64,000 nt of DNA from Niabella aurantiaca DSM 17617 (lineage in GTDB: Bacteria > Bacteroidota > Bacteroidia > Chitinophagales > Chitinophagaceae). A model generated the notes under the pieces. The model saw only the letters and a program-made list of their open reading frames with translations, was not told where the DNA came from and did no database searches. The stretch lies in assembly GCF_000374125.1 (NCBI RefSeq), contig NZ_KB893645.1:109-64108 (forward strand). Reading direction: 5' to 3'. A program made the position numbers and the translations under genes. Shown here piece after piece: positions 1 to 64,000 of this stretch (its first letter is position 1; each line of letters opens with the position of its first letter).

Positions 1-708
1 GCGATCGTAACGGACAACAACGATTACAACGGGTTGGGGCGGGTGCGTGTAAAGTTCCACTGGATGAACGGGTCGGAGAAGACGCCGTGGATCCGGGTAA
101 CGAGCCCGCATGGCGGCGGCGGGAAGGGTCATTTTTTTATACCGGAGATCGGGGAAGAGGTGATCGTGGGTTTTGAGAGCGACAGTGCTACGAAGCCCTA
201 TGTGATCGGGACGGTGTACCATGGGAGTGCCAACAACCGGTTCAGCAATGCAGCAAACGATCTGAAAGTGATCCGGACGCGGAGTGGTCATACGGTAGAG
301 TTTAACGATGCCGGTGAAGGCACGCACATCATAATCCGGGATCCGGGTGGTAACGAGATCTACCTGGACACTACGGGTAAGAACATCACCATCACCGCTC
401 CCGAAACCATGACCTTTAATGCAACCAATATGCGGATGAATGTTAAGGAGGATATGAAAGTCAATGTAGGAAAAGACCTGGTAACAACCATCGGAAGGGA
501 TAAGCAGGAGAACATCGGGAAGCGGAGTATTAAGAAATCAGAGAATAGCGAAGAGCTGGTGCTGGAGAACCGGAAAGTACGTGTGGGAAGAAGAATGGAG
601 ACCATCGGAAGTGAGGTATTGCTGCACAGCAGCAACGGGAAGATGCTGATCGATGCCACGGATAAATTAACGCTGCAAAGCAAAAACCGGATCAACTATG
701 GAGAATAA
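1..708 (+). CDS. vgrG: VgrG-type T6SS spike protein, 3' part only
   Basis: This is the C-terminal 235 residues of a VgrG-like spike protein; the 5' end lies outside the window. The frame is open from base 1, so the apparent TTG start at 34 is an artefact of the cut. The first residues (AIVTDNNDYNGLGRVRVKFHW region) are the gp5-type OB fold that joins the VgrG body to the needle. After about residue 110 the protein becomes a repetitive polar beta-strand stretch (IRDPGGNEIYLD, then repeated V/M-N-V-G-K and I-G-K-R units) typical of the triple-stranded beta-helix needle. It sits at the tip of the type VI secretion tube and carries effectors out of the cell. It overlaps the next gene by 11 bp, so the cargo genes downstream are probably co-translated. 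Confidence 0.88.
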   Translation, partial: AIVTDNNDYNGLGRVRVKFHWMNGSEKTPWIRVTSPHGGGGKGHFFIPEIGEEVIVGFESDSATKPYVIGTVYHGSANNRFSNAANDLKVIRTRSGHTVEFNDAGEGTHIIIRDPGGNEIYLDTTGKNITITAPETMTFNATNMRMNVKEDMKVNVGKDLVTTIGRDKQENIGKRSIKKSENSEELVLENRKVRVGRRMETIGSEVLLHSSNGKMLIDATDKLTLQSKNRINYGE

Positions 709-1561
709 TGATATCTGTAAAGAGAAGGGGCGCTGCGTACAAATAAGACCCAAAGAAGGGAAACGGAAGTATGAACTGAGGATCGGATCACTATTGCATA
801 CCCGTTCCGCAACAGAACAGGTAGATGTTTATTTGGAGCTGACGCTGGGTTGCTCGCCGGCGCACGCAGAAGGGATCGTTTATACGTTGTGCTTTTCACG
901 CCCGCGGTTCGGCGCTGGGCCGGAATACAATAAAGAGCAGTGGATCTATACAAAAATTTTTGACATACACCGGAACCTCGTCTTCCGGGCGGATGAAAAA
1001 GGCAAGGTAGAAGAAGTGCTCAACCGGGAAGCGGTTCTGGAGGCCTGGGAAGGTGTAAAACGGGATCTGTCAGACAGCGCATTCAGCCGGGATCCGGAAC
1101 TGCTTCAAAAAATGGCAATGTTTGAGCGGAAACTGAGAACGGACCTGGCAGCAGTGTACCGGGATGATCTTTTCTTTCAATGGTTGTGCAATGATATTTA
1201 CGGCACATATAAAAATACCGGCGCCCCGAGGATAAGAGGAAAAATGATCAGCGGTTTTACAGGAGCCGCTGACATTGCCATACAGGAAGAAAAGCAGATC
1301 CTGTTTGCTGAAGAAGAGAGCATCATGATTGAAGTGAATGGATTTTTAGAGCCCGGAAAAATCAATACCGGGCAACTGAATCATGATCTTTTTTTACAGG
1401 TGGGCGCCGCAGGATCCGGGGAGCTTGATTTTTCTTATACCGGGCATTACCTGTTTACAGACCGGTCTGGCTTTTTTGAACAGGCAACATTATCCGTAGG
1501 AGCAGCTATGGACCACATCTATAACCGTAAAATAATTTATTCATTAAATGCGATCATATGA
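698..1561 (+). CDS. Unknown protein between vgrG and PAAR-like gene
   Basis: A 287-residue protein that I do not recognise. It has no signal peptide or membrane segment and is mixed alpha/beta in composition. The N-terminal 100 residues are rich in beta-forming stretches (YELRIGSLLH, DVYLELTLGC), the middle is helical and charged (about residues 105-165), and the C-terminus is again beta-rich with a Y-x-G-H-Y segment. The start at 698 overlaps the vgrG end by 11 bp, and its stop overlaps the next start by 4 bp (ATGA). Its place between spike and PAAR-like tip suggests a cargo adaptor or chaperone for loading the downstream lipase. That role is inferred from position only. Confidence 0.6.
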   Translation: MENNDICKEKGRCVQIRPKEGKRKYELRIGSLLHTRSATEQVDVYLELTLGCSPAHAEGIVYTLCFSRPRFGAGPEYNKEQWIYTKIFDIHRNLVFRADEKGKVEEVLNREAVLEAWEGVKRDLSDSAFSRDPELLQKMAMFERKLRTDLAAVYRDDLFFQWLCNDIYGTYKNTGAPRIRGKMISGFTGAADIAIQEEKQILFAEEESIMIEVNGFLEPGKINTGQLNHDLFLQVGAAGSGELDFSYTGHYLFTDRSGFFEQATLSVGAAMDHIYNRKIIYSLNAII

Positions 1562-1944
1562 AAAACCGCAACTATGTTATTGATGGAGGAATGGTAAAGT
1601 GCAGTCTTGGCACTGCCTTGGGAAAGATAAAAGCAACTTCCCAGCAAAAAATATACATCGGGGGAAAATTAAAAATAACGGACCAGGATACGCAACTGGT
1701 TCTTCCCTGTGGCACCTGTAACCGCAGCAGTCTGCCACCGCCCTGCACGCCGCGGCTGCAATACTGGAAGAATACCAGTAAGAAGGCCACCATGGGAAAC
1801 AAGCGGTTTGTAATGGATGATTCCTATACACAATGCAGCTTCGGCGGGATTCTGACCATTCAGCAGCATGCGCAGGAGGCTTCCGTACGGTTGACCCGTT
1901 TCCTGGCAGGATCGCTTCCGGGGCTTTCAGGGATGTATGTATAA
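1558..1944 (+). CDS. DUF4280 / PAAR-like tip protein
   Basis: A 128-residue protein matching the DUF4280 (PAAR_4) pattern. It has an N-terminal V-I-D-G-G-M-V-K-C-S-L-G motif, a middle L-P-x-G-T-C-N segment followed by P-P-C-T-P, and a second M-x-D-x-S-Y-T-Q-C-S-F-G-G-I half. The paired Cys/Gly motifs fit the two half-cones of PAAR-like tips that sharpen VgrG spikes in Bacteroidota T6SS. The C-terminal 20 residues after GGILTI run past the usual end of the family. It overlaps the upstream gene by 4 bp and ends 17 bp before the lipase start. It probably docks the lipase effector on the spike. Confidence 0.75.
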   Translation: MKNRNYVIDGGMVKCSLGTALGKIKATSQQKIYIGGKLKITDQDTQLVLPCGTCNRSSLPPPCTPRLQYWKNTSKKATMGNKRFVMDDSYTQCSFGGILTIQQHAQEASVRLTRFLAGSLPGLSGMYV

Positions 1945-1961
1945 AGACAAAAGGAACCGCT

Positions 1962-4019
1962 ATGGGTAAAATTGTTCGTTCTCCGTCAAACAGGATCCCC
2001 GTGCATCCGGCACCGCTGAAAGGCCATACTGGCATACCAGACCGGTCGCCTGCGGACCATACCTATCGCTATAGCCCGGTAAAAAGTATAGTAGCTACCG
2101 GCCAGGAACCGTTCGAAAAAGAAGGCAGCCCGGTGTTCCAGGGGTTCGTCATTTTTTGCAACGGGTATCTGAGCGATCCGATCAAAAACATAGGAGCCAA
2201 CGTTAATGCTATTATGGACACCAACCCGGATCAGGATCGCTGGTATGTGTTTAAGGGTGCTAACGCGGATGAACGGGACCCGGCCAGTGATCAGGATATT
2301 TTTACTCCCGGGGAACTGGATGCCCGGATACCGGAGGCACAACGGCAAGATCCCCGGCAGGCCGACCGGATCATGCAGCAGCACAAAGGCGGGTTCACCA
2401 AACAGAATATCCGGGAAGCGATCCGCGAGAAAGACCCGGGTGCGGTTTTTTCTTATGGTGAAGCAGAAGGGGCCTGGGGGTACTGGAATAAAAAATCGAA
2501 TCATTATAACGGGTCCAGTACGTACGCCGGCTACTTCAATGCCCAGGGCAATGAATATTTTATTAACGGCTCTCATGGTTTGGGGTCTGCTGCCGGTCAT
2601 CGTATTGATCATGGCATTTTGCTGGGCTATCGCTGGGCGGCGACCGCCTGGGGCATTCTTAGTAAAAAGCATTTCGACACCGTGAAAGAGGAAGCGTTCA
2701 GGGAGATCTTAAAAGGATACACGCCCCCTTACCGCCCGGTAACCATTGTGGGCCACAGCCAGGGCAGCGCCTGTGCGGCCGGTGTGGTACTGGGGATCTT
2801 AAATTACGCGGCAGAGCAGGGATGGGAACAGATACCGGTGAACATCATCTTCCTGGGGTCGCACCAGCCGGTGAACTTGACGGGTACCGAATACAGGGAT
2901 TTTCTCGGATGGAAAAAAGATTACCTGCAGATAGATCGGTCGGTACTCACGCTTTTTAAAAAGGAGCAGGCGAAGAATGCAACTGCTTATATAGATGGCC
3001 TGGCGGATCTGTTTAATGAAAAGTATAACAAGCTGCGGCAGGAAGCCGGCATATACGAGCATCTGAAAAAGATAACGGGCAACTGGAATGCCTTCCGCAG
3101 CCGGGCCGTGCAGTTTGACTTTACCAACGACCGCGGAGACCCGGTAACCCGTTGCGGAGACATACCGGAGGTGGACAGTGCCTGTGATCCCCGGGGAGAC
3201 TGGACCCTGCTGAGCTTTGAAGTGTACCCGTCCGGCACTGATCTGGAAAAGACCGTGGCCGGCATACGGAATAAGAAACGGATCCCGGTTTTTGATGTTG
3301 ATCGCCGTTTACTGGGCGATCTGTTCCTGTCTCCGTTTATTGCCAACAGGCGGATCGAATTCAAAGACTGGGAAGAGCAGGTCTGGACCGATTATGAAAC
3401 ACTGGCAAAAGACTATGCGCGCTCCTTTTTAAGGTACTACTGGCTAAAACAGTATTATTACGGGAAGTTTGGGGAGCGCTTCGATCCGTACAATGGTAAA
3501 ACGGCCGTGGCGTCGCTGGACGCGACGCTGCATGGATTTTATGCAAAAAAAATGAAGGTGGTAACGGACCCATTGTCTGCCTTGTACCGGCGATTCTTTG
3601 CACCATCCGCAGCGGTGATCCGGCAGGATGCGGGTTTCGCAGTCGGCTACAATTATATAGCGGCATTGATGGATTATGCGGCGCTCCAGGAGGCGGACCT
3701 GTATGCGCATTTTAGCCCGGTGCCGTTACTGACCAATAAAAAGATCCTGGACGACTGGAATTATGAACACGATACCATTGGCGTGAAAACAAATATATGG
3801 GAGCGGATACTGAAGGTGGGAGAGGAGCGGTTTTATAGAGTGAAGAAAAGATATAAAAAGGAAGATAGATGGGGTCGCTATTTGTATGATAGAATTAATA
3901 TGGATGATGACAAAAAGGAAGTTGAAGGGCTGGTGAAGGATTTATCTAAATTTATTAACACGTCTGTTGGGGCAACGAGTATGATTGAGAATGTAATTAA
4001 GAAATATTATGAAAAATAG
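1962..4019 (+). CDS. Predicted T6SS lipase-type effector (GHSQG serine hydrolase)
   Basis: A 685-residue soluble protein without a signal peptide. I place the start at the ATG at 1962 (MGKIVRSPSN), just after the PAAR-like gene; a longer reading from 1833 lies over that gene and is unlikely. Residues 264-268 read GHSQG within VTIVGHSQGSACAAG, the nucleophile elbow of alpha/beta hydrolases, with Ser266 as candidate nucleophile. A VFQGFVIFCNGY segment near residue 65 may be the first core strand. Size and context fit a Tle-like phospholipase effector of T6SS. The last 60 codons are markedly AT-rich and lysine-rich, unlike the rest of the gene. The stop overlaps the next start by 11 bp, a typical effector-immunity arrangement. 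Substrate is not known. Confidence 0.75.
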   Translation: MGKIVRSPSNRIPVHPAPLKGHTGIPDRSPADHTYRYSPVKSIVATGQEPFEKEGSPVFQGFVIFCNGYLSDPIKNIGANVNAIMDTNPDQDRWYVFKGANADERDPASDQDIFTPGELDARIPEAQRQDPRQADRIMQQHKGGFTKQNIREAIREKDPGAVFSYGEAEGAWGYWNKKSNHYNGSSTYAGYFNAQGNEYFINGSHGLGSAAGHRIDHGILLGYRWAATAWGILSKKHFDTVKEEAFREILKGYTPPYRPVTIVGHSQGSACAAGVVLGILNYAAEQGWEQIPVNIIFLGSHQPVNLTGTEYRDFLGWKKDYLQIDRSVLTLFKKEQAKNATAYIDGLADLFNEKYNKLRQEAGIYEHLKKITGNWNAFRSRAVQFDFTNDRGDPVTRCGDIPEVDSACDPRGDWTLLSFEVYPSGTDLEKTVAGIRNKKRIPVFDVDRRLLGDLFLSPFIANRRIEFKDWEEQVWTDYETLAKDYARSFLRYYWLKQYYYGKFGERFDPYNGKTAVASLDATLHGFYAKKMKVVTDPLSALYRRFFAPSAAVIRQDAGFAVGYNYIAALMDYAALQEADLYAHFSPVPLLTNKKILDDWNYEHDTIGVKTNIWERILKVGEERFYRVKKRYKKEDRWGRYLYDRINMDDDKKEVEGLVKDLSKFINTSVGATSMIENVIKKYYEK

Positions 4020-5025
4020 GACTTACAGAATGTGTTTTTCTATCATCATCCTTTTAATAGCAATAAATATGATCTCCTGTCAGAAAAAAAAGAGTATAAT
4101 GAGTCCATATGAGTATGATCTGTCAACCTCTCCGGGAACTACGCACTATGAGGTAAAAATGCTTTCTGATAATAATCAGATAACATATCGCAAATTTTTG
4201 TACGATACTATCAATCGTAACGGAATACTCTTGACAAATAAATTTTATAAACTAACTTTTATAGGAAGTATCAGCGATACGACGAACATTGAATCGATGG
4301 GTCTATTTGAAAATGGGATTATTGATAAAGATGGTGGAGGAATTAGCGAGTGGCTGATAAATGGAAGCTCGATATTTGTGATCCCGGAAAACATACCTTC
4401 TCCCCAGGGCGATAAAGGATTTGAGATTTTTGCAAGGGATTATTATAATGCGTCATACTATATGCGGCCCGCCGGTAGGTATCCAATTTTTAAAATCGAT
4501 GGCAAATGGATAACATACGGTCTTCCCTTTAATACGGAATTGAACAAATATCTTGCTACAGACGCCGCCAAGAAAAAATACCCGCTTAAGCCTTCAAACC
4601 GTTTTGTTCCTATGCAGGAGATCGGGCCGGATTTTGGAGTAGCTCCCCAAAAGCGGGACACGACCCTGCTGAAAAGCCTGGGCTATGCCGTGGTGGATAA
4701 AGAAGAGGAAGACTGGGGCTTTACCAAACACCGGTACTCGGCGGGCTTTTACAATATGGAACTGTACCTGCCCGGAGGGGATACCCTCCGGTTCCGCCAT
4801 TTCGGGGCATTGGGCATCAACCTGGAAGTATTTCGTGTGCCCAAAAAGTATGGCGGCCGTGACGATGTGTTCTTTATTGCGCAGGATCCCAACCCCCTGT
4901 ACCCGGATCTTTCTACAGGCGGTGTTTACGTGGTACGACCCCGGTACCTGCCGGAGGAGCAGCACCCAAAACCAAGCCGGCTGGGAGCGCTGCTGCAAAA
5001 GACCTCGGGCAATGCAGGCCATTGA
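4009..5025 (+). CDS. Lipoprotein, probable immunity protein to the lipase
   Basis: A 338-residue predicted lipoprotein: a hydrophobic N-terminal segment ends in a lipobox (INMISC) followed by Q-K-K-K. Immunity proteins against periplasm-acting lipase effectors are commonly periplasmic or lipid-anchored, and this gene overlaps the effector gene by 11 bp, so immunity is the best guess. I do not recognise a domain. The first roughly 200 codons are AT-rich and use codons such as ATA and AGA, while the rest (from about 4600) is GC-rich like the surrounding genes, so the gene looks mosaic. It is the last gene of the cargo operon. Confidence 0.65.
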   Translation: MKNRTYRMCFSIIILLIAINMISCQKKKSIMSPYEYDLSTSPGTTHYEVKMLSDNNQITYRKFLYDTINRNGILLTNKFYKLTFIGSISDTTNIESMGLFENGIIDKDGGGISEWLINGSSIFVIPENIPSPQGDKGFEIFARDYYNASYYMRPAGRYPIFKIDGKWITYGLPFNTELNKYLATDAAKKKYPLKPSNRFVPMQEIGPDFGVAPQKRDTTLLKSLGYAVVDKEEEDWGFTKHRYSAGFYNMELYLPGGDTLRFRHFGALGINLEVFRVPKKYGGRDDVFFIAQDPNPLYPDLSTGGVYVVRPRYLPEEQHPKPSRLGALLQKTSGNAGH

Positions 5026-5444
5026 TGATCCGGTTGCGGACAAGCACATAAAAAGCATTGTAATGCTATAGAGAAGTGCAGCCACAGGCGCGGCGCCGTA
5101 AGAATGCGTGCCGTGGATAGGATATACGCATCTCGTGCAGGCCTCCCGGCCTGTGCGGAGCCGTCACTTAACCGCGGTATAGCAGGAAAGTAACCTAATT
5201 GCAGGTCTGCTTCTGCGCACTGCCCTGCCGCAGACCTGCGAAAGATTTAGGAGCATGATAGGCCTTGCCCAGGGCACTTAGGAAATTACGGACAACAACG
5301 CGCCGGATGGCGCTTATAAGGAGGAGCAAAATTTTATTTTTAAACAGCTGGTAAGATTTCGTCATTCGCAACCCATTACTATTTTATATTTTTTATATTT
5401 TGTATATTTGTTGTTTGTTATATATTAAAACTAAGTAACTAAAT
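5026..5444 (+). other. Intergenic region with a repeat copy
   Basis: No credible gene. It holds a roughly 60-bp element at 5266-5328 that recurs inverted at 33726-33790. The last 60 bases before the next gene are extremely AT-rich and include TATATTTG (5403-5410), which fits the Bacteroidota -7 consensus TAnnTTTG, but I see no clear -33 box. Confidence 0.5.
5266..5328 (+). repeat. Dispersed intergenic element, copy A
   Basis: Shares with the reverse complement of 33726-33790 the ordered blocks GGGCACTTA, GAAATTACG, ACAACGCGC, GGATG and CGCTTATAAG, with a variable-length spacer after GAAATTACG. Two copies in opposite orientation 28 kb apart. Function unknown. Confidence 0.7.
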
Positions 5445-5993
5445 ATGAAACTGACTGCCTTTTCGATGCTTCTGCTGTGTTTTTTAGCAGCCTGTTCAAA
5501 ATCAGATACAAAGCCTGATCAGGAACAGCATGCGGCTGCCCATCCGGAACGCTTAAATATTATCGATTCTTCAAAGACCGGTTTGCCGGGTAATTGGGCA
5601 ATTGCGAGTGTTTCAGGGGTGAATGAAGCCGAGTTCAATAAACTGAAAAAATATGATAGTGCGGCCAAACGATATTATCCCATCTTAACGATCAATGATG
5701 TGCAGCCGCTGAACACCGCCGGGGAGGCAGCTGCTCCCGGTAATTCCAGGATCTCGGTGGGTTGTAATGTTCTTTCTTACAACGTAAGCGCAGATAGCGA
5801 AAATAAGATCGCATTCGTTTATTCCAATGTCACAGGAATCCATTGCCCCGGTTATTACAAATATGAAACCCTTGTTTCCGATGCCCTGGTGAAGGCCCGG
5901 TTCTATACAGTTGAAAAGGGCTTAAAACTTTTCGATGCACATAAGAACCTGTTGTTGACAGCCTACGCGTTGAAATCCTCTGCTGTTAAATAA
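5445..5993 (+). CDS. Small lipoprotein of unknown function
   Basis: A 182-residue predicted lipoprotein with a clear lipobox (LAAC at residues 14-17) followed by S-K-S-D. The mature part has one or two central Cys (VGCNVLSYN, GIHCPGYYK), which may form a disulphide. No domain recognised. It stands alone: 419 bp from the gene before and 124 bp from the gene after, with an AT-rich likely promoter region upstream. Orphan envelope lipoproteins like this are common in Chitinophagaceae. Confidence 0.6.
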   Translation: MKLTAFSMLLLCFLAACSKSDTKPDQEQHAAAHPERLNIIDSSKTGLPGNWAIASVSGVNEAEFNKLKKYDSAAKRYYPILTINDVQPLNTAGEAAAPGNSRISVGCNVLSYNVSADSENKIAFVYSNVTGIHCPGYYKYETLVSDALVKARFYTVEKGLKLFDAHKNLLLTAYALKSSAVK

Positions 5994-6117
5994 CGATCAG
6001 GCTTATTTTAAACAGCTGCTTATAAAAAACCGGAGCATCCTGTGGGGGCCTTAACCTTAAAAGCATACCGGCCCTTTATGGGAATTTGTTACCTTCCCGG
6101 AAAAATCATTCGATCTC

Positions 6118-6867
6118 ATGACCGGTCGCTATAGATATCCCCCGCTCTTTTTCCTGGCCCTGCTCCTGGGCGCAGGGATCGGGTACAACCTGAATATACG
6201 TCGTACGGCAGTTGTCACGGCCGGCGATGTTTTAAATACCATCGGGGAGCATTATGCAGATGAAGTGGATAGGTCCCGGCTAGAGCAGATCGCCCTTCAT
6301 AAGATCCTTTCGCAGCTCAATGGCAGGCTTGCGGTGCGGAAGCAGGCGGGCAGTAACGGACCCGCCAATGAGCGGCCGGAGATCACCGTTCGCAGAATGG
6401 ATCAGCAGAGCGTTTATATCCGGCTGTCGGCGCTTTCCTCCCGGTCGCATGCCGTATTGGCGGAAGAGCTGGAAGTGGTTAGGGCCGCAGGAGCCGGCCG
6501 GCTTACATTGGACCTGCGGGGCGTAGCAGGCGCTTCGTTTGAAGACGCCATAGAGATTGCCGACGAGTTCCTGCCGGGTGATAAACGGATCGCCGGTATA
6601 AAGGGTGCCAACCGGCGGGAAAAGGTCTACCGCGCAAAAAGGCCCGGTTTGTTTGAAACGGGAGCGCTGACGGTTTTGGCCGACAGCCTGACCGGCGCCG
6701 CCGGGAAACTGCTCTGTGCAGCATTGAAAGACTGGAAAAGAGCTACGATCATTGGCAACAGTATAGGAGGAGCGGCCGCAATGGAAATGCAGCGCTTTGA
6801 GCTGGGGCGGTATGAAATGACGCTCCCCACAGGATATTATTACACTCCGCTGGACGAAAGATTATAA
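6118..6867 (+). CDS. S41 (CtpA-like) peptidase relative lacking catalytic residues
   Basis: A 249-residue protein with one N-terminal membrane or signal segment (residues 8-22). The rest follows C-terminal processing peptidases of family S41: a helical N-part, then VYIRLSALS, a LDLRG strand, AIEIADEFLPG, and a final YYYTP strand, all in family order. The PDZ domain is absent. The Asn-Pro-Gly-Gly loop reads V-A-G-A, the S-A-S-E block carrying the nucleophile reads T-G-A-A (Thr192 onward), and the F-G-K-G-S block with the general base reads I-G-G-A-A. Both catalytic residues are therefore missing. It is probably an inactive scaffold or decaying paralogue; the reading frame is intact. Confidence 0.65.
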   Translation: MTGRYRYPPLFFLALLLGAGIGYNLNIRRTAVVTAGDVLNTIGEHYADEVDRSRLEQIALHKILSQLNGRLAVRKQAGSNGPANERPEITVRRMDQQSVYIRLSALSSRSHAVLAEELEVVRAAGAGRLTLDLRGVAGASFEDAIEIADEFLPGDKRIAGIKGANRREKVYRAKRPGLFETGALTVLADSLTGAAGKLLCAALKDWKRATIIGNSIGGAAAMEMQRFELGRYEMTLPTGYYYTPLDERL

Positions 6868-6941
6868 GACGCCGGTAAGGCAGCCACATACCCGCAAACC
6901 TAACAGGTACCCACGAACGATACGGAAATACGATTCCCGGC

Positions 6942-9032
6942 CTATTCCAGCCAGATCGGTTGTGTAAAAGCACCATTGGCGGCAACATCCCATACCTCCA
7001 CGCGTACCCATTTCCTGTTGGCCAGGTCTACCGGCCATTGAAACGTTTGCTTACCAAAGGGAAGGGTATGATTCAAGGGGATGCGCGTATGGTAGGTATG
7101 CTTCCCGTCTCCAGAAACAATGGAGGCGTACCGGAGCGGAAAGGTCCAGCTTAGCTGAATGGTGACCTTTGCTTTGCCCGGTGCCTTCGGCTTCAGCGTT
7201 TCGCCCGGTTCTTTTCCGTTGATGTTAAAAGCAGGGATCAGCACCTCGCCGGTGGAAACAAAAAAGCGCCCGTTGCGCAAGGCATCCAGAACGGGTTGCC
7301 AGCCTTCGTTGTACCGCGGAAGTTTTTTTAATTTGAGATAATTGACATTTATGTGGGCATACAGCTCATTCTGTTGGGTAATGGTAAAAATATCCGACTC
7401 AGCAAGCGCGTATTTCCGCAACCCCCAATTGGCCATATCGTCCATCAGGCGGAGTACCCGCTTGCTCAGCGTTTCCCATGAAAGGTCTGCGGGTATGGCT
7501 TTCCAGGCGGCGCCTAAATAGGTATCGGATTTAAAGAAAGCTTCTTCCCTGTAGCGGTCCGGAAAACCGGTAGATCCCTTGGTACGGGCATGCGCTACCC
7601 AGGCCAGCCCTTGCTCCCGTTCCAGCAGCCGGAGCATTTCTTCCTTGTTGCCCACATGGTAAATGTTCCCATATTCCGGATTATGGGAAAGAAAAGGCAC
7701 ACCGGCGTTCCTGGACATGACCCAGTACACCGGTTTGGGAAACAGGGCCAGCCAATGTCCCCCATAGAAATTATTGGCTTCTTCACCCGGAAGCAAAAGA
7801 AACCCGGTGTCTGAAAGTCGCCTTGTTTGTTCAAACAATGCATGAAGCTCTTTCAGCCGGATCGAATCGGGTCCCTTGGGGTGACCCACTCCATGAAACT
7901 CAGCCAGCTTGACAATGTCCAGCCCCGCCTTCTTTAATACTTCGGTAAACTCGGGCTTTTCAGGAACCGGTTTTCCGCTGAGGGCCACCCGCGTAATAAA
8001 CTCATTATGAAAATGCGTGGCCATGGTCTTATAGCCGGGCAGCGGCGCAAAGCGGTCGTTGTGGGTAAATTTCTTTACGGCATCCAGGGTAGCCGCCGGC
8101 CGGTCTGCGCTCACCAGGCAAAAAAAGTTCAGTCGCTGGCGGGTACCGGGCGGGGCATTGAACCAGGGTACATAGCGCCGGTCGCCCAGCGGATCCTGGC
8201 GGATGCCGATCCCGAAATCCGGTACCTGGTCGAGATAATGACGCCCCTGCCAGGTGAACTTTAAATTAAAGGCCTCGTCAAGCGGATAAAAATATTGGTG
8301 CGGAGCAGGAAACACGGCTACACTGCCGGATGCCGTCCGGCCAACAATGGTCCTGTATTTTACTTCCAGGTTCGTCGCCGAATCCCCGGTATGGACTTTC
8401 CGGTACTGCATCCGGTCCTGCACATCCGCCCAGGCAACGGTGTCCCATATCCTGTTTTTGCAAACCAGCCCCGCGTCATACAAGATAGCGGTTGAGTCTT
8501 TTGCAGTGGAAACCACGGCCGCAACGTTAAACAGCGGGCTCCCGTTGTAAATAGTAACCTCCAGATGACCGGAAAAAGAAGCGGCTTTTAAGACGCCCGT
8601 TTTTACGATCGTACGGGAGCCATCGCTTAAAACAGTGGTCGTCTGTTTGGTAAAGTGTGCAACCGTTGTGGTATACGGCCGGGTGGGCACTTTATCGAAG
8701 AACACATCCCAGCCTCCGCTGGAAGGGCTCAGTGTCCGTTTTCCCTCCCGGAGGATAAAAACCGGGTCCAGATCTTTGACCACTTCCCGGAACGATTTCT
8801 CTTTACGTACCTGGATGCTGCTGAACAGCGGCCGCGCGGAGTCCAGGTCCAGGACCATCTTACCCGTGCCGGCATTTCCTGCAGGCCACAGGATGGTGAT
8901 CTTGTTTTTGTCCACATGGACCTGAGCACCGTTTTTCTTAACACCCGTTACATTTACAGGTGGCTGTGCCCCCAGTGCCAGCGAACAGAGGAGCAGAACG
9001 GGGATTGTTATTTTTCGTATGGCTTGTTGCAT
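6942..9032 (-). CDS. Secreted PHP-like (CehA/McbA family) metallohydrolase-like protein
   Basis: A 696-residue exported protein. I take the start at 9032 (MQQAIRKITIPVLLLCSLALGAQ), which gives a clean signal peptide; a start 6 codons upstream adds only MYSCKI. The N-terminal half is beta-rich. The second half carries His/Glu clusters in the order HFHNEF, EFHGVGHP, LLPGEEANNFYGGH, AHARTKG and AESDIF, resembling the metal-binding layout of PHP-fold proteins of the CehA/McbA type. The C-terminus is a beta-sandwich-like segment. The substrate is unknown; relatives are often annotated as phosphoesterases without evidence. It is transcribed alone, convergent with the S41-like gene. Confidence 0.55.
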   Translation of the reverse strand: MQQAIRKITIPVLLLCSLALGAQPPVNVTGVKKNGAQVHVDKNKITILWPAGNAGTGKMVLDLDSARPLFSSIQVRKEKSFREVVKDLDPVFILREGKRTLSPSSGGWDVFFDKVPTRPYTTTVAHFTKQTTTVLSDGSRTIVKTGVLKAASFSGHLEVTIYNGSPLFNVAAVVSTAKDSTAILYDAGLVCKNRIWDTVAWADVQDRMQYRKVHTGDSATNLEVKYRTIVGRTASGSVAVFPAPHQYFYPLDEAFNLKFTWQGRHYLDQVPDFGIGIRQDPLGDRRYVPWFNAPPGTRQRLNFFCLVSADRPAATLDAVKKFTHNDRFAPLPGYKTMATHFHNEFITRVALSGKPVPEKPEFTEVLKKAGLDIVKLAEFHGVGHPKGPDSIRLKELHALFEQTRRLSDTGFLLLPGEEANNFYGGHWLALFPKPVYWVMSRNAGVPFLSHNPEYGNIYHVGNKEEMLRLLEREQGLAWVAHARTKGSTGFPDRYREEAFFKSDTYLGAAWKAIPADLSWETLSKRVLRLMDDMANWGLRKYALAESDIFTITQQNELYAHINVNYLKLKKLPRYNEGWQPVLDALRNGRFFVSTGEVLIPAFNINGKEPGETLKPKAPGKAKVTIQLSWTFPLRYASIVSGDGKHTYHTRIPLNHTLPFGKQTFQWPVDLANRKWVRVEVWDVAANGAFTQPIWLE

Positions 9033-9208
9033 GATCTTACAGGAATACAATTCAAGATAACGAATCCTGCGGAACTATGAAAACGGCTTTTGCCGGTCAG
9101 CAACGGATACTTCCTACAAAACGATCCCGATCAAAAAGTTTAGACGACCTTTGTACAGGAGACGTCAAATAGCTGGCTCCCGGCTTACGGTCAGCAACGA
9201 GTGCACGT

Positions 9209-9880
9209 TTACCCGGTCCATTCCTTCATGAGCTGCTCAAATGCAGCTTTGAGTGTGGCCAGTTCCTGTTCTACCGCATTGAGCCGTTCTTCGATATTGC
9301 TGTTGGATGCGGTTGCGCCCGGGGATACAGATTCGGCGATATAAGCTTCCAGCACATCTTCCGCAGCGAATAAGTGCATGTAACGAGCCTCCTTTTGCCC
9401 GGGCTGGCGCGCCAGTTGCCGTATATAAGGCGTTTCCGCAGAGGATAATTTTTCCAGCACAGACTGTACTTCCGCCAGGTCGTCAAATGCATACAGGCGG
9501 CCTGCGCTGCTGTTGATCTCACCCGGTGTCAGGGGCCCTCTTAAAAAAAGCAGGCACAGTACGGCCAGTTCGTCCGGTGTAAACTGGTAGTTCAGCGCGA
9601 TGGTATGCCGGTATTTCACTACCCTGCTGCTGCCTCCGGTGACCGTGGCAGCCAGGTTTTTCCGTTTCAGCCGGTCCAGTGTCAGATTTACGGTCTGCTC
9701 GTCGTAAGTTACTACCGGGTAACGGGCCGTTTTTTGATTGCACGCTGCGGTCAGCCCGTTCAACGTCATGGGGTAGTATTCGGGCGTTGCCTTTGATTTT
9801 TCCATCAGCGCTCCGAGCACGCGGATCTCTTCGGCGTCCAGCTTGGGTAACAATGTTGACTCAGTTAATTCGTTGCTCAT
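9209..9880 (-). CDS. YceH / DUF480 family protein
   Basis: A 223-residue cytosolic protein starting MSNELTESTLLPKLDAEEIRV; the longer frame to 10114 is not supported. It follows the DUF480 (UPF0502, YceH) pattern: E-x-R-V-L-G-A-L-M-E-K near the start, Y-P-M-T-L-N-G-L-x-x-A-C-N-Q-K, then a second winged-helix half with LTPDELAVLCLLFLRGPLTPGEI-like features and a family-typical Y-x-R-Q-L-A-R-Q-P-G-Q-K-E-x-R-Y-x-H-L-F region. It ends with a short coiled coil (about residues 190-215). Two winged helix-turn-helix units suggest nucleic acid binding, but the cellular role is not established. Length matches the family (about 215). Confidence 0.88.
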   Translation of the reverse strand: MSNELTESTLLPKLDAEEIRVLGALMEKSKATPEYYPMTLNGLTAACNQKTARYPVVTYDEQTVNLTLDRLKRKNLAATVTGGSSRVVKYRHTIALNYQFTPDELAVLCLLFLRGPLTPGEINSSAGRLYAFDDLAEVQSVLEKLSSAETPYIRQLARQPGQKEARYMHLFAAEDVLEAYIAESVSPGATASNSNIEERLNAVEQELATLKAAFEQLMKEWTG

Positions 9881-10086
9881 ACGGGTAAAAATACGATAAC
9901 ACCGGCGAGTTTTGGAACAATAAGGGCAAAATGTTGTTGCCGCCGCACCCGGTGTTTTATGGATGGCGCCGGAGCCGTTCAAATACAGCAACGCCGGGGA
10001 TCTGCCGGAATGGATGTTTTTTTTGTAACCTTTTGAATGGTTATGTACTCTAATAGGATAACAGTCATCAATCAAAAAAAGAAAAA

Positions 10087-10470
10087 ATGGAAACAAAAAC
10101 TTCAGAGCAGGCACTGAAGCAGATCTTCAACCTGCTAAAATGCACATTCGTAGTAGTGCCCATAGTTGCGGGGCTCGACAAATTTACGAACCTGCTTACC
10201 AACTGGGAGCAGTACCTCAATCCTTCGTTAGCAGCGCTGCTGCCATTTCCCGCATCAACGTTTATGATGATCGTAGGAGTCATTGAAATTGTTGCGGGCA
10301 TCATCGTACTGCGGAAGGCGGCCTTGGGCGGGTACATTGTAGCTGCCTGGCTCACTGCAATTGCGTTAACTTTACTGCTGGACTTCCGTTATGCCGATGT
10401 GGCGGTCCGTGATCTTGTGATGGCGATCTCCGCATTTTCAATGGCGAGAATATCCAGACTCGTTTCATAA
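10087..10470 (+). CDS. DoxX-like four-helix membrane protein
   Basis: A 127-residue protein with four predicted membrane helices (roughly residues 18-36, 55-75, 78-98, 100-120) and a conserved-looking V-A-G-L-D-K-F-T-N-L segment after the first helix, as in DoxX/DUF417-type small membrane proteins. Function is not established for these. It starts 15 bp upstream of the sigma-factor gene's start region and may share its transcript, though the product is not obviously related to regulation. Confidence 0.6.
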   Translation: METKTSEQALKQIFNLLKCTFVVVPIVAGLDKFTNLLTNWEQYLNPSLAALLPFPASTFMMIVGVIEIVAGIIVLRKAALGGYIVAAWLTAIALTLLLDFRYADVAVRDLVMAISAFSMARISRLVS

Positions 10471-10484
10471 AGCAAAGGCAACTT

Positions 10485-11132
10485 ATGACGTCATTTGAGC
10501 GGCTTACTGAGATGCAGATCATCCAGCGGATCCTGGAGGGGGAGACGGCACTTTACGAAATGCTGATCCGGCGGTATAACCCCTGCCTGTACAAGACCGG
10601 GAGGTCTTATAATTACAATCATGAAGATACGCAGGATCTGATGCAGGAAACCTTTATCGATGCCTATAAGCACCTGTCGCAGTTTGAAGGGCGCTCGGGA
10701 TTCAAAACCTGGATCATCCGCATCATGATGAACAACTGTTACCGCAGAAAAAAAAGACCGGTTTTCAAGAACGAGGTTGTAAAAGACATAAATGATAATT
10801 CAAAACCAATGTTTACAAGCTCCAATAATGACACGGGGAAGGTGGTTCAAAACAAAGAACTGAAACAGATCATAGAAGAGGCGCTCAGCAAATTGCCCTT
10901 CGATTACCGGATGGTATTTTCCCTGCGGGAGATGAACGGATTGAATGGAGCGGAAACCGCGGACCTGCTGACGATCAGCGAGGCCAACGTAAAAGTGCGG
11001 TTGAGCAGGGCAAAGATGATGCTGCGGAAGGAAATAGAGAAAATGTATGCACCTTCAGAGATCTTTGAGTTCAATTTGATCTATTGCGATGCCATTGTGG
11101 AAAATGTTATGAATAAAATAAATTTACTTTAA
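10485..11132 (+). CDS. ECF-type RNA polymerase sigma factor
   Basis: A 215-residue sigma-70 family protein of the extracytoplasmic-function group. Region 2 spans about residues 20-90, with D-T-Q-D-L-M-Q-E-T-F and F-K-T-W-I-I-R-I-M-M-N. Region 4 spans about 125-185, with L-P-F-D-Y-R-M-V-F-S-L-R-E-M-N-G and a helix-turn-helix ending V-K-V-R-L-S-R-A-K. It is slightly longer than usual, with a 25-residue C-terminal tail after region 4. No anti-sigma gene is adjacent. Its stop and the folE start overlap as TAATG, so the two are translationally coupled, which is an odd partnership for an ECF factor. Confidence 0.9.
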   Translation: MTSFERLTEMQIIQRILEGETALYEMLIRRYNPCLYKTGRSYNYNHEDTQDLMQETFIDAYKHLSQFEGRSGFKTWIIRIMMNNCYRRKKRPVFKNEVVKDINDNSKPMFTSSNNDTGKVVQNKELKQIIEEALSKLPFDYRMVFSLREMNGLNGAETADLLTISEANVKVRLSRAKMMLRKEIEKMYAPSEIFEFNLIYCDAIVENVMNKINLL

Positions 11133-11794
11133 TGCAGAAGGACCTTATGCAGGAGATCATCGATCATGAACCGGAGGAAACACTGTTGAATACGCCGCTT
11201 CGTGCGGGTGCTTTTGAGCTGACCGATCAGGAAAAAATAAGTGAAATTGAATACCACTTTGCCCGGATCATGTATGCGCTGGGACTGGATCTGAATGATG
11301 ACAGCCTAAGCGAAACCCCGAAACGGGTGGCAAAGATGTTCGTTAAAGAAATGTTCAGCGGGCTGAACCCGGCGAACCAGCCGCGGATCAGCCTTTTTGA
11401 GAACAAGTACCGGTACAACCGGATGCTGGTGGAAAAGGACATTACCCTGTACTCCTGTTGCGAGCACCATTTTGTACCAATCATCGGAAAAGCGCATGTG
11501 GCGTATATCCCCGGCACAAAGGTTATCGGCCTCTCAAAGATCAATCGCCTGGTGCAATATTACGCCCGGCGCCCACAGGTACAGGAACGGCTCACCATCC
11601 AGATCGCAAATGGCCTGAAGGAAGTACTGCAGCACAATGATGTGGCGGTTATGGTGGAAGCAGACCATCTGTGCGTAGCCTCGCGGGGTATTAAGGATAC
11701 CCATAGCAGCACCGTTACGGTGAGCTATTCGGGTAAGTTTCAGAACGAGCATACCCGGGCAGAGTTCCTTTCGTTTGTCGGGGGCGGAAAGTAA
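11132..11794 (+). CDS. folE: GTP cyclohydrolase I
   Basis: A 220-residue GTP cyclohydrolase I, the first enzyme of tetrahydrofolate and tetrahydropterin synthesis (GTP to 7,8-dihydroneopterin triphosphate). The zinc ligands known from the E. coli enzyme fall at the same numbers here: Cys110 and His113 in SCCEHHF, and Cys181 in HLCVASRG. The GLSKINRLVQYYARRPQVQE and S-S-T-V-T blocks are also present. The extra N-terminal 25 residues are variable in the family. The start overlaps the stop of the sigma-factor gene (TAATG). No other folate gene is nearby. Confidence 0.96.
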   Translation: MQKDLMQEIIDHEPEETLLNTPLRAGAFELTDQEKISEIEYHFARIMYALGLDLNDDSLSETPKRVAKMFVKEMFSGLNPANQPRISLFENKYRYNRMLVEKDITLYSCCEHHFVPIIGKAHVAYIPGTKVIGLSKINRLVQYYARRPQVQERLTIQIANGLKEVLQHNDVAVMVEADHLCVASRGIKDTHSSTVTVSYSGKFQNEHTRAEFLSFVGGGK

Positions 11795-11980
11795 GTGTAA
11801 ATCCGAAAGGTCCATTACGCCTGGGAACGGCCGCTTTTGAGTTGCAGAAAGGTTCCAGGTTACGAAAGAGCATGCGCATAGAGGAAGTACCGCCTGGCGT
11901 ATGTCCAGATCGGCCCCGGATAAAGTCTGGTTTACACCCTGTGCTACTGCTGGTTAGCCAGTAGCTTTGTATCAAAACAA

Positions 11981-12415
11981 ATGATCATGAAAAGTATTTG
12001 CCACAGGCTGCTGATCGCGGCGCCTGCAGAAAAAGTGTACCAGGCCCTCACCACCCGGGAAGGGCTGGCGGGTTGGTGGACGCCGGAAACGGTGGCCGTA
12101 CCGGAAACGGGCAGTATTGCCCGGTTTGCTTTTGGCCCGGATTATTTTAAGGAAATGAAGATCGAGGAACTAACGCCTTTCAGCAGTGTAAAATGGCGGT
12201 GTATCCGCGCGTTTGAAGACTGGATCGGTACGACGCTCCATTTTGAATTGCTACCGCACGAGAAAGGCACGGTATTGTTTTTTCATCATGACGGGTGGAA
12301 GGAATACACTCCGGAATTCGCTTCCTGCAGCTACGACTGGGCATTGTTCTTCAGAAGTCTTAAATTCCTTTGTGAAACCGGTAAGGGATTTCCTTACCCC
12401 GATTTTAATCAATAG
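11981..12415 (+). CDS. SRPBCC (AHSA1-like) domain protein
   Basis: A 144-residue protein of the START/Bet v1-like SRPBCC superfamily, AHSA1/CalC type. It begins with the typical I-A-A-P-A-E-K-V-Y-Q-A-L-T-x-x-E-G-L-A-G-W-W-T signature and ends with S-L-K-F-L-C-E-T-G-K-G. It probably binds a hydrophobic ligand in a cavity; the partner is not predictable. Two start codons are possible (11981 or 11987), differing by two residues. It stands alone, convergent with the HAD phosphatase gene. Confidence 0.82.
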   Translation: MIMKSICHRLLIAAPAEKVYQALTTREGLAGWWTPETVAVPETGSIARFAFGPDYFKEMKIEELTPFSSVKWRCIRAFEDWIGTTLHFELLPHEKGTVLFFHHDGWKEYTPEFASCSYDWALFFRSLKFLCETGKGFPYPDFNQ

Positions 12416-12434
12416 GAAATGCTGAAGGCCGTTT

Positions 12435-13721
12435 TTAGTAAAGTACCCGTGTTTTTATCGTGTGCTCTGTTTTTTTCAGCTCTTTCAGGAGTTGTTTATC
12501 GTAATTCTTATCAATATCGATGATGGTGTAGCCCGCAGTTTTGTTGGTCATCAGGAACTGTGCGTTGATGTTGATCTGGTGCTTTGCCAGCAGCAGGTTC
12601 ACCTGGGCCATAACGCCCGGCACGTTTTTGTGGATATGAATGATGCGGTGCGTATTTTTTACGGCCGGTAACCGGAGCTTTGGAAAATTCAGGCTGCCAT
12701 TGATGGCCCCTTTATTCATAAAATCGATCATGCGTTGCGCTACCTGCAGGTTGGAGCTTGCGCTGCCAAAGACCACGATGCCCATTTCCGTGCATAGGGG
12801 CAGCGGAACGCCGGTTTTGGCCTTTCCAAAAATGCCGATCGCCTTTAAGCGGGTGGCTTTTTTCAATTGCTTTACATCGATGGCGGTTCCGACACCGATT
12901 ACCAGCATACCGGCCTGCTGGAATGCTTTTTCATCCGCATCCTTTTCATATACCAGTGTAAATCCTTCCTGGGTAAACGGATGCAGATCCTGCTCTGGTA
13001 TTGCTCCCATTACCAGGCACTGGATCCGGTTCTTGGGATAGGAGATAGCGCCCGGTAGTTTGTTGATGTACAGGAATTCATCAAAGCTGGGCGTAACATG
13101 GTCTGCCTTTGCAGTAACGCTTTTTCTTGAGATGTTTTCTGTGTAGGCAAAGAACTTTCTGATCAGCCCGCTCTCCCGTAGCTGAAAGTCGGAGTAGCCA
13201 TCGCCAATGCCATACAGATCGCCCTGTAAGTTCAGGTCCCGGATCAGGATCACCTTTCCGCCTTCCTTGCTCAGGGGGTTTTGATCATCATAACCGATGA
13301 TCTTTCCCTCCGCGTCAAACACAAAGGTATTGGCATAGATATTTTCTTTCCGGATGTTGAATTTTTTTACAACGGGCGTGATGAATTCCTTGAACCCTCC
13401 CGAAACGATCAGCACATCATCCGCATTTTTTTTAAAGAACGGGGCATTTCTTGAAAAGGACCTGGATACTTTCTTTTTCAGGTGGCTGACCAGTTTCTTC
13501 AGATGCGATTTGTCTGCTGCCAGCAATTGTACCCGTTGTGCCAGACTTTCCGAAAAAGACAGCGTGCCGCTCATGGCCTGGTTGGTGAGATCCTCAATTT
13601 CTTTATAGATCGCATCCTTTTTGGGGTGGTCCTTTAAAGAGATCCGGGCCAGCTCGTCCAGGGCCTCCACTTGTGTAAACGTACTGTCAAAATCGATGAT
13701 GTAGTATTTCTTTTGTTTCAT
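12435..13721 (-). CDS. serB: HAD-IB phosphatase with SerA-like and ACT domains (phosphoserine phosphatase-like)
   Basis: A 428-residue cytosolic protein; I start it at MKQKKYYIIDFDST (13721) because the nucleophile motif follows at once. Residues 1-215 are a HAD-IB phosphatase: motif I D-F-D-S-T-F, motif II V-S-G-G-F, Lys in S-K-E-G-G-K, and motif IV G-I-G-D-G-Y-S-D. Residues about 225-345 look like the substrate-binding half of D-3-phosphoglycerate dehydrogenase (MLVIGVGTAIDVKQLKKA, then GIVVFGSASSNLQVAQRMIDF) without its NAD-binding domain. Residues 355-428 form an ACT domain (I-I-H-I-H-K-N-V-P-G-V-M-A-Q-V). The likely activity is phosphoserine to serine, with serine or a related ligand sensed by the C-terminal part. 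Confidence 0.78.
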   Translation of the reverse strand: MKQKKYYIIDFDSTFTQVEALDELARISLKDHPKKDAIYKEIEDLTNQAMSGTLSFSESLAQRVQLLAADKSHLKKLVSHLKKKVSRSFSRNAPFFKKNADDVLIVSGGFKEFITPVVKKFNIRKENIYANTFVFDAEGKIIGYDDQNPLSKEGGKVILIRDLNLQGDLYGIGDGYSDFQLRESGLIRKFFAYTENISRKSVTAKADHVTPSFDEFLYINKLPGAISYPKNRIQCLVMGAIPEQDLHPFTQEGFTLVYEKDADEKAFQQAGMLVIGVGTAIDVKQLKKATRLKAIGIFGKAKTGVPLPLCTEMGIVVFGSASSNLQVAQRMIDFMNKGAINGSLNFPKLRLPAVKNTHRIIHIHKNVPGVMAQVNLLLAKHQININAQFLMTNKTAGYTIIDIDKNYDKQLLKELKKTEHTIKTRVLY

Positions 13722-13959
13722 CTGCGTTGAATGCCGATCGCCTCTGGGGGCATTGGCGGTGCAAAAGTAGGGCCTAATGGGCAGGAGATGGTGTTTTGCA
13801 GACCGGTTTTTTTCATTTTGCCGGGGCTGACAGAAAAGCAACGCTTTTTGCAGCGGCCGGTCTGCCGGCACCCCGTTTCTTCCCCCGGTTGATGTACCCG
13901 CAACCCGAAAACGTTGTAGGACTTTTTTCGGATTCCTGTATGACTTGTTTATATATTTA

Positions 13960-13988
13960 TACAAATGATTGTTTGTACAAGCGCTTGT
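13960..13988. promoter_or_regulatory. Overlapping palindromes, possible operator
   Basis: Two overlapping dyads 40 bp upstream of the lyase gene: TACAAA-N6-TTTGTA (13960-13977) and the perfect 12-bp palindrome ACAAGCGCTTGT (13977-13988), embedded in AT-rich DNA. They look like a regulator binding site. No regulator gene is adjacent, so the factor is unknown. Confidence 0.35.
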
Positions 13989-14027
13989 TGTCTGAATCGT
14001 AAACCTGTAAACTAAAAACTAAAAAAA

Positions 14028-14816
14028 ATGAAGACGAAATCAACCCTTGGCCTTGGCCTCCTGGGCATTGCGTGTGTAATGACCTTGTCTCAATGTAAAA
14101 AATCATCCGTCACAGATCCGGAAGAAACCGGCAAAAAGGAAACGCTTGCCACCGCAAACGGAACGATGGGTACATTGTCCCTGTTGTTTGATGGCGCTGC
14201 TTCGCTGGGATCGGCAAACGTATGGAAGAACATCAACATCGAAGGAACAGGAACCGTTACTACCATCAATGATGAAACGGGTACCCTTTGCTGGAAATTT
14301 TTAAAGCCATCCGGCAGTCATCGTACAGAAGGGCATGGGGCCAAGAATTACCAGGCCGCGGATGGCGACGAGATCTATATCGGTTGGACCAGCAAGCTCT
14401 ACATGCCCTCCAGCTTAAAGACCGATGCGGTCTTCCAGTGGAAATCCTACCCCACCGGCACTACCGCCAATCATCCCATTATGCTGCGTACCAAGAACGG
14501 TAATTTAGAGCTGCAGTATTTCGACATCAATCATGTGGCATCTGTGCCCTGGTCGGTGACCCTGTCTACCGGAACCTGGGAAAAGTTTGTGCTGCGGATG
14601 AAATTGTCCTACAGCGCTTCTACCGGGTATATTGAGCTTTGGCACAACGGTACCAAGCAAACCTTCTCCAACGGCAACCAGCGTTACTACTGCCGCACCA
14701 TGGATGCCGATTATTGTGATCCCAAATGGGGTGTATACGGAGGAGACGCGTCGCAGGCTACCAACATTGTAAAAGGCATCCGCATTGGCACCAGCTATGC
14801 AGATGTGGCGCAGTAG
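14028..14816 (+). CDS. Lipoprotein, heparinase-I-fold polysaccharide lyase family
   Basis: A 262-residue predicted lipoprotein (lipobox near LSQC, then KK). The mature protein resembles the jelly-roll polysaccharide lyase family PF14099 (PL13/PL20-like). Supporting features are DEIYIGWTSKLYMP, the inner-strand FQWKSYP, PIMLRTKNGNLELQYF, W-E-K-F-V-L-R-M-K and the end block Y-Y-C-R-T-x-D-x-D-x-x-x-P-K-W-G-V-Y-G-G. Such enzymes cut uronic acid-containing polymers by beta-elimination at the cell surface. The exact substrate cannot be called; a pectic or glucuronan chain would fit the neighbouring locus. It is preceded by an AT-rich promoter region with palindromes. Confidence 0.6.
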   Translation: MKTKSTLGLGLLGIACVMTLSQCKKSSVTDPEETGKKETLATANGTMGTLSLLFDGAASLGSANVWKNINIEGTGTVTTINDETGTLCWKFLKPSGSHRTEGHGAKNYQAADGDEIYIGWTSKLYMPSSLKTDAVFQWKSYPTGTTANHPIMLRTKNGNLELQYFDINHVASVPWSVTLSTGTWEKFVLRMKLSYSASTGYIELWHNGTKQTFSNGNQRYYCRTMDADYCDPKWGVYGGDASQATNIVKGIRIGTSYADVAQ

Positions 14817-15041
14817 GCCGTAAGGGGTGCTGGCATGCCGGATTGTTTGATGGAAACGTATGAAAAGAGGCGGTGTCAATGCAGGCGGGTCCCGAATGGC
14901 AACCCGGCTGGTGATACGGCTTCTTTTTGTGTTTTTAACGATGGGCTTTTTATGATTTCACCAGCGATGTCGGCGGTCCTCATGAGGGCGGTACCGGCCC
15001 GCAGGTCGCCGTTTTGAAAGTGACCCGTCAAGCCGCGCTTT

Positions 15042-15260
15042 CTATAAGATACCTCCACCGATCATCAGCCGGAAAACACCTACCAGGATCACGATGATGC
15101 TTAGGGTCTTTCCGGTGGAAGAGTTGCCCAGTACGGAGAAGATCAATGAGAGGATGCCGATAGGGATCACCAGCCAATACAGCCAACCCAGCAAGGGGAT
15201 AAAAGCTACCACCGCCAGTATGCTGGCAACCAGGGCAAACAGAACACCAAATAGTTTCAT
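15042..15260 (-). CDS. Small two- or three-helix membrane protein
   Basis: A 72-residue hydrophobic protein starting MKLFGVLFALV (15260; an ATG one codon earlier is equally possible). It has about three short membrane segments separated by Gly-rich turns, ending L-M-I-G-G-G-I-L. Small proteins of this type are common in Bacteroidota and of unknown role. It is read divergently from the beta-helix enzyme gene. Confidence 0.5.
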   Translation of the reverse strand: MKLFGVLFALVASILAVVAFIPLLGWLYWLVIPIGILSLIFSVLGNSSTGKTLSIIVILVGVFRLMIGGGIL

Positions 15261-15477
15261 CATTGTTATACATTTGATCAGGCACAAAGATTGGATTTTT
15301 AATGAGCGGCCACCAGTGTTGGTCGGTAAAACAGGCGAACCCGCCGGTAAACAGCGGGGCGATCCCCTTTAGTAAAATCCTCCAGCACAATAGTGATTAC
15401 AGGCATTTGCCTTAGAGTGGTTTCCAGTACATTTATGATTACGTATTTCAATCAAAAAACGGTAAAAGAGTGCCATT

Positions 15478-17967
15478 GTGAAACGGTTGTGCATTGCTTT
15501 GATTACAGGTGTTTTTGCTTCGCTCGCGGGCCGGGCGCAGGTGTATGTTGCCCCGGACGGGAACGATGCCGGTGTTGGTACAATGGGTGCACCTAAGGCA
15601 ACATTGAATGCAGCCATCCGGCAGGTACGGGAAGATCGCCGGTTGAAAAAGAATACGATGGGTACAATCCTGCTCAAAGGAGGTACTTATTACTTAAATG
15701 AACCGGTATGTGTAAGACCGGAAGACAATGGCACCCCAGCAAAACCGTTGACCATTGAAGCGGCTCCGGGTGAAACGCCTGTTCTAAGCGGGGGGATCCT
15801 GATAAAAGGCTGGAGACCAACTACCGGGCGGGTGGAAGGACTGCCGGAGGCGGCGCAGGGAAAACTATGGATGGCAGATCTGCCTGTCATGGCTGGCAAC
15901 GTTCCGCTCCGTCAGCTATGGGTAAATGGCAAAAAGGCCGTCCGGGCAAAAAGCACACCCGGCGATAGTATGCAGCGCATATTGAACTGGGATAAAAAAA
16001 CGGCGACGGCGATTATACCGTTGCATCCGTTTGAAAACCTGGAGGTAACCGACGGACTGGAGTTCTTCATTCACCAGTGGTGGGAGGTGGCGCGTTTGCG
16101 CGTTCGCAGGCTGGAAAAAGCGGGCGACAGCTGCCGGGTTTATTTTTATGAACCCGAAAGCCATATTCAGAATGAACATCCCTGGCCGGCGCCCTGGCTT
16201 TCAAAGGAAACAGGCAATTCCGCTTTTTGCCTGAACAATTCCCTTTCGTTTTTAGATGAGCCGGGAGAATGGTATTCTGATGCAGGAACAAGAACGATCT
16301 ATTATTATCCGCGGGCGGGCGAAGACAGGACAACTGTGGAAGCGGTGATCCCCTTTTTAGAACAGCTCTTTTTGGTTAAAGGGACACCGGAACATCCGGT
16401 CCAAAACCTGCGCATCAACGGGATCCGCTTTCAGCACAGCGCCTGGAGCCGTCCTTCGCAGCAGGGGCATGTGCCGCACCAGGCGGGGCTTTACATGACC
16501 GAAGCCTATAAACTCAAGCCGGCCGGCACGGAAGAAAAACCATCGCTGGACAACCAGGCCTGGGTGGGCCGGCCGGAAGCAGCCGTTGCAGTATCGTATG
16601 CACGCAATATCCGTTTTGAAAACAACCGTTTTGAGCACCTTGCCGCTACCGGTCTGGATTTTAAGATCGGTGTAAAGTCGTCGGCTGTTGCCGGAAATCT
16701 TTTTAAGGATATTGGTGGAACGGCGATCCAGGGTGGGTATTATGGCGATGATGGTGCGGAAATTCACAAGACCTATAATCCGCAGGATCAACGGGTGATC
16801 TGTGAAAACATTAGCATTGCCAATAACCTGGTTACCGATGCAGGCAATGAAGACTGGGGCTGTGTGGGCATTGGAATGGGATTTTCAAGACATATTACCA
16901 TTGAACAGAATGAGATTGAGAATATTCCCTATTCGGGGATCAGCATGGGATGGGGCTGGACGCCCGTAAAAAGTATAATGGAAAACAACCGGATCCGTCT
17001 TAATAAAATCCATCACTATGGCCGTACAAACTATGACTGCGCCGGCATCTACACCCTCAGTGCACAGCCGGGAACGGTGATCGAAGAAAATTATATCGAC
17101 AGCATTTATAAAGCACCCTATGCGCATCTGCCCACGCATTGGTTTTACCTGTACACGGACGAAGGTTCATCGGGCATTACCGTGCGTAATAACTGGACGC
17201 CCGCCCAAAAATATTTGCAGAACAACAATGGTCCGGGCAATCGTTGGGAAAACAACGGCCCGCAGGTGGCAACAGCGGTAAAAAACAACGCTGGGTTGGA
17301 AAGCCGGTACCACGAACTACTGAAGGAAAAAACAAGCGGCGGTGTACACCAGGAGATCAGCAAACAGCGAAAAGAACTGATCGAACTGGTTGGCAACAAC
17401 AGGGGCATCGATATCAGCAAACTGAAAGCCCTCCTACAGGAAAAAAAGGTACAGCAGGAAACCATCGGGCAATGGCAGGATCATACCGTGCTCTATGGCC
17501 TGGTAACGGATGTGAATGTGCTGCGGGGACAGTTGCAAAAAGCGTTCCCGGGCATAACGGTTAAGGTATATCAGGATCTGGTGTACGAATTTGACCGGGC
17601 GGCGCGCTGCCCGGATACACACATGGCAAAGGAATGGACGGATATTATCATGACGGCCAACCTGGTGGATGATCCGGAGAAGCAACGGGAATACCTGGAT
17701 TACCACGCTACGCAATTTGAAAAATGGCCGGAGGTCTCCAATGGATTTTGCAGGGCGGATTTTCAGCAGCTGCGGGTGTTTAAGAACGGAAGACAACTGA
17801 TGCTGGTGATCAGTATTCCCAAAGGAAAAAAGCTGGACGACCTGAATCCGAAGACAACAGAAAATAACCCAAGGGTGAACGATTGGAACCAGCTCATGAG
17901 CGGTTACCAGGAAGGGATCGAAGGAACAAAAAAAGGAGAGACCTGGGTGGAGTTTAGTGAGAAGTGA
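15478..17967 (+). CDS. GH141-like beta-helix enzyme fused to an L-rhamnose mutarotase-like domain
   Basis: An 829-residue exported protein with a GTG start and signal peptide (MKRLCIALITGVFASLAGRAQ). Residues about 20-650 form a right-handed parallel beta-helix that resembles family GH141: V-Y-V-A-P-D-G-N-D, Y-Y-L-N-E-P, an EHPWPAPW segment, and D-E-P-G-E-W-Y near residue 260, followed by repeated helix rungs. The known GH141 member of Bacteroides acts on RG-II as an alpha-L-fucosidase. From about residue 660 to the end the protein matches a free-standing L-rhamnose mutarotase (DUF718) of Bacteroidota: T-A-N-L-V-D-D, Y-L-D-Y-H, E-K-W-P-E-V, F-C-R-A-D-F-Q-Q-L-R-V, E-N-N-P-R-V. A secreted hydrolase carrying its own mutarotase is unusual. 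First gene of the glycan locus. Confidence 0.68.
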   Translation: MKRLCIALITGVFASLAGRAQVYVAPDGNDAGVGTMGAPKATLNAAIRQVREDRRLKKNTMGTILLKGGTYYLNEPVCVRPEDNGTPAKPLTIEAAPGETPVLSGGILIKGWRPTTGRVEGLPEAAQGKLWMADLPVMAGNVPLRQLWVNGKKAVRAKSTPGDSMQRILNWDKKTATAIIPLHPFENLEVTDGLEFFIHQWWEVARLRVRRLEKAGDSCRVYFYEPESHIQNEHPWPAPWLSKETGNSAFCLNNSLSFLDEPGEWYSDAGTRTIYYYPRAGEDRTTVEAVIPFLEQLFLVKGTPEHPVQNLRINGIRFQHSAWSRPSQQGHVPHQAGLYMTEAYKLKPAGTEEKPSLDNQAWVGRPEAAVAVSYARNIRFENNRFEHLAATGLDFKIGVKSSAVAGNLFKDIGGTAIQGGYYGDDGAEIHKTYNPQDQRVICENISIANNLVTDAGNEDWGCVGIGMGFSRHITIEQNEIENIPYSGISMGWGWTPVKSIMENNRIRLNKIHHYGRTNYDCAGIYTLSAQPGTVIEENYIDSIYKAPYAHLPTHWFYLYTDEGSSGITVRNNWTPAQKYLQNNNGPGNRWENNGPQVATAVKNNAGLESRYHELLKEKTSGGVHQEISKQRKELIELVGNNRGIDISKLKALLQEKKVQQETIGQWQDHTVLYGLVTDVNVLRGQLQKAFPGITVKVYQDLVYEFDRAARCPDTHMAKEWTDIIMTANLVDDPEKQREYLDYHATQFEKWPEVSNGFCRADFQQLRVFKNGRQLMLVISIPKGKKLDDLNPKTTENNPRVNDWNQLMSGYQEGIEGTKKGETWVEFSEK

Positions 17968-18053
17968 GTGGTGCGTAGTGAATCGGTCTATTCCGTGGGA
18001 GCGACATATTTATGGCCCCGTTGGGGCAAATGGTAATAATAAAAAATAAATGC

Positions 18054-19127
18054 ATGTTACGTATCGGAATTATAGGATTAGGTGAAGGCCGTAGCACAAT
18101 GTCAGCTGCATTGCAAAGTAAAAAATTGCAGTTAAAAATGATCTGCGATGCCAATGAGGAATTGTGTAAGCAACGCAGCAAAGAATTCCGGTTTGAGCAT
18201 TATACCACGTGTTATGAGACGTTATTGGAGAATCCGGATATTGATATTGTGGCCATTTATACACCGGATCACTTACATGCGCAGCATGTACAGCTGGCGT
18301 TGGAGCATGGTAAGCATGTGGTATGCACCAAACCTTTTATAGATGACCTGGCAGATGCAAAGGCATTGCTGAAATTACAACAGCAGGCCGGGAAAAAGGT
18401 CTTTGTAGGGCAGAGCTCCCGTTTTTTTGAACCCTATAAACGGCAGCGTTCCGATTTTGAAAAAGGCCTGATCGGGGAGCTGATCACGGTAGAGAGCCAT
18501 TACAATGCAGATCACCGTTGGTTTTTAAAAAAGAAATGGGCGCTGGGAAAATCGTTTAAATGGTTGTATGGCGGATTGAGCCACCCGGTTGATTTTATCC
18601 GCTGGTACCTGCCGGATATTGAAGAAGTGATGGGGTATGGTATGATCAGTGCCAATGGGGAAAAAGCCGGTCTGAAAAACGAGGATACCATGCATTTTAT
18701 TTTCAGGAACAGGGATGGAAGGGTGGCACGCGTGAGTGGTGCATATACAGGACCCGTACAACCCACCAGCCGCGAAAGCGAGATGAGCTGTATCCTGCGC
18801 GGGACGGAAGGCGCGAGCCAGGCGGATTATCATGAGCTGCGTTATGCACTTACCAATAAAAAAGGTGAGCAGCAGCTGATCACCTGGGGCGATCAGCAAC
18901 TGAATCATTATTTCCGTTTTGAGGGGCAGACCCATCATGCCGGTGAGTACCAGAATTACCTGGAGTATTTTGCAGACAGTATCAGCAATGATACGGTGGC
19001 CTACCCTGATATGCGTGAAGGGATCAGAACCGTGGCATTGCTGCAGGCGATGGATGAAAGTTTAAGAACGCGGCAGCCCGTTGGGGTAAAGGCGCTGCTG
19101 AAACAATATGGGCTGGGGAAATTGTAG
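18054..19127 (+). CDS. Gfo/Idh/MocA family NAD(P)-dependent sugar dehydrogenase
   Basis: A 357-residue cytosolic oxidoreductase. The start is the ATG at 18054 (MLRIGIIGLG), directly before the Rossmann G-x-G-x-x-G; upstream in-frame ATGs lie in an intergenic hairpin repeat. Family marks are Y-T-P-D-H-L-H-A, G-K-H-V-V-C-T-K-P (usual E-K-P is T-K-P here) and the G-G-L-S-H-P-V-D catalytic His region near residue 185. Such enzymes oxidise or epimerise sugars. In known D-apiose pathways the first step, D-apiose to D-apionolactone, is done by a member of this family (ApdH), and this gene lies in the same locus as a GH140 and RuBisCO-like gene. That assignment is a hypothesis; other sugars are possible. 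Confidence 0.8.
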   Translation: MLRIGIIGLGEGRSTMSAALQSKKLQLKMICDANEELCKQRSKEFRFEHYTTCYETLLENPDIDIVAIYTPDHLHAQHVQLALEHGKHVVCTKPFIDDLADAKALLKLQQQAGKKVFVGQSSRFFEPYKRQRSDFEKGLIGELITVESHYNADHRWFLKKKWALGKSFKWLYGGLSHPVDFIRWYLPDIEEVMGYGMISANGEKAGLKNEDTMHFIFRNRDGRVARVSGAYTGPVQPTSRESEMSCILRGTEGASQADYHELRYALTNKKGEQQLITWGDQQLNHYFRFEGQTHHAGEYQNYLEYFADSISNDTVAYPDMREGIRTVALLQAMDESLRTRQPVGVKALLKQYGLGKL

Positions 19128-19292
19128 TGAATGATGAGAAGGAGATAGTGAAAAGAGAATATTGGGCCGACAGGCCGCAGCTCCGGAGGAGCATACTATT
19201 TGTAGAAATTTGCACCACAGCACAAGAGTGCGACGCAAGGAAGATGATAGCCGCACCACAACCGGTAACAAAAAATAAAGCATAACAAATCA
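19128..19292. repeat. Short intergenic region with dispersed repeat
   Basis: Contains ACAAGAGTGCGACGCAAG at 19222-19239. The same core occurs at 52127-52144 (one base different) and, inverted, at 20923-20943 and 55101-55120. Confidence 0.75.
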
Positions 19293-20867
19293 ATGAACCA
19301 TCTTATTTCCAGATTGCAACCGGTCGATTATGCCATTGTGGTGGTGTACCTCGTGGTATTGCTGGTCATTGGCTACCGCGCCAGCTTTGGCAAAAAAAAG
19401 AAAAAGGAAGAGACCCTGTTCCTGGCCGGCAAATCATTGAACTGGTACAATATCGGGTTCAATATGTGGGGCACCAATGTGGGGCCGTCGATGCTGCTGG
19501 CCTTTGCCAGCATTGGTTATGCCACGGGTATTGTGGCCGGTAATTTTGAATGGTATGCTTTTATATTCCTGATGCTGCTGGCGATGGTATTTGCTCCGCG
19601 GTACCTGGCCAGCAAGGTAACCACCATGCCGGAGTTCATGGGACAGCGGTATGGCGAAGATACGCGGAACATCCTGGCCTGGTATGCGCTGGTGAAGATG
19701 CTGATCTCCTGGTTATCGCTCGGCCTTTTTGCCGGCGGCTTCCTGGTGCGGCAGATACTGGGCATTCCCATGTGGCAATCGGTGATCGTGCTGGTGTTGT
19801 TTGCAGCGCTGTTTGCGGTGGCAGGTGGCCTGAAGGCAATCGCCCGTGTAAATGTGTTCCAGATGATCTTACTGATCATTGTGTCCTGCATTCTTTGTGT
19901 ACTGGGTATTCAAAAGGTAGGCGGGCTCTCCGCATTGTTCGCCGGAACGCCGGATTCTTACTGGAGTCTTGTCCGGCCCGCATCCGATCCGGCTTATCCC
20001 TGGCCGGCTATCTTGCTGGGCTACCCGGTTTCGGCGGTCGCTTTCTTTTGTACGGACCAGGCCATGGTACAATCGGTGCTGGGCGCGCGCAACCTGGAGC
20101 AGGGGCAGCTGGGCGTAAGCTTTATTGGCTGGCTGAAGATCCTCTCCATTCCGCTGTTCATCATACCCGGTATTGCCTGTGCCGTATTGTACCCGCAGCT
20201 GGCAAGTCCGGATGAAGCCTATATGACGATGGTTACGAATTTATTCCCTGCCGGGTTGAACGGCCTGGTGATCGTAGTGCTGATCGCCGTACTGGTGGGT
20301 ACCATCGGCTCTTCTTTAAACGCCCTGAGTACGGTTTTTACAACGGATATCTACGTAAAGAAAATAAATCCTGCCGCCACCAACCGGCAGATCATCAAGG
20401 TAGGACGTCTTACCGTGCTGGCGGGCTGCGGGTTTGCGATTTTGATGGCTATAGCCATCGATAGCATCAAAGGCCTTAATTTGTTTGATGTATTCCAGGC
20501 GGTGCTGGGCTTTATTGCACCTCCCTTATCGGCTGTATTCCTGCTGGCCGTGTTCTGGAAAAAGACCACGCGCAGGGCGGTGAATTTTACGCTTTCCTGG
20601 GGATCGGCCATCAGCCTGGGTATTGGGGTGGTGTATTTGTGGGTGTTGCCGGTAAAAGAATATACCTTCTGGCCGCACTATCTGTTGCTGTCGTTTTTTA
20701 TTTTCCTGTTGCTCGTTGTTATTGCCATGCTTATTTCCATTACGGATCCGCATCCCGTGCGGACAGCAGTGGCCACGCAGGAGCTGGCAAGGCCCACGCG
20801 GCGTGTGAAGATCGTTTGGGGCGCTTTATGCACGGTTATGATTGTTTTGTATTTAATATTTGGTTAG
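19293..20867 (+). CDS. Sodium:solute symporter (SSS/SLC5 family)
   Basis: A 524-residue inner-membrane transporter with about 13-14 predicted helices. The N-terminal helix V-D-Y-A-I-V-V-V-Y-L-V is followed by the family-typical L-F-L-A-G-K-S-L-N-W and W-G-T-N-V-G-P-S-M segment. Later blocks include the R-x-Y-L-A-S-K-V-T-T-M-P-E-F-M cytoplasmic stretch and G-S-S-L-N-A-L-S-T-V-F-T-T-D-I-Y. These match bacterial sugar or acid:Na+ symporters. It lies between the dehydrogenase and a GH78 gene, 3 bp before the latter's earliest possible start, so it probably imports a sugar released by the secreted enzymes, for example rhamnose or apiose. Confidence 0.88.
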   Translation: MNHLISRLQPVDYAIVVVYLVVLLVIGYRASFGKKKKKEETLFLAGKSLNWYNIGFNMWGTNVGPSMLLAFASIGYATGIVAGNFEWYAFIFLMLLAMVFAPRYLASKVTTMPEFMGQRYGEDTRNILAWYALVKMLISWLSLGLFAGGFLVRQILGIPMWQSVIVLVLFAALFAVAGGLKAIARVNVFQMILLIIVSCILCVLGIQKVGGLSALFAGTPDSYWSLVRPASDPAYPWPAILLGYPVSAVAFFCTDQAMVQSVLGARNLEQGQLGVSFIGWLKILSIPLFIIPGIACAVLYPQLASPDEAYMTMVTNLFPAGLNGLVIVVLIAVLVGTIGSSLNALSTVFTTDIYVKKINPAATNRQIIKVGRLTVLAGCGFAILMAIAIDSIKGLNLFDVFQAVLGFIAPPLSAVFLLAVFWKKTTRRAVNFTLSWGSAISLGIGVVYLWVLPVKEYTFWPHYLLLSFFIFLLLVVIAMLISITDPHPVRTAVATQELARPTRRVKIVWGALCTVMIVLYLIFG

Positions 20868-20903
20868 CATATGATGAGTAAAAAAAATAATGACCCCGGC
20901 GGT

Positions 20904-21010
20904 GGTACTACTATGTTGCTTGACTTGCGTCGCACACTTGTACAGCAGTACAGGTCTCCGCTTTTGAAACCCTTCGTGTGTCTTTGTGTCTTTGCGTCCT
21001 CGTGGTTCTC
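20904..21010 (+). repeat. Two intergenic-type repeats encoding a signal peptide
   Basis: GTACTACTATG...CTTGCGTCGCAC (20904-20943) is shared with 55084-55121. Directly after, at 20971-21010, comes a TGTGTCTTTGTGTCTTTGCG-type element that I recall as an intergenic repeat in many bacteria. Together they encode the N-terminus of the GH78 protein. Confidence 0.65.
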
Positions 21011-23117
21011 TGCCGCGGCCCAAACCTGGATCTGGTATCCCGGCGATTATGAAATATGGCTGGCGAACGAAATGCAGAACCGCCGTACGGAAAGAGGCAC
21101 TTTTTACCCGGTGTTCTGGAGGGCAGACAGTCATTATCCCCTGGTGGATTTTCACAAAGAATTTAACCTGGCGCAACCGGAAACGGTAATGGTCCATGCA
21201 GAAGGGCGATACAATATCAAGCTGGATGGCAAAGCGTTCCCGGGAACCCCGCAGGCTATTGAAGTACCGGCGGGTAAGCACAAGATCAATATCAAAGTAT
21301 TCAACCAGGCCGCGCCACCCGCCGTTTTTGTAAAAGGCCGGACAATCATATCCGATAGCAGCTGGCAGGTAACCTTTGAGGATAAGGAATGGATCGATGA
21401 AACGGGTAAGGCATCGGATCTGTCGGCCACGGTATTTAAACATGCCGGCAGCTGGAATTTTAATAGTGCGGCTGCGACCCCTTCCGCTTATAAGCTTCCG
21501 GTAACACCGGTGGAGGCGAAGTCAGCAGAAAAAATGAACGGAGGTCTACTGGTCGATTTTGGGAAAGAGACCTTTGGTTTTGTAAAGCTGCAGGGTATAA
21601 AGGGAAAAGGAACGATATCGCTTTATTATGGCGAAAGCCGGGAAGAGGCGCTGGATACTGCCGCTTCGGAAACCTTTGATCGCATAACCATCGATCAGTT
21701 AAATGCTGCCGATACCGTCAGCCCCCATTCAAAAGCGCTTCGGTATGTGAACATTGTAACGGATGGCAATGTGCAACTGGATCATGCTTCTCTCTTGTAT
21801 GAATATGCGCCGCTGGAAGACAAAGGCGGCTTCCGTTGCAGTGATGCGGAAATAAACCGGATTTATGATGTGGCCAAATATACCTTGCATCTCAGTACGC
21901 GGGAATTCTTTATCGACGGGATCAAGCGCGACCGCTGGATCTGGAGCGGGGATGCCTATCAAAGCTATCTGATGAATTATTACCTGATGAACGATAACGA
22001 AACGGTAAAGCGTACCATTTATGCATTGCGCGGAAAAGACCCCGTGAACAGCCATATCAATACCATTATGGATTATACCTTCTATTGGTTTATGGGCGTT
22101 TATGATTATTATCTCTATAGCGGTGATAAAGATTTTCTGGTGCAGAACTACGGACGCATGAAATCGTTGATGGACTTTGTCTGGAACCGGCGCAATAAGA
22201 ACGGCTTGCTGGAAGGGCTGCCGGGCGACTGGATCTTTATCGACTGGGCAACGGGCCTTAGTAAAAAAGGGGAGGTGAGCTTTGAGCAATTGCTTTTTGC
22301 GCGGAGCCTGGAAACGATGGCGCTCTGCGCGGAATTGGCGGGGCGCGGGGATGATGCTGCGCAATACAAAACCGCGGCAGCGAAGCTGAAACAGAAATTA
22401 TTTTCCATTTACTGGAGCGACAAAGCAAAGGCACTGGTGCACAGCAGGGTAAATGGTCAGCCTACGGAGAATGTGACCCGTTATGCCAATATGTTCGCGA
22501 TCTTCTTTGGCTATTTTAACAAACAGCAGCAACAGGATGTGAAGACCTCCGTGTTGCTGAATAAAAATGTTCCGGCCATCACCACGCCATATATGCGCTT
22601 TTATGAGCTGGAAGCGCTTTGTGCGCTGGGCGAACAAAACTATGTGCTGCAGGAAATGAAGAATTACTGGGGCGGCATGCTGAAGCTGGGTGCCACCTCT
22701 TTCTGGGAGGAATATGATCCCTCCAAAAAAGGAGCGGAGCACTACGCCATGTACGGCAGGAAATACGGTAAAAGCCTTTGCCATGCCTGGGGTGCCAGCC
22801 CGCTATACTTGCTGGGTAAGTATTACCTGGGAGTAAGCCCTACTGCCCCCGGCTTTGAACAATATGAGATAAAACCGGCATTGGGCGGTTTAAAATGGAT
22901 GAAAGGCAAAGTGCCTACCCCCGCCGGCACCATTGAATTGTATTGCAGTGATCAGGAAATAAAGATCCAATCACCGGTAGGGACCGGAAAGCTGATCCTT
23001 AGCAGCAGGAAAAAGCCGGTGTGTAAAGAAGGGGAAGTAGTGAGCAAAGGAAATAGCAGGTATGAATTAAGAATAGAGAAGCACAAGGAATACAGGGTTT
23101 TATATAAAGCGATTTAG
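20913..23117 (+). CDS. Secreted alpha-L-rhamnosidase-like enzyme (GH78)
   Basis: A 734-residue exported (alpha/alpha)6-barrel enzyme. I prefer the start at 20913 (MLLDLRRTLV), which leaves a plausible signal peptide ending S-A-A-A-Q; ATGs at 20871 and 20874 are possible. After N-terminal beta domains, the catalytic part shows S-T-R-E-F-F-I-D-G-I-K-R-D-R-W-I-W-S-G-D near residue 345. This is the GH78-type region holding acidic catalytic residues (usual form D-C-P-x-R-x-E-R-x-x-W-x-G-D), here variant with I-D-G-I-K-R-D-R. A second block, W-E-E-Y-D-P, and H-A-W-G-A-S-P complete the family pattern. It should release terminal alpha-L-rhamnose. Its N-terminus is encoded by intergenic repeats. Confidence 0.78.
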   Translation: MLLDLRRTLVQQYRSPLLKPFVCLCVFASSWFSAAAQTWIWYPGDYEIWLANEMQNRRTERGTFYPVFWRADSHYPLVDFHKEFNLAQPETVMVHAEGRYNIKLDGKAFPGTPQAIEVPAGKHKINIKVFNQAAPPAVFVKGRTIISDSSWQVTFEDKEWIDETGKASDLSATVFKHAGSWNFNSAAATPSAYKLPVTPVEAKSAEKMNGGLLVDFGKETFGFVKLQGIKGKGTISLYYGESREEALDTAASETFDRITIDQLNAADTVSPHSKALRYVNIVTDGNVQLDHASLLYEYAPLEDKGGFRCSDAEINRIYDVAKYTLHLSTREFFIDGIKRDRWIWSGDAYQSYLMNYYLMNDNETVKRTIYALRGKDPVNSHINTIMDYTFYWFMGVYDYYLYSGDKDFLVQNYGRMKSLMDFVWNRRNKNGLLEGLPGDWIFIDWATGLSKKGEVSFEQLLFARSLETMALCAELAGRGDDAAQYKTAAAKLKQKLFSIYWSDKAKALVHSRVNGQPTENVTRYANMFAIFFGYFNKQQQQDVKTSVLLNKNVPAITTPYMRFYELEALCALGEQNYVLQEMKNYWGGMLKLGATSFWEEYDPSKKGAEHYAMYGRKYGKSLCHAWGASPLYLLGKYYLGVSPTAPGFEQYEIKPALGGLKWMKGKVPTPAGTIELYCSDQEIKIQSPVGTGKLILSSRKKPVCKEGEVVSKGNSRYELRIEKHKEYRVLYKAI

Positions 23118-23300
23118 ATAAGGATTTGTAAGATAATGGCAGTGAGCCGTCCAATTGAATGAAACCGTTAAAAGGAAAAAAAGAGTTGTCATGCCTATTG
23201 AAGGGCCGCCCGGCGGGAGCATCCTTTCCCGGTTGCGGATGAGGGACGGGGCCCGCCACCATGGTGCGTGTTTTCGCGAGCCATTTAAAATGAACGTAAG

Positions 23301-25307
23301 ATGAAGAAGTATTTTTTGATCGCGGGCTTTATTTCAGGCAGCGCCGCCACCTACGGCCAGCAGGGCCTGGTAAACACGGATAAAAGCCCCTATGCAACGC
23401 TGTCGACAGTGGGCCTGGGTGATGTACAATTTACCGGCGGCTTCTGGGCCGAACGTTTTGCTGTTTGCCGGGATGAAATGGTACCCACGCTCTGGAAGAC
23501 CTATACCAGCGATACGATCTGTTATGCATTCCAGAATTTCAGGAGAGCGGCCGGACTGGATACGGGGAGATTCCGGGGACCTTCTTTTCACGACGGCGAT
23601 TTTTATAAAACGCTGGAGGCATTGGCTGCGATGTATGCGGTTACAAAAGATCCGGAGCTGAACCGGTGGCTGGAAGAGGCGATTGCTGTGATCGGCAGGG
23701 CGCAGCGGGCAGATGGGTATCTCTACACAAAGAATATTATTGAACAGCAACGGACCGGTGCGCAGAAGATGTTTGATGACAAGCTCAGCTTTGAAGCTTA
23801 TAACTTCGGGCACCTGATGACCGCAGCCTGTGTGCATTACCGGGCCACAGGTAAAACCGACCTGCTGCGTATTGCAACGAAGGCTGCTGACTTCCTCATC
23901 GGGTTCTATAACACCGCCACACCGGAGCAGGCACGCAATGCGATCTGTCCGTCGCATTACATGGGACTGGCGGAGTTGTACCGCACCACGCATCAGAAAA
24001 AATACCTTGACCTGCTGGTGAAATTGATTGATCTCCGTGGCACAGTTGAAGGCACCGATGATAACAGCGACCGGGCCCCCTTCCGGGAAATGAAAAAGAT
24101 TGTTGGCCATGCCGTGAGGGCTAATTATCTTATGGCGGGCGTCGCTGACCTGTATGCAGAGAATGGCGATAAGACGTTGAAGCATACATTGGATCAGTTG
24201 TGGAACAATGTCATCACTACAAAAATGTATATAACCGGCGGTTGCGGCGCTTTGTATGATGGAGTGTCGGTAGACGGTACTTCCTATAAACCGGACACGG
24301 TACAGAAGGTGCATCAGTCTTATGGAAGAGATTACCAGCTGCCCAACTTCAGTGCCCATAACGAAACCTGCGCCAATATCGGGAATGTGCTCTGGAACTG
24401 GCGCATGTTTTTATTGACCGGCGATGAGCGGTATATGAATATTGTGGAACTGGCTTTATACAACAGTGTACTAAGTGGAGTGAGCCTGGATGGAAAGGAT
24501 TATTTTTATACCAACCCCCTGGCTGCAGCAAAAGATTATCCTTACCAGCTGCGATGGAGCGGAGGAAGGAAACCCTATATCAGTTTGTCCAATTGTTGTC
24601 CTCCTAACCTGGTACGCACGATTGCGGAAGTGGGGGATTATATGTATAGTGTGGGTAAGACCGGCTTGTACATCAATACCTACAGCAGCAACCGGCTGAA
24701 AACAAAATGGCTGGATGGTCATTCCATACAATTGACGCAGCAAAGCAATTATCCCTGGCAGGGAAACGTAGTGATCACCATTCAACAGGCGCCGGCAGCG
24801 ATGCCCATTCATTTGCGCATTCCCGGATGGTGCAAAAATGCTACGCTGAAATACAAGGGAACCGCAAGAAATGCTGAAGGCGGCCGGTATGTACGTCTGG
24901 ACGGAAACTGGAAGCCGGGTGATAAAATAGAGCTGATCCTGGAAATGCCGGTTCAGCTGATGGAAAGCAATCCCCTGGTAGAAGAGACCCGCAACCAGGT
25001 AGCGGTCAAAAGAGGACCGGTGGTGTATTGCCTGGAGTCTCCGGATTATAAAAAAGGTAAAATCACAAACGTAGTGATCCCCTCGGATATAAAATGGAAC
25101 CCGGTTCCGGTTAATTTAGATCACGCAACATTTATGGCGTTAACAGGAACCGCAAAGGCAGTTACCGGTGAAAGCTGGGATCATACACTTTACCAGGAAG
25201 TGAAAAAGGAACTGCGGCCGGTAACGGTAAAACTGATCCCCTATTATGCCTGGGCCAACCGGGGACAAAGTGATATGGCGGTGTGGCTGCCGTTGATGCG
25301 GAACTAA
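23301..25307 (+). CDS. Secreted GH127-family (DUF1680) glycosidase
   Basis: A 668-residue exported protein (signal peptide ends T-Y-G-Q) of family GH127, which acts through a zinc-bound cysteine. By comparison with the beta-L-arabinofuranosidase HypBA1, the zinc ligands would be Glu355 and Cys357 (HNETCAN) and Cys432-Cys433 (SNCCPPN), with Cys432 as nucleophile. The position of the HypBA1 acid/base Glu appears to be Gln339 (HQSYGRDY), which needs an alignment to confirm. Characterised family activities include beta-L-arabinofuranosidase and, in RG-II breakdown, removal of aceric acid. Both fit this locus. Gaps of 183 and 120 bp separate it from its neighbours. Confidence 0.85.
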   Translation: MKKYFLIAGFISGSAATYGQQGLVNTDKSPYATLSTVGLGDVQFTGGFWAERFAVCRDEMVPTLWKTYTSDTICYAFQNFRRAAGLDTGRFRGPSFHDGDFYKTLEALAAMYAVTKDPELNRWLEEAIAVIGRAQRADGYLYTKNIIEQQRTGAQKMFDDKLSFEAYNFGHLMTAACVHYRATGKTDLLRIATKAADFLIGFYNTATPEQARNAICPSHYMGLAELYRTTHQKKYLDLLVKLIDLRGTVEGTDDNSDRAPFREMKKIVGHAVRANYLMAGVADLYAENGDKTLKHTLDQLWNNVITTKMYITGGCGALYDGVSVDGTSYKPDTVQKVHQSYGRDYQLPNFSAHNETCANIGNVLWNWRMFLLTGDERYMNIVELALYNSVLSGVSLDGKDYFYTNPLAAAKDYPYQLRWSGGRKPYISLSNCCPPNLVRTIAEVGDYMYSVGKTGLYINTYSSNRLKTKWLDGHSIQLTQQSNYPWQGNVVITIQQAPAAMPIHLRIPGWCKNATLKYKGTARNAEGGRYVRLDGNWKPGDKIELILEMPVQLMESNPLVEETRNQVAVKRGPVVYCLESPDYKKGKITNVVIPSDIKWNPVPVNLDHATFMALTGTAKAVTGESWDHTLYQEVKKELRPVTVKLIPYYAWANRGQSDMAVWLPLMRN

Positions 25308-25427
25308 ATGGTGGAGTAGTGAATGGTGAATGGGCAGATCCCGGATGCCGATGCTATGACCATATCAAGCATCAAGTATCAAAGATCAGGTATCCCGAAT
25401 CAGTTAACAAGTTTTAAATAAAGCAAG

Positions 25428-26672
25428 ATGGAGCGGGTGATTGCAACATATTACATCGAAACGCCGTATGAGCCGGAGCAAGCGGCTGCGGTGCTGGCAG
25501 GGGAGCAGTCTTCCGGAACCTTTGTAGCAGTGCCCGGGGAAACCGAGGCCCTGAAACAGCGCTTTGCTGCGCGTGTGGAAACAGTGAAGTTCCTGGAGAC
25601 CGTGGGTCAACCGGCTATGCCGGGAGCTGTCAGCAGGGAGGGGAAGTATCACCGGGCAATGGTACGCGTATCCTGGAGTATGGAGAATTTTGGATACAAC
25701 CTGCCGGTGCTCATTTCCACCCTGCAAGGCAATCTCTATGAGATAACACAGTTCACCGGGTTGAAGCTGATGGATATTGAACTGCCGGAAATATATGGAA
25801 CGTATTTTAAAGGCCCGCAGTTTGGCATCAGCGGCAGCCGGAAACTGACCGGTGTGGAAGGCCGTCCGTTGATCGGTACCATTATCAAACCCTCCATAGG
25901 GCTTACTGTGGAAGAAACGGCAGCATTGGTGAAGACCCTGGCAACCGCGGGGATCGACTTTATAAAAGATGATGAGCTGTTATCCTCGTCGGCAAACTCC
26001 GCTTTTGAAGATCGCGTTGAGGCCGTAATGCGTGTATTGAGCGCGTATGCGGATAAGACCGGAAAGAAAGTGATGTATGCGTTTAACATCAGCGGAGAAA
26101 TGGACCAGATGCTGCAACGGTATGAAACGATTTTGAGATGGGGTGGTACCTGTGCCATGATCAGCATCAACAGCGTCGGGTTGGCGGCTGCAAAAAAGAT
26201 CGCGGATCAGGGGCAGCTCGCCATACATGGTCATCGTAATGGTTGGGGTATGCTTACACGGCATCCCTTGCTGGGAATCGATTTCAGGGCTTACCAGAAA
26301 CTATGGCGGCTGGCGGGTGTGGATCAGCTGCATGTGAACGGAATCCGGAATAAATTCTGGGAAACGGATGACAGTGTGGTCAGTTCGATAGAGGCCTGCC
26401 TGGAAGACCTGTTTGACCACCGGAAGCCGCTGCCGGTCATTTCATCGGGGCAATGGGGTGGCCAGGCATTTGAAACCTGGAACCGGACGCACACGGTGGA
26501 TTGCCTGTACATGGCCGGTGGAGGGATCATGGCGCATCCGATGGGGCCCGCTGCCGGAGTGGTGGCGCTGCAGCAGGCCTGGCAGGCTGCGGTAGCAGGA
26601 TACAGCCTGGAAGAGGCGGCGCGGCAGTATCAAGAGTTTGGAAAAAGTGTGGAGAAATTTGGAAATCGATAA
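25428..26672 (+). CDS. RuBisCO-like protein, OiaT/OiaX-type candidate
   Basis: A 414-residue cytosolic RuBisCO large-chain relative (form IV). Lys154 in TIIKPSIG matches the catalytic Lys175 of RuBisCO, and Lys180-Asp181-Asp182-Glu183 match the carbamylated Lys201 and its metal ligands. The loop-6 Lys is kept in HVNGIRNKF, and the phosphate-binding GGG is present (MAGGGIMAHPMG). The second Lys of the T-x-K-P-K motif is Ser, so it is not a CO2-fixing enzyme. RuBisCO-like proteins next to DUF1537 kinases act in D-apionate breakdown on 3-oxo-isoapionate 4-phosphate, either as decarboxylase (OiaX) or transcarboxylase/hydrolase (OiaT). The kinase gene follows after 3 bp. Which of the two reactions applies cannot be told here. 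Confidence 0.85.
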   Translation: MERVIATYYIETPYEPEQAAAVLAGEQSSGTFVAVPGETEALKQRFAARVETVKFLETVGQPAMPGAVSREGKYHRAMVRVSWSMENFGYNLPVLISTLQGNLYEITQFTGLKLMDIELPEIYGTYFKGPQFGISGSRKLTGVEGRPLIGTIIKPSIGLTVEETAALVKTLATAGIDFIKDDELLSSSANSAFEDRVEAVMRVLSAYADKTGKKVMYAFNISGEMDQMLQRYETILRWGGTCAMISINSVGLAAAKKIADQGQLAIHGHRNGWGMLTRHPLLGIDFRAYQKLWRLAGVDQLHVNGIRNKFWETDDSVVSSIEACLEDLFDHRKPLPVISSGQWGGQAFETWNRTHTVDCLYMAGGGIMAHPMGPAAGVVALQQAWQAAVAGYSLEEAARQYQEFGKSVEKFGNR

Positions 26673-26675
26673 AGC

Positions 26676-28025
26676 ATGCGGCAGAATAAGGAACTTTTAC
26701 TTGCTTTTTATGGCGATGATTTTACCGGCTCAACGGATGCACTTGAATTTATCTGCAGGGCCGGGGCAAGGGCGGTATTATTTATAGAGCCACCGGATGT
26801 AAAACAACTGGAGGCGTTTGATGATTTGGATGTCATTGGAGTAGCAGGCAAAACCCGTTCCTTGCCTGCCGATGAGCTGGAAACAACACTGGAAACGGCG
26901 TTTCATAAAATGAAAGATTGCGGCGCAAAGCACATTCATTATAAAGTATGCTCTACGTTTGATTCGTCGGCGGCAACGGGCAGTATCGGCCGCGCCATAG
27001 ATACGGGGCAGCGTGTATTTGGGAATCCTCTGGTGCCCGTTTTAGGCGGAACACCCTCCCTGGGGCGTTACTGTGTATTTGGGAACCTGTTTGCCCGGAT
27101 GGGTATTGGCAGTGAAGGCGCGATCTACCGGCTGGACCGCCACCCTTCAATGAGCAAACACCCGGTTACGCCTGCGGATGAAAGCGATCTGCGTATTCAT
27201 CTGCAACGGCAAACTGAAAAAAGGATCGGTCTGATCGATATCATGCAGCTATGCCGGCCGCCGGCATTATGGAATGCGGCGCTCGGGGATGAACAGGCGG
27301 TGCTGATTGATGCCTTATATGAAGCACAACTGGTAACGATCGGAGAATGGCTGGATGGGCATTGCGTAAATCCCGGGGGAGCGATTTTTTCAGTAGGCAC
27401 CTCGGCAATCGAAATGGCATTGGGCCGCTACTGGAATCAAAAAGGTGTATTGCAGCCGGTTACCACCTGGGATCATCCGGGCAAAGCAGCGCCGTTATTG
27501 GTGATTTCCGGCAGCTGTTCACCTGTAACGGCAGGCCAGATCGGCTGGGCAAAAGCAAATGGGTTTGAAGAGCTGGTGCTGGATGCAACAAAAGCCTGCA
27601 ACGATGAGCCAGACACGGTTTTGGATGAGAAGCTGGATCGGCTGTTGGCAAACGGAAACAGTGTCGTCATACATACGGGCACGAAGGAAGGAGGAACGCT
27701 TTCTTCCCGGAAGTTGGGCACCACACTGGGCGGGCTGGCAAAAAAAGCAGTGGTGACACACCGTGTTAAGCGGGTGGTCATTGCCGGAGGGGATACCAGC
27801 AGTTATGCGGCCCGGGCAATGGAGATCGAAGCAGTAGAGATGATCGCTCCCCTTGTAAGCGGGGCGCCCCTGTGCAGGGCACGGTCGTTGCATTCCGCCA
27901 TAAATGGGCTGGAAGTGAATTTTAAGGGAGGGCAGGTAGGCGCTGCGGATTATTTTGGCGTTCTCTTAAACGGGGAGCTGGAAAAAACGGAAGGTGCCCC
28001 GGGGACACCGGGAAACGCATTATAA
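26676..28025 (+). CDS. DUF1537 four-carbon acid sugar kinase family, OiaK-like candidate
   Basis: A 449-residue cytosolic kinase of the DUF1537 family. The N-terminal domain has G-D-D-F-T-G-S-T-D-A, the family hallmark, then H-Y-K-V-C-S-T-F-D-S-S and R-H-P-S-M-S-K-H-P-V-T-P. The C-terminal nucleotide-binding domain has L-V-I-S-G-S-C-S-P-V-T, then V-I-A-G-G-D-T-S-S-Y-A and A-P-L-V-S-G-A-P-L-C. Known members phosphorylate 3-oxo-tetronates, threonates or 3-oxo-isoapionate. Because it is 3 bp from a RuBisCO-like gene and in a locus with an apiosidase, 3-oxo-isoapionate kinase (OiaK) is the favoured reading. The next gene starts 29 bp downstream, so the operon continues. Confidence 0.85.
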   Translation: MRQNKELLLAFYGDDFTGSTDALEFICRAGARAVLFIEPPDVKQLEAFDDLDVIGVAGKTRSLPADELETTLETAFHKMKDCGAKHIHYKVCSTFDSSAATGSIGRAIDTGQRVFGNPLVPVLGGTPSLGRYCVFGNLFARMGIGSEGAIYRLDRHPSMSKHPVTPADESDLRIHLQRQTEKRIGLIDIMQLCRPPALWNAALGDEQAVLIDALYEAQLVTIGEWLDGHCVNPGGAIFSVGTSAIEMALGRYWNQKGVLQPVTTWDHPGKAAPLLVISGSCSPVTAGQIGWAKANGFEELVLDATKACNDEPDTVLDEKLDRLLANGNSVVIHTGTKEGGTLSSRKLGTTLGGLAKKAVVTHRVKRVVIAGGDTSSYAARAMEIEAVEMIAPLVSGAPLCRARSLHSAINGLEVNFKGGQVGAADYFGVLLNGELEKTEGAPGTPGNAL

Positions 28026-28054
28026 AAGAAATAATAACGAATAAAAAAAACAAT

Positions 28055-28717
28055 ATGGCAAAAAAAACATTGGGCCTGGTACATACGTCAGCAACGCTGG
28101 TGCCGGTATTTGCGGAGCTATGTAAGCAATATATCCCGGATGTGAATGTATTTAATATCGTCGATGACAGCCTGATCAAAAATACGATCGCCTGTGGAGC
28201 GCTGACACCGCAAACGGGAAAGCGGGTGGTAGACTATGCGGGTTCGGCGCAGGATGCGGGTGCCGATTATATCCTGTTTACCTGCTCATCCATTGGTCCG
28301 GCTGTAGAAACAGCGGCTACATTAAGTACGGTTCCGGTTTTGCGGGTAGACCAGCCGATGGCGGATAAGGCCATTGCCGCCGGACGTAAGATAGGGGTGA
28401 TCGCCACCCTGGCAACCACGCTGGAGCCTACCAGTGATCTGGTAAGGCGCCGCGCGGCGCTGGCCGGAAAGGAGATCGGGCTGGTACCGGTACTTTGCGA
28501 GGGGGCGTTTGATGCGCTCATGAGCGGGGATGCAGCTACACATGATCAAAAAGTGGGCGCAGCACTGAAACAACTGTCTGATGAAGTGGAAGTGATCCTG
28601 CTGGCCCAGGCTTCAATGGCGCGGGTGGTAGATACGCTGGCGGAAGAAGATAAGAAAGTGCCCATATTGGCGAGTCCGCCGATCGCGATGGAATACCTCG
28701 CAGCATTGCTTGCTTAG
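28055..28717 (+). CDS. Asp/Glu racemase-fold protein with one catalytic Cys
   Basis: A 220-residue cytosolic protein of the aspartate/glutamate racemase superfamily. The first Cys motif is present at Cys77 (L-F-T-C-S-S-I-G), and R-V-D-Q-P-M and G-V-I-A-T-L fit the fold. In place of the second Cys motif (usually G-C-T) residues 184-187 read A-Q-A-S, so a two-base racemisation is not possible in the usual way. One-Cys members include arylmalonate decarboxylases; in maleate isomerases both Cys are normally kept. It is co-directional with the RuBisCO-like and kinase genes, with gaps of 29 and 33 bp, and probably handles an acid intermediate of the same pathway, as isomerase or decarboxylase. Exact reaction unknown. 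Confidence 0.7.
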   Translation: MAKKTLGLVHTSATLVPVFAELCKQYIPDVNVFNIVDDSLIKNTIACGALTPQTGKRVVDYAGSAQDAGADYILFTCSSIGPAVETAATLSTVPVLRVDQPMADKAIAAGRKIGVIATLATTLEPTSDLVRRRAALAGKEIGLVPVLCEGAFDALMSGDAATHDQKVGAALKQLSDEVEVILLAQASMARVVDTLAEEDKKVPILASPPIAMEYLAALLA

Positions 28718-28750
28718 CAGAACCGAACCGTTCGGGTGATAAAATAAAAA

Positions 28751-30088
28751 ATGCGCCGTCATATGCAAAAATTATACAGGATTAGTTTAATAGGCAGTGG
28801 TATTGCAGCAGTTGTATCCCTGGCAGGTTTGACACTGCATATTGCAGCGGTTGCCCAGGCCTTTGTGCTGATCGCCACGATCCTGCTGGCGTTGGGATTG
28901 GGCGCCCTGCCTTCCATGAAAGGGTATCAATATACAGCATGGATCATTGCAGCGGTGGTCGCCGGTATGATCTACCCGGAGGCATTTACCAGCTGGGGAT
29001 CCATAGATCTTCGCGATAAAACACTGATACTGGTGATCGTTCAGCTGGTGATGTTTGGTATGGGCACACATATGAGCCTGAAGGATTTCAAAGGGCTGGC
29101 AACAACAGGCAAAGGCGTTCTGGTTGGATTGTTCTGTCATTTTTCCATAATGCCGCTAATGGGGTATTTATTGACAAGGCTGTTTCATTTTGATGCAGAA
29201 ATTGCTGCGGGGATCATATTAATTGGCAGCTGCAGCAGCGGGCTGGCTTCCAATGTAATGGTTTACCTGGCACGTGCCAATCTCGTATTGTCTGTGATCG
29301 TAACAGCAATGGCTACGCTGGCGGCGCCCTTTCTTACGCCGTTGCTGATGAAGACCTTTGCGGGTACGTTGATTGATGTAAAGTTTGCAGACATGATGAT
29401 TGAGATCATCAAGATCGTGATCGTGCCCATTGGCGCAGCCCTGTTGCATGATTATTTAAAGCATACCGCTCCGGCTAAAAAAAGAAAGCTGTATGGTGTG
29501 GCGGTGGTTTGCGCGCTCTATGCTATCGGACTATTGCTGGGAGGATATGATTGGATGCAAGCCAGGATCGGAGTTCATACGGTATTGCAGTCGCTGGAGC
29601 TTTCAGGATTCCTTGCGGGTGCTGTGGTAGCAGGTGTGGTGTACCATTGGTTGCAGCACCGGTACCCGGCGATAGATAAAGGAATGCCGTATATCTCCAT
29701 GTTTGGCATTGTTTATTTTACAACCGTTACCACGGCTGCGGGGAGGGATCATCTGATGCAGGTAGGGGCACTTTTGTTCATTGCCTCGGTCATTCATAAT
29801 GCCGCAGGATATTTTTTCGGATACTGGCTAAGCCGCTTATTCGGGATGGATAAGCATTCAAGTCGCACAATTGCTTTTGAAGTAGGTTTGCAGAATGGCG
29901 GCATGGCCAGCGGCCTGGCAGGAAGTATGGGAAAGCTGGGTACGGTTGGTCTGGCGGCGGCTGTTTTTAGCCCGTGGATGAATATCAGCGGCAGCATCCT
30001 GGCTAATTATTGGAGAAGAAGACCCGTGACAGCACCGGAAAAGGGATTAAAGGAACCGGAGGTCAGCTTAAAGGAGGGGGCGTTTTAA
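28751..30088 (+). CDS. BASS-family organic acid:sodium symporter
   Basis: A 445-residue inner-membrane protein with about 12 helices, of the bile acid:Na+ symporter type. Marks are V-M-F-G-M-G-T-H-M-S-L-K-D-F near residue 100, G-S-C-S-S-G-L-A-S-N-V-M-V-Y-L-A-R-A-N near 158 (Na+-site region), and F-E-V-G-L-Q-N-G-G-M-A near 376. The first two helices and the extended middle are longer than in the 300-residue members. A second ATG at 28763 would shorten it by four residues. Members carry carboxylates, so it could import or export an acid sugar used by the RuBisCO-like/kinase module just upstream. Confidence 0.82.
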   Translation: MRRHMQKLYRISLIGSGIAAVVSLAGLTLHIAAVAQAFVLIATILLALGLGALPSMKGYQYTAWIIAAVVAGMIYPEAFTSWGSIDLRDKTLILVIVQLVMFGMGTHMSLKDFKGLATTGKGVLVGLFCHFSIMPLMGYLLTRLFHFDAEIAAGIILIGSCSSGLASNVMVYLARANLVLSVIVTAMATLAAPFLTPLLMKTFAGTLIDVKFADMMIEIIKIVIVPIGAALLHDYLKHTAPAKKRKLYGVAVVCALYAIGLLLGGYDWMQARIGVHTVLQSLELSGFLAGAVVAGVVYHWLQHRYPAIDKGMPYISMFGIVYFTTVTTAAGRDHLMQVGALLFIASVIHNAAGYFFGYWLSRLFGMDKHSSRTIAFEVGLQNGGMASGLAGSMGKLGTVGLAAAVFSPWMNISGSILANYWRRRPVTAPEKGLKEPEVSLKEGAF

Positions 30089-30184
30089 AATTGGATAATG
30101 GATTTAGGCTGGATCTGGGGCATGGACATTCATGGCAATTTAGTTAACAGACGAAGCTGAATGTCTTAATAAAAAATATCAGAT

Positions 30185-33100
30185 ATGTTGGGTTTAAGAT
30201 CATTGATCGTTATAGGTGCTTTACTTTTTTTGTTGCCGGAGGGTAAAGGGCAGCGCAGTGTGGTGCCCTCTCTGGAAGCGGTGCTGGCCCACCCTCCGCA
30301 AGATGCCCGTCCCTGGGTGTTCTGGTACTGGATGCATGCGGCGGTCTCCAAAGAGGGCATCACTGCCGACCTGGAATCGATGAAAAATGCCGGGATCGGT
30401 GGCGCCTACCTGATGCCGATCGGTGATACCTCCGTAAAGCTGCCCTATGCACATCCGGTGCGGCAGCTCACTCCGAAATGGTGGGGCATGGTCAATCATG
30501 CGATGAAGGAGGCAAAGCGGCTGAACTTAAAGCTGGCCATGCATTTCAGTGATGGCTTTGCGCTGGGTGGTGGTCCCTGGATCACTCCCGAACAGTCTAT
30601 GCAAAAGCTTACCTGGAGCAAGACCTATATAAAAACCGGATCAAAAATGCCTGTTACGCTGGATCAGCCGGCATCGAATGAAGACTATTACCGCGATGTG
30701 GCCGTTTTTGCCTACCCGGCTAAAAGCCGGGTGGCATTTGCAGATCAAAAGGCCAGGCCGCTGGTCAGAACGAGCACCGGTGTTGCGGCGGATTTCCTTG
30801 CCCTGCCGGATACCGGGAATAAACAGAGCTTTAAAACAGATAGTGCTGCATGGATCCGGTACGAATATCCCGGGCCTTTTACCATAAGATCGGTGCGTAT
30901 TCATATTGGGGGCAATAACTATCAGGCCTTACGGCTGATCCTGGAAAGCAGTGATGACGGCCTGCATTTTAAAAGGATCGCCCGGCTGGAGCCGCCCCGC
31001 CATGGCTGGCAGGATACGGACGAAGATTACACGTTTTCCATACCCGCTGCGACAGCAAAATTTTTTCGCTTTGTTTATGATCAAACAGGTGCTGAGCCGG
31101 GGGCGGAGGACCTGGATGCGGCAAAATGGAAACCTTCGCTGAAGGTGATGGGGATCTATCTGAACGATGAGCCGGTGATCAACCAGTATGAAGCGAAGAA
31201 CGGCAGTATATGGCGGGTTGCTGCAAACACAGACAGCCTGCAGGTTCCGGACCGGGATGCGGTATCATTAAAAGATGTTATTGATCTGACCGGAAAAATG
31301 AATAGCGACGGAACGCTGAACTGGGCGCCTCCGTCGGGCAATTGGGTCATTGTACGCATCGGGCATACCAGCACCGGGCATGTAAACGCCACCGGCGGTG
31401 CAGGAAAAGGACTGGAATGTGATAAGTTTGACCCGGAGGCGATAAGGCTGCAGTTTGATAGCTGGTTTGCAAAAGCTTTTGAAAAAACAGATCCGGGTAT
31501 TGCAAAAGAAGTGCTGAAAGTTTTTCATGTGGACAGCTGGGAATGCGGCAGTCAGAACTGGGGCCATAACTTTCTTTCTGAATTCCGGCGGCGGCGCGGA
31601 TACGATCTGCAGCCGTATCTGCTGGTGATGACCGGTGTGCCGCTGGAAACTGCAGCCGCTTCAGAAAGGATCCTGCATGATGTGCGTACCACCATTGCGG
31701 AGCTGATCCGGGATGTTTTTTATACTACTTTGCAGGAGCTGGCACATCAAAAAGGAACCCGCTTCAGTGCAGAAAGTGTGGCGCCCACCATGGTGAGTGA
31801 CGGGCTGCTGCACTACCAGTCGACAGATATTCCCATGGGCGAGTTCTGGCTCAATAGCCCTACGCACGACAAGCCCAATGATATGCTGGATGCGATCAGC
31901 GGTGCACATATCTATGGCAAGAATATTATACAGGCAGAGGCATTTACGACCTTACGAATGGACTGGGGCGAACATCCCGGTAACCTTAAAGTGCTGGGTG
32001 ACCGCAATTTTGCAATGGGCATCAATAAAATGGTGTTGCATGTGTTTGCCCACAACCCCTTCGTCAACAAAAAGCCGGGGGTGACCCTTGATGGGATCGG
32101 CCTGTATTTTCAGCGGGACCAGACCTGGATGAAGCCCGGTAAAGCCTGGATCGATTACCTGGCAAGGACTTCTGCGTTATTGCAGTTGGGGAAACCCGTT
32201 GCGGATATTGCCGTGTTTACGGGGGAAGAGCTGCCCCGGCGCTCTGTGCTGCCGGAGCGGCTGGTACAAACGCTTCCCGGCCTCTTTGGAGCCGTAGCGG
32301 TGGCCCGTGAAAAAATAAGGATGGAGAATGCCGGGCAACCTATGACCCGGCAGCCCTCCGGTGTACTGCATGCCGCCAATATTGCAGATCCCGGTGACTA
32401 CATCAATGCCCTGCATGGATATAAATATGATTGTTTTAACCCGGATGTATTATTGAAAATGTATGTGGAGAAGGGCAGGGTAGTTACACCGGGCGGTGCT
32501 TCCTATGCGGTGCTGGTAATTCCGGGCAAACAGGCCCTGAACCCGAACAGCCACCTGCTGTCGGTAGCGGTGGCAAAAAAGATACAACAGCTGGTGCAGG
32601 ATGGAGCTACGGTCATTATGGACAGAGGGTTTGATGCCACCATTGATTTTAAAGAGAGCGAAACCGGATTACAGGCGATATTAAAAGAGCTGTATGCAAG
32701 CAGGAACCTGATTGCTGCACCCTACCGGGAACAGGATCTCCGGAGGATCGGTCTGGAGAAGGATGTGGAAGTATTGAAAGGCAGCGATACCATTGCATGG
32801 GCACATCGCCGTCTTCTGGACGGGGATCTTTATTTTATTTCCAATCCCGTTGAACGAAAACGCACGTTGGAAATAGCGTTCCGGGTAAAAGAGGGCATGC
32901 CGCAGTTATTAGACGCTGTAACAGGCAGTGTAACGGGCACAGCGAGCTGGCGCAGGGAAGGAGCACGCACGGTGGTGGATATTGATTTGGAACCCAACGC
33001 ATCCGTGTTCATCCATTTTAAAAAAGCGGGGCGGCAACAATCCGCCGCAAAACAACCGTCGCGGACAAGAGAAACCGGGGCGGTTGTTTCCGGTAATTGG

Positions 33101-33550
33101 CAGGTGCAGTTTGATCCCGCGTTTGGTGGCCCGCGGTCCGTTGTGGCGATGAAGACGCTGAAACTCTGGAATGCATTTGATGAGCCGGCGATTAAATATT
33201 ATTCCGGCACGGCTCTCTACAGGAATCAATTTAAATGGAACCGGCCATCCACTGGTCGGCCCGTCTGGCTGGAGCTGGACAGTCTGTACAACCTGGCTTC
33301 AGTAAACGTAAACGGTATTGATTGCGGTACCGTCTGGACCTACCCGTACAGGGTGGATATTTCAAAAGCAGTTAAAAAAGGGACCAATACCCTGGAAATA
33401 GCAGTTACCAATACCTGGGCAAACCGGCTGGCGGGCGATCAGCAGCTGCCGGAAGCAAAACGGGTCACCTGGACCACGGCGCCCATTCGCCTGCAGGGGA
33501 AACCACTGCTGCCGGCCGGTTTGAAGGGGGAGGTCCGGATTGTTCAATAA
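30185..33550 (+). CDS. Secreted alpha-L-rhamnosidase (GH106)
   Basis: A 1121-residue exported enzyme (signal peptide ends G-K-G-Q). It matches GH106 in length and order: P-R-P-W-V-F-W-Y-W-M-H near residue 42, M-K-N-A-G-I-G-G-A-Y-L-M-P, K-L-A-M-H-F-S-D-G-F near residue 118 (the family's W-x-N-G-position variant), H-V-D-S-W-E-C-G-S-Q-N-W around 448, and F-S-A-E-S-V-A-P-T near 535 with a candidate catalytic Glu. The last 150 residues are a GH2-type beta-sandwich (L-W-L-D/E-L and N-T-L-E-I-A-V-T-N-T-W-x-N-R). A Bacteroides GH106 acts on RG-II, which fits this locus. It starts 96 bp after the BASS gene. Confidence 0.88.
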   Translation: MLGLRSLIVIGALLFLLPEGKGQRSVVPSLEAVLAHPPQDARPWVFWYWMHAAVSKEGITADLESMKNAGIGGAYLMPIGDTSVKLPYAHPVRQLTPKWWGMVNHAMKEAKRLNLKLAMHFSDGFALGGGPWITPEQSMQKLTWSKTYIKTGSKMPVTLDQPASNEDYYRDVAVFAYPAKSRVAFADQKARPLVRTSTGVAADFLALPDTGNKQSFKTDSAAWIRYEYPGPFTIRSVRIHIGGNNYQALRLILESSDDGLHFKRIARLEPPRHGWQDTDEDYTFSIPAATAKFFRFVYDQTGAEPGAEDLDAAKWKPSLKVMGIYLNDEPVINQYEAKNGSIWRVAANTDSLQVPDRDAVSLKDVIDLTGKMNSDGTLNWAPPSGNWVIVRIGHTSTGHVNATGGAGKGLECDKFDPEAIRLQFDSWFAKAFEKTDPGIAKEVLKVFHVDSWECGSQNWGHNFLSEFRRRRGYDLQPYLLVMTGVPLETAAASERILHDVRTTIAELIRDVFYTTLQELAHQKGTRFSAESVAPTMVSDGLLHYQSTDIPMGEFWLNSPTHDKPNDMLDAISGAHIYGKNIIQAEAFTTLRMDWGEHPGNLKVLGDRNFAMGINKMVLHVFAHNPFVNKKPGVTLDGIGLYFQRDQTWMKPGKAWIDYLARTSALLQLGKPVADIAVFTGEELPRRSVLPERLVQTLPGLFGAVAVAREKIRMENAGQPMTRQPSGVLHAANIADPGDYINALHGYKYDCFNPDVLLKMYVEKGRVVTPGGASYAVLVIPGKQALNPNSHLLSVAVAKKIQQLVQDGATVIMDRGFDATIDFKESETGLQAILKELYASRNLIAAPYREQDLRRIGLEKDVEVLKGSDTIAWAHRRLLDGDLYFISNPVERKRTLEIAFRVKEGMPQLLDAVTGSVTGTASWRREGARTVVDIDLEPNASVFIHFKKAGRQQSAAKQPSRTRETGAVVSGNWQVQFDPAFGGPRSVVAMKTLKLWNAFDEPAIKYYSGTALYRNQFKWNRPSTGRPVWLELDSLYNLASVNVNGIDCGTVWTYPYRVDISKAVKKGTNTLEIAVTNTWANRLAGDQQLPEAKRVTWTTAPIRLQGKPLLPAGLKGEVRIVQ

Positions 33551-34179
33551 TAATGAACCGGTATCAAAATGCGCTTTACAAATTATGCGCGTGGTTTGAA
33601 TCAAAAGTCGTTTTAAACCGTGCTGTCATTCTGAACTCCCGACCAGACGGGCAGTTGGGCGATTGATTCACAATCTTTTGGTAGTCAGTTAAACCTTAGA
33701 AGCTTTTTAAAAACAGCATTTTGATTCTTCTTATAAGCGTCATCCTGCGCGTTGTTTTAACGAGGGCGTAATTTCATAAGTGCCCTTGGGGATGGATCAT
33801 CATGTCCCGGGCCCAAGGCGCTCTGTTGTGCTTTTGGACTTATAAACGGGTTGAGACCTGTTCTTGCCGGATCTTTCGAGGCCATGCCTCTTGTGCTAAA
33901 ATAATTGAAATTACCCGCACTTGCTAAGGCATTCGGGTCCGACCGGGGTCATCCAGGCGGGCAGGCGGAGATACAACCCCGTGGCGCAGATCATGGTTTA
34001 TGTTTTCCAAACCATTTAAAAAGATACACATTTTAATAAAATGGATACCGGTCCATTATGGGACCTGCGCAAGCTATGAATATAGAAGGACAATAAAGCG
34101 ATCGCTATCGCCGGGGAGATGAATGGAACGGAGCCGTAACGGCATTTCTTGTCCCCGGATATCCCAAATTCCCGCAGGG
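33551..34179. other. Long intergenic region with repeats
   Basis: No credible gene in 629 bases. A GTCATTCTGAACTCCC-type segment (about 33623) resembles the GTCATGCTGAA repeats seen elsewhere in the window, and 33726-33790 is the inverted copy of the element at 5266. The region separates two convergent genes and may hold terminators, but I cannot define one exactly. Confidence 0.5.
33726..33790 (-). repeat. Dispersed intergenic element, copy B (inverted)
   Basis: The reverse complement carries GGGCACTTA, GAAATTACG, ACAACGCGC, GGATG and CGCTTATAAG in the same order as 5266-5328, with a longer spacer after GAAATTACG. Confidence 0.7.
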
Positions 34180-34887
34180 CTATTGTTTGGGACGTATAAA
34201 CTCCTTATACCGGTCATTGATATATACGATTATATCCGCATGATCCAGGGTACGGGCCAGCTTATAGGACGGGCGGTACCGGTACATGAACTGGTGTAAT
34301 GAATCGTTTTTTAGACCGGTGAGCTTGCTTACCCAGGCGGGAGAAAAAACATAGTCGATATAGGCTTCTTCTTCATTCTTAATAAGCTGCTTCCGGAATT
34401 TCCGTTGCTCCCTTGCTTTTCTTGAAAAATGGGAGATCGGGCTTACAGAGATCCCAAACCCATCGGAAGGGCGGTTGCCACCGGTAATGCCTGGTCCCTT
34501 CTCAAAATACCGGCCATATTCCTCTCTTCTTCTCAGGGAATCCAGCTGATAATTGCTGATCACGGTTACGTTTTTAAGGGTGTGCGGGTCTTCTTTCAGC
34601 CCAACGTCGTAACCGGTCTTTAACAGCTGCTCTTCTACTTTTACCGTATCGCTGGTAAGGCCGGTAAAGGAAAATACAACAATATCTTTATTCTTTGCTT
34701 CGATGATATAGGTGCCTGCCGGAGTAGAAATGGCTGTTTTACCACTGGTGATATTGGTAACGGATGCACCCGGAACCGGCGAGTCATTGGTGTACACAAA
34801 AATATTCCCTTTCAGGTAGGTCTGGCCAAACCCTGCCGCCGGCAGCAACAGCGTGCCCAGAAATAGTATAAGCATTCCCCTTGGCAT
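34180..34887 (-). CDS. Exported protein with carboxypeptidase-regulatory-like domain
   Basis: A 235-residue exported protein starting MPRGMLILFLG (34887; the frame extends 17 codons further but that part does not look like a signal peptide start). After the signal peptide, residues about 22-95 resemble the CarboxypepD_reg-like beta-sandwich found at the front of SusC proteins: G-N-I-F-V-Y-T-N-D-S-P-V-P-G-A-S-V, then G-T-Y-I-I-E-A and V-F-S-F-T-G-L. The C-terminal 130 residues are charged and helical and are not recognised. Proteins of this design without a barrel are widespread in Bacteroidota, role unknown. It lies 88 bp from the lipoprotein gene upstream on the same strand. Confidence 0.6.
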   Translation of the reverse strand: MPRGMLILFLGTLLLPAAGFGQTYLKGNIFVYTNDSPVPGASVTNITSGKTAISTPAGTYIIEAKNKDIVVFSFTGLTSDTVKVEEQLLKTGYDVGLKEDPHTLKNVTVISNYQLDSLRRREEYGRYFEKGPGITGGNRPSDGFGISVSPISHFSRKAREQRKFRKQLIKNEEEAYIDYVFSPAWVSKLTGLKNDSLHQFMYRYRPSYKLARTLDHADIIVYINDRYKEFIRPKQ

Positions 34888-34975
34888 GGGTATTAAAATT
34901 AAGCAGGCTTTTCGTTGCGGCATTGATGGTGCATCCAATTTTTTGTTAAAAACGCTTTAAGGACCCATGCAGCAA

Positions 34976-35476
34976 TTACTGAGCCTTGCTGTAGTCCAGT
35001 TGGTTTAAGGTAATGGTCTTCAGAACATCTCCTGAATTTTTTTTAGTTACCGACCACCGGGTTTCATTAAAGATATTGGCAATATCTTTCCCGCAATCGG
35101 GCTCTGCTGTTGCGGAAGGCACAAGGTGGCAATTGACATCTGTTTTTTGTTTTTCTCCGATGGTGATCCGCGCCATATTGGGAGGTGGTTGTATCAGATG
35201 GGGGGCGCAGTCTTTCAGGCAGATGGTCTCCACGATCTGGGTACTGGAATTGGCATCCACAATAATTTTTTCACCCAAAAGAAGAATCGTGGTATCTCCA
35301 CCAGGTCGGATACGGACATTCAGATACTGTATGGTGACCGGTTCCGGTAAGGGGTTTTCAAAAATGGTGGTCTGGGTATATTTGTCAGGCGTAGAATCTC
35401 CGTTCTTCTGACAGCCGGCGACTGACCCGGCGATCCAAAGAATGAACAACAATTTTATGTACCTGAAACCATTCAT
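34976..35476 (-). CDS. Lipoprotein of unknown function
   Basis: A 166-residue predicted lipoprotein with lipobox V-A-G-C at residues 19-22 followed by Q-K-N-G-D. The mature part has several Cys (E-T-I-C-L-K-D-C-A-P, V-N-C-H-L, D-C-G-K) that could form disulphides in the periplasm. No domain recognised. It precedes the carboxypeptidase-regulatory-like gene on the same strand and they may be co-transcribed. The S9 peptidase gene is divergent. Confidence 0.6.
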   Translation of the reverse strand: MNGFRYIKLLFILWIAGSVAGCQKNGDSTPDKYTQTTIFENPLPEPVTIQYLNVRIRPGGDTTILLLGEKIIVDANSSTQIVETICLKDCAPHLIQPPPNMARITIGEKQKTDVNCHLVPSATAEPDCGKDIANIFNETRWSVTKKNSGDVLKTITLNQLDYSKAQ

Positions 35477-35648
35477 TTACTTCTTTTAACAGCACGCGTA
35501 TTGGTTTTGCAAAAAACAACAGGTGGCTACGCTTCATAACCGGCAACAATGCCTGGCAGCCGGGACCTGATAACCCGCAGATACAAATTTCCGAAAATTT
35601 AAGCTAATTTGGCCGGAAATTTTTGGAGCAGGTTTAATTGTATTGTTT

Positions 35649-37778
35649 ATGAAGAAATATATATTACTGGCAGGGCTCTTCCTTACGGGAGCCGGGTTGG
35701 TTGCGCAGGAAAAGAAAGTGTTCACCCCCGCAGATTATGACCGGGCGGTAAGTACGATGAGCGGGGGAAAGGCCGCCAGGGAATACAACGGCCAATCCAT
35801 TCATCCGCAGTGGCTGCCGGATGGTAAACTGTGGTACCGGTTACCGGCTACCGGACAGTACATTGTTATCGATCCGGCTTCAAAGAAAGGCAAACCCGTG
35901 GTTATGGACCGGTCTCCGGTAGCGGCCACGCGCTCCGCAAACAAGGTCTCCGGTGTACCTTCACCCGATGGAAAAAAGGCGGTCTTTATCAAAGACTGGA
36001 ACCTCTGGGTAAAAGACATTGCCACCGGAACAGAAAAACCGCTGACCACGGATGGGGTAAAGGATTTTGGTTATGCCACGGATAATGCGGGATGGACGCA
36101 TTCAGACCGGCCGATCGTTTTATGGTCGCCGGACAGCAAGAAGATCGCTACTTTTCAGCAGGACCAGCGCCATGTAAAGGATATGTACCTCGTGCGCACA
36201 AAAGTAGGAGCGCCGGAACTGGAACAATGGAAATACCCGCTGCCGGGCGACAGTGCGATCATAAAGATACACCGGCTGGTGATCGATGTGGAAAGGGCCG
36301 CGATCACCCGGTTTAAGATGCCGCCGGATGACCGCAGGGGAACACTTTGTGACGACATTGCCTGCGATGGCAGTTTTGGCGATAATGAATGGAGCGCCGA
36401 TGGAAAACAGCTTGCTTTTGTATCGGTAAGCCGCGATCATAAAGTGGCGCAGTTCCGTATTGCCGATATCGCCTCGGGGGAAATACGTACGGTGTTTGAA
36501 GAAAAAGTGCCCACGCAATATGAATCCGGTCAGGGCATGGCCAACTGGAAATTCATGCCGGAGACCAATGAAGCGATCTGGTACTCTGAACGGAGCGGGT
36601 GGGGACATCTGTACCTGTATGACCTGAAGACCGGTGCCGTAAAACAGCAGATCACGAAGGGTGATTTTGTAGTGACCAAAATGCTGGAGGTCGACACAAA
36701 GAAAAGACAGCTTCTTTTTGAGGCAAAGGGAAAGGAACCCGGTGAAAATCCTTATTTCAGCCATTACTACAAGACCGATTTTGCCGGAAAGGAGCTTACG
36801 GCGCTAACGCCCGAACCGGGTAACCATTCACTGACGTTTTCTCCGGACAAACGCTACTTCACCGACCGGTATTCTACGCCTGTTATTCCGCCGGTCGTAA
36901 AACTGAAAGACCGCTCCGGGAAGACCATTCGTGACCTGGGCGCCATTGATCTTGCAAAGCTGAAACAGGCAGGTTGGCTGGCCCCGGAGGTGTTTACCGT
37001 AAAATCGGCCAATCAGCAATTTGATCTTTACGGCCTGATGTATAAACCCGGAGATCTTGACCCCCAGAAGAAATACCCCGTTATCTTATACATATATCCC
37101 GGACCACAGGGGGGCAGCGTTGGCAGCTGGTCATTTAGCGCAGCACCCGGCGATTTTCAGGCGCTGGCATCGTTGGGGTTTATCGTGGTGCGGCTGGAAG
37201 GCAGTTGTAATCCCAATCGCTCTAAAGCGTTTCATGATGCCTGCTACGGTCATATGGGGGAAAATACCTTACCCGATCAGATCGCAGGCCTGCGGCAGCT
37301 GGCAGCAAAAAACAGCTTTATGGACCTGGACCGCGTAGGCATCTGGGGGCATTCCGGCGGCGGTTTTGCAACGGCTTCTGCCCTGTTTAAATATCCGGAA
37401 TTCTTTAAAGTGGGCATTGCCGAATCGGGCAATCATGATAACCGGAACTACGAGGACGACTGGGGAGAACGCTACATTGGCTTACTGGAAGGAGATAATT
37501 ATGAAAAACAGGCCAATCAGCTGTATGCCAAAAACCTGCAGGGTAAATTATTGCTGGTGACCGGGGGAATGGATGATAATGTCCCACCGTATAATACCTA
37601 CCTGGTGGTGGATGCGCTCATTAAGGCGAATAAATCGTTCGACCTGCTGGTGATACCCAATGCACGGCATGGTTATGGAGCAGATGCTTATTATATGACA
37701 CGGCGGAGATGGGACTATTTCGTAGAACACCTGCTGGGCGCAGTGCCGCCCCGGGATTATAAGATCCACATCCCATAG
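35649..37778 (+). CDS. Exported prolyl oligopeptidase-family (DPP4-like, S9B) peptidase
   Basis: A 709-residue exported serine peptidase. The ATG at 35649 (MKKYILLAGLF) begins the signal peptide; a TTG two codons earlier is less likely. An N-terminal beta-propeller (about residues 25-420) shows W-S-P-D-S-K-K-I-A and W-S-A-D-G-K-Q-L-A repeats. The C-terminal alpha/beta hydrolase has Ser569 in G-I-W-G-H-S-G-G-G, Asp in G-G-M-D-D-N-V-P and His in N-A-R-H-G-Y-G, a full catalytic triad. It most likely removes dipeptides in the periplasm, acting on peptides with Pro or Ala in second position. It is not obviously linked to the glycan locus on either side. Confidence 0.9.
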   Translation: MKKYILLAGLFLTGAGLVAQEKKVFTPADYDRAVSTMSGGKAAREYNGQSIHPQWLPDGKLWYRLPATGQYIVIDPASKKGKPVVMDRSPVAATRSANKVSGVPSPDGKKAVFIKDWNLWVKDIATGTEKPLTTDGVKDFGYATDNAGWTHSDRPIVLWSPDSKKIATFQQDQRHVKDMYLVRTKVGAPELEQWKYPLPGDSAIIKIHRLVIDVERAAITRFKMPPDDRRGTLCDDIACDGSFGDNEWSADGKQLAFVSVSRDHKVAQFRIADIASGEIRTVFEEKVPTQYESGQGMANWKFMPETNEAIWYSERSGWGHLYLYDLKTGAVKQQITKGDFVVTKMLEVDTKKRQLLFEAKGKEPGENPYFSHYYKTDFAGKELTALTPEPGNHSLTFSPDKRYFTDRYSTPVIPPVVKLKDRSGKTIRDLGAIDLAKLKQAGWLAPEVFTVKSANQQFDLYGLMYKPGDLDPQKKYPVILYIYPGPQGGSVGSWSFSAAPGDFQALASLGFIVVRLEGSCNPNRSKAFHDACYGHMGENTLPDQIAGLRQLAAKNSFMDLDRVGIWGHSGGGFATASALFKYPEFFKVGIAESGNHDNRNYEDDWGERYIGLLEGDNYEKQANQLYAKNLQGKLLLVTGGMDDNVPPYNTYLVVDALIKANKSFDLLVIPNARHGYGADAYYMTRRRWDYFVEHLLGAVPPRDYKIHIP

Positions 37779-38213
37779 GAATAGCGCCGGTTAAAAACAG
37801 CAGGCACTCCCGGGCATAAAGACGTCGCCCTGTTATTATGAACGGCCCGTTTTCTGAGAAAATGTCGCGGTGATCATATGCGCACAGTATATGGAATTTC
37901 TGTGCCCCTGTCAAAAAAGGCAGGGTAACCCCTGTTTGGATGTACAGGAGGTAACGCATGCAGGCAGCACAAGGTCCGGTACCGCGCAGGACCTGTAATG
38001 ATGCTTTGCACCACTTAAAACCACGTGGAACCCGGGTTGCGCCCGTTGTGCTGTTTCAGCATGGAGAATCTTTCTAAGTTACTGGAAATATTTACCGGCT
38101 CATGGCTTTTATCCGTTCTCCGGTCTATCTTTATTAGGTCACTGTTAAGCATCAGGATGCTTGTCTTTTTGATTGCAGCGCTTAACAGCTAATATATCAG
38201 ATGCCTTGTTGTT
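37779..38213. other. Intergenic region
   Basis: No gene or clear repeat in these 435 bases. The last 130 bases before the GH140 gene are AT-richer and presumably contain its promoter; I cannot place the boxes. Confidence 0.4.
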
Positions 38214-39614
38214 ATGAGCAGACTATTGTACATCCTTATTTTTCTTTTGAGCCTGTCGGGTTTCGTTACCGGTGCCCGGGCGCAGGAGCTGCAGCCGGTT
38301 AAGATCTCAGCGAACAAACGTTTTTTCCAGACAGCGGATGGAAAACCCTTCTTCTGGCTGGGCGATACCGGTTGGCTGTTGTTTGTGCGGTTAAGCCGGG
38401 AAGAAGTGGTACAGTATCTGGAAACCCGCAAGGCGCAGGGTTTTAATGTGGTGCAGGTAATGGTGCTGCATGATGTAACAAATGCCTGGAATGTTTACGG
38501 AGATTGGGCCATCAAAGACAATGATATATCAAAACCCATTACAACCACGGGAGCCGATCCCTCCGATGCACAGGCCTATGATTTCTGGGATCATGTGGAT
38601 TTTGTGATCCGTGAGGCGGAAAGAAGAGGCATCTATATGGCGTTGGTGCCGGTCTGGGGCAGTAATGTAAAAGAAGGAAAAGTTACCCCTGCACAGGCTT
38701 CCGCCTTCGCAAAATTTCTTGCAGGGCGTTATCAGAACCGGTCCAATATTATCTGGTTGAATGGCGGCGATATTAAGGGAACCGATGGTGCAGCAGTGTG
38801 GAATACCATCGGCAGAACCATCAAAAAATACGATCCGCATCATTTAGTGGGCTTTCACCCACGCGGACGCTATTCTTCATCAGAATGGTTTCACCAGGCA
38901 GCATGGCTCGATTTCAATATGTTTCAAAGTGGCCACCGCACCTATGCCCAGGACACCAGCATCGGCGATAAAAATCATTTTGGAGAGGATAACTGGAAAT
39001 ACGTCCGGGCGGATTACCGGCTAAGACCGGTAAAGCCAACGCTGGATGGTGAACCTTCTTATGAAAATATACCCCATGGATTGCATGATAGCCTTCAACC
39101 GAGGTGGAAGGCTGCCGACCTGCGGCGCTATGCCTATTGGAGCGTTTTTGCAGGTGGTGCCGGTTTTACTTATGGCGAAAATGCGGTGATGCAGTTTAAT
39201 AAAAAAGGATTTACAGGCGCCAACTATGGGGTAAGGGAAGAATGGATGCAGGCGGTACATGCTCCCGGGGCACAACAGATGCAGTTCATCAAAGCGCTGA
39301 TGTTGTCCCATGATTATTACAGCCGTGTTCCGGCCCAGGATATCCTGACGGATAACCGGGGGCAGCAGTATCATTACCTGCTGGCCACAAAAGGAAAAGG
39401 ATATGCAATGGTTTATACCTATACAGGAGACGCTTTTAACGTAGATCTGTCGCGGCTGGGTTTTAAACCGGCGAAAGCAAAATGGTTCTTTCCGGCAAAC
39501 GGGAAATATGCGCCTGTAAAGCTGACCCGGCCTGCGGGTGTGGTACGGTTTGATCCGCCGGAAGCTGGAGCGGATGCGGATGGGGCGGACCGGGTGCTGG
39601 TTTTGGAGAAGTAG
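38214..39614 (+). CDS. Secreted GH140-family apiosidase
   Basis: A 466-residue exported TIM-barrel enzyme (signal peptide ends G-A-R-A-Q) of the DUF4038/GH140 family. It follows the characterised Bacteroides apiosidase closely: G-K-P-F-F-W-L-G-D-T-G-W-L-L near residue 43, F-N-V-V-Q-V-M-V-L-H, I-I-W-L-N-G-G-D-I-K-G, H-P-R-G-R-x-S-S-S-E-W-F, L-D-F-N-M-F-Q-S-G-H-R and L-D-G-E-P-S-Y-E-N-I-P-H-G. Candidate catalytic acids are Asp186 and Glu280, near the positions I recall for that enzyme (Asp187, Glu284). A C-terminal beta-sandwich ends the protein. GH140 frees side chains of RG-II at the apiose-galacturonate link, so this gene is the strongest pointer to RG-II as the substrate. Confidence 0.88.
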   Translation: MSRLLYILIFLLSLSGFVTGARAQELQPVKISANKRFFQTADGKPFFWLGDTGWLLFVRLSREEVVQYLETRKAQGFNVVQVMVLHDVTNAWNVYGDWAIKDNDISKPITTTGADPSDAQAYDFWDHVDFVIREAERRGIYMALVPVWGSNVKEGKVTPAQASAFAKFLAGRYQNRSNIIWLNGGDIKGTDGAAVWNTIGRTIKKYDPHHLVGFHPRGRYSSSEWFHQAAWLDFNMFQSGHRTYAQDTSIGDKNHFGEDNWKYVRADYRLRPVKPTLDGEPSYENIPHGLHDSLQPRWKAADLRRYAYWSVFAGGAGFTYGENAVMQFNKKGFTGANYGVREEWMQAVHAPGAQQMQFIKALMLSHDYYSRVPAQDILTDNRGQQYHYLLATKGKGYAMVYTYTGDAFNVDLSRLGFKPAKAKWFFPANGKYAPVKLTRPAGVVRFDPPEAGADADGADRVLVLEK

Positions 39615-39939
39615 GAATCATGCAGTCGTCACCCTTCGTCAGGCTGCCAATGACAGATTTCTTAATGTATTGACAATGAATCATACTTTAGTCATGTCAA
39701 ACAATGTCTTGCAGAACTTGTTTCAGCATCTATTCGGCATCCATACAAGATTAAAGCAGATCCTGAAACAAGAATAGACCCCGGAACAAGTCCGGGATGA
39801 CAGGTTCAGGATAACCCAAAGCAGATTTGTCATTGCTTCATTGATTTAGCAACGCAAATTGAAAACTCAGGGTGACATATGCGTTTCTTGTCATTGGCAG
39901 CTTGTCGAAGCATGAACGGGAATAATAAAGTAAAAAATA
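39615..39939. repeat. Intergenic region with dispersed repeats and a hairpin
   Basis: Holds GAACTTGTTTCAGCATCT (39713-39730), also seen at 45766-45783, and a hairpin CCCGGA-ACAAG-TCCGGG (39780-39796) that may end the GH140 transcript, though no T-run follows. No gene. Confidence 0.6.
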
Positions 39940-40854
39940 TTGAAAAGGATTATCATCATACTGATTATCGCGATTGCAGTCAGCTCCTGCTCCAGCAAGA
40001 CTTACCTGTTCACCTCCTTTCATGAACCTGCCGATGCCGGTTTACGGATGCTGTACAGCTATGACGGCTATCACTGGACCGATCTTGATACCACTTTTCT
40101 AAAGCCAGCTGTGGGACAGCAAAAAGTGATGCGTGATCCATCGATGGTGCAGGGGCCGGACGGTAGTTTTCACCTGGTGTGGACCAGCAGCTGGCGGGGA
40201 GATAAGGGCTTTGGTTATGCTTCCTCAAAAGATCTGCTGCACTGGAGCAAGCAGCAGTTCATACCGGTAATGGAGCAGGAGCCAACAACAGTAAATGTAT
40301 GGGCGCCGGAATTATTTTACGACGGTGCGGCAAAGGATTACAAGATCATCTGGGCCAGTACCATTCCCGGGCGCTTTGAACGGGGGATGGAAGAGGATAG
40401 CAACAATCACAGGATGTATGTCACTACCACAAAGGATTTTAAAACCTTCACGCCGGCAAAGTTGTTCCTGGATCCCGGTTTTAGCGTGATCGATGCAGTG
40501 ATCGTTAAAAAAGAGCGGGCCGGTTATGTACTGGTATTAAAAGACAATACGCGGCCGGAACGGAACCTGAAAGTGGCGTTTTCAAATGACCCGCTTGGCC
40601 CCTGGGAAAATGTGTCAAAACCCTTTTCCGACCACTTTACCGAAGGCCCCTCGGTGGTTAAGATAAAAGACCGCTGGCTGATCTATTATGATTCGTACCG
40701 TAAAAAGATCTACGAGGTAAAAGCAACAAAGGACTTTCGTCATTTTGAAGATATTACCGGCCAGGTCATGGTTCCGGAAGGACATAAACATGGTACGATT
40801 GTGCCGGTGAAGAAAAAAGTGGTGCGGCGATTGGTTAAACAATTTAGAAAATGA
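39940..40854 (+). CDS. GH43-family lipoprotein glycosidase
   Basis: A 304-residue five-bladed beta-propeller enzyme anchored as a lipoprotein (lipobox V-S-S-C at residues 14-17). The start is TTG at 39940; a stop lies three codons upstream and no suitable ATG exists. GH43 marks are M-R-D-P-S-M (general base Asp region), W-A-P-E-L-F-Y-D near residue 122, D-P-G-F-S-V-I-D-A (pKa-modulating Asp) and T-E-G-P-S-V-V-K (catalytic acid Glu). Family members mostly remove alpha-L-arabinofuranose or beta-D-xylose; in this locus an arabinose of RG-II or of its side-chain neighbours is likely. The stop overlaps the next frame by 4 bp. Confidence 0.82.
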   Translation: MKRIIIILIIAIAVSSCSSKTYLFTSFHEPADAGLRMLYSYDGYHWTDLDTTFLKPAVGQQKVMRDPSMVQGPDGSFHLVWTSSWRGDKGFGYASSKDLLHWSKQQFIPVMEQEPTTVNVWAPELFYDGAAKDYKIIWASTIPGRFERGMEEDSNNHRMYVTTTKDFKTFTPAKLFLDPGFSVIDAVIVKKERAGYVLVLKDNTRPERNLKVAFSNDPLGPWENVSKPFSDHFTEGPSVVKIKDRWLIYYDSYRKKIYEVKATKDFRHFEDITGQVMVPEGHKHGTIVPVKKKVVRRLVKQFRK

Positions 40855-40861
40855 AAACAAA

Positions 40862-40892
40862 TAGCCCAGGGTTGAAACCCAGGGGAAACAAT
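40862..40892 (+). repeat. Short hairpin repeat before the propeller gene
   Basis: AGCCCAGGGTTGAAACCCAGG-type segment with a GGGTT-GA-AACCC hairpin. It lies inside a longer possible reading frame from 40851 but looks intergenic, supporting the start at 40893. A similar small hairpin (GCCCC-GTT-GGGGC) precedes the dehydrogenase gene at 18015-18027. Confidence 0.5.
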
Positions 40893-42731
40893 ATGCAATT
40901 GAAATATTATATAACAGCATTTTTAAGTTTAACCGGATGCATCCTGCACGCACAGCAGGATACCATCCGTTATACGGGCGAAACCTTATCCAATGTGGAT
41001 TATCACAACGGGCAACTGACCCCGGCAGTGGGAGTGCACAATATACAGGTGTTCCGCGCTAACCGGGAGCATCCGGAATGGGCGGGCGGCATGAACTGGA
41101 CCTACAATCACCAGCCCATGCTGGTGAACTGGAACAACACCTTCTATCTTCATTTTTTAAGCGATCCGGTGGGGGAACATGTGGCTCCGGGAGCTACCTT
41201 CCTGGTTACCTCAAAAGATGGTTATCAGTGGTCGGCCCCGGTAACGCTTTTTCCGGAATACAGATTGCCGGATGGGTTTGTAAAGGAAGGCCGTACAGAA
41301 GCGGCGCACAACAGCTATGCGGTGATGCACCAGCGGATCGGCTTTTATGTTTCGAAAGATAAACGATTATTTGCACTGGGCTTTTACGGCATTGCCCTCG
41401 GGCCGAAAGATGACCCCAACGACGGGAACGGCGTGGGGCGGGTGATCCGTGAAATAAAGCAGGATGGCAGTTTTGGACCGGTCTATTTTTTAAGATACAA
41501 TCATCGCTTCAGCGAAAAGAATACAAACTACCCGTTTTATAAAAGCGCAAAAGATAAGGGACTAGTAGCCGCCTGCGAAGAGATCCTGGCTACGCCGCTG
41601 CTGATGCAGCAAATGGTAGAAGAGGCGGACCGTAACGACCCGCTGATACCTCTGCGGAAAGAGTACAAAGCGTTTAATTATTATCATCTGCCGGATGGGA
41701 AGGTGGCCGGCTTATGGAAATATGCACTGACCAGCATCAGCAGCGATGAGGGCAAAAGCTGGGAATATACGCCTACCCGGGCGCCTGGCTTTGTAAATGC
41801 CAATGCAAAAATATGGGGACAAAGGACCTCCGATGGTAAATACATCACGGTGTATAACCCTTCGGAGTTTCGCTGGCCTTTGGCGTTATCGGTAAGTGAT
41901 GACGGCCTGCACTATAAAAACCTGCTGCTGGTGAATGGTGAGATTACATCGCTCCGGTATGGCGGGGCATACAAAAGCTACGGACCACAATATGTAAGAG
42001 GCATACAGGAAGTCAATGGTAAGGGTCCTGACGGGAATGTATGGGTGAGCTATAGCATGAATAAGGAAGACATCTGGGTGGCGAAGATCCCTGTTCCGGT
42101 CAAAAGTGCAGTGACGGCCGATGTGGAGGATGATTTTGATGTGTTGAAACCAGGAGAAGAATGGAACAGCTGGAATATATACAGCCCGCTGTGGGCGCCG
42201 GTTACCATCGAGAAATTGCGTAACAAAAAAGTATTGTCCCTTACGGATTACGACCCTTTTGATTTTGCAAAGGCGGAGCGGGTGGTGCCCGAGTCTGCTA
42301 AAATGAAGCTGGAATTTAGTGTAACGCCGGGGCAAACAGTAAACGGGCGGCTGGATATTGAATTGCAGGACGCAAAAAATACGGCCTGTGTGCGGATCTC
42401 ATTTGATTCCACGGGCGCGATCCTTACCAAAGCCGGTTACAGGGACCGTATGCTTGCAAAATACGAAGCCGGCAAAACATACAGTTTTGTGATAATGCTG
42501 GATGCCGAAAAGCGGTTTTACACCGTGTCGGTCAATGGTGGCAAGCCGGTTAACAATATTTTCTTTGCACCGGTTCATAAAGTGCATCATGTAACCTTCA
42601 GAACGGGACCGGTACGCCGTTTTCCGGATGCGGACACGCCTACGGACCAGGACTATGATCTGCCCCGGGCGGGAGAAAAAGATAAAAAGGCCGTTTATCA
42701 GGTTGGATATTTTAAAGCAGCACAGCAATAA
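40893..42731 (+). CDS. Secreted sialidase-like beta-propeller protein
   Basis: A 612-residue exported protein starting MQLKYYITAFLSL (40893) with a signal peptide ending L-H-A-Q. Residues about 30-430 look like a six-bladed sialidase-type propeller: L-V-T-S-K-D-G-Y-Q-W-S-A-P, S-I-S-S-D-E-G-K-S-W-E-Y and L-S-V-S-D-D-G-L-H-Y-K are degenerate Asp-boxes. The C-terminal 170 residues form a concanavalin-like jelly roll (M-K-L-E-F-S-V-T-P, R-F-Y-T-V-S-V-N-G-G). I cannot assign a CAZy family; a glycosidase or lyase for a pectic side chain is plausible. It ends 6 bp before the next gene, so the run GH43-propeller-hydrolase-esterase is an operon. Confidence 0.6.
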   Translation: MQLKYYITAFLSLTGCILHAQQDTIRYTGETLSNVDYHNGQLTPAVGVHNIQVFRANREHPEWAGGMNWTYNHQPMLVNWNNTFYLHFLSDPVGEHVAPGATFLVTSKDGYQWSAPVTLFPEYRLPDGFVKEGRTEAAHNSYAVMHQRIGFYVSKDKRLFALGFYGIALGPKDDPNDGNGVGRVIREIKQDGSFGPVYFLRYNHRFSEKNTNYPFYKSAKDKGLVAACEEILATPLLMQQMVEEADRNDPLIPLRKEYKAFNYYHLPDGKVAGLWKYALTSISSDEGKSWEYTPTRAPGFVNANAKIWGQRTSDGKYITVYNPSEFRWPLALSVSDDGLHYKNLLLVNGEITSLRYGGAYKSYGPQYVRGIQEVNGKGPDGNVWVSYSMNKEDIWVAKIPVPVKSAVTADVEDDFDVLKPGEEWNSWNIYSPLWAPVTIEKLRNKKVLSLTDYDPFDFAKAERVVPESAKMKLEFSVTPGQTVNGRLDIELQDAKNTACVRISFDSTGAILTKAGYRDRMLAKYEAGKTYSFVIMLDAEKRFYTVSVNGGKPVNNIFFAPVHKVHHVTFRTGPVRRFPDADTPTDQDYDLPRAGEKDKKAVYQVGYFKAAQQ

Positions 42732-42737
42732 CCGAAT

Positions 42738-44261
42738 ATGCGTATAAAACTTTTTAATGGTATTTTCTTTTTGTTGATTACGGGATACGTCTCCCGGGCT
42801 CAGGTCCTGCAACCGGACACGTTTAAGCATTATGTAGATCATTTTAATACCATGGAACAGGAAACCATTGTACAGGCGATACCCAATACGGGATCCTGGA
42901 ACTGGATGCAAAAGAATATTCCCCTGTTTAACTGCCCCGACAAAAATTTTGAAGAAATATACTATTTCCGCTGGTGGACATTGCGCAAGCATATTGAACA
43001 CACACCGCATGGCTTTGCGTTCACAGAATTCCTGATAAAACGGTCGTATGCAGATAAGTACAATCTTATCAGCAGTGCCCTGGGACATCATATTTATGAA
43101 AGCCGCTGGCTGCATGATCAGCAATACCTGAATGATGATCTGCTGACCTGGTACCGGGGTAACGAAGGCAAACCATTAAAGCGACTGCGGTTTTACAGCG
43201 GCTGGAACAGTGATGCCATTTATAACCGTTACCTGGTAAACGGCGATACGGCGTTTATCAGGAAGTTGTTCCCCGACCTGCTTGCCGACTATCAGGCATG
43301 GGAGGCGGAAAAAAGATACCCCGGCGGCCTGTTCTGGCAATATGATGTGCGGGATGCCATGGAGGAAACCATCAGCGGCGGGCGCAGGGAAAAGAACCCG
43401 CGTCCATCCATTAACGGGTATATGTATGGAAATGCAAAAGCCATATCCGGCATTGCTGCATTAACCGGTAACGGTGCTTTGCAGCAATTATACCAGGCCA
43501 AGGCAGACACGTTAAAAAAAATGCTGCAGCGGGATCTGTGGAATGCTAAAGACCATTTCTTTGAAGTGCGGAAACAACCTGCGGACACGTTGGCCAATGT
43601 TATGGAAGAGATTGGCTTTATACCCTGGTATTTTAATATGCCCGACGGGCAATACAGCAGCGCGTGGAGCAAGCTTATGGATCCGGCTCATTTTAATGCA
43701 CCCGCAGGCATTACTACAGCAGATCGCAGTCACCCCGAATTCCGTACACATGGCTGTTGCAAATGCGAATGGGATGGCGCCGTCTGGCCCTTTGCCACTT
43801 CGCAGACGTTGACCGCAATGGCCAATGTGTTAAATAATTACAGGCAACATTTTATAAGTAAACAGGATTATTTTACGCAGCTCAAAAAATATACACGGTC
43901 GCAGTATGCCAATGGCCGGCCTTATATAGGAGAATACATGGATGAAAAAACAGGCAGGTGGCTGACCGCCGATGAGCGCGGCCGCTATTACAATCATTCC
44001 ACCTTTAACGACCTGGTCATTACCGGACTTGTAGGATTGCGTCCCCGGGCGGATGATCAGGTTGAGATCCATCCGTTGCTGCCGGCGGGTGCATGGGATT
44101 GGTTTGCTTTGGACAATGTTTTATATCACGGAAAGATCATCACGGTCATCTGGGACAGGACCGGAAAAAAATACCATAAAGGAAAAGGGCTCTCTGTGTG
44201 GGCAGATGGTAAACTGGTAAAGCGGTCAAAAAAGCTTAGGAGAATAATTGGAACGTTATAA
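42738..44261 (+). CDS. Secreted (alpha/alpha)6 glycoside hydrolase, MGH1/GH63-like
   Basis: A 507-residue exported protein (signal peptide ends S-R-A-Q). The helical pattern with Y-Y-F-R-W-W-T-L-R-K near residue 80, G-H-H-I-Y-E-S-R-W, R-D-A-M-E-E-T-I-S-G-G near 215, C-E-W-D-G-A-V-W-P-F-A-T-S-Q near 345 and Y-N-H-S-T-F-N-D-L-V-I-T-G-L-V-G resembles the mannosylglycerate hydrolase-like/GH63-type (alpha/alpha)6 barrel. Candidate catalytic acids are the Asp/Glu in these blocks. I cannot name the CAZy family; GH142, known from RG-II breakdown, is one candidate to test. A short beta domain ends the chain. The next gene begins 4 bp downstream. Confidence 0.6.
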   Translation: MRIKLFNGIFFLLITGYVSRAQVLQPDTFKHYVDHFNTMEQETIVQAIPNTGSWNWMQKNIPLFNCPDKNFEEIYYFRWWTLRKHIEHTPHGFAFTEFLIKRSYADKYNLISSALGHHIYESRWLHDQQYLNDDLLTWYRGNEGKPLKRLRFYSGWNSDAIYNRYLVNGDTAFIRKLFPDLLADYQAWEAEKRYPGGLFWQYDVRDAMEETISGGRREKNPRPSINGYMYGNAKAISGIAALTGNGALQQLYQAKADTLKKMLQRDLWNAKDHFFEVRKQPADTLANVMEEIGFIPWYFNMPDGQYSSAWSKLMDPAHFNAPAGITTADRSHPEFRTHGCCKCEWDGAVWPFATSQTLTAMANVLNNYRQHFISKQDYFTQLKKYTRSQYANGRPYIGEYMDEKTGRWLTADERGRYYNHSTFNDLVITGLVGLRPRADDQVEIHPLLPAGAWDWFALDNVLYHGKIITVIWDRTGKKYHKGKGLSVWADGKLVKRSKKLRRIIGTL

Positions 44262-44265
44262 ACGG

Positions 44266-45714
44266 ATGAAATATTTATTTACGATAGCGATGCTGTTTGT
44301 CGGCTCTTTGTGTGTAAGGGGGCAACTGATCCTGCCAAAGATCCTGGGCAACAATATGGTATTGCAGCAGGGCGGGCCTGTTCCTGTGTGGGGCCGGGCA
44401 AAGACAGGGGCTGCAATAGAAGTACGGTTCAAAGGGCAGATAAAACGGGGTGTCGCAGACCAGGATGGGGCATGGAAGGTGCTGCTTGCGCCATTGAAAG
44501 CTTCTTTTGATCCTGCGGAGCTGGAAATCGTTTCGGGGAAGGAACATATAAGGCTGCATAATATACTCGTAGGGGAAGTATGGCTTTGCTCCGGTCAATC
44601 GAATATGGAATTTGCTATGCGGAAGTTGGGCAAGCTGCAGCCGCCGCCCGGGGCGGATTGGCCGGTTCATGAGGTAGAAACCGCGCACAATACAAACATC
44701 CGTATCTTTTTGGATGAGCGAAAAAAAATGGGACCTGATTCCACGCACTCCGGGTGGGCGGTGGCGGAGGGAGCGGACCTGCGCCGTTTTTCTGCTGTGG
44801 GTTATTTTTTTGCCAAGGAATTACAGGCGAGGCTGAAAGTGCCGGTAGGCGTGATCTCCGCCGCTATACCCGGCAGCCGCATTGAGCCCTGGATGCCCCG
44901 GGAGGCCTTTGCGGCGCTTGATTTTTTCCGGGAACAAAAAGACAGCACACATAAAATCGACGGTGATCCCGGCAAGTTCTATGCTACGATGATCCGGCCG
45001 CTGGTACCGTTTGCCCTGAAGGGATTTTTATGGTACCAGGGGGAGTCCAACTGTTTTTTAAATGAGCGATTACAATATAGTTATAAAATGGAAGCGCTCA
45101 TCAACTATTGGCGCAAGCAATGGAACAACGACCGGTTGCCGTTTTATTATGTACAGATCGCACCTTATTATTATTCCAAAGCCACCGACCGGCCTTATAC
45201 CGTGTACAGCGAGCCGGAGTTCTGGGAAGCGCAGGCTGCGGTCTTAAAGATTCCACATACCGCTATGATCAGCACAATGGATCTGAACGATGATCCGGCC
45301 GACTTGCACCCGGTGAACAAATGGGACCTGGGAAAACGCCTGGCTGGTACGGCGCTCAGTGCCACCTATAAAGTGAGCACCGCGGCCGCAATGGGGCCGG
45401 TATTTAAAAGCGCTGTAAAAAAAGGAAATACATTTGTGATCGATTTTGACCATAAGGGAAAAGGACTGATCAGTAAAGATGGAAAGGCTTTACAGGGCTT
45501 TGAAGTGGAGAATGAAAAAGGGGTGTACACAGGAGCGGATGCCATCATTAAAGATAATAAGGTTTGGGTGCACGCAGTGGGGGTAACGGTGCCGCGCGCC
45601 GTGCGTTATGCATGGAGGGAGAATGCCAAACCTGCATTGTACAACAAAGACGGGTTGCCGGCGTTGCCGTTCCGGACGGATAATGAATTGAAAGAAACAT
45701 TTAAGGGACAGTAA
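44266..45714 (+). CDS. Secreted sialate O-acetylesterase-like SGNH esterase
   Basis: A 482-residue exported esterase; the start is the ATG at 44266 (MKYLFTIAMLF), preceded by AGGAG. It matches sialate 9-O-acetylesterase-like proteins: N-N-M-V-L-Q-Q, V-W-L-C-S-G-Q-S-N-M-E-F (block I with the nucleophile Ser in G-Q-S-N), a G-F-L-W-Y-Q-G-E-S-N block, and D-P-A-D-L-H-P as the Asp/His block. Although named after sialic acid, relatives in Bacteroidota glycan loci remove acetyl groups from plant polymers; RG-II is acetylated on its side chains. It is followed by a paired-hairpin repeat that may end the transcript. Confidence 0.82.
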   Translation: MKYLFTIAMLFVGSLCVRGQLILPKILGNNMVLQQGGPVPVWGRAKTGAAIEVRFKGQIKRGVADQDGAWKVLLAPLKASFDPAELEIVSGKEHIRLHNILVGEVWLCSGQSNMEFAMRKLGKLQPPPGADWPVHEVETAHNTNIRIFLDERKKMGPDSTHSGWAVAEGADLRRFSAVGYFFAKELQARLKVPVGVISAAIPGSRIEPWMPREAFAALDFFREQKDSTHKIDGDPGKFYATMIRPLVPFALKGFLWYQGESNCFLNERLQYSYKMEALINYWRKQWNNDRLPFYYVQIAPYYYSKATDRPYTVYSEPEFWEAQAAVLKIPHTAMISTMDLNDDPADLHPVNKWDLGKRLAGTALSATYKVSTAAAMGPVFKSAVKKGNTFVIDFDHKGKGLISKDGKALQGFEVENEKGVYTGADAIIKDNKVWVHAVGVTVPRAVRYAWRENAKPALYNKDGLPALPFRTDNELKETFKGQ

Positions 45715-45762
45715 GAATTAGATAGAGTTATTTGAGCTGACTAAAAAGTCTTCACTTGTCAT

Positions 45763-45826
45763 GCTGAACTTGTTTCAGCATCTAAAAAGAAATACTCGAC
45801 AATAGGTTCTGAACCAAGTTCAGAAC
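45763..45826. terminator. Paired hairpin repeats, possible terminator
   Basis: GCTGAA-CTTGT-TTCAGC (45763-45779) and a hairpin with 8-bp arms GTTCTGAA/TTCAGAAC (45806-45826) lie between the esterase and GH2 genes. The first belongs to a repeat family also seen near 39713 and 52049. Without a T-run, a termination role is tentative. Confidence 0.45.
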
Positions 45827-45876
45827 GACAAAACGTTTTGGGTGAATTTTTGGTCAGCCTCGGCAGAAATAAAAAA

Positions 45877-48651
45877 ATGCGTAAACTGGTTTATATATTC
45901 TTTTTATTGGCGTTTGTAAGCGCCGATGCCCAGCAAACAGCCGTGCAGTATCTATCCGGTAGCGGCAGCGATGATATGGTGCAATGGGATTTTTATTGCA
46001 CCGGCGGAATGAACGCAAATAAATGGACCACCATTGGAGTGCCCTCCTGCTGGGAATTGCAGGGTTTTGGAAAATATAACTATGGGTTTGCCAAAGATAG
46101 CGTTAAGGGAAAAGAAAAGGGTTTGTATAAACATCGCTTCACCGTGCCGGCGGATTGGAAAAGCAAAACGGTGAACATTGTTTTTGAAGGTGTGATGACC
46201 GATGCCGAAGTAAAGGTAAACGGAAAGCTGGCAGGTCCGGTGCACCAGGGTGCTTTTTATGCTTTCCGGTATGACATCGGTAAATTGCTAAAATACGGAA
46301 CTGAAAATCTGCTGGAAGTAACGGTGGCCAAGCATTCCGCCAACCGGTCTGTAAACGCAGCGGAGCGCGAAGGCGATTTCTGGATCTTTGGCGGCATCTT
46401 CCGTCCTGTATGGCTGGAGGCGCTTCCTCAACTACATATCAGCAATGTAGCCATTAATGCGGGAGCCGATGGCGTATTCGCAGCTATTGTTCATACCAAC
46501 GCATCCCAACAGGCGCAGGTGAAAGTTGAACTTTTTAACAGCAAAGGGGAGAAGCTGCCTGATAATATGTCGGGTGCTTCTGTTCTGCAAAAAGATATTT
46601 TTTTTGTAAGGGGCAAGGCAAATAATATCAAACCGTGGACGCCGGAAACACCGGAATTGTACACCGCCGTTTTTACATTGTACCGAAACAGTCAACCGGT
46701 TCACAGTCTGTCGCGAAAATTTGGTTTCCGTACGGTGGAACTAAGGAAGCGGGATGGTATTTATGTGAACGGGGTAAAGGTGAAATTCAAAGGCATCAAC
46801 CGGCATTCTTTCCGTCCGGAGACGGGGCGTACACTTAGTAAAAAGAACAGTATCGAAGATGTATTATTGATAAAAGAAATGAATATGAATGCCGTGCGGA
46901 TGAGCCATTACCCGCCGGATGGTCACTTCCTGGATGTTTGCGATTCGCTGGGATTGTTTGTAATGGATGAGCTGGCGGGCTGGCACGGTCATTATGATAC
47001 GCCTACCGGAACAAAGCTGCTGAAGGAGATGATCGGTCATGATGTCAATCATCCTTCGATCGTACTCTGGTCGAACGGCAATGAAGGCGGACATAATTTT
47101 GATCTCGATTCCCTGTTTGCGAAGTTTGATCCGCAACAACGGCCGGTGGTGCATCCCTGGCAATTGTTCAACGGGATCGAAACACAACATTACCGGCAAT
47201 ACAATTATGGGATTGGCAACTATGATAACGGGCATGATATTGTATTGCCCACCGAATTTTTACATGGACAATATGACGGGGGACATGGTGCCGGACTGGA
47301 GGATTACTGGGATAAAATGTGGCGGGATCCGCTGCATGCAGGTGGTTTCTTATGGGATTTTGCCGACCAGGCCGTGGTGCGGAAAGACCTGAATGATTCC
47401 CTGGATACCGATAAACACCGGGGTGCGGATGGCATTGTAGGACCGCATCATGAAAAGGAAGGAAGTTTTTATGCGGTAAAGCAGATCTGGAGCCCGGTAT
47501 ATTTTGAACGCAGGGAGATGACCCCGGATTTTGATGGCAAACTGAATATGGAGAACCGCTACCTGTATACCAACCTGGATCAATGTAGTTTTAGCTGGGA
47601 GCTCAAACGGTTTGGACTGACTACTATAACAAATAAAAAAGGTGCGGCTGTTGCGCCCTCCGTTGCACCCGGCGCAAAGGGTGTTCTGGAATTAAAATTA
47701 CCGGAAGACTGGAAGACCTATGATGCATTGTATGTAACGGTTAGGGACCGGAACCGGATGGAGCTTTTTACCTGGAGCTTTCCCATTAGCCTGCCCGGTA
47801 AGAAGGCTGCAGAGATCGTGAAGAAAGAGGGGACAGGCGCGGTACAGATCAATACGGTGGATTCATTGTATAAGATCCGGGTAAAAGAGCTACAGATCAG
47901 CATTGATAAAAATACGGGACTGCTGGTGTCGGTAAAAAATGGGAACCGGAGCATACCGCTTACGAACGGACCGCGGATCCAGGAAGGCATTACCAACTTC
48001 AAAAACTTTTCACACCGCTTTGAGGGAAAGAACCTCATTATTGAATCGGCATTTGATAAAAAAGAAAGCTTCAATACGTTGCAGTGGACCATTTATCCCA
48101 GTGGCTGGGTGCGGATGGAAGTGCATTATTTTCCGCTCGCATTGCATACCCATATGCTGGGCGTGAATTTTGATTACCCGGAATCGCAGATGCGCTCGGT
48201 AACCTATATGGGTAACGGCCCCTACCGGGTTTGGAAGAACCGGATGAAGGGCACTGCTTTTGGTGTCTGGAACAAACAATATAATAGCACGGAAACCGGT
48301 GAACAATGGGTATATCCTGAATTTAAAGGGTATTATTCCGATTTTTACGGAGGCTATTTTAATGGAGCGGATCACCGCTTTGCCGTAGCTACGGAAACAG
48401 AAGATTTGTTTTTGCGGTTGTTCTCTGTAACGCCAAAGACCGACCCCTGGCATAATTATGAACCGCTTTTCCCGGATGGCGCTATTTCATTTATGCAGGG
48501 GATCCCTGCTATCGGCAATAAAACACAGACCGGCGAAACGACGGGCCCAATGGGACAAAAGAATATATTTTATGATTATGAGAAAGATCCCGGCAGGGCG
48601 CTGAAAACGGTATTGTATTTTAATTTTTCATCAAACCCGGAAGCCAAATGA
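45877..48651 (+). CDS. Secreted GH2-family glycosidase
   Basis: A 924-residue exported enzyme; the ATG at 45877 (MRKLVYIFFLLAF) opens the signal peptide, while the TTG at 45838 would add 13 unlikely residues. The GH2 layout is clear: sugar-binding domain (W-T-T-I-G-V-P-S-C-W-E-L-Q, V-F-E-G-V-M-T-D-A-E-V-K-V-N-G), an immunoglobulin-like domain, F-K-G-I-N-R-H-S-F-R-P-E and M-N-M-N-A-V-R-M-S-H-Y-P-P-D, then W-S-N-G-N-E-G-G-H with Glu403 as acid/base. Glu460 (P-T-E-F) is a candidate nucleophile. Substrate is open: beta-galactoside, beta-glucuronide or an arabinopyranoside would all fit a pectin locus. The stop overlaps the next start by 4 bp. Confidence 0.85.
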   Translation: MRKLVYIFFLLAFVSADAQQTAVQYLSGSGSDDMVQWDFYCTGGMNANKWTTIGVPSCWELQGFGKYNYGFAKDSVKGKEKGLYKHRFTVPADWKSKTVNIVFEGVMTDAEVKVNGKLAGPVHQGAFYAFRYDIGKLLKYGTENLLEVTVAKHSANRSVNAAEREGDFWIFGGIFRPVWLEALPQLHISNVAINAGADGVFAAIVHTNASQQAQVKVELFNSKGEKLPDNMSGASVLQKDIFFVRGKANNIKPWTPETPELYTAVFTLYRNSQPVHSLSRKFGFRTVELRKRDGIYVNGVKVKFKGINRHSFRPETGRTLSKKNSIEDVLLIKEMNMNAVRMSHYPPDGHFLDVCDSLGLFVMDELAGWHGHYDTPTGTKLLKEMIGHDVNHPSIVLWSNGNEGGHNFDLDSLFAKFDPQQRPVVHPWQLFNGIETQHYRQYNYGIGNYDNGHDIVLPTEFLHGQYDGGHGAGLEDYWDKMWRDPLHAGGFLWDFADQAVVRKDLNDSLDTDKHRGADGIVGPHHEKEGSFYAVKQIWSPVYFERREMTPDFDGKLNMENRYLYTNLDQCSFSWELKRFGLTTITNKKGAAVAPSVAPGAKGVLELKLPEDWKTYDALYVTVRDRNRMELFTWSFPISLPGKKAAEIVKKEGTGAVQINTVDSLYKIRVKELQISIDKNTGLLVSVKNGNRSIPLTNGPRIQEGITNFKNFSHRFEGKNLIIESAFDKKESFNTLQWTIYPSGWVRMEVHYFPLALHTHMLGVNFDYPESQMRSVTYMGNGPYRVWKNRMKGTAFGVWNKQYNSTETGEQWVYPEFKGYYSDFYGGYFNGADHRFAVATETEDLFLRLFSVTPKTDPWHNYEPLFPDGAISFMQGIPAIGNKTQTGETTGPMGQKNIFYDYEKDPGRALKTVLYFNFSSNPEAK

Positions 48652-51368
48652 AGCGGTGGCAGGTGATCATAGGATTATTAATGGTACTGCCGGCGGCAGT
48701 GCAGGCACAGCTGGTGGTGCAGGAGCTGAAGTGCGAACAACTGAAAAGCCCGGTTGGTATCGATGTCCTGCAACCGCGGCTGAGCTGGCAATTAAAAAGC
48801 GATCAGAAAAATGTAATACAAACCGCCTACAGGATCTGGGTGGCTTCTACAAAGGCCTTGCTGGATGCCGGTACGCCGGACCTCTGGAACAGTGGCAAAG
48901 TGGCTTCAGACCAATCGGTGCTTGTATCCTACCAGGGAAAGCCGCTGGGCACCAATGGCAGCTGCTTCTGGAAAGTACAGGTGTTTTCCAATAAGAACGA
49001 CAGTGCATGGAGCACTGCGGATCAATGGAGTATGGGACTGTTGCACCCCGGCGACTGGAAGGCGAAATGGATCGGTTATGACCAGGCATCGCCCTGGGAT
49101 AGTGTTACGCAATGGTCGCGGCTTTCCGCGCGGTATTTCCGGAAAGGATTTACGGTACAAAAGAAAATAAAAACTGCAGTATTACATATTGCGGGCCTGG
49201 GTTTGTATGAATGCTACCTGAACGGGAAGAGGATCGGCGACCAGGTGCTGGCGCCTGTGCCTACGGATTACCGGAAGTCGGTGCTGTATAATAGTTTTGA
49301 TGTATCTGCGGCGTTGACCGGCGGAAACAATGCCATCGGTGTGGTGCTGGGCAATGGCCGTTTTTTTACCATGCGGCAAAATTACAAGCCAAAAAAGATC
49401 AACACTTTTGGGTATCCGAAGCTCTTACTGCAACTGGATATTACTTATGCCGATGGAAGCAGGCAACAGCTGCTTTCTGATGATACCTGGAAGTTTACGG
49501 CAGATGGCCCCATCCGTACCAATAATGAATATGATGGGGAAGAATACGATGCTACCAAAGAATTTCCCGGCTGGGCAACCACCTCCTTTGATGATTCAGA
49601 ATGGAGCCAGCCGCAACTGGTAACCGCACCGGAGGGAACGCTGCGGGCACAGCTAATACCGGGGATGCGGATCATGGATTCCGTCCGCCCGGGAAAGATC
49701 AGCCATTTAAGGGATAGCATTTATATCCTTGATCTTGGTCAGAACTTTGCCGGATGGCTGCGTATGAAAGTAAAAGGTATACGCGGACAAAAAGTAACAT
49801 TGCGTTTTGCGGAGAGTCTGCAACCCGACGGTTCCCTGTATACGGCCAACCTGCGGGATGCGCGGGTTACGGACGTTTATACCTTAAAGGGCGGGGGTGA
49901 AGAACAATGGCAGCCTTCTTTTGTGTATCATGGATTCCGCTATGTGGAAATTACGGGGTATCCCGGTGTCCCTACGGTGGATGACTTTACTGGATTGCTG
50001 GTGTATGATCAAATGGCGACAACCGGTAAACTGGAAACCTCCAATGCTACCCTTAACCAGGTGTTGAAAAATGCCTGGTGGGGCATTGCCTCCAATTATA
50101 AGGGTATGCCGGTGGATTGTCCGCAGCGCAATGAGCGGCAGCCCTGGCTGGGTGATCGCACCCAGGGAGCGTTGGGCGAAAGTTATTTGTTTAATAATGC
50201 CACATTATATGCCAAATGGCTGGATGATATCCGGGAAGCGCAGACAGAAGAGGGCGCCATCCCCGATGTAGCGCCAGCCTTCTGGAATTATTACAGCGAT
50301 AATGTTACCTGGCCTGCTGCCTATATCCTGGTGGCGGATATGCTGTACCGCCAGTATGGCGACCGGCAATCGGTGGCGGAGCATTATCCTTCCATGAAGA
50401 AATGGCTGGATTATGTGCAACGCAAGTACATGAAGGAGGATCTGATCACGAAGGATAAATACGGTGACTGGTGCGTGCCGCCGGAAAGCCTGGAGCTGAT
50501 CCGGTCGAAAGACCCGCTGCGGAACACGAACGGAACGCTGATGGCCAGCGCTTATTATTATCACCTGCTGCAAAAAATGAAACAGTTTGCCCTGCTTGCC
50601 GGCAGGTCCGGGGATATAACCGGCTACAACCAGCTGGCAGGCCGTATAAGAACGGCTTTTAATAAAGCATTCTTTAAAGGAGATCATTATGACAACAATA
50701 CGATAACCGCCAACCTGCTGCCGCTGTATTTTGGAATGGTGCCGGACGATAAGATTGCAGCCGTCAAAGAGCGGCTCATACAGAAGCTGCAACAGGACCA
50801 TATGCACATCAGTACAGGTGTGATCGGCACACAGTGGCTGATGCGCGGACTGACGAAGTTTGGATATGCTGATGCAGCATTCACATTGGCCGGTAATACG
50901 ACCTACCCGAGCTGGGGATATATGGTGGAGCAGGGGGCAACTACGATCTGGGAGTTGTGGAATGGCAATACGGCCAATCCGCAAATGAATTCACAAAACC
51001 ACGTCATGTTGCTGGGCGACCTGATCACCTGGAGCTTTGAAAGCCTGGCAGGCATCCGGGCAGACCCGCAGGTGCCGGCATTTAAGAAGATCTGCATGCA
51101 GCCGGTATTTGTAAAAGGATTAAACAAGGTTACGGCTTCTTATCAGTCGCCCTATGGCAGGATCAAAAGCTCGTGGAGACGGCAGGCCCATATACTGGAA
51201 TGGAATATAGAAGTGCCGGCAAATGCCTCGGCTTCAGTGATCCTTCCTCCGGGACGGGTAACAGAATCGGGTAAGCCTTTAAAGACCACAATGGATGTAA
51301 AGGACCATACGACCCGTCTGGAACTGGGAAGTGGCCGGTACTCGTTTAACATCGTTATGGATCAATAA
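48648..51368 (+). CDS. Secreted alpha-L-rhamnosidase (GH78)
   Basis: A 906-residue exported GH78 enzyme with the full family layout: an N-terminal fibronectin-like domain (S-P-V-G-I-D-V-L-Q-P-R-L-S-W), carbohydrate-binding sandwich (Y-E-C-Y-L-N-G-K-R-I-G-D-Q-V-L-A-P), then the (alpha/alpha)6 barrel. Residues near 490 read M-P-V-D-C-P-Q-R-N-E-R-Q-P-W-L-G-D, the classic block with Asp/Glu catalytic acids, followed by I-P-D-V-A-P, W-G-D/Y-G-D-W and T-I-W-E-L-W-N-G. It removes terminal alpha-L-rhamnose, of which RG-II has several. It overlaps the GH2 gene by 4 bp (ATGA) and is followed after 11 bp by the DUF3826 gene. Confidence 0.93.
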   Translation: MKRWQVIIGLLMVLPAAVQAQLVVQELKCEQLKSPVGIDVLQPRLSWQLKSDQKNVIQTAYRIWVASTKALLDAGTPDLWNSGKVASDQSVLVSYQGKPLGTNGSCFWKVQVFSNKNDSAWSTADQWSMGLLHPGDWKAKWIGYDQASPWDSVTQWSRLSARYFRKGFTVQKKIKTAVLHIAGLGLYECYLNGKRIGDQVLAPVPTDYRKSVLYNSFDVSAALTGGNNAIGVVLGNGRFFTMRQNYKPKKINTFGYPKLLLQLDITYADGSRQQLLSDDTWKFTADGPIRTNNEYDGEEYDATKEFPGWATTSFDDSEWSQPQLVTAPEGTLRAQLIPGMRIMDSVRPGKISHLRDSIYILDLGQNFAGWLRMKVKGIRGQKVTLRFAESLQPDGSLYTANLRDARVTDVYTLKGGGEEQWQPSFVYHGFRYVEITGYPGVPTVDDFTGLLVYDQMATTGKLETSNATLNQVLKNAWWGIASNYKGMPVDCPQRNERQPWLGDRTQGALGESYLFNNATLYAKWLDDIREAQTEEGAIPDVAPAFWNYYSDNVTWPAAYILVADMLYRQYGDRQSVAEHYPSMKKWLDYVQRKYMKEDLITKDKYGDWCVPPESLELIRSKDPLRNTNGTLMASAYYYHLLQKMKQFALLAGRSGDITGYNQLAGRIRTAFNKAFFKGDHYDNNTITANLLPLYFGMVPDDKIAAVKERLIQKLQQDHMHISTGVIGTQWLMRGLTKFGYADAAFTLAGNTTYPSWGYMVEQGATTIWELWNGNTANPQMNSQNHVMLLGDLITWSFESLAGIRADPQVPAFKKICMQPVFVKGLNKVTASYQSPYGRIKSSWRRQAHILEWNIEVPANASASVILPPGRVTESGKPLKTTMDVKDHTTRLELGSGRYSFNIVMDQ

Positions 51369-51379
51369 AAAATAAGGAA

Positions 51380-52024
51380 ATGAAACATGTTTTAGGATTT
51401 TGTTTGTTGTTATTGTTTTGCAGTGCAAAGGCACAGGACACCGGTGCAACGCATGAGTTGCAACAAAAAGCACAGCGATGGGCAGACGGCCTGAAGCTGG
51501 GTGATAAAACAAAGGCAGCAAAGGTACAAGAGGCAATAGTGATGCATCTTACAGCGGTAAGAGATTGGCACAACAGCCATCCGTTTACACTGGTTCCGGC
51601 GGGGCTCAACCCGGCTACGGGAAATAAATTGTCTGATCTCGACCGGCAGCTGATCGTCTGTTCATCAAAACCGGCTACCATTCATACGTCGCTTATGCAG
51701 GTATTAAACGCAGAATTGAATGCGGAACAGGTTGCTTTTATCCTGGACCAGTATACGATCGGAAAAGTAGCATTTACCTTAAAAGGCTACGAAGCCATTG
51801 TGCCCGACCTTACGGATAAAGAGCGCGCCGAGATCCGGAAGAACCTGGAACAGGCCCGTGAGCAGGCGATCGACTATAAGAATATGAAAGAAATATCGGG
51901 GATCTTTGAGATCTATAAAACAAAATGCGAACAATATCTCAATAATAACGGAAGGAACTGGCGGCAGCTGTTTAAGGATTATGTGAATAAGGTAAAGGCA
52001 GAAAAGGAAAAGAAAAAAGGATGA
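51380..52024 (+). CDS. DUF3826 family exported protein
   Basis: A 214-residue exported helical protein (signal peptide ends S-A-K-A-Q). It follows the DUF3826 pattern common in pectin loci of Bacteroidota: Y-T-I-G-K-V-A-F-T-L-K-G-Y-E-A-I-V-P-D-L-T, A-R-E-Q-A-I-D-Y-K-N-M-K-E-I-S, F-E-I-Y-K-T-K and Y-L-N-N-N-G-R-N-W-R-Q. No activity is known; the near-constant company of rhamnosidases suggests a structural or binding role in glycan breakdown. It is the last gene of the GH2-GH78 operon, and a hairpin at 52049-52075 follows. Confidence 0.85.
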   Translation: MKHVLGFCLLLLFCSAKAQDTGATHELQQKAQRWADGLKLGDKTKAAKVQEAIVMHLTAVRDWHNSHPFTLVPAGLNPATGNKLSDLDRQLIVCSSKPATIHTSLMQVLNAELNAEQVAFILDQYTIGKVAFTLKGYEAIVPDLTDKERAEIRKNLEQAREQAIDYKNMKEISGIFEIYKTKCEQYLNNNGRNWRQLFKDYVNKVKAEKEKKKG

Positions 52025-52048
52025 GTTTTGTGAATGGGAAACATCTTT

Positions 52049-52075
52049 GTCATGCTGAGCCTGACGAAGCATGAC
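52049..52075. terminator. Hairpin repeat after DUF3826
   Basis: Arms GTCATGCT and AGCATGAC around an 11-base loop (52049-52075), 25 bp past the stop. The sequence belongs to the GTCATGCTGA repeat family of this window and may act as terminator. Confidence 0.5.
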
Positions 52076-52126
52076 GGACGAATCACATTTGTTTTACAGG
52101 CGCCCTGGTGCCATCTGTATTACAGC

Positions 52127-52144
52127 ATAAGAGTGCGACGCAAG
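52127..52144 (+). repeat. Dispersed repeat copy
   Basis: ATAAGAGTGCGACGCAAG, one base different from 19222-19239, and matching inverted copies at 20923 and 55101. It lies 60 bp upstream of the sialidase-like gene. Confidence 0.75.
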
Positions 52145-52205
52145 TAAAGCCGCCACGGGTACTTTTGCCGGGCTAAAAATAATAACTGATAAAGAACAAA
52201 TAACA

Positions 52206-53327
52206 ATGATAAAAAAAGCGAACTTCCTAACCATTTGTTTCCTGTTTGTAACGGCATTGGCTACGGCACAGACCAATCGATGGAAACAAGGCATCCTGGT
52301 GGATGAATTTATTTATGATACGGCATCCTTTCCGCAGGCGCATGCCTCTACCATTGCAGAGACGCCGGACGGGCTGATCGCAGCCTGGTTTGGTGGCACC
52401 AGGGAAGGGAATAAAGATGTCTGTATCTGGACGAGCCACCTGGTAAATGATCACTGGACAGCGCCGGAAATGGTGGCCGACGGGGTGCTGAATGACTCTA
52501 CCCGTTATGCCTGTTATAACCCGGTATTATATTATGCGCCCACAGGAGAGCTTTTATTGTTTTACAAAATAGGGCCCAATGTAGCGGGGTGGACCGGCTG
52601 GCTGAAGCGCTCCCGTGATAACGGCAAAACCTGGAGTCAGCGGGAGGCGCTGCCGGAAGGCTTCCTGGGACCGATCAAGAATAAACCCGAATTGATCGAT
52701 GGCGTTTTGATCTGTCCTTCGAGTACCGAGAAGAACGGATGGAAAGTGCATTTTGAATATACAAAAGACTGGGGCCATACCTGGACCAGGTCAGCGCCTA
52801 TCAATGACGGGGTACAGTTCTCCGCCATTCAACCCTCTATTTTGAAATATAAAAATGGAGGGCTCCAGGTGTTAGGCCGCACGCGTAACACAGTGATCTA
52901 TCAAAGCAGAAGCAAGGATAACGGAAAAACCTGGTCGGCGATGTCTGCATTGGAGCTGCCCAACAACAATTCCGGTACGGATGCCGTTACGTTAAAAGAC
53001 GGCCGTCAGCTGCTGGTATATAATCATGTGCTGCCGGATTCCACCTGGAAGAAAGGAAAGGGACCGCGTACGCCCTTGAATGTAGCGCTTTCAAAAGATG
53101 GGAAGAACTGGATGGCTGCCCTGGTGCTGGAAGATTCGCCCATCAGCCAGTATTCCTATCCTTCCGTGATCCAGGGCAAGGATGGTATGGTGCACATTGT
53201 ATATACCTGGCGCCGGCAGAAGATCAAGTATGTGAAGCTCGATCCGTCAAAGCTGAAGCTGAGTCCAATAAAGAATAAAAAATGGCCGGGCACCGCGGGT
53301 GGCAAGGGCGTGGTGAGGGGTGATTAG
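52206..53327 (+). CDS. Secreted sialidase-family (BNR-repeat) glycosidase
   Basis: A 373-residue exported six-bladed propeller (signal peptide ends A-T-A-Q). Asp-box repeats are clear: S-R-D-N-G-K-T-W-S near residue 140, T-K-D-W-G-H-T-W-T near 187, S-K-D-N-G-K-T-W-S near 238 and S-K-D-G-K-N-W near 298. F-P-Q-A-H-A-S-T-I near residue 40 and F-G-G-T-R-E-G fit the active-site side of PF13088 proteins. Family GH33 includes enzymes releasing Kdo, which is a side-chain sugar of RG-II, so Kdo or the related Dha is a likelier target than sialic acid here. A DapA/NAL-family lyase gene follows after a repeat-rich gap, which supports a keto-deoxy-acid pathway. Confidence 0.75.
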   Translation: MIKKANFLTICFLFVTALATAQTNRWKQGILVDEFIYDTASFPQAHASTIAETPDGLIAAWFGGTREGNKDVCIWTSHLVNDHWTAPEMVADGVLNDSTRYACYNPVLYYAPTGELLLFYKIGPNVAGWTGWLKRSRDNGKTWSQREALPEGFLGPIKNKPELIDGVLICPSSTEKNGWKVHFEYTKDWGHTWTRSAPINDGVQFSAIQPSILKYKNGGLQVLGRTRNTVIYQSRSKDNGKTWSAMSALELPNNNSGTDAVTLKDGRQLLVYNHVLPDSTWKKGKGPRTPLNVALSKDGKNWMAALVLEDSPISQYSYPSVIQGKDGMVHIVYTWRRQKIKYVKLDPSKLKLSPIKNKKWPGTAGGKGVVRGD

Positions 53328-54066
53328 GCGCATATGTGCCGAGCCTAAGGCTCTCTGCTTGGTGATCTTCCGCCATACTGCGAACTGAAGCTCGCGGTTG
53401 GTGACTGGCGAGGCGATGCCTCTGGCGTACTCTCAGAGAAAGCCTAAGGCCTTCGGCTCGGACCATCTTTCAACACCGGATCCGAGTGTACGGATTATTC
53501 CGGTGACAGAACCTGCTAACAGAAGTGTAGAGTGCCGTGGGCACAGTCTGTCTGTGGAAAGTCGCTCTATAGCCAACTATTCGGCTGATGGGCGCGCTAT
53601 ACTTCATGAGCTCCTACGCGCCGAGCCTACGGCTCTCTGCTCGGTGATGCTCCGCTATACTGCGAACTGAAGTTCGCAGTTGGTGATTGGTCGAGGCGAT
53701 GCCTCTGGCGCCCAACACGGAAGGCCATCGGCCTGATCCTTCTTTTAACCCCGGAATTTATTCCTGGGGCAGAAGTCGGGAGCGGAGTGCCGTAGGCACG
53801 GTCTGTCTGTGTGAAGTCGCTCGGTAACCGGCTATTCGGCTAACGAAGCGCATACTCCATGAAGTGCCAAAGGCCCTCGGCCTGCCCCATCTCCCAACTC
53901 CGGAATTTATTCCGGGGACTGAGCCCACCGGGCGAGCACCGAGTGCCATCGGCACGCCCCATCTGCCCCTCTCAAAAAATAACAAAATCCTACATCTGTT
54001 TAGTGGGATCGTGCAGTCCTTAAATAAAAAAATGCGCAAACTTTATCGGTCTCAAATAATGGATCC
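53328..54066. repeat. Palindrome-rich intergenic repeat array
   Basis: A 739-base non-coding stretch made mostly of short palindromes. A three-hairpin module occurs twice: 53341-53422 (GAGCCTAAGGCTC, GCGAACTGAAGCTCGC, GAGGCGATGCCTC) and 53623-53705 (same order with compensating changes). A second unit with GTGCCGTGGGCAC then CTGTCTGTG is at about 53532 and again at about 53788. Further small dyads (GGAATTTATTCC, GTGCCATCGGCAC) follow. The same three-hairpin module lies inverted at 56596-56683. The array is a diverged tandem duplication. Confidence 0.8.
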
Positions 54067-55008
54067 ATGAAAGCGATTGCAGGAAAGTTTGTACCGGTAA
54101 TGATCACGCCTTTTAACCTGAAGGCGGGCATCGATTACGATGCCGTAACCGAGCTGGTAGCGTTCTACCTGGAAGCCGGAGTAGAAGGCTTTTTCGCCAA
54201 CTGCCTCAGCAGCGAAATGTTCAGCATCACGGAGGAAGAGCGGCTGGCACTCACACAGCATGTAGTGGAATGTGTCAACGGGCGCGTACCGGTGGTGGCC
54301 ACCGGTTCTTTCGGCCTGTCCGTGGAGGACAAAGCGTTGTTTACAAAAAAGATCTACGATACCGGTGTGAACGCCGTGATCATGATCAGCGGGCATTTCG
54401 CAAAACTGGAGGAAGGCGATGATGTATTGCAGCGCAATTTTGAAAAATTGTTCGCGCTTACTGAAAATATTCCTTTAGGTATTTACGAATGCCCGGCACC
54501 TTACAAACGCATACTGGGCGCAGATGTTTTTAAACAATTGCTGGCATCGGACCGGTTGGTCTACCACAAGGATACTTCCATCACGCATGAAAATGTAAAA
54601 GCCAAGCTGGATGTGCTAAAAGCGGCCGGCAGTACGCTTGAGTTTTACGATGCGCATACACCCAATGCCTTGTTCAGCATGCAACAGGGCGCCGTGGGTA
54701 TGTCGTCCATATCCGGGAACTTTTATCCGGAGGTGTTGGTTTGGATGGTAAAGAATGCCAATAATCCACAGCAACAGGAGCTGGCAAAATGGTTGCAGGA
54801 GGAGCTCACCAGTGTGGACCCCATGATCCACCAGGCGTATCCCATGAGTGCTAAATACTTTCTGGAAAAACGCGGGTTACCGGTGCGTACCATCAGCAGG
54901 GCCTATGCATTGCACCTGACACCGGATCAGAAAAAAGAAGTGGATGCGCTGTACGACCGGTTCCGGGGTTGGTGCGAGCGGTTAGGAATTCAGCCCGCAG
55001 GGTTGTAA
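54067..55008 (+). CDS. DapA/NanA-family lyase (class I aldolase)
   Basis: A 313-residue cytosolic TIM-barrel protein of the dihydrodipicolinate synthase/N-acetylneuraminate lyase superfamily. The Schiff-base lysine lies in L-V-Y-H-K-D-T-S near residue 160 and the catalytic Tyr in I-Y-E-C-P near 139. The usual G-T/S-T-G-E substrate-carboxylate motif is replaced by C-L-S-S-E (E-G-F-F-A-N-C-L-S-S-E-M-F), so it is not a standard DapA. Aldolases of this family cleave 2-keto-3-deoxy acids to pyruvate. Given the sialidase-like gene upstream and the RG-II setting, Kdo or Dha is a candidate substrate. The nearest in-frame ATG (54067) is used. Confidence 0.75.
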   Translation: MKAIAGKFVPVMITPFNLKAGIDYDAVTELVAFYLEAGVEGFFANCLSSEMFSITEEERLALTQHVVECVNGRVPVVATGSFGLSVEDKALFTKKIYDTGVNAVIMISGHFAKLEEGDDVLQRNFEKLFALTENIPLGIYECPAPYKRILGADVFKQLLASDRLVYHKDTSITHENVKAKLDVLKAAGSTLEFYDAHTPNALFSMQQGAVGMSSISGNFYPEVLVWMVKNANNPQQQELAKWLQEELTSVDPMIHQAYPMSAKYFLEKRGLPVRTISRAYALHLTPDQKKEVDALYDRFRGWCERLGIQPAGL

Positions 55009-55083
55009 TTTGCGGTGATGTTGCCGTGGTAGGTCTCACGTAGCATTTAATGAATTGATTTTTTATTATTTCACCAGCTTCAG

Positions 55084-55121
55084 TACTACTATTATGCTTT
55101 ACTTGCGTCGCACTCTTGTAC
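55084..55121 (+). repeat. Dispersed repeat encoding the esterase N-terminus
   Basis: GTACTACTATTATG followed by CTTGCGTCGCACTCTTGTA. It shares about 35 aligned bases with 20904-20944, including the ATG and the bases for L-R-R-T-L-V. Confidence 0.75.
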
Positions 55122-56491
55122 TTTGGGCAACCCTGCTTGGCTTTTTTGCCGGGGCACAGGAAAATACGGACAATCGCTATGCGGAACCATTGGATCAGGT
55201 GCTGAAGAATATCGAAACGCGCTATGATGTTGCCATCCGTTATCCGGATTCGTTGATAAAAGGAAAGGTCCTGAACTATGCACGTTGGCGTTTTCGGCCG
55301 GGCGTGGCGGAAACGCTGGACAATGTGCTGGCCCCTTTTGACCTGAAGGCAAAAAAAGACGGCGATAAAAAATTCAAGATAGGCAGCTATGAATATTACC
55401 GCTGGGCGGTGGAAGATGGCTGGGCGGAGCTGGACCGTATTGCGTCGCAGTACAAAAATGTACCGGAATGGGAGCTGCGAAAAAAAGCATTAAAGCAATG
55501 CATCCTTGAAAAACTGAGGCTGGCAAAATTACCTGCCTGGCCCATCAGTAAGCCGGTTGCCACCCCGCTTCGAAAATACAATGGTTACACAGTACAAAAT
55601 ATTGCTTTGGAAATTTTGCCCGGTGTATGGATCAATGGTTCGCTGTATAAGCCGGCAAAATATAAAGGAAAGATCCCGGTGATCCTGAACCCGGATGGTC
55701 ACTGGCCGCAGCAGCGGTACCGTGCCGATTGCCAGCTGCGCTGTGCGGCGCTTGCAAAGATGGGCGCCATGGCCTTTAGCTACGACCTGTTTGCCTGGGG
55801 TGAATCCTTATTGCAATTCAGGTCCGAAGATCATCGCCGCAGTCTCGCCATGACCATACAGGCATTGGGTGCTATCCGCATCCTCGATTATCTGTTAGCA
55901 TTAAAAGATGCAGATACCAGCCGGGTGGGCATTACAGGGGGCTCCGGTGGCGGGAGTCATACGGTATTGATGACGGCTATCGATGATCGCATAAAGGTAT
56001 CGGCTCCCGTGGTTTCGCTTTCATCTTATTTCTATGGCGGCTGCCCCTGCGAAAGCGGGATGGATATCCATAGCTGTGCCGGTGGTACCGATAATGTAGA
56101 GATCGCTGCGATGGCGGCCCCGCGTCCGCAGCTGGTGGTAAGCGATGGGGGCGACTGGACGGATAAAATGCCGGAACATGATTTTCCTTACCTGCAAAAA
56201 ATGTACAGCTGGTATGGGAAAAAAGCCGATGTGCAAAATGTGCACCTGCCGGCAGAAAAGCACGACTTCGGCATCAACAAAAGAACGGCGGTGTACCGTT
56301 TTATGGCGCAATACCTGGGACTGAATATAAAAGCCATTGAAGATAAACAGGGGCAGGTCGATGAATCGGGAGTCACGATAGAAGAAGAGAAAAAAATGTA
56401 TGTTTTTGGCGATCACGGGGAGCGCTTACCGGCGCATGCGGTAAAGGGTTTTGATAACCTGGTGAAAGTTTTTGAAGCGGCAATAAAATAG
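55094..56491 (+). CDS. Secreted alpha/beta hydrolase (acetylxylan-esterase-like) with STN-like N-terminus
   Basis: A 465-residue exported protein starting MLYLRRTLVLWATLLGFFAG (55094); the frame reaches 55055 but the upstream part is not needed. Residues about 22-90 resemble the secretin/TonB short N-terminal (STN) domain: L-D-Q-V-L-K-N-I-E, Y-P-D-S-L-I-K-G-K-V, then V-A-E-T-L-D-N-V-L-A-P-F-D-L. The rest is an alpha/beta hydrolase of the CE7/dienelactone type with Ser284 in T-G-G-S-G-G-G-S, preceded by F-S-Y-D-L-F-A-W-G-E-S. His is probably in E-K-H-D-F-G near residue 390. An esterase acting on acetyl or methyl groups of pectin is likely. The STN-like module on an esterase is unusual. Confidence 0.65.
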   Translation: MLYLRRTLVLWATLLGFFAGAQENTDNRYAEPLDQVLKNIETRYDVAIRYPDSLIKGKVLNYARWRFRPGVAETLDNVLAPFDLKAKKDGDKKFKIGSYEYYRWAVEDGWAELDRIASQYKNVPEWELRKKALKQCILEKLRLAKLPAWPISKPVATPLRKYNGYTVQNIALEILPGVWINGSLYKPAKYKGKIPVILNPDGHWPQQRYRADCQLRCAALAKMGAMAFSYDLFAWGESLLQFRSEDHRRSLAMTIQALGAIRILDYLLALKDADTSRVGITGGSGGGSHTVLMTAIDDRIKVSAPVVSLSSYFYGGCPCESGMDIHSCAGGTDNVEIAAMAAPRPQLVVSDGGDWTDKMPEHDFPYLQKMYSWYGKKADVQNVHLPAEKHDFGINKRTAVYRFMAQYLGLNIKAIEDKQGQVDESGVTIEEEKKMYVFGDHGERLPAHAVKGFDNLVKVFEAAIK

Positions 56492-56595
56492 TTCAGTGTT
56501 ATACTATGCATCATCTTCATCTCGACCAAAGCGGAGCGATCTATACGGGATTCAGTTGTTATGAAATATGTTGGAATTTTGTGACGGTATGGCTG

Positions 56596-56683
56596 GAGGC
56601 ATCGCCTCGGCTTATTATTTCAGGCAACGAACTGAAGTTCGTTGCCTGAAATGGCGACAATAAAAGCGGAGAGCCGTAGGCTC
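56596..56683 (-). repeat. Three-hairpin module, inverted copy
   Basis: GAGGC-ATC-GCCTC (56596-56608), a perfect dyad with 16-bp arms TTTCAGGCAACGAACT around GA (56618-56651), and GAGCC-GTA-GGCTC (56671-56683). This is the module of 53341 and 53623 in reverse order, with a longer central stem. Confidence 0.8.
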
Positions 56684-56750
56684 GGTTCATAAGCTGGCAA
56701 CTATTCAAGATGCCCCGCCTTGAACAAATGCCGCATAAAACTTACTTGAA

Positions 56751-57608
56751 ATGAAAAAAGTACTCTTATATCTCTTTATCCTTACATTACCGCTTGCCGG
56801 CATTGCCCAAAAATCTCAACGTTACAAAATCGCATTGATCGACCTGATGCTGCTGAAGCGCCAGAAGCTCAGCGCGCTGCCGATGGCGAAGGAGCTGAAC
56901 GCGGACGGGATTGAGATCGATATGGGCGGACTGGGCAACCGGGAGACTTTTGACAATAAGCTGGCAGTGGATTCCATCAGGGGGCAATACCTTCAGAAAG
57001 CAAAAGAACTGGGCCTGGAGATCCCCGCTCTTGCCATGACGGGTTATTACGCGCAGTCTTTTTGTGGCAGGGAGCATTACAAAGAATCAATAACAGATTG
57101 TATTGCTACCATGAAAAAGATGCGGGTGAAGACCGCCTTTTTGCCATTGGGGATCCAATGCGATCTGAAAAAATACCCGGAAAAACGGCCGGCTGTTGTG
57201 GCCCGTTTAAAAGAAGCGGGGCAGATGGCGCAGGAGGCTGGCGTGGTCATCGCTATTGAAACAGCCCTTTCTGCAAAAGAAGAGGTAGCGCTGCTGAAAG
57301 AGATCGGTTCACCGGCAATAAAGATCTATTTTAATTTTTCCAATCCTTTAAAGGAGGGACGGGATCTGCGTAAAGACCTTCGCATTTTGGGTGCAAAAAA
57401 TATTGCTATGATCCATTGCACCAATAAGGACAGTGTATGGCTGCAAAATGATCCGCAGCTGGATCTTTATAAAGTGAAGAAAACGCTGGACAAAATGAAA
57501 TGGAGCGGCTGGCTGGTGGTAGAGCGCTCCCGCGATGCACAGCATCCCCGGGATGTAAAGTATAATTACGGCGCCAATGTGGCCTATCTTAAAAAAGTAT
57601 TCCAATAA
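56751..57608 (+). CDS. Exported sugar phosphate isomerase/epimerase-like TIM barrel
   Basis: A 285-residue protein of the xylose isomerase-like TIM barrel superfamily (AP endonuclease 2 type) with a signal peptide (MKKVLLYLFILTLPLAGIAQ). Features are D-G-I-E-I-D-M-G near residue 55, I-P-A-L-A-M-T, V-V-I-A-I-E-T-A near 168 with a metal-binding Glu, I-K-I-Y-F-N-F-S-N, M-I-H-C-T-N-K-D near 224 with His, and W-L-V-V-E-R-S at the end. The usual metal ligands look mostly present. Exported members of this superfamily are common in Bacteroidota glycan loci; the substrate is unknown, and a free sugar is more likely than a sugar phosphate in the periplasm. Confidence 0.75.
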   Translation: MKKVLLYLFILTLPLAGIAQKSQRYKIALIDLMLLKRQKLSALPMAKELNADGIEIDMGGLGNRETFDNKLAVDSIRGQYLQKAKELGLEIPALAMTGYYAQSFCGREHYKESITDCIATMKKMRVKTAFLPLGIQCDLKKYPEKRPAVVARLKEAGQMAQEAGVVIAIETALSAKEEVALLKEIGSPAIKIYFNFSNPLKEGRDLRKDLRILGAKNIAMIHCTNKDSVWLQNDPQLDLYKVKKTLDKMKWSGWLVVERSRDAQHPRDVKYNYGANVAYLKKVFQ

Positions 57609-57844
57609 CAAACCGCAAAGCATTCATCCCTGTCTCCCGGTCACCTCAGCCACAAGGCCGGCTGCAGCAAGGAAATTGAGGCCCAGGCTACTACCTTGCA
57701 GACCTCCTTCGAATAAACCATTTTTACCAATTATAAAACAATTTATTCAGGGAAGGGTGTTACCGGATGGCACAGGATAGGAATTTAGAATTTATTTGCT
57801 AATCTTGCTGTTTCTATGAACGGTTTTTCTTTGCAAACAGAATT

Positions 57845-59002
57845 ATGAGTACAAATTTACTGCAATACAACCCCCAATATCCTTCCGTAGCGGATCTGAA
57901 AAGAAAGGCAAAAAAGCGCATGCCAAAATTTGCTTTTGACTACCTGGAAGGGGGGTGCAATGATGAGCTGAACGTATGGCGGAACGAGGAGGACTTTAAG
58001 CATATTTTCCTGATGCCCCAGTATCTGAAAAAGCACAAAGGTGTGGATATGCGCACCGAATTATTCGGTCACACGTATGATGCACCATTCGGTATAGCGC
58101 CTGTAGGGTTGCAGGGGCTGATGTGGCCCAACGCCCCGGAGATCCTGGCCAAAGCAGCATTAAAACATAACATCCCCTATATTTTAAGTACGGTATCCAC
58201 CAGCAGCATTGAGCGGATCGCCGAGCTTTCAGAAAGCAAATTCTGGTTCCAGTTATACCATCCCACGGAGAATGAATTGCGGGATGATCTCCTGCGCCGG
58301 CTGGAGGCCGTAAGCTGCCCGGTGCTGGTAGTGCTCATCGACGTACCTTCCTTTGGATTGCGCTATCGCGAAATAAAGGCCGGGCTTTCCATGCCGCCCA
58401 AAAATACGATCAGCAATTTTGTGCAGGCGGCCATGCACCCGGTATGGGGGCTGGAAACGCTGCGGGTGGGCATCCCATCCTTTGCCACCTTAAAGCCCTA
58501 TATGAAAAAGGGGATGGATATGAAGCAATTGGGCAAATTTATGAACGCTACCTTTACCGGTCGCGTGGATGCGGATAAGGTAGCAGCCATCAGGGATAAA
58601 TGGAAGGGCAAGCTGGTGGTAAAGGGAGTGGTAAGTGAGCAGGATGCGGAGTTGTGCGCGGGCATCGGGGTGGATGGCATCATTGTTTCTAACCATGGCG
58701 GCCGGCAGATCGACGCCGGGGAATCCACCATTCGCCCGCTAAAAGGACTGGCAGAAAAGTTTAAGGATAAATACAAGGTAATGATCGATAGCGGTCTTCG
58801 CTCCGGTCCGGATATTGGCCGGTCGCTGGCCTGCGGTGCCGATTTTACCTTTATGGGGCGGCCCTTTATGTATGGCGTGGGCGCCCTGGGTAAAGCCGGT
58901 GGTGATCATACCATCGCCATGCTCAAGGCACAATTAAAACAGGTAATGGAACAGCTTTGCTGTGAAACCATTCGCGATTTCCCGGGGGCATTGATACGGT
59001 AA
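57845..59002 (+). CDS. FMN-dependent alpha-hydroxy-acid dehydrogenase/oxidase
   Basis: A 385-residue cytosolic or membrane-associated TIM-barrel flavoprotein of the lactate dehydrogenase (LldD)/glycolate oxidase family. Marks are F-D-Y-L-E-G-G near residue 32, A-P-F-G-I-A-P-V-G-L-Q-G, L-S-T-V-S-T-S-S, F-Q-L-Y near 140, the L-V-V-K-G-V block with FMN-binding Lys, S-N-H-G-G-R-Q near 280 with catalytic His and Arg, and D-S-G-L-R-S-G-P-D-I. It oxidises an L-2-hydroxy acid such as lactate or glycolate. Glycolate would be made if the RuBisCO-like protein of this window is of OiaT type, but the gene is 30 kb away and L-lactate is an equal candidate. Confidence 0.88.
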   Translation: MSTNLLQYNPQYPSVADLKRKAKKRMPKFAFDYLEGGCNDELNVWRNEEDFKHIFLMPQYLKKHKGVDMRTELFGHTYDAPFGIAPVGLQGLMWPNAPEILAKAALKHNIPYILSTVSTSSIERIAELSESKFWFQLYHPTENELRDDLLRRLEAVSCPVLVVLIDVPSFGLRYREIKAGLSMPPKNTISNFVQAAMHPVWGLETLRVGIPSFATLKPYMKKGMDMKQLGKFMNATFTGRVDADKVAAIRDKWKGKLVVKGVVSEQDAELCAGIGVDGIIVSNHGGRQIDAGESTIRPLKGLAEKFKDKYKVMIDSGLRSGPDIGRSLACGADFTFMGRPFMYGVGALGKAGGDHTIAMLKAQLKQVMEQLCCETIRDFPGALIR

Positions 59003-59046
59003 CGGACCTGCGGGGTAAAATGAGGTTTTTCCGGGCGCTCTGCGTT

Positions 59047-59376
59047 TCAATTGTTCTTTAAGGATCTCATATATTCGTGAAGTTCTGCCTCAGTAATCGC
59101 ATCAAATATTTTTCCGAACTGGGTGAGATTGTACCCAAGGGCATGTAAGACACGGTACAACGTATACGTTTTCATTTCCGATTTTGCATTTATGATATCG
59201 GAAATTGTAGCCTTACGAAGGCCGGTACTGCTGGATAGTTTGTCGTAGCTATCATCAATACCGGGAAAGGAAGAAGGGTGCAGATGTCGATTTGCAGCCT
59301 TATTTTTTGAAATAAGCTTTCGCAAGGCCAATGCATACCTACACTTGATCCAATACAATCCTTCCTCTTCATTCAT
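59047..59376 (-). CDS. Small helix-turn-helix (XRE-like) regulator
   Basis: A 109-residue protein. Residues about 45-90 form a helix-turn-helix of XRE type: Y-D-K-L-S-S-S-T-G-L-R-K-A-T-I-S-D-I-I-N, then T-L-Y-R-V-L-H-A-L-G-Y-N-L-T-Q. The N-terminal 40 residues are basic and helical. It is divergent from the TlpA-SusC-SusD genes with a 543-bp gap between, so it could control them, but this is only positional. The start MNEEEG at 59376 is the only good one. Confidence 0.72.
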   Translation of the reverse strand: MNEEEGLYWIKCRYALALRKLISKNKAANRHLHPSSFPGIDDSYDKLSSSTGLRKATISDIINAKSEMKTYTLYRVLHALGYNLTQFGKIFDAITEAELHEYMRSLKNN

Positions 59377-59919
59377 ATCGAAAGGAACAGCTTTTAAAAA
59401 TATTTTTTGTTACGGTGAAGCGTAACTAAACATATTTCCTTATTTTTACATAAGGAATAACATATTAAATTCGCGATTCTTCATAAATGAATTTGAAGCT
59501 TTCGCTTTGAGTCTTGGTCTGAAACCTCGGAAATTTCAATGCCACAGGACGATAAGCAAAGGCTCACGGTAAAACGTGGGCCTCCTTATTCGTGGCAAGG
59601 CGCTCCGAGGGCCTCAGACCGGTAAGTGAGGTTCCACGTTTGTTCTTTCTTGCCGAAAAGACTCATCCAAAACCAAACGGATGAGCGCCAAAACATCATA
59701 TTCCACCATTGTTGCCAATGCCGTAGCATTCAGGGTCCTTTTTGCGTGTAAACCCAAAATGCCGGTATAAAATACTGCCGGGTGGCGGGCCGGTTACTCC
59801 ATTTAAGCAACGGCCCGGCCTTCCCGGCATTTTGTTGGGCGTAAAACACCTTTACATCGCTATACCTATATACAATGCCCGTTTCCCCAAACAATATTGC
59901 TCATTTTTAATGCTTTTAT
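59377..59919. other. Intergenic region with inverted repeats before the SusC operon
   Basis: No confident gene. There is a hairpin CTCATCC-N10-GGATGAG (59662-59685) and a large nested dyad: AAAATGCCGG (59756-59765) with CCGGCATTTT (59824-59833), enclosing GGGCCG (59787-59792) with CGGCCC (59811-59816). The reverse strand of about 59460-59700 is open in pieces but has internal stops; I could not identify it. The dyad could be a transcriptional terminator or a structured leader. Confidence 0.5.
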
Positions 59920-60513
59920 ATGAAAAAAATTGCGCTGCTGAGCGTAACAGCCTTGCTATGCTATTTTGTAAACACCGCTTATAGCCAAAATAACAGAATA
60001 GATTTACGCATGGTAAAGACACCGGTGCATATAGGAGAGCGGATTAGCCTGGATATGCCCCTGGGAAAATTTATTAATTATAAACAGGATGTGGCCACAT
60101 TGGCCGATTTTAAGAATAGGCTGGTGATTCTTGGTTTTTGGTTTACCCATTGCACTTCCTGTATTGCCCAGTTTCCTAAAGAAAACGCCTTACAACAAAA
60201 GCGCGACCGTGACATGCAACTGGTGCTGGTTACCTACGAGCCGGAGACAGCTGTACGCGCGTTTATTAAAAACTGGGAGCAAAAAAACAATACCCGTTTT
60301 ATACTGCCCATTATAGTATCTGATACGATGTTGAACAAGAGTTTTTATAAAAGGTATGCTCCGCACTATATATGGCTATCGCAGGAGGGGGAAGTGATAG
60401 CGCAAACCTCTGCTTATTTCTTAAACGATGTCAACCTGAGCGGTGTGGCAGAAGCGTTGGAAAAAGAAAAATTCCGTGTATTCCGCAAAAAACAGAAACG
60501 CTCTACTAACTAA
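59920..60513 (+). CDS. Exported TlpA-like thioredoxin-fold protein
   Basis: A 197-residue exported protein (signal peptide ends A-Y-S-Q). The thioredoxin-fold domain, about residues 45-185, has F-W-F-T-H-C-T-S-C-I-A-Q-F-P with a C-T-S-C redox pair near residue 77, and the strand order of TlpA/ResA-type peroxiredoxin-like proteins. It probably reduces or isomerises disulphides in the periplasm. It ends 11 bp before the SusC gene, so it is co-transcribed with the SusC/SusD pair, a pairing often seen in Sphingobacteriia and Chitinophagia. Its client may be one of the operon products. Confidence 0.83.
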   Translation: MKKIALLSVTALLCYFVNTAYSQNNRIDLRMVKTPVHIGERISLDMPLGKFINYKQDVATLADFKNRLVILGFWFTHCTSCIAQFPKENALQQKRDRDMQLVLVTYEPETAVRAFIKNWEQKNNTRFILPIIVSDTMLNKSFYKRYAPHYIWLSQEGEVIAQTSAYFLNDVNLSGVAEALEKEKFRVFRKKQKRSTN

Positions 60514-60524
60514 AAAACATAACT

Positions 60525-63500
60525 ATGAGAACTGCGATTTTATTATGCAGCCTGCTGCTATTTAGCGCAGCTATGGCCCAAAACAAGCTTACCATTACTG
60601 GACGGGTAATAGATTCAGAAACCGGGGAGCCGGTTAAAAACGTTACCGTAACCTCGAAATTGCAGCAGGCTACCGTATTTACACAGCCAAACGGGCATTT
60701 TTCTATTGTGGTAGCTGCAGCGGATACGCTGCTGTTCAGCCATGTTGTCTATACAACGCAAGCGGTACAGGCTGCCGGGTTAAAAGAAGGCGTTACTATC
60801 TCCCTGATGCCTAAAACCGGAAACCTGGAGGAGGTAATGATTAACACGGGTTACCAAAAGCTAAAACCCAATGCAGTTAATGGCTCCTATGTGATCATTG
60901 ATAGTAAAAAACTAAGCGAGCAAACCGGAACCAATATCCTTCAACGCTTAAATGGCGTTACCAGCGGCCTACTCTTTAATACAGGAAGAACCAACCCCGC
61001 ATCCCAGGGGAAAACGGATATTTCCATAAGAGGGCCTGGCACCATCAACGGGCCGCTGGACCCCCTCATAGTGCTGGATGACTATGTATACGAAGGAGAT
61101 ATTGATAATATAAACCCCAACGACGTAGAAAGTATCACTGTTCTGAAAGATGCGGCGGCTACCTCCATTTACGGAGCGCGGGGCGGAAACGGTGTTATTG
61201 TTATTACTACTAAAAAAGGACATTTCAATCAAAAACTGAGTATGGACCTGAACAGCACGGTAATCATAAGCCCTCGGCCCGGGCTGGATAATTACCACCA
61301 AATGCATTCATCCGACTATATTGATGTGGAGCAGCTGCTTTTTGATCAGGGGTATTTTGACAATGTAACAGACCCGGCGTCCAGAGCGCCGCTAACCCCT
61401 GTGGTAGATATTTTGTATCAAAGGAAGAAAGGGTTGATTACAGAGGAGGCAGCAGCTTTAGCTATTAGCAAATTAAAACAAACGGATGCCCGGCAGCAAT
61501 ACACCCGGCTATTTTTAAGAAATACGCTCACCCAGCAATATTCCTTAAACGTACAGGCAGGTAGCCAGCGTTTTTCGTGGATAATAGCGGGCAATTTAGT
61601 GCGGGTAAGCAATAGAACAGAACAGCAAAATACACAGGGCAATTTCAGGATTGAAAATACCTTTAAACCATTTAACCGGTTGCAAATTATCTCCAGTGTT
61701 TATTATACCACAAGGAGTACGGAGCGCCATCAGGTACCGGATTATAAAAGCCTTATCCAAATCGGGTCAAGGCGGGGTGTACCTTATTTACCATTAATTG
61801 ATGAGAATGGCAACCCGGCACCCGTATATAATATATACAGGAAGGAATATATTGACACTGCAGGCAGTGGAAAACTGCTCAACTGGCGTTATTACCCTGC
61901 TACGGATTACCGGTATAACTACACCAATACAGCGCTGCAGGAAATGGTTGCCCGCTTTGGCCTAAAATACCAGGTAATTAATGGCTTAACATTGTCGCTA
62001 AATACACAGCATCAGGTACAGAAAGTAACCGGAACCGCAACCCGCCAAGGTGAGGGGTTTTATACAAGAGACCTTATTAACCGGTTTTCACAAATTAATT
62101 ATACCAATGGAACCGTAACCTATATGGTGCCGAAAGGTAACATTATAGCATACAGCAATAATGCCATCAGATCGCGCAACTACCGTGCGCAGCTCGACTA
62201 CAGCAGGCTGTGGTACAAGCATAGCGTAAGCGCTATTGTCGGAAGCGAAGCTCGGGAGGTAGTTGAGAACGGCAACTCAAACACGATTTATGGATATGTG
62301 GAGGATCCGCTAACGACGGTGTCCGTTGACTTCAGAAACTCGTATCCCACCTTGCCTAATAACAGTATCGCTTCTATACCGGGAGCACCGTTTGTTAATG
62401 CTACTACGACCAACCGGTTTGTAAGCCTGTACGCAAATGCATCTTATACGTTTAACGAAAAGTACATGCTTACAGGCAGCGTGCGTAAAGATGGCGCTAA
62501 TATCTATGGCGTTACAACCAATAACAAGTGGAAACCATTATGGTCGGTAGGCCTCGGGTACGAAGTGTCAAAAGAAAAATTCTTTCGCCTGCGGGGAATA
62601 CCTTATTTAAAAATAAAAAGTACGATCGGTTACAGTGGCAATGTTGACCTGTACCGGTCGGCTTTGGCGGTGGCACAATTTTCTACCTATTCATTAAATG
62701 ACGGCGGGTTACCTTATGCGCGGGTGGCAACTATTAATAACCCTTCCCTTCGGTGGGAAAAGGTACGGCAATGGAATGCAGGGGTAGATTTTTCTTTAAA
62801 GCGATCCTGGATCGCCGGTTCCGTTGAGTATTATAAAAAATGGGGAACAGATCTTTACGGTCCCGCAACGTATGATTATACCTCCTGGGGCGGTTCAAAC
62901 ATTGTTACAAAAAATGTTGCAAACATGGCAGGTAATGGGGTAGACGTTCAGCTGCGGCTTAAAATACTTAACAGAGAAGTGAAATGGAATGGGGGAGTTC
63001 TGTATAATTACAATACGGCAAAAACTACGGCTTATTTAGAGGAAAACAGACGGTTTATGAGTGCTGTTTATGCCAACGGAACCCGTATTACACCTATCGT
63101 GGGCAAACCACTTTACTCAATTTTAGCGCTTCGCTGGGGCGGCTTAAATGCCCAGGGTGCACCCCAGGGATATTTGAACGGGAAGTTGTCAACCGACTAC
63201 GAAGCTGTCCTGGAAAATGCCGATAAAGAGGGAGACGCCGGGGGCTCGCTGGTATATATTGGACCATCCACTCCGGTACATTTTGGTTCAATCTATAACG
63301 AGTTGTCTTATAAGGGGCTAACCTTGTCGTTTAACCTGGTATATAAGCTGGGCTACTACTTTAAACGAAACTCAATTTCATACACAAGCCTGGTTTCTTT
63401 TGGAGAGGGCCATTCAGATTATGCTGATCGTTGGCAAAAACCCGGCGATGAACTAAAAACGCAAGTGCCAGCGTTCGTTTATCCACTCCCAAAATCGGCG

Positions 63501-63752
63501 GGGGAAACGATTTATTTCAACGGCGAAGCATTGGTTGAAAAAGGCGATCATTTGCGCCTTCAGTTCATAAACATGAGCTACCGGGCAAATTGCAAGCGGT
63601 ACGGATTGCTTAACAATAATTTACTGCTATATATAAATGCTTCTAATTTGGGCATTATTTGGAGATCTAACAAACGAGGGTTAGATCCAGACTATCCGGA
63701 CACCTTGGTTCCCGTGACTAATTTTTCCTTTGGACTAAAAGTATCACTTTAA
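60525..63752 (+). CDS. SusC/RagA-family TonB-dependent outer-membrane transporter
   Basis: A 1075-residue outer-membrane protein. Order of domains: signal peptide (to A-M-A-Q), CarboxypepD_reg-like domain (about residues 20-100, G-R-V-I-D-S-E-T-G-E-P-V-K-N-V-T-V), plug (about 105-235, ending V-L-K-D-A-A-A-T-S-I-Y-G-A-R-G-G-N-G-V-I-V-I-T-T), and a beta-barrel to the C-terminal S-F-G-L-K-V-S-L. It has no STN domain, so it is not a sigma/anti-sigma signalling type. It imports a ligand bound by the SusD protein encoded next; a glycan or peptide is possible, and the TlpA partner does not settle which. It begins 11 bp after the TlpA-like gene. Confidence 0.95.
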   Translation: MRTAILLCSLLLFSAAMAQNKLTITGRVIDSETGEPVKNVTVTSKLQQATVFTQPNGHFSIVVAAADTLLFSHVVYTTQAVQAAGLKEGVTISLMPKTGNLEEVMINTGYQKLKPNAVNGSYVIIDSKKLSEQTGTNILQRLNGVTSGLLFNTGRTNPASQGKTDISIRGPGTINGPLDPLIVLDDYVYEGDIDNINPNDVESITVLKDAAATSIYGARGGNGVIVITTKKGHFNQKLSMDLNSTVIISPRPGLDNYHQMHSSDYIDVEQLLFDQGYFDNVTDPASRAPLTPVVDILYQRKKGLITEEAAALAISKLKQTDARQQYTRLFLRNTLTQQYSLNVQAGSQRFSWIIAGNLVRVSNRTEQQNTQGNFRIENTFKPFNRLQIISSVYYTTRSTERHQVPDYKSLIQIGSRRGVPYLPLIDENGNPAPVYNIYRKEYIDTAGSGKLLNWRYYPATDYRYNYTNTALQEMVARFGLKYQVINGLTLSLNTQHQVQKVTGTATRQGEGFYTRDLINRFSQINYTNGTVTYMVPKGNIIAYSNNAIRSRNYRAQLDYSRLWYKHSVSAIVGSEAREVVENGNSNTIYGYVEDPLTTVSVDFRNSYPTLPNNSIASIPGAPFVNATTTNRFVSLYANASYTFNEKYMLTGSVRKDGANIYGVTTNNKWKPLWSVGLGYEVSKEKFFRLRGIPYLKIKSTIGYSGNVDLYRSALAVAQFSTYSLNDGGLPYARVATINNPSLRWEKVRQWNAGVDFSLKRSWIAGSVEYYKKWGTDLYGPATYDYTSWGGSNIVTKNVANMAGNGVDVQLRLKILNREVKWNGGVLYNYNTAKTTAYLEENRRFMSAVYANGTRITPIVGKPLYSILALRWGGLNAQGAPQGYLNGKLSTDYEAVLENADKEGDAGGSLVYIGPSTPVHFGSIYNELSYKGLTLSFNLVYKLGYYFKRNSISYTSLVSFGEGHSDYADRWQKPGDELKTQVPAFVYPLPKSAGETIYFNGEALVEKGDHLRLQFINMSYRANCKRYGLLNNNLLLYINASNLGIIWRSNKRGLDPDYPDTLVPVTNFSFGLKVSL

Positions 63753-63769
63753 TCATAAAAAATAAACAA

Positions 63770-64000
63770 ATGAAAAATAGACTACTTTTCATTGTTATGG
63801 TTTTGCTCACCTTAACCTGCTGCAAAAAGTTCCTGGATAAAAAGACTAATAATTCAATTGCCGTTCCGGAGAAACTGGAAGACCTGCAGGCGCTTCTAGA
63901 CGATCAGGAGGTTATGAACAAGGGTGTTAGCCCTTCTTTGTCTGAATGTTTTGGCGATGACTATTTTCATACAGAAACGAGTTTTAATAACCTGGCCCCT
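63770..64000 (+). CDS. SusD/RagB-family lipoprotein, 5' end only
   Basis: The first 77 residues of a SusD-like surface lipoprotein; the gene runs past the window end. A signal sequence with lipobox L-T-C at residues 15-17 is followed by C-K-K-F-L-D-K-K-T-N-N-S, the typical SusD start, and then P-E-K-L-E-D-L-Q-A-L-L-D, the first helix of the family. It starts 17 bp after the SusC stop, as in most SusCD pairs. Confidence 0.88.
   Translation, partial: MKNRLLFIVMVLLTLTCCKKFLDKKTNNSIAVPEKLEDLQALLDDQEVMNKGVSPSLSECFGDDYFHTETSFNNLAP

Follow-up and report, generated by a model that had tools for sequence, protein, structure and literature searches.

The window analysed here, i.e., the whole stretch of 64,000 nucleotides from Niabella aurantiaca DSM 17617, carries at 25428-30088 a cassette of four genes, all on the + strand. 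Recomputing the open reading frames returned the coordinates and the intergenic gaps of 3, 29 and 33 bp that an earlier note, made from the letters alone, had read for these four co-directional genes, and each product matches its Pfam family above the gathering score:

25428-26672, + strand: RuBisCO-like protein (RLP), 414 aa (RuBisCO_large, 214.5 bits)
26676-28025, + strand: four-carbon acid sugar kinase (former DUF1537), OiaK-like, 449 aa (SBD_N 164.9 and NBD_C 92.3 bits)
28055-28717, + strand: Asp/Glu-racemase-fold protein, 220 aa (Asp_Glu_race, PF01177, 84.8 bits; gathering cut-off 31)
28751-30088, + strand: BASS-family transporter, 445 aa (SBF, 110.7 bits)

The cassette was said to lie between GH127 and GH106 genes and 8 kb from a GH140 gene, with which the Pfam matches agree (GH140 starts 8.1 kb on). 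The surrounding genes that matter to the argument are:

18012-19127, + strand: Gfo/Idh/MocA oxidoreductase (Pfam)
19293-20867, + strand: sodium:solute symporter (Pfam SSF), possibly a further sugar importer
20871-23117, + strand: GH78-like rhamnosidase (Pfam)
23301-25307, + strand: GH127 protein of 668 aa, by its sequence an aceric acid hydrolase (GH127 Pfam domains); 120 bp separate it from the RLP gene downstream
30185-33550, + strand: GH106 alpha-L-rhamnosidase (Pfam Glyco_hydro_106, 572.4 bits), polymer-degrading context
38214-39614, + strand: GH140 apiosidase (Pfam Apiosidase, 375.5 bits)
40851-42731, + strand: BT_1020-like protein, GH33-type (Pfam Beta-prop_BT_1020, 393 bits), rhamnogalacturonan-II (RG-II) context
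56751-57608, + strand: xylose-isomerase-like TIM-barrel protein (Pfam AP_endonuc_2, 75.7 bits), a rival isomerase candidate

Among plant polysaccharides RG-II is frequently described as the most complex, and its degrading enzymes are largely known; for aceric acid, one of the rare sugar acids of pectin, with a branched chain, we found no route of breakdown after release in the open-licence library searched. The proposed linkage of polymer breakdown and branched-sugar catabolism at one locus is supported, and the locus degrades RG-II. Judged by its score, the gene directly upstream of the RLP is an aceric acid hydrolase and not a generic GH127: over residues 20-665 it reaches 1128.2 bits against the NCBIfam model NF049879 ‘aceric acid hydrolase’, the curated cut-off of which is 950. 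A passage of PMC5698469 names BT1003 as the hydrolase of aceric acid, i.e., of 3-C-carboxy-5-deoxy-L-xylose.

The cassette is conserved across Bacteroidota, Balneolota, Verrucomicrobiota and Planctomycetota; Lacibacter luteus and Flavobacterium pectinovorum are among its carriers. Downstream of related RLPs, at the 69 loci with at least 4.5 kb of sequence on that side, the kinase and the racemase-fold gene are each found in 68 and the BASS gene in 65, a recurrence indicating an association beyond chance. All four genes are present in the 7/7 RLP-positive RG-II loci fetched and in 0/12 of the RLP-negative ones, the other RG-II genes being common to both sets. This distribution bears on the idea that the substrate is another acidic residue or product of RG-II (Dha, Kdo or an aldonate), the tie to the hydrolase reflecting membership of a large RG-II locus only. 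These loci do degrade RG-II in general, and acids of other kinds are common substrates of the Asp/Glu-racemase and BASS families. The structures of the other RG-II acids and of 3-oxo-isoapionate, which are general background, can nevertheless be compared with that of aceric acid, and the remaining RG-II genes, the BT_1020-like one included, also occur in RLP-negative loci. Aceric acid (as given in a passage of PMC5698469) is the RG-II acid with its carboxylate on a tertiary-hydroxyl branch carbon, like 3-oxo-isoapionate, and a different acid thus seems very improbable.

Upstream sequence of 360 bp or more is available for 79 related loci. In 24 of them a hydrolase homologue is the immediate upstream neighbour, co-directional and within 250 bp, and in 55 it is not directly upstream; the adjacency is seen among Chitinophagaceae, Sphingobacteriaceae, Flavobacteriaceae, Flectobacillaceae and Balneolota, the genes beyond the hydrolase varying. 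Genome-wide, among the 80 genomes whose RLPs are nearest (59-80% identity), 78 have a hydrolase match scoring 832 bits or more; 62 are over the cut-off of 950, and the other 18 have a match under it or none. The background rate in a phylum sample is 21/395 at 832 bits or more and 20/395 over the cut-off, and 11 of 288 Verrucomicrobiota genomes searched for the hydrolase reach at least 850 bits. A close RLP occurs in eight of the 395 phylum-sample genomes, all eight among the 20 hydrolase-positive ones (chance 9e-12, ignoring relatedness), which leaves 12 of these 20 without a close RLP. One of the two nearest-RLP genomes lacking a hydrolase match (L057) has hydrolase residues 549-667 beside the RLP at a contig edge; the other (L124) has no hydrolase and, instead, an ApnL-like protein (NF049900, 288.7 bits against a cut-off of 750). 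The GH140 apiosidase is also found in 8/8 RLP-positive genomes of the phylum sample (22/395 overall; without a hydrolase over the cut-off in 3/395, the reverse in 1/395), and co-occurrence alone therefore cannot separate aceric acid from apiose.

The RLP itself is the only PF00016 match in the host genome. Its reported Ser in place of the second Lys of T-x-K-P-K, beside a retained RuBisCO Lys and the K-D-D-E metal motif, was confirmed (K154-P155-S156; K180-D-D-E), and the position of the second RuBisCO lysine (K177) is Ser in 81/81 cassette rows, unlike in a CO2-fixing RuBisCO. A methionine-salvage RLP (MtnW) was considered and rejected, the two models scoring 177.3 and 138.3 bits, far below their cut-offs of 409 and 513.6; a grouping with that clade, which would have spoken against the note, did not occur. 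Its view of the RLP and kinase as Oia-type is borne out in so far as no curated model comes nearer than OiaX and OiaK, though both cut-offs are missed. The RLP reaches 511.6 bits against OiaX (NF042437, cut-off 700; Rhizobium OiaX scores 781.8), and the kinase, with its GDDFTGST motif at residue 13 as noted before, 379.1 bits against OiaK (NF042436, cut-off 700), a threshold under which the kinase beside Rhizobium oiaX also falls (475). Carter et al. (2018) reportedly described an oxidative D-apiose pathway in which OiaK is the 3-oxo-isoapionate kinase and OiaX the 3-oxo-isoapionate 4-phosphate decarboxylase.

In a 98-row tree, 80 cassette RLPs form one fork (support 100/96) beside five OiaX rows (100/100), and in a smaller tree, made because the first has very long branches, 33 cassette rows again form one fork (98/94) outside the OiaX clade. 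In both trees OiaX branches as sister to the cassette RLPs (96/86 and 92/79, respectively), which make up a separate clade. L124 is drawn outside this clade in both trees, but the topology joining it to the cassette has the higher likelihood (p-AU 0.765) and is not rejected, and a firm outside position was dropped for this reason. The RuBisCO residues E60, N123, H327 and S379 are kept in 81/81 cassette rows and changed in 5/5 OiaX rows. They do not discriminate aceric acid from apiose, being conserved also in L124 and in both RLPs that neighbour ApnO-like genes. Other RLPs have them as well.

Could the cassette then serve D-apiose after all, the RLP and kinase acting on 3-oxo-isoapionate (4-phosphate) made by enzymes non-homologous to ApnL and ApnO? 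The nearest models, the sister-group position and an apiosidase gene 8 kb away, so constant a companion in the phylum sample, are what one would expect of it. The missed cut-offs, the aceric acid hydrolase next door and the presence of GH140 within ~10 kb of the cassette in only 2/62 long loci argue the other way. ApnL- and ApnO-like genes, reported missing from the window, were found neither in the whole host genome nor in seven cassette-bearing relatives with one Rhizobium query each; positive controls were detected (the query's own record for ApnL, three records for ApnO). Elsewhere the host genome has a candidate apiose operon, which looks like the transketolase route for this sugar, and six cassette loci carry a similar second module. 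The DUF2291 protein of the host operon gave no BLAST match to Rhizobium DUF2291, though Pfam assigns it to DUF2291. Of 38 cassette genomes searched for the transketolase of this operon, 16 lack it, and apiose would there be without such an alternative route. Apiose as the sole reading was ranked lower on the ApnL/ApnO searches, the neighbouring genes and the second module; we consider it unlikely, and as the main substrate favoured in the note it gives way to the last alternative listed there, another RG-II sugar such as aceric acid, which is now the best reading.

From gene content, adjacency, co-occurrence, clade and residues, all established directly, we infer substrate, order of steps and products: the cassette is probably (at roughly 0.7) a catabolic module for the aceric acid that the adjoining hydrolase releases from RG-II. 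The branched acid would first be imported by the BASS protein, a predicted inner-membrane importer of aceric acid (210 bits against the PanS model, below the cut-off of 400). An aldose-ketose isomerase would then give 3-C-carboxy-5-deoxy-L-xylulose, a beta-keto acid whose carboxylate-bearing carbon is next to the ketone, and which would be 3-oxo-isoapionate with CH(OH)CH3 in place of CH2OH. Given that the two differ by this one carbon, an OiaK-like kinase and an OiaX/OiaT-like RLP fit without ApnL and ApnO. The kinase, the predicted C1 kinase of this ketose, would phosphorylate it at C1, and the RLP would enolise the phosphate, the branch carboxylate being lost or relocated.

By elimination, the racemase-fold protein is the candidate isomerase and the only one inside the cassette. 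Its model (pLDDT 96.5) matches racemases in Foldseek, and in alignments to racemases it keeps C77 but has Gln185 at the second catalytic Cys position, as do 75/75 rows, i.e., one of the two cysteines used for two-base racemisation. We know of no precedent for a one-Cys racemase-fold sugar isomerase, and the missing cysteine lends weight to a variant in which aceric acid is the substrate, but the isomerase is the TIM-barrel protein or one of the rhamnose or arabinose type, the racemase-fold protein being an epimerase or decarboxylase elsewhere. The TIM-barrel gene is present in 7/7 RLP-positive RG-II loci fetched, compared to 4/12 RLP-negative ones, and has homologues in 9/80 loci; it also occurs without an RLP, however, and its N-terminus looks secreted (judged by eye, it resembles a signal peptide). 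The racemase-fold gene, in turn, accompanies the kinase and RLP also at loci where the cassette occurs on its own, and at L118, L122 and L125, where BASS is absent. This other assignment of the isomerase is a real possibility, though short of even odds.

Returning to the aceric acid pathway, two exits can be envisaged. In exit (a), OiaX-like, release of CO2 would give 5-deoxy-L-xylulose 1-phosphate, which on stereochemical grounds rhamnulose-1-phosphate aldolase, present in the host genome, could accept and split to DHAP and acetaldehyde. In exit (b), OiaT-like, the carboxyl would be transferred to C2, and hydrolysis of the bond would give 3-phosphoglycerate and L-lactate. We lean slightly to exit (b), since RuBisCO residues that OiaX has lost are retained in the RLP and no aldolase gene belongs to the cassette. 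Neither a lactate dehydrogenase (LldD-like query, 0/80 loci) nor an aldolase (RhaD query, weak matches only, in 6/80) recurs beside the cassette. It is tempting to speculate on the full combination, doubtful as it is: a one-Cys racemase-fold isomerase together with an RLP that would move the branch carboxyl of 3-C-carboxy-5-deoxy-L-xylulose 1-phosphate before hydrolysis to 3-phosphoglycerate and L-lactate, which would amount to RuBisCO chemistry run first in reverse and then in the forward direction on a single substrate.

If the proposed pathway is correct, the cassette supplies a catabolic route for aceric acid and adds a substrate to those of RuBisCO-like proteins and possibly a chemistry to those of the Asp/Glu-racemase fold; its four genes would be markers telling hydrolase carriers able to use aceric acid from those that perhaps only release it. 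An orphan RLP branch of soil and plant-associated bacteria would also become directly testable.

Among known systems, a passage of PMC6302742 describes RLPs acting on 3-oxo-isoapionate 4-phosphate as a decarboxylase (OiaX) or, in Xanthobacter autotrophicus, as a transcarboxylase/hydrolase (OiaT). With OiaX/OiaK the cassette shares the same two families as adjacent genes, an RLP identity of ~50% and the expected beta-keto-acid chemistry. In contrast, its RLPs form their own clade and keep the four residues that OiaX changed, and the RLP and kinase of the host miss the curated cut-offs, whilst the cassette lacks ApnL/ApnO, adds a racemase-fold protein and a BASS transporter, and adjoins an aceric acid hydrolase. 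Compared by reaction only, the RuBisCO-like residue set would suit that of OiaT. The RG-II loci of Bacteroides thetaiotaomicron (BT1003 etc.) have the aceric acid hydrolase in common with the present one, along with further RG-II glycosidases; Bacteroides ihuae has a hydrolase over the cut-off, yet a profile search gave no RuBisCO-family match there. Finally, although the cassette would need the RLP to take off the branch carboxylate in an additional step, and its isomerase and kinase families differ, the proposed logic of isomerase, kinase and cleavage is that of L-rhamnose catabolism.

The four genes form a real, conserved cassette, best read as a catabolic module whose substrate would be aceric acid. 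They lie where the earlier note had placed them, with intergenic gaps of 3, 29 and 33 bp, and the motifs it described in the RuBisCO-like protein (RLP) and the kinase are reproduced in the sequence. With their Pfam identities they are:

25428-26672, forward strand: RLP (RuBisCO_large)
26676-28025, forward strand: kinase (SBD_N/NBD_C)
28055-28717, forward strand: racemase-fold protein (Asp_Glu_race)
28751-30088, forward strand: BASS transporter (SBF)

No second PF00016 match was found in the Niabella aurantiaca genome (5.9 Mb, 25 contigs searched). The GH127 gene 120 bp 5′ of the RLP gene scores 1128.2 bits against NCBIfam NF049879 (aceric acid hydrolase, cut-off 950) and is surrounded by GH78, GH106, GH140, GH141 and BT_1020-like genes; the region is therefore an RG-II locus. 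Its GH141-type protein (15478-17967) is an enzyme-mutarotase fusion, with a C-terminal L-rhamnose mutarotase (rhaM) domain at residues 730-826, and a DHDPS-family aldolase (54067-55008), possibly for Kdo or Dha, lies ~11 kb from the BT_1020-like gene. Elsewhere, a reverse-strand ORF (12435-13964) has HAD, partial 2-hydroxyacid dehydrogenase and ACT matches, an architecture unusual for a serine-pathway protein, and the window-edge ORF 34-705 encodes a phage-baseplate/type VI injector OB-domain protein.

RLP matches at E <= 1e-30 occur in 90 of 395 genomes of the phylum, and close ones (68-100% identity) in only 8 of the 395, N. aurantiaca included, the remaining matches being 27-32% identical. 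Of 577 relatives from scanned genome contigs, the best 80 were kept as loci (RLP identity 59-80%); in these, tblastn finds the kinase in 76, the racemase-fold gene in 74 and BASS in 70. Among the 69 of these best loci with at least 4.5 kb downstream, 57 passed a strict gene-order test, 4 more failed solely through overlaps of up to ~10 bp, 4 are rearranged (L070, L071, L114, L116) and 3 miss BASS (L118, L122, L125). The rearranged loci have the racemase-fold and BASS genes ahead of RLP and kinase, or on the opposite strand. In the last of the 69, that of Pontibacter qinzhouensis (L063), a cassette-clade RLP stands alone, with kinase, racemase-fold and BASS genes absent within ~10 kb of it and the hydrolase present in the genome. 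In several genomes (e.g., loci L065, L075, L081 and L088) the four genes are isolated among unrelated genes, so the cassette has a complete function of its own, separate from polymer hydrolysis.

In 24 of 79 loci (from the best 80 of 577), the gene directly upstream of the RLP, read in the same direction, is a hydrolase homologue. The genomes behind these best 80 loci carry a hydrolase match in 49/50 and 29/30 cases, at least 832 bits in all 78, and exceed the curated cut-off in 46/50 and 16/30. As background, 20/395 genomes of the phylum sample exceed the cut-off (21/395 reach at least 832 bits), and 11/288 Verrucomicrobiota reach at least 850 bits, one being over the cut-off. The 20 hydrolase-positive genomes of the phylum sample include every RLP-positive one (8 of 8), an overlap with a probability of 9.2e-12 assuming independent genomes, which these, belonging to four families, are not. 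The two misses are telling: L057 belongs to a MAG whose contig begins inside the hydrolase (residues 549-667), adjoining the RLP, and L124 carries an ApnL-like gene upstream, its genome giving no hydrolase match at E <= 1e-100. When RG-II loci (34-97 kb fetched around each) were compared between 7 genomes with the RLP and 12 with the hydrolase but no RLP, the glycosidase genes were common to both; RLP, kinase, racemase-fold gene and BASS were present in 7/7 of the former and in 0/12 of the latter, absences that hold for the fetched stretches.

Phylogeny against OiaX, part of the check called for in the earlier note, makes the cassette RLPs sister to OiaX in both trees. With 98 rows, one fork (100/96) unites the 80 cassette rows, and OiaX is its sister group (96/86); with 48 rows the values are 98/94 and 92/79. 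L124 is drawn outside the cassette clade, and a tree with it inside is not rejected. All 81 cassette-set RLPs, L124 included, keep E60, T65, N123, K175, K201, D203, E204, H294, R295, H327, K334, S379, G381, G403 and G404, and all 81 have Ser for K177 (spinach numbering).

In the open-licence library searched, passages of PMC6302742, PMC12168206, PMC12282258, PMC11214529 and PMC5698469 included, we found no description of the metabolism of released aceric acid. Once isomerised, aceric acid would be HOCH2-CO-C(OH)(COOH)-CH(OH)CH3. It would thus be alike to 3-oxo-isoapionate, HOCH2-CO-C(OH)(COOH)-CH2OH, so that an OiaK/OiaX-type pair would suit the aceric acid ketose directly, an isomerase taking the place of ApnL and ApnO.

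The earlier note had put D-apiose first, with aceric acid as an alternative, and it is the alternative that has become the best reading. The GH140 apiosidase (38214-39614) co-occurs with the cassette as well as the hydrolase does, so co-occurrence cannot decide between the two sugars, but four points favour aceric acid over apiose as the main substrate. The hydrolase is directly upstream in those 24 loci, whereas GH140 lies within ~10 kb in only 2 of 62 long loci. Rhizobium ApnL and ApnO queries, run with positive controls, gave no match in the N. aurantiaca genome or seven relatives, extending to the whole genome an absence first noted for the window. The chemistry fits an aceric acid ketose without these two enzymes. 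Finally, the genome (G000, contig C1) has a separate operon, a candidate for the D-apiose transketolase route:

G000:C1:629172-638204 (L228:7173-16205 in the stretch holding it): candidate apiose operon, eight genes (FucI-like isomerase, split transketolase, RbsB-type binding protein, DUF2291 protein, ABC ATPase, permease, FGGY kinase)

It resembles the D-apiose transketolase route of Carter et al. 2018. The binding protein, ATPase and permease of this operon share 40-46% identity with their Rhizobium oiaX operon counterparts, and related genes adjoin the cassette in six loci, but the transketolase turned up in only 22/50 genomes searched (3/8 and 19/30 with the cassette, 0/12 without).

For aceric acid, the racemase-fold protein is the candidate isomerase by elimination only, because the scheme, if right, needs a cassette isomerase and the cassette stands alone in some genomes. 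Its confident structure model (pLDDT 96.5) matches hydantoin, aspartate and glutamate racemases, and in all 75 rows C77 is retained, with Gln where racemases have their second Cys. The isomerase could instead be a xylose-isomerase-like protein (56751-57608), secreted-looking and found in 7/7 RLP-positive vs 4/12 RLP-negative RG-II loci. This TIM-barrel protein is recurrent in RG-II loci, and its N-terminus resembles a signal peptide.

According to PMC6302742, the Agrobacterium RLP decarboxylates 3-oxo-isoapionate 4-phosphate, and that of Xanthobacter catalyses its transcarboxylation and hydrolysis. In an aceric acid route, the Agrobacterium-type reaction would yield 5-deoxy-L-xylulose 1-phosphate, a candidate substrate for the bifunctional rhamnulose-1-phosphate aldolase of N. 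aurantiaca (706 aa, over three NCBIfam cut-offs), and the Xanthobacter type 3-phosphoglycerate and L-lactate. An FMN-dependent L-lactate dehydrogenase-like gene in the same RG-II region (57845-59002; NF008398 283 bits, cut-off 376) would be suited to L-lactate arising either in rhamnose breakdown or in the latter reaction.

Compared with known systems, OiaX (five rows) has D, G, Q and G/C at positions 60, 123, 327 and 379, whereas the cassette RLPs keep E60, N123, H327 and S379, as does, on an alignment reading, the solved relative 3nwr; judging by these kept residues, a transcarboxylase/hydrolase-type reaction is plausible. The cassette is best read as a new variant of the known pairing of OiaK with an RLP, probably acting on aceric acid.
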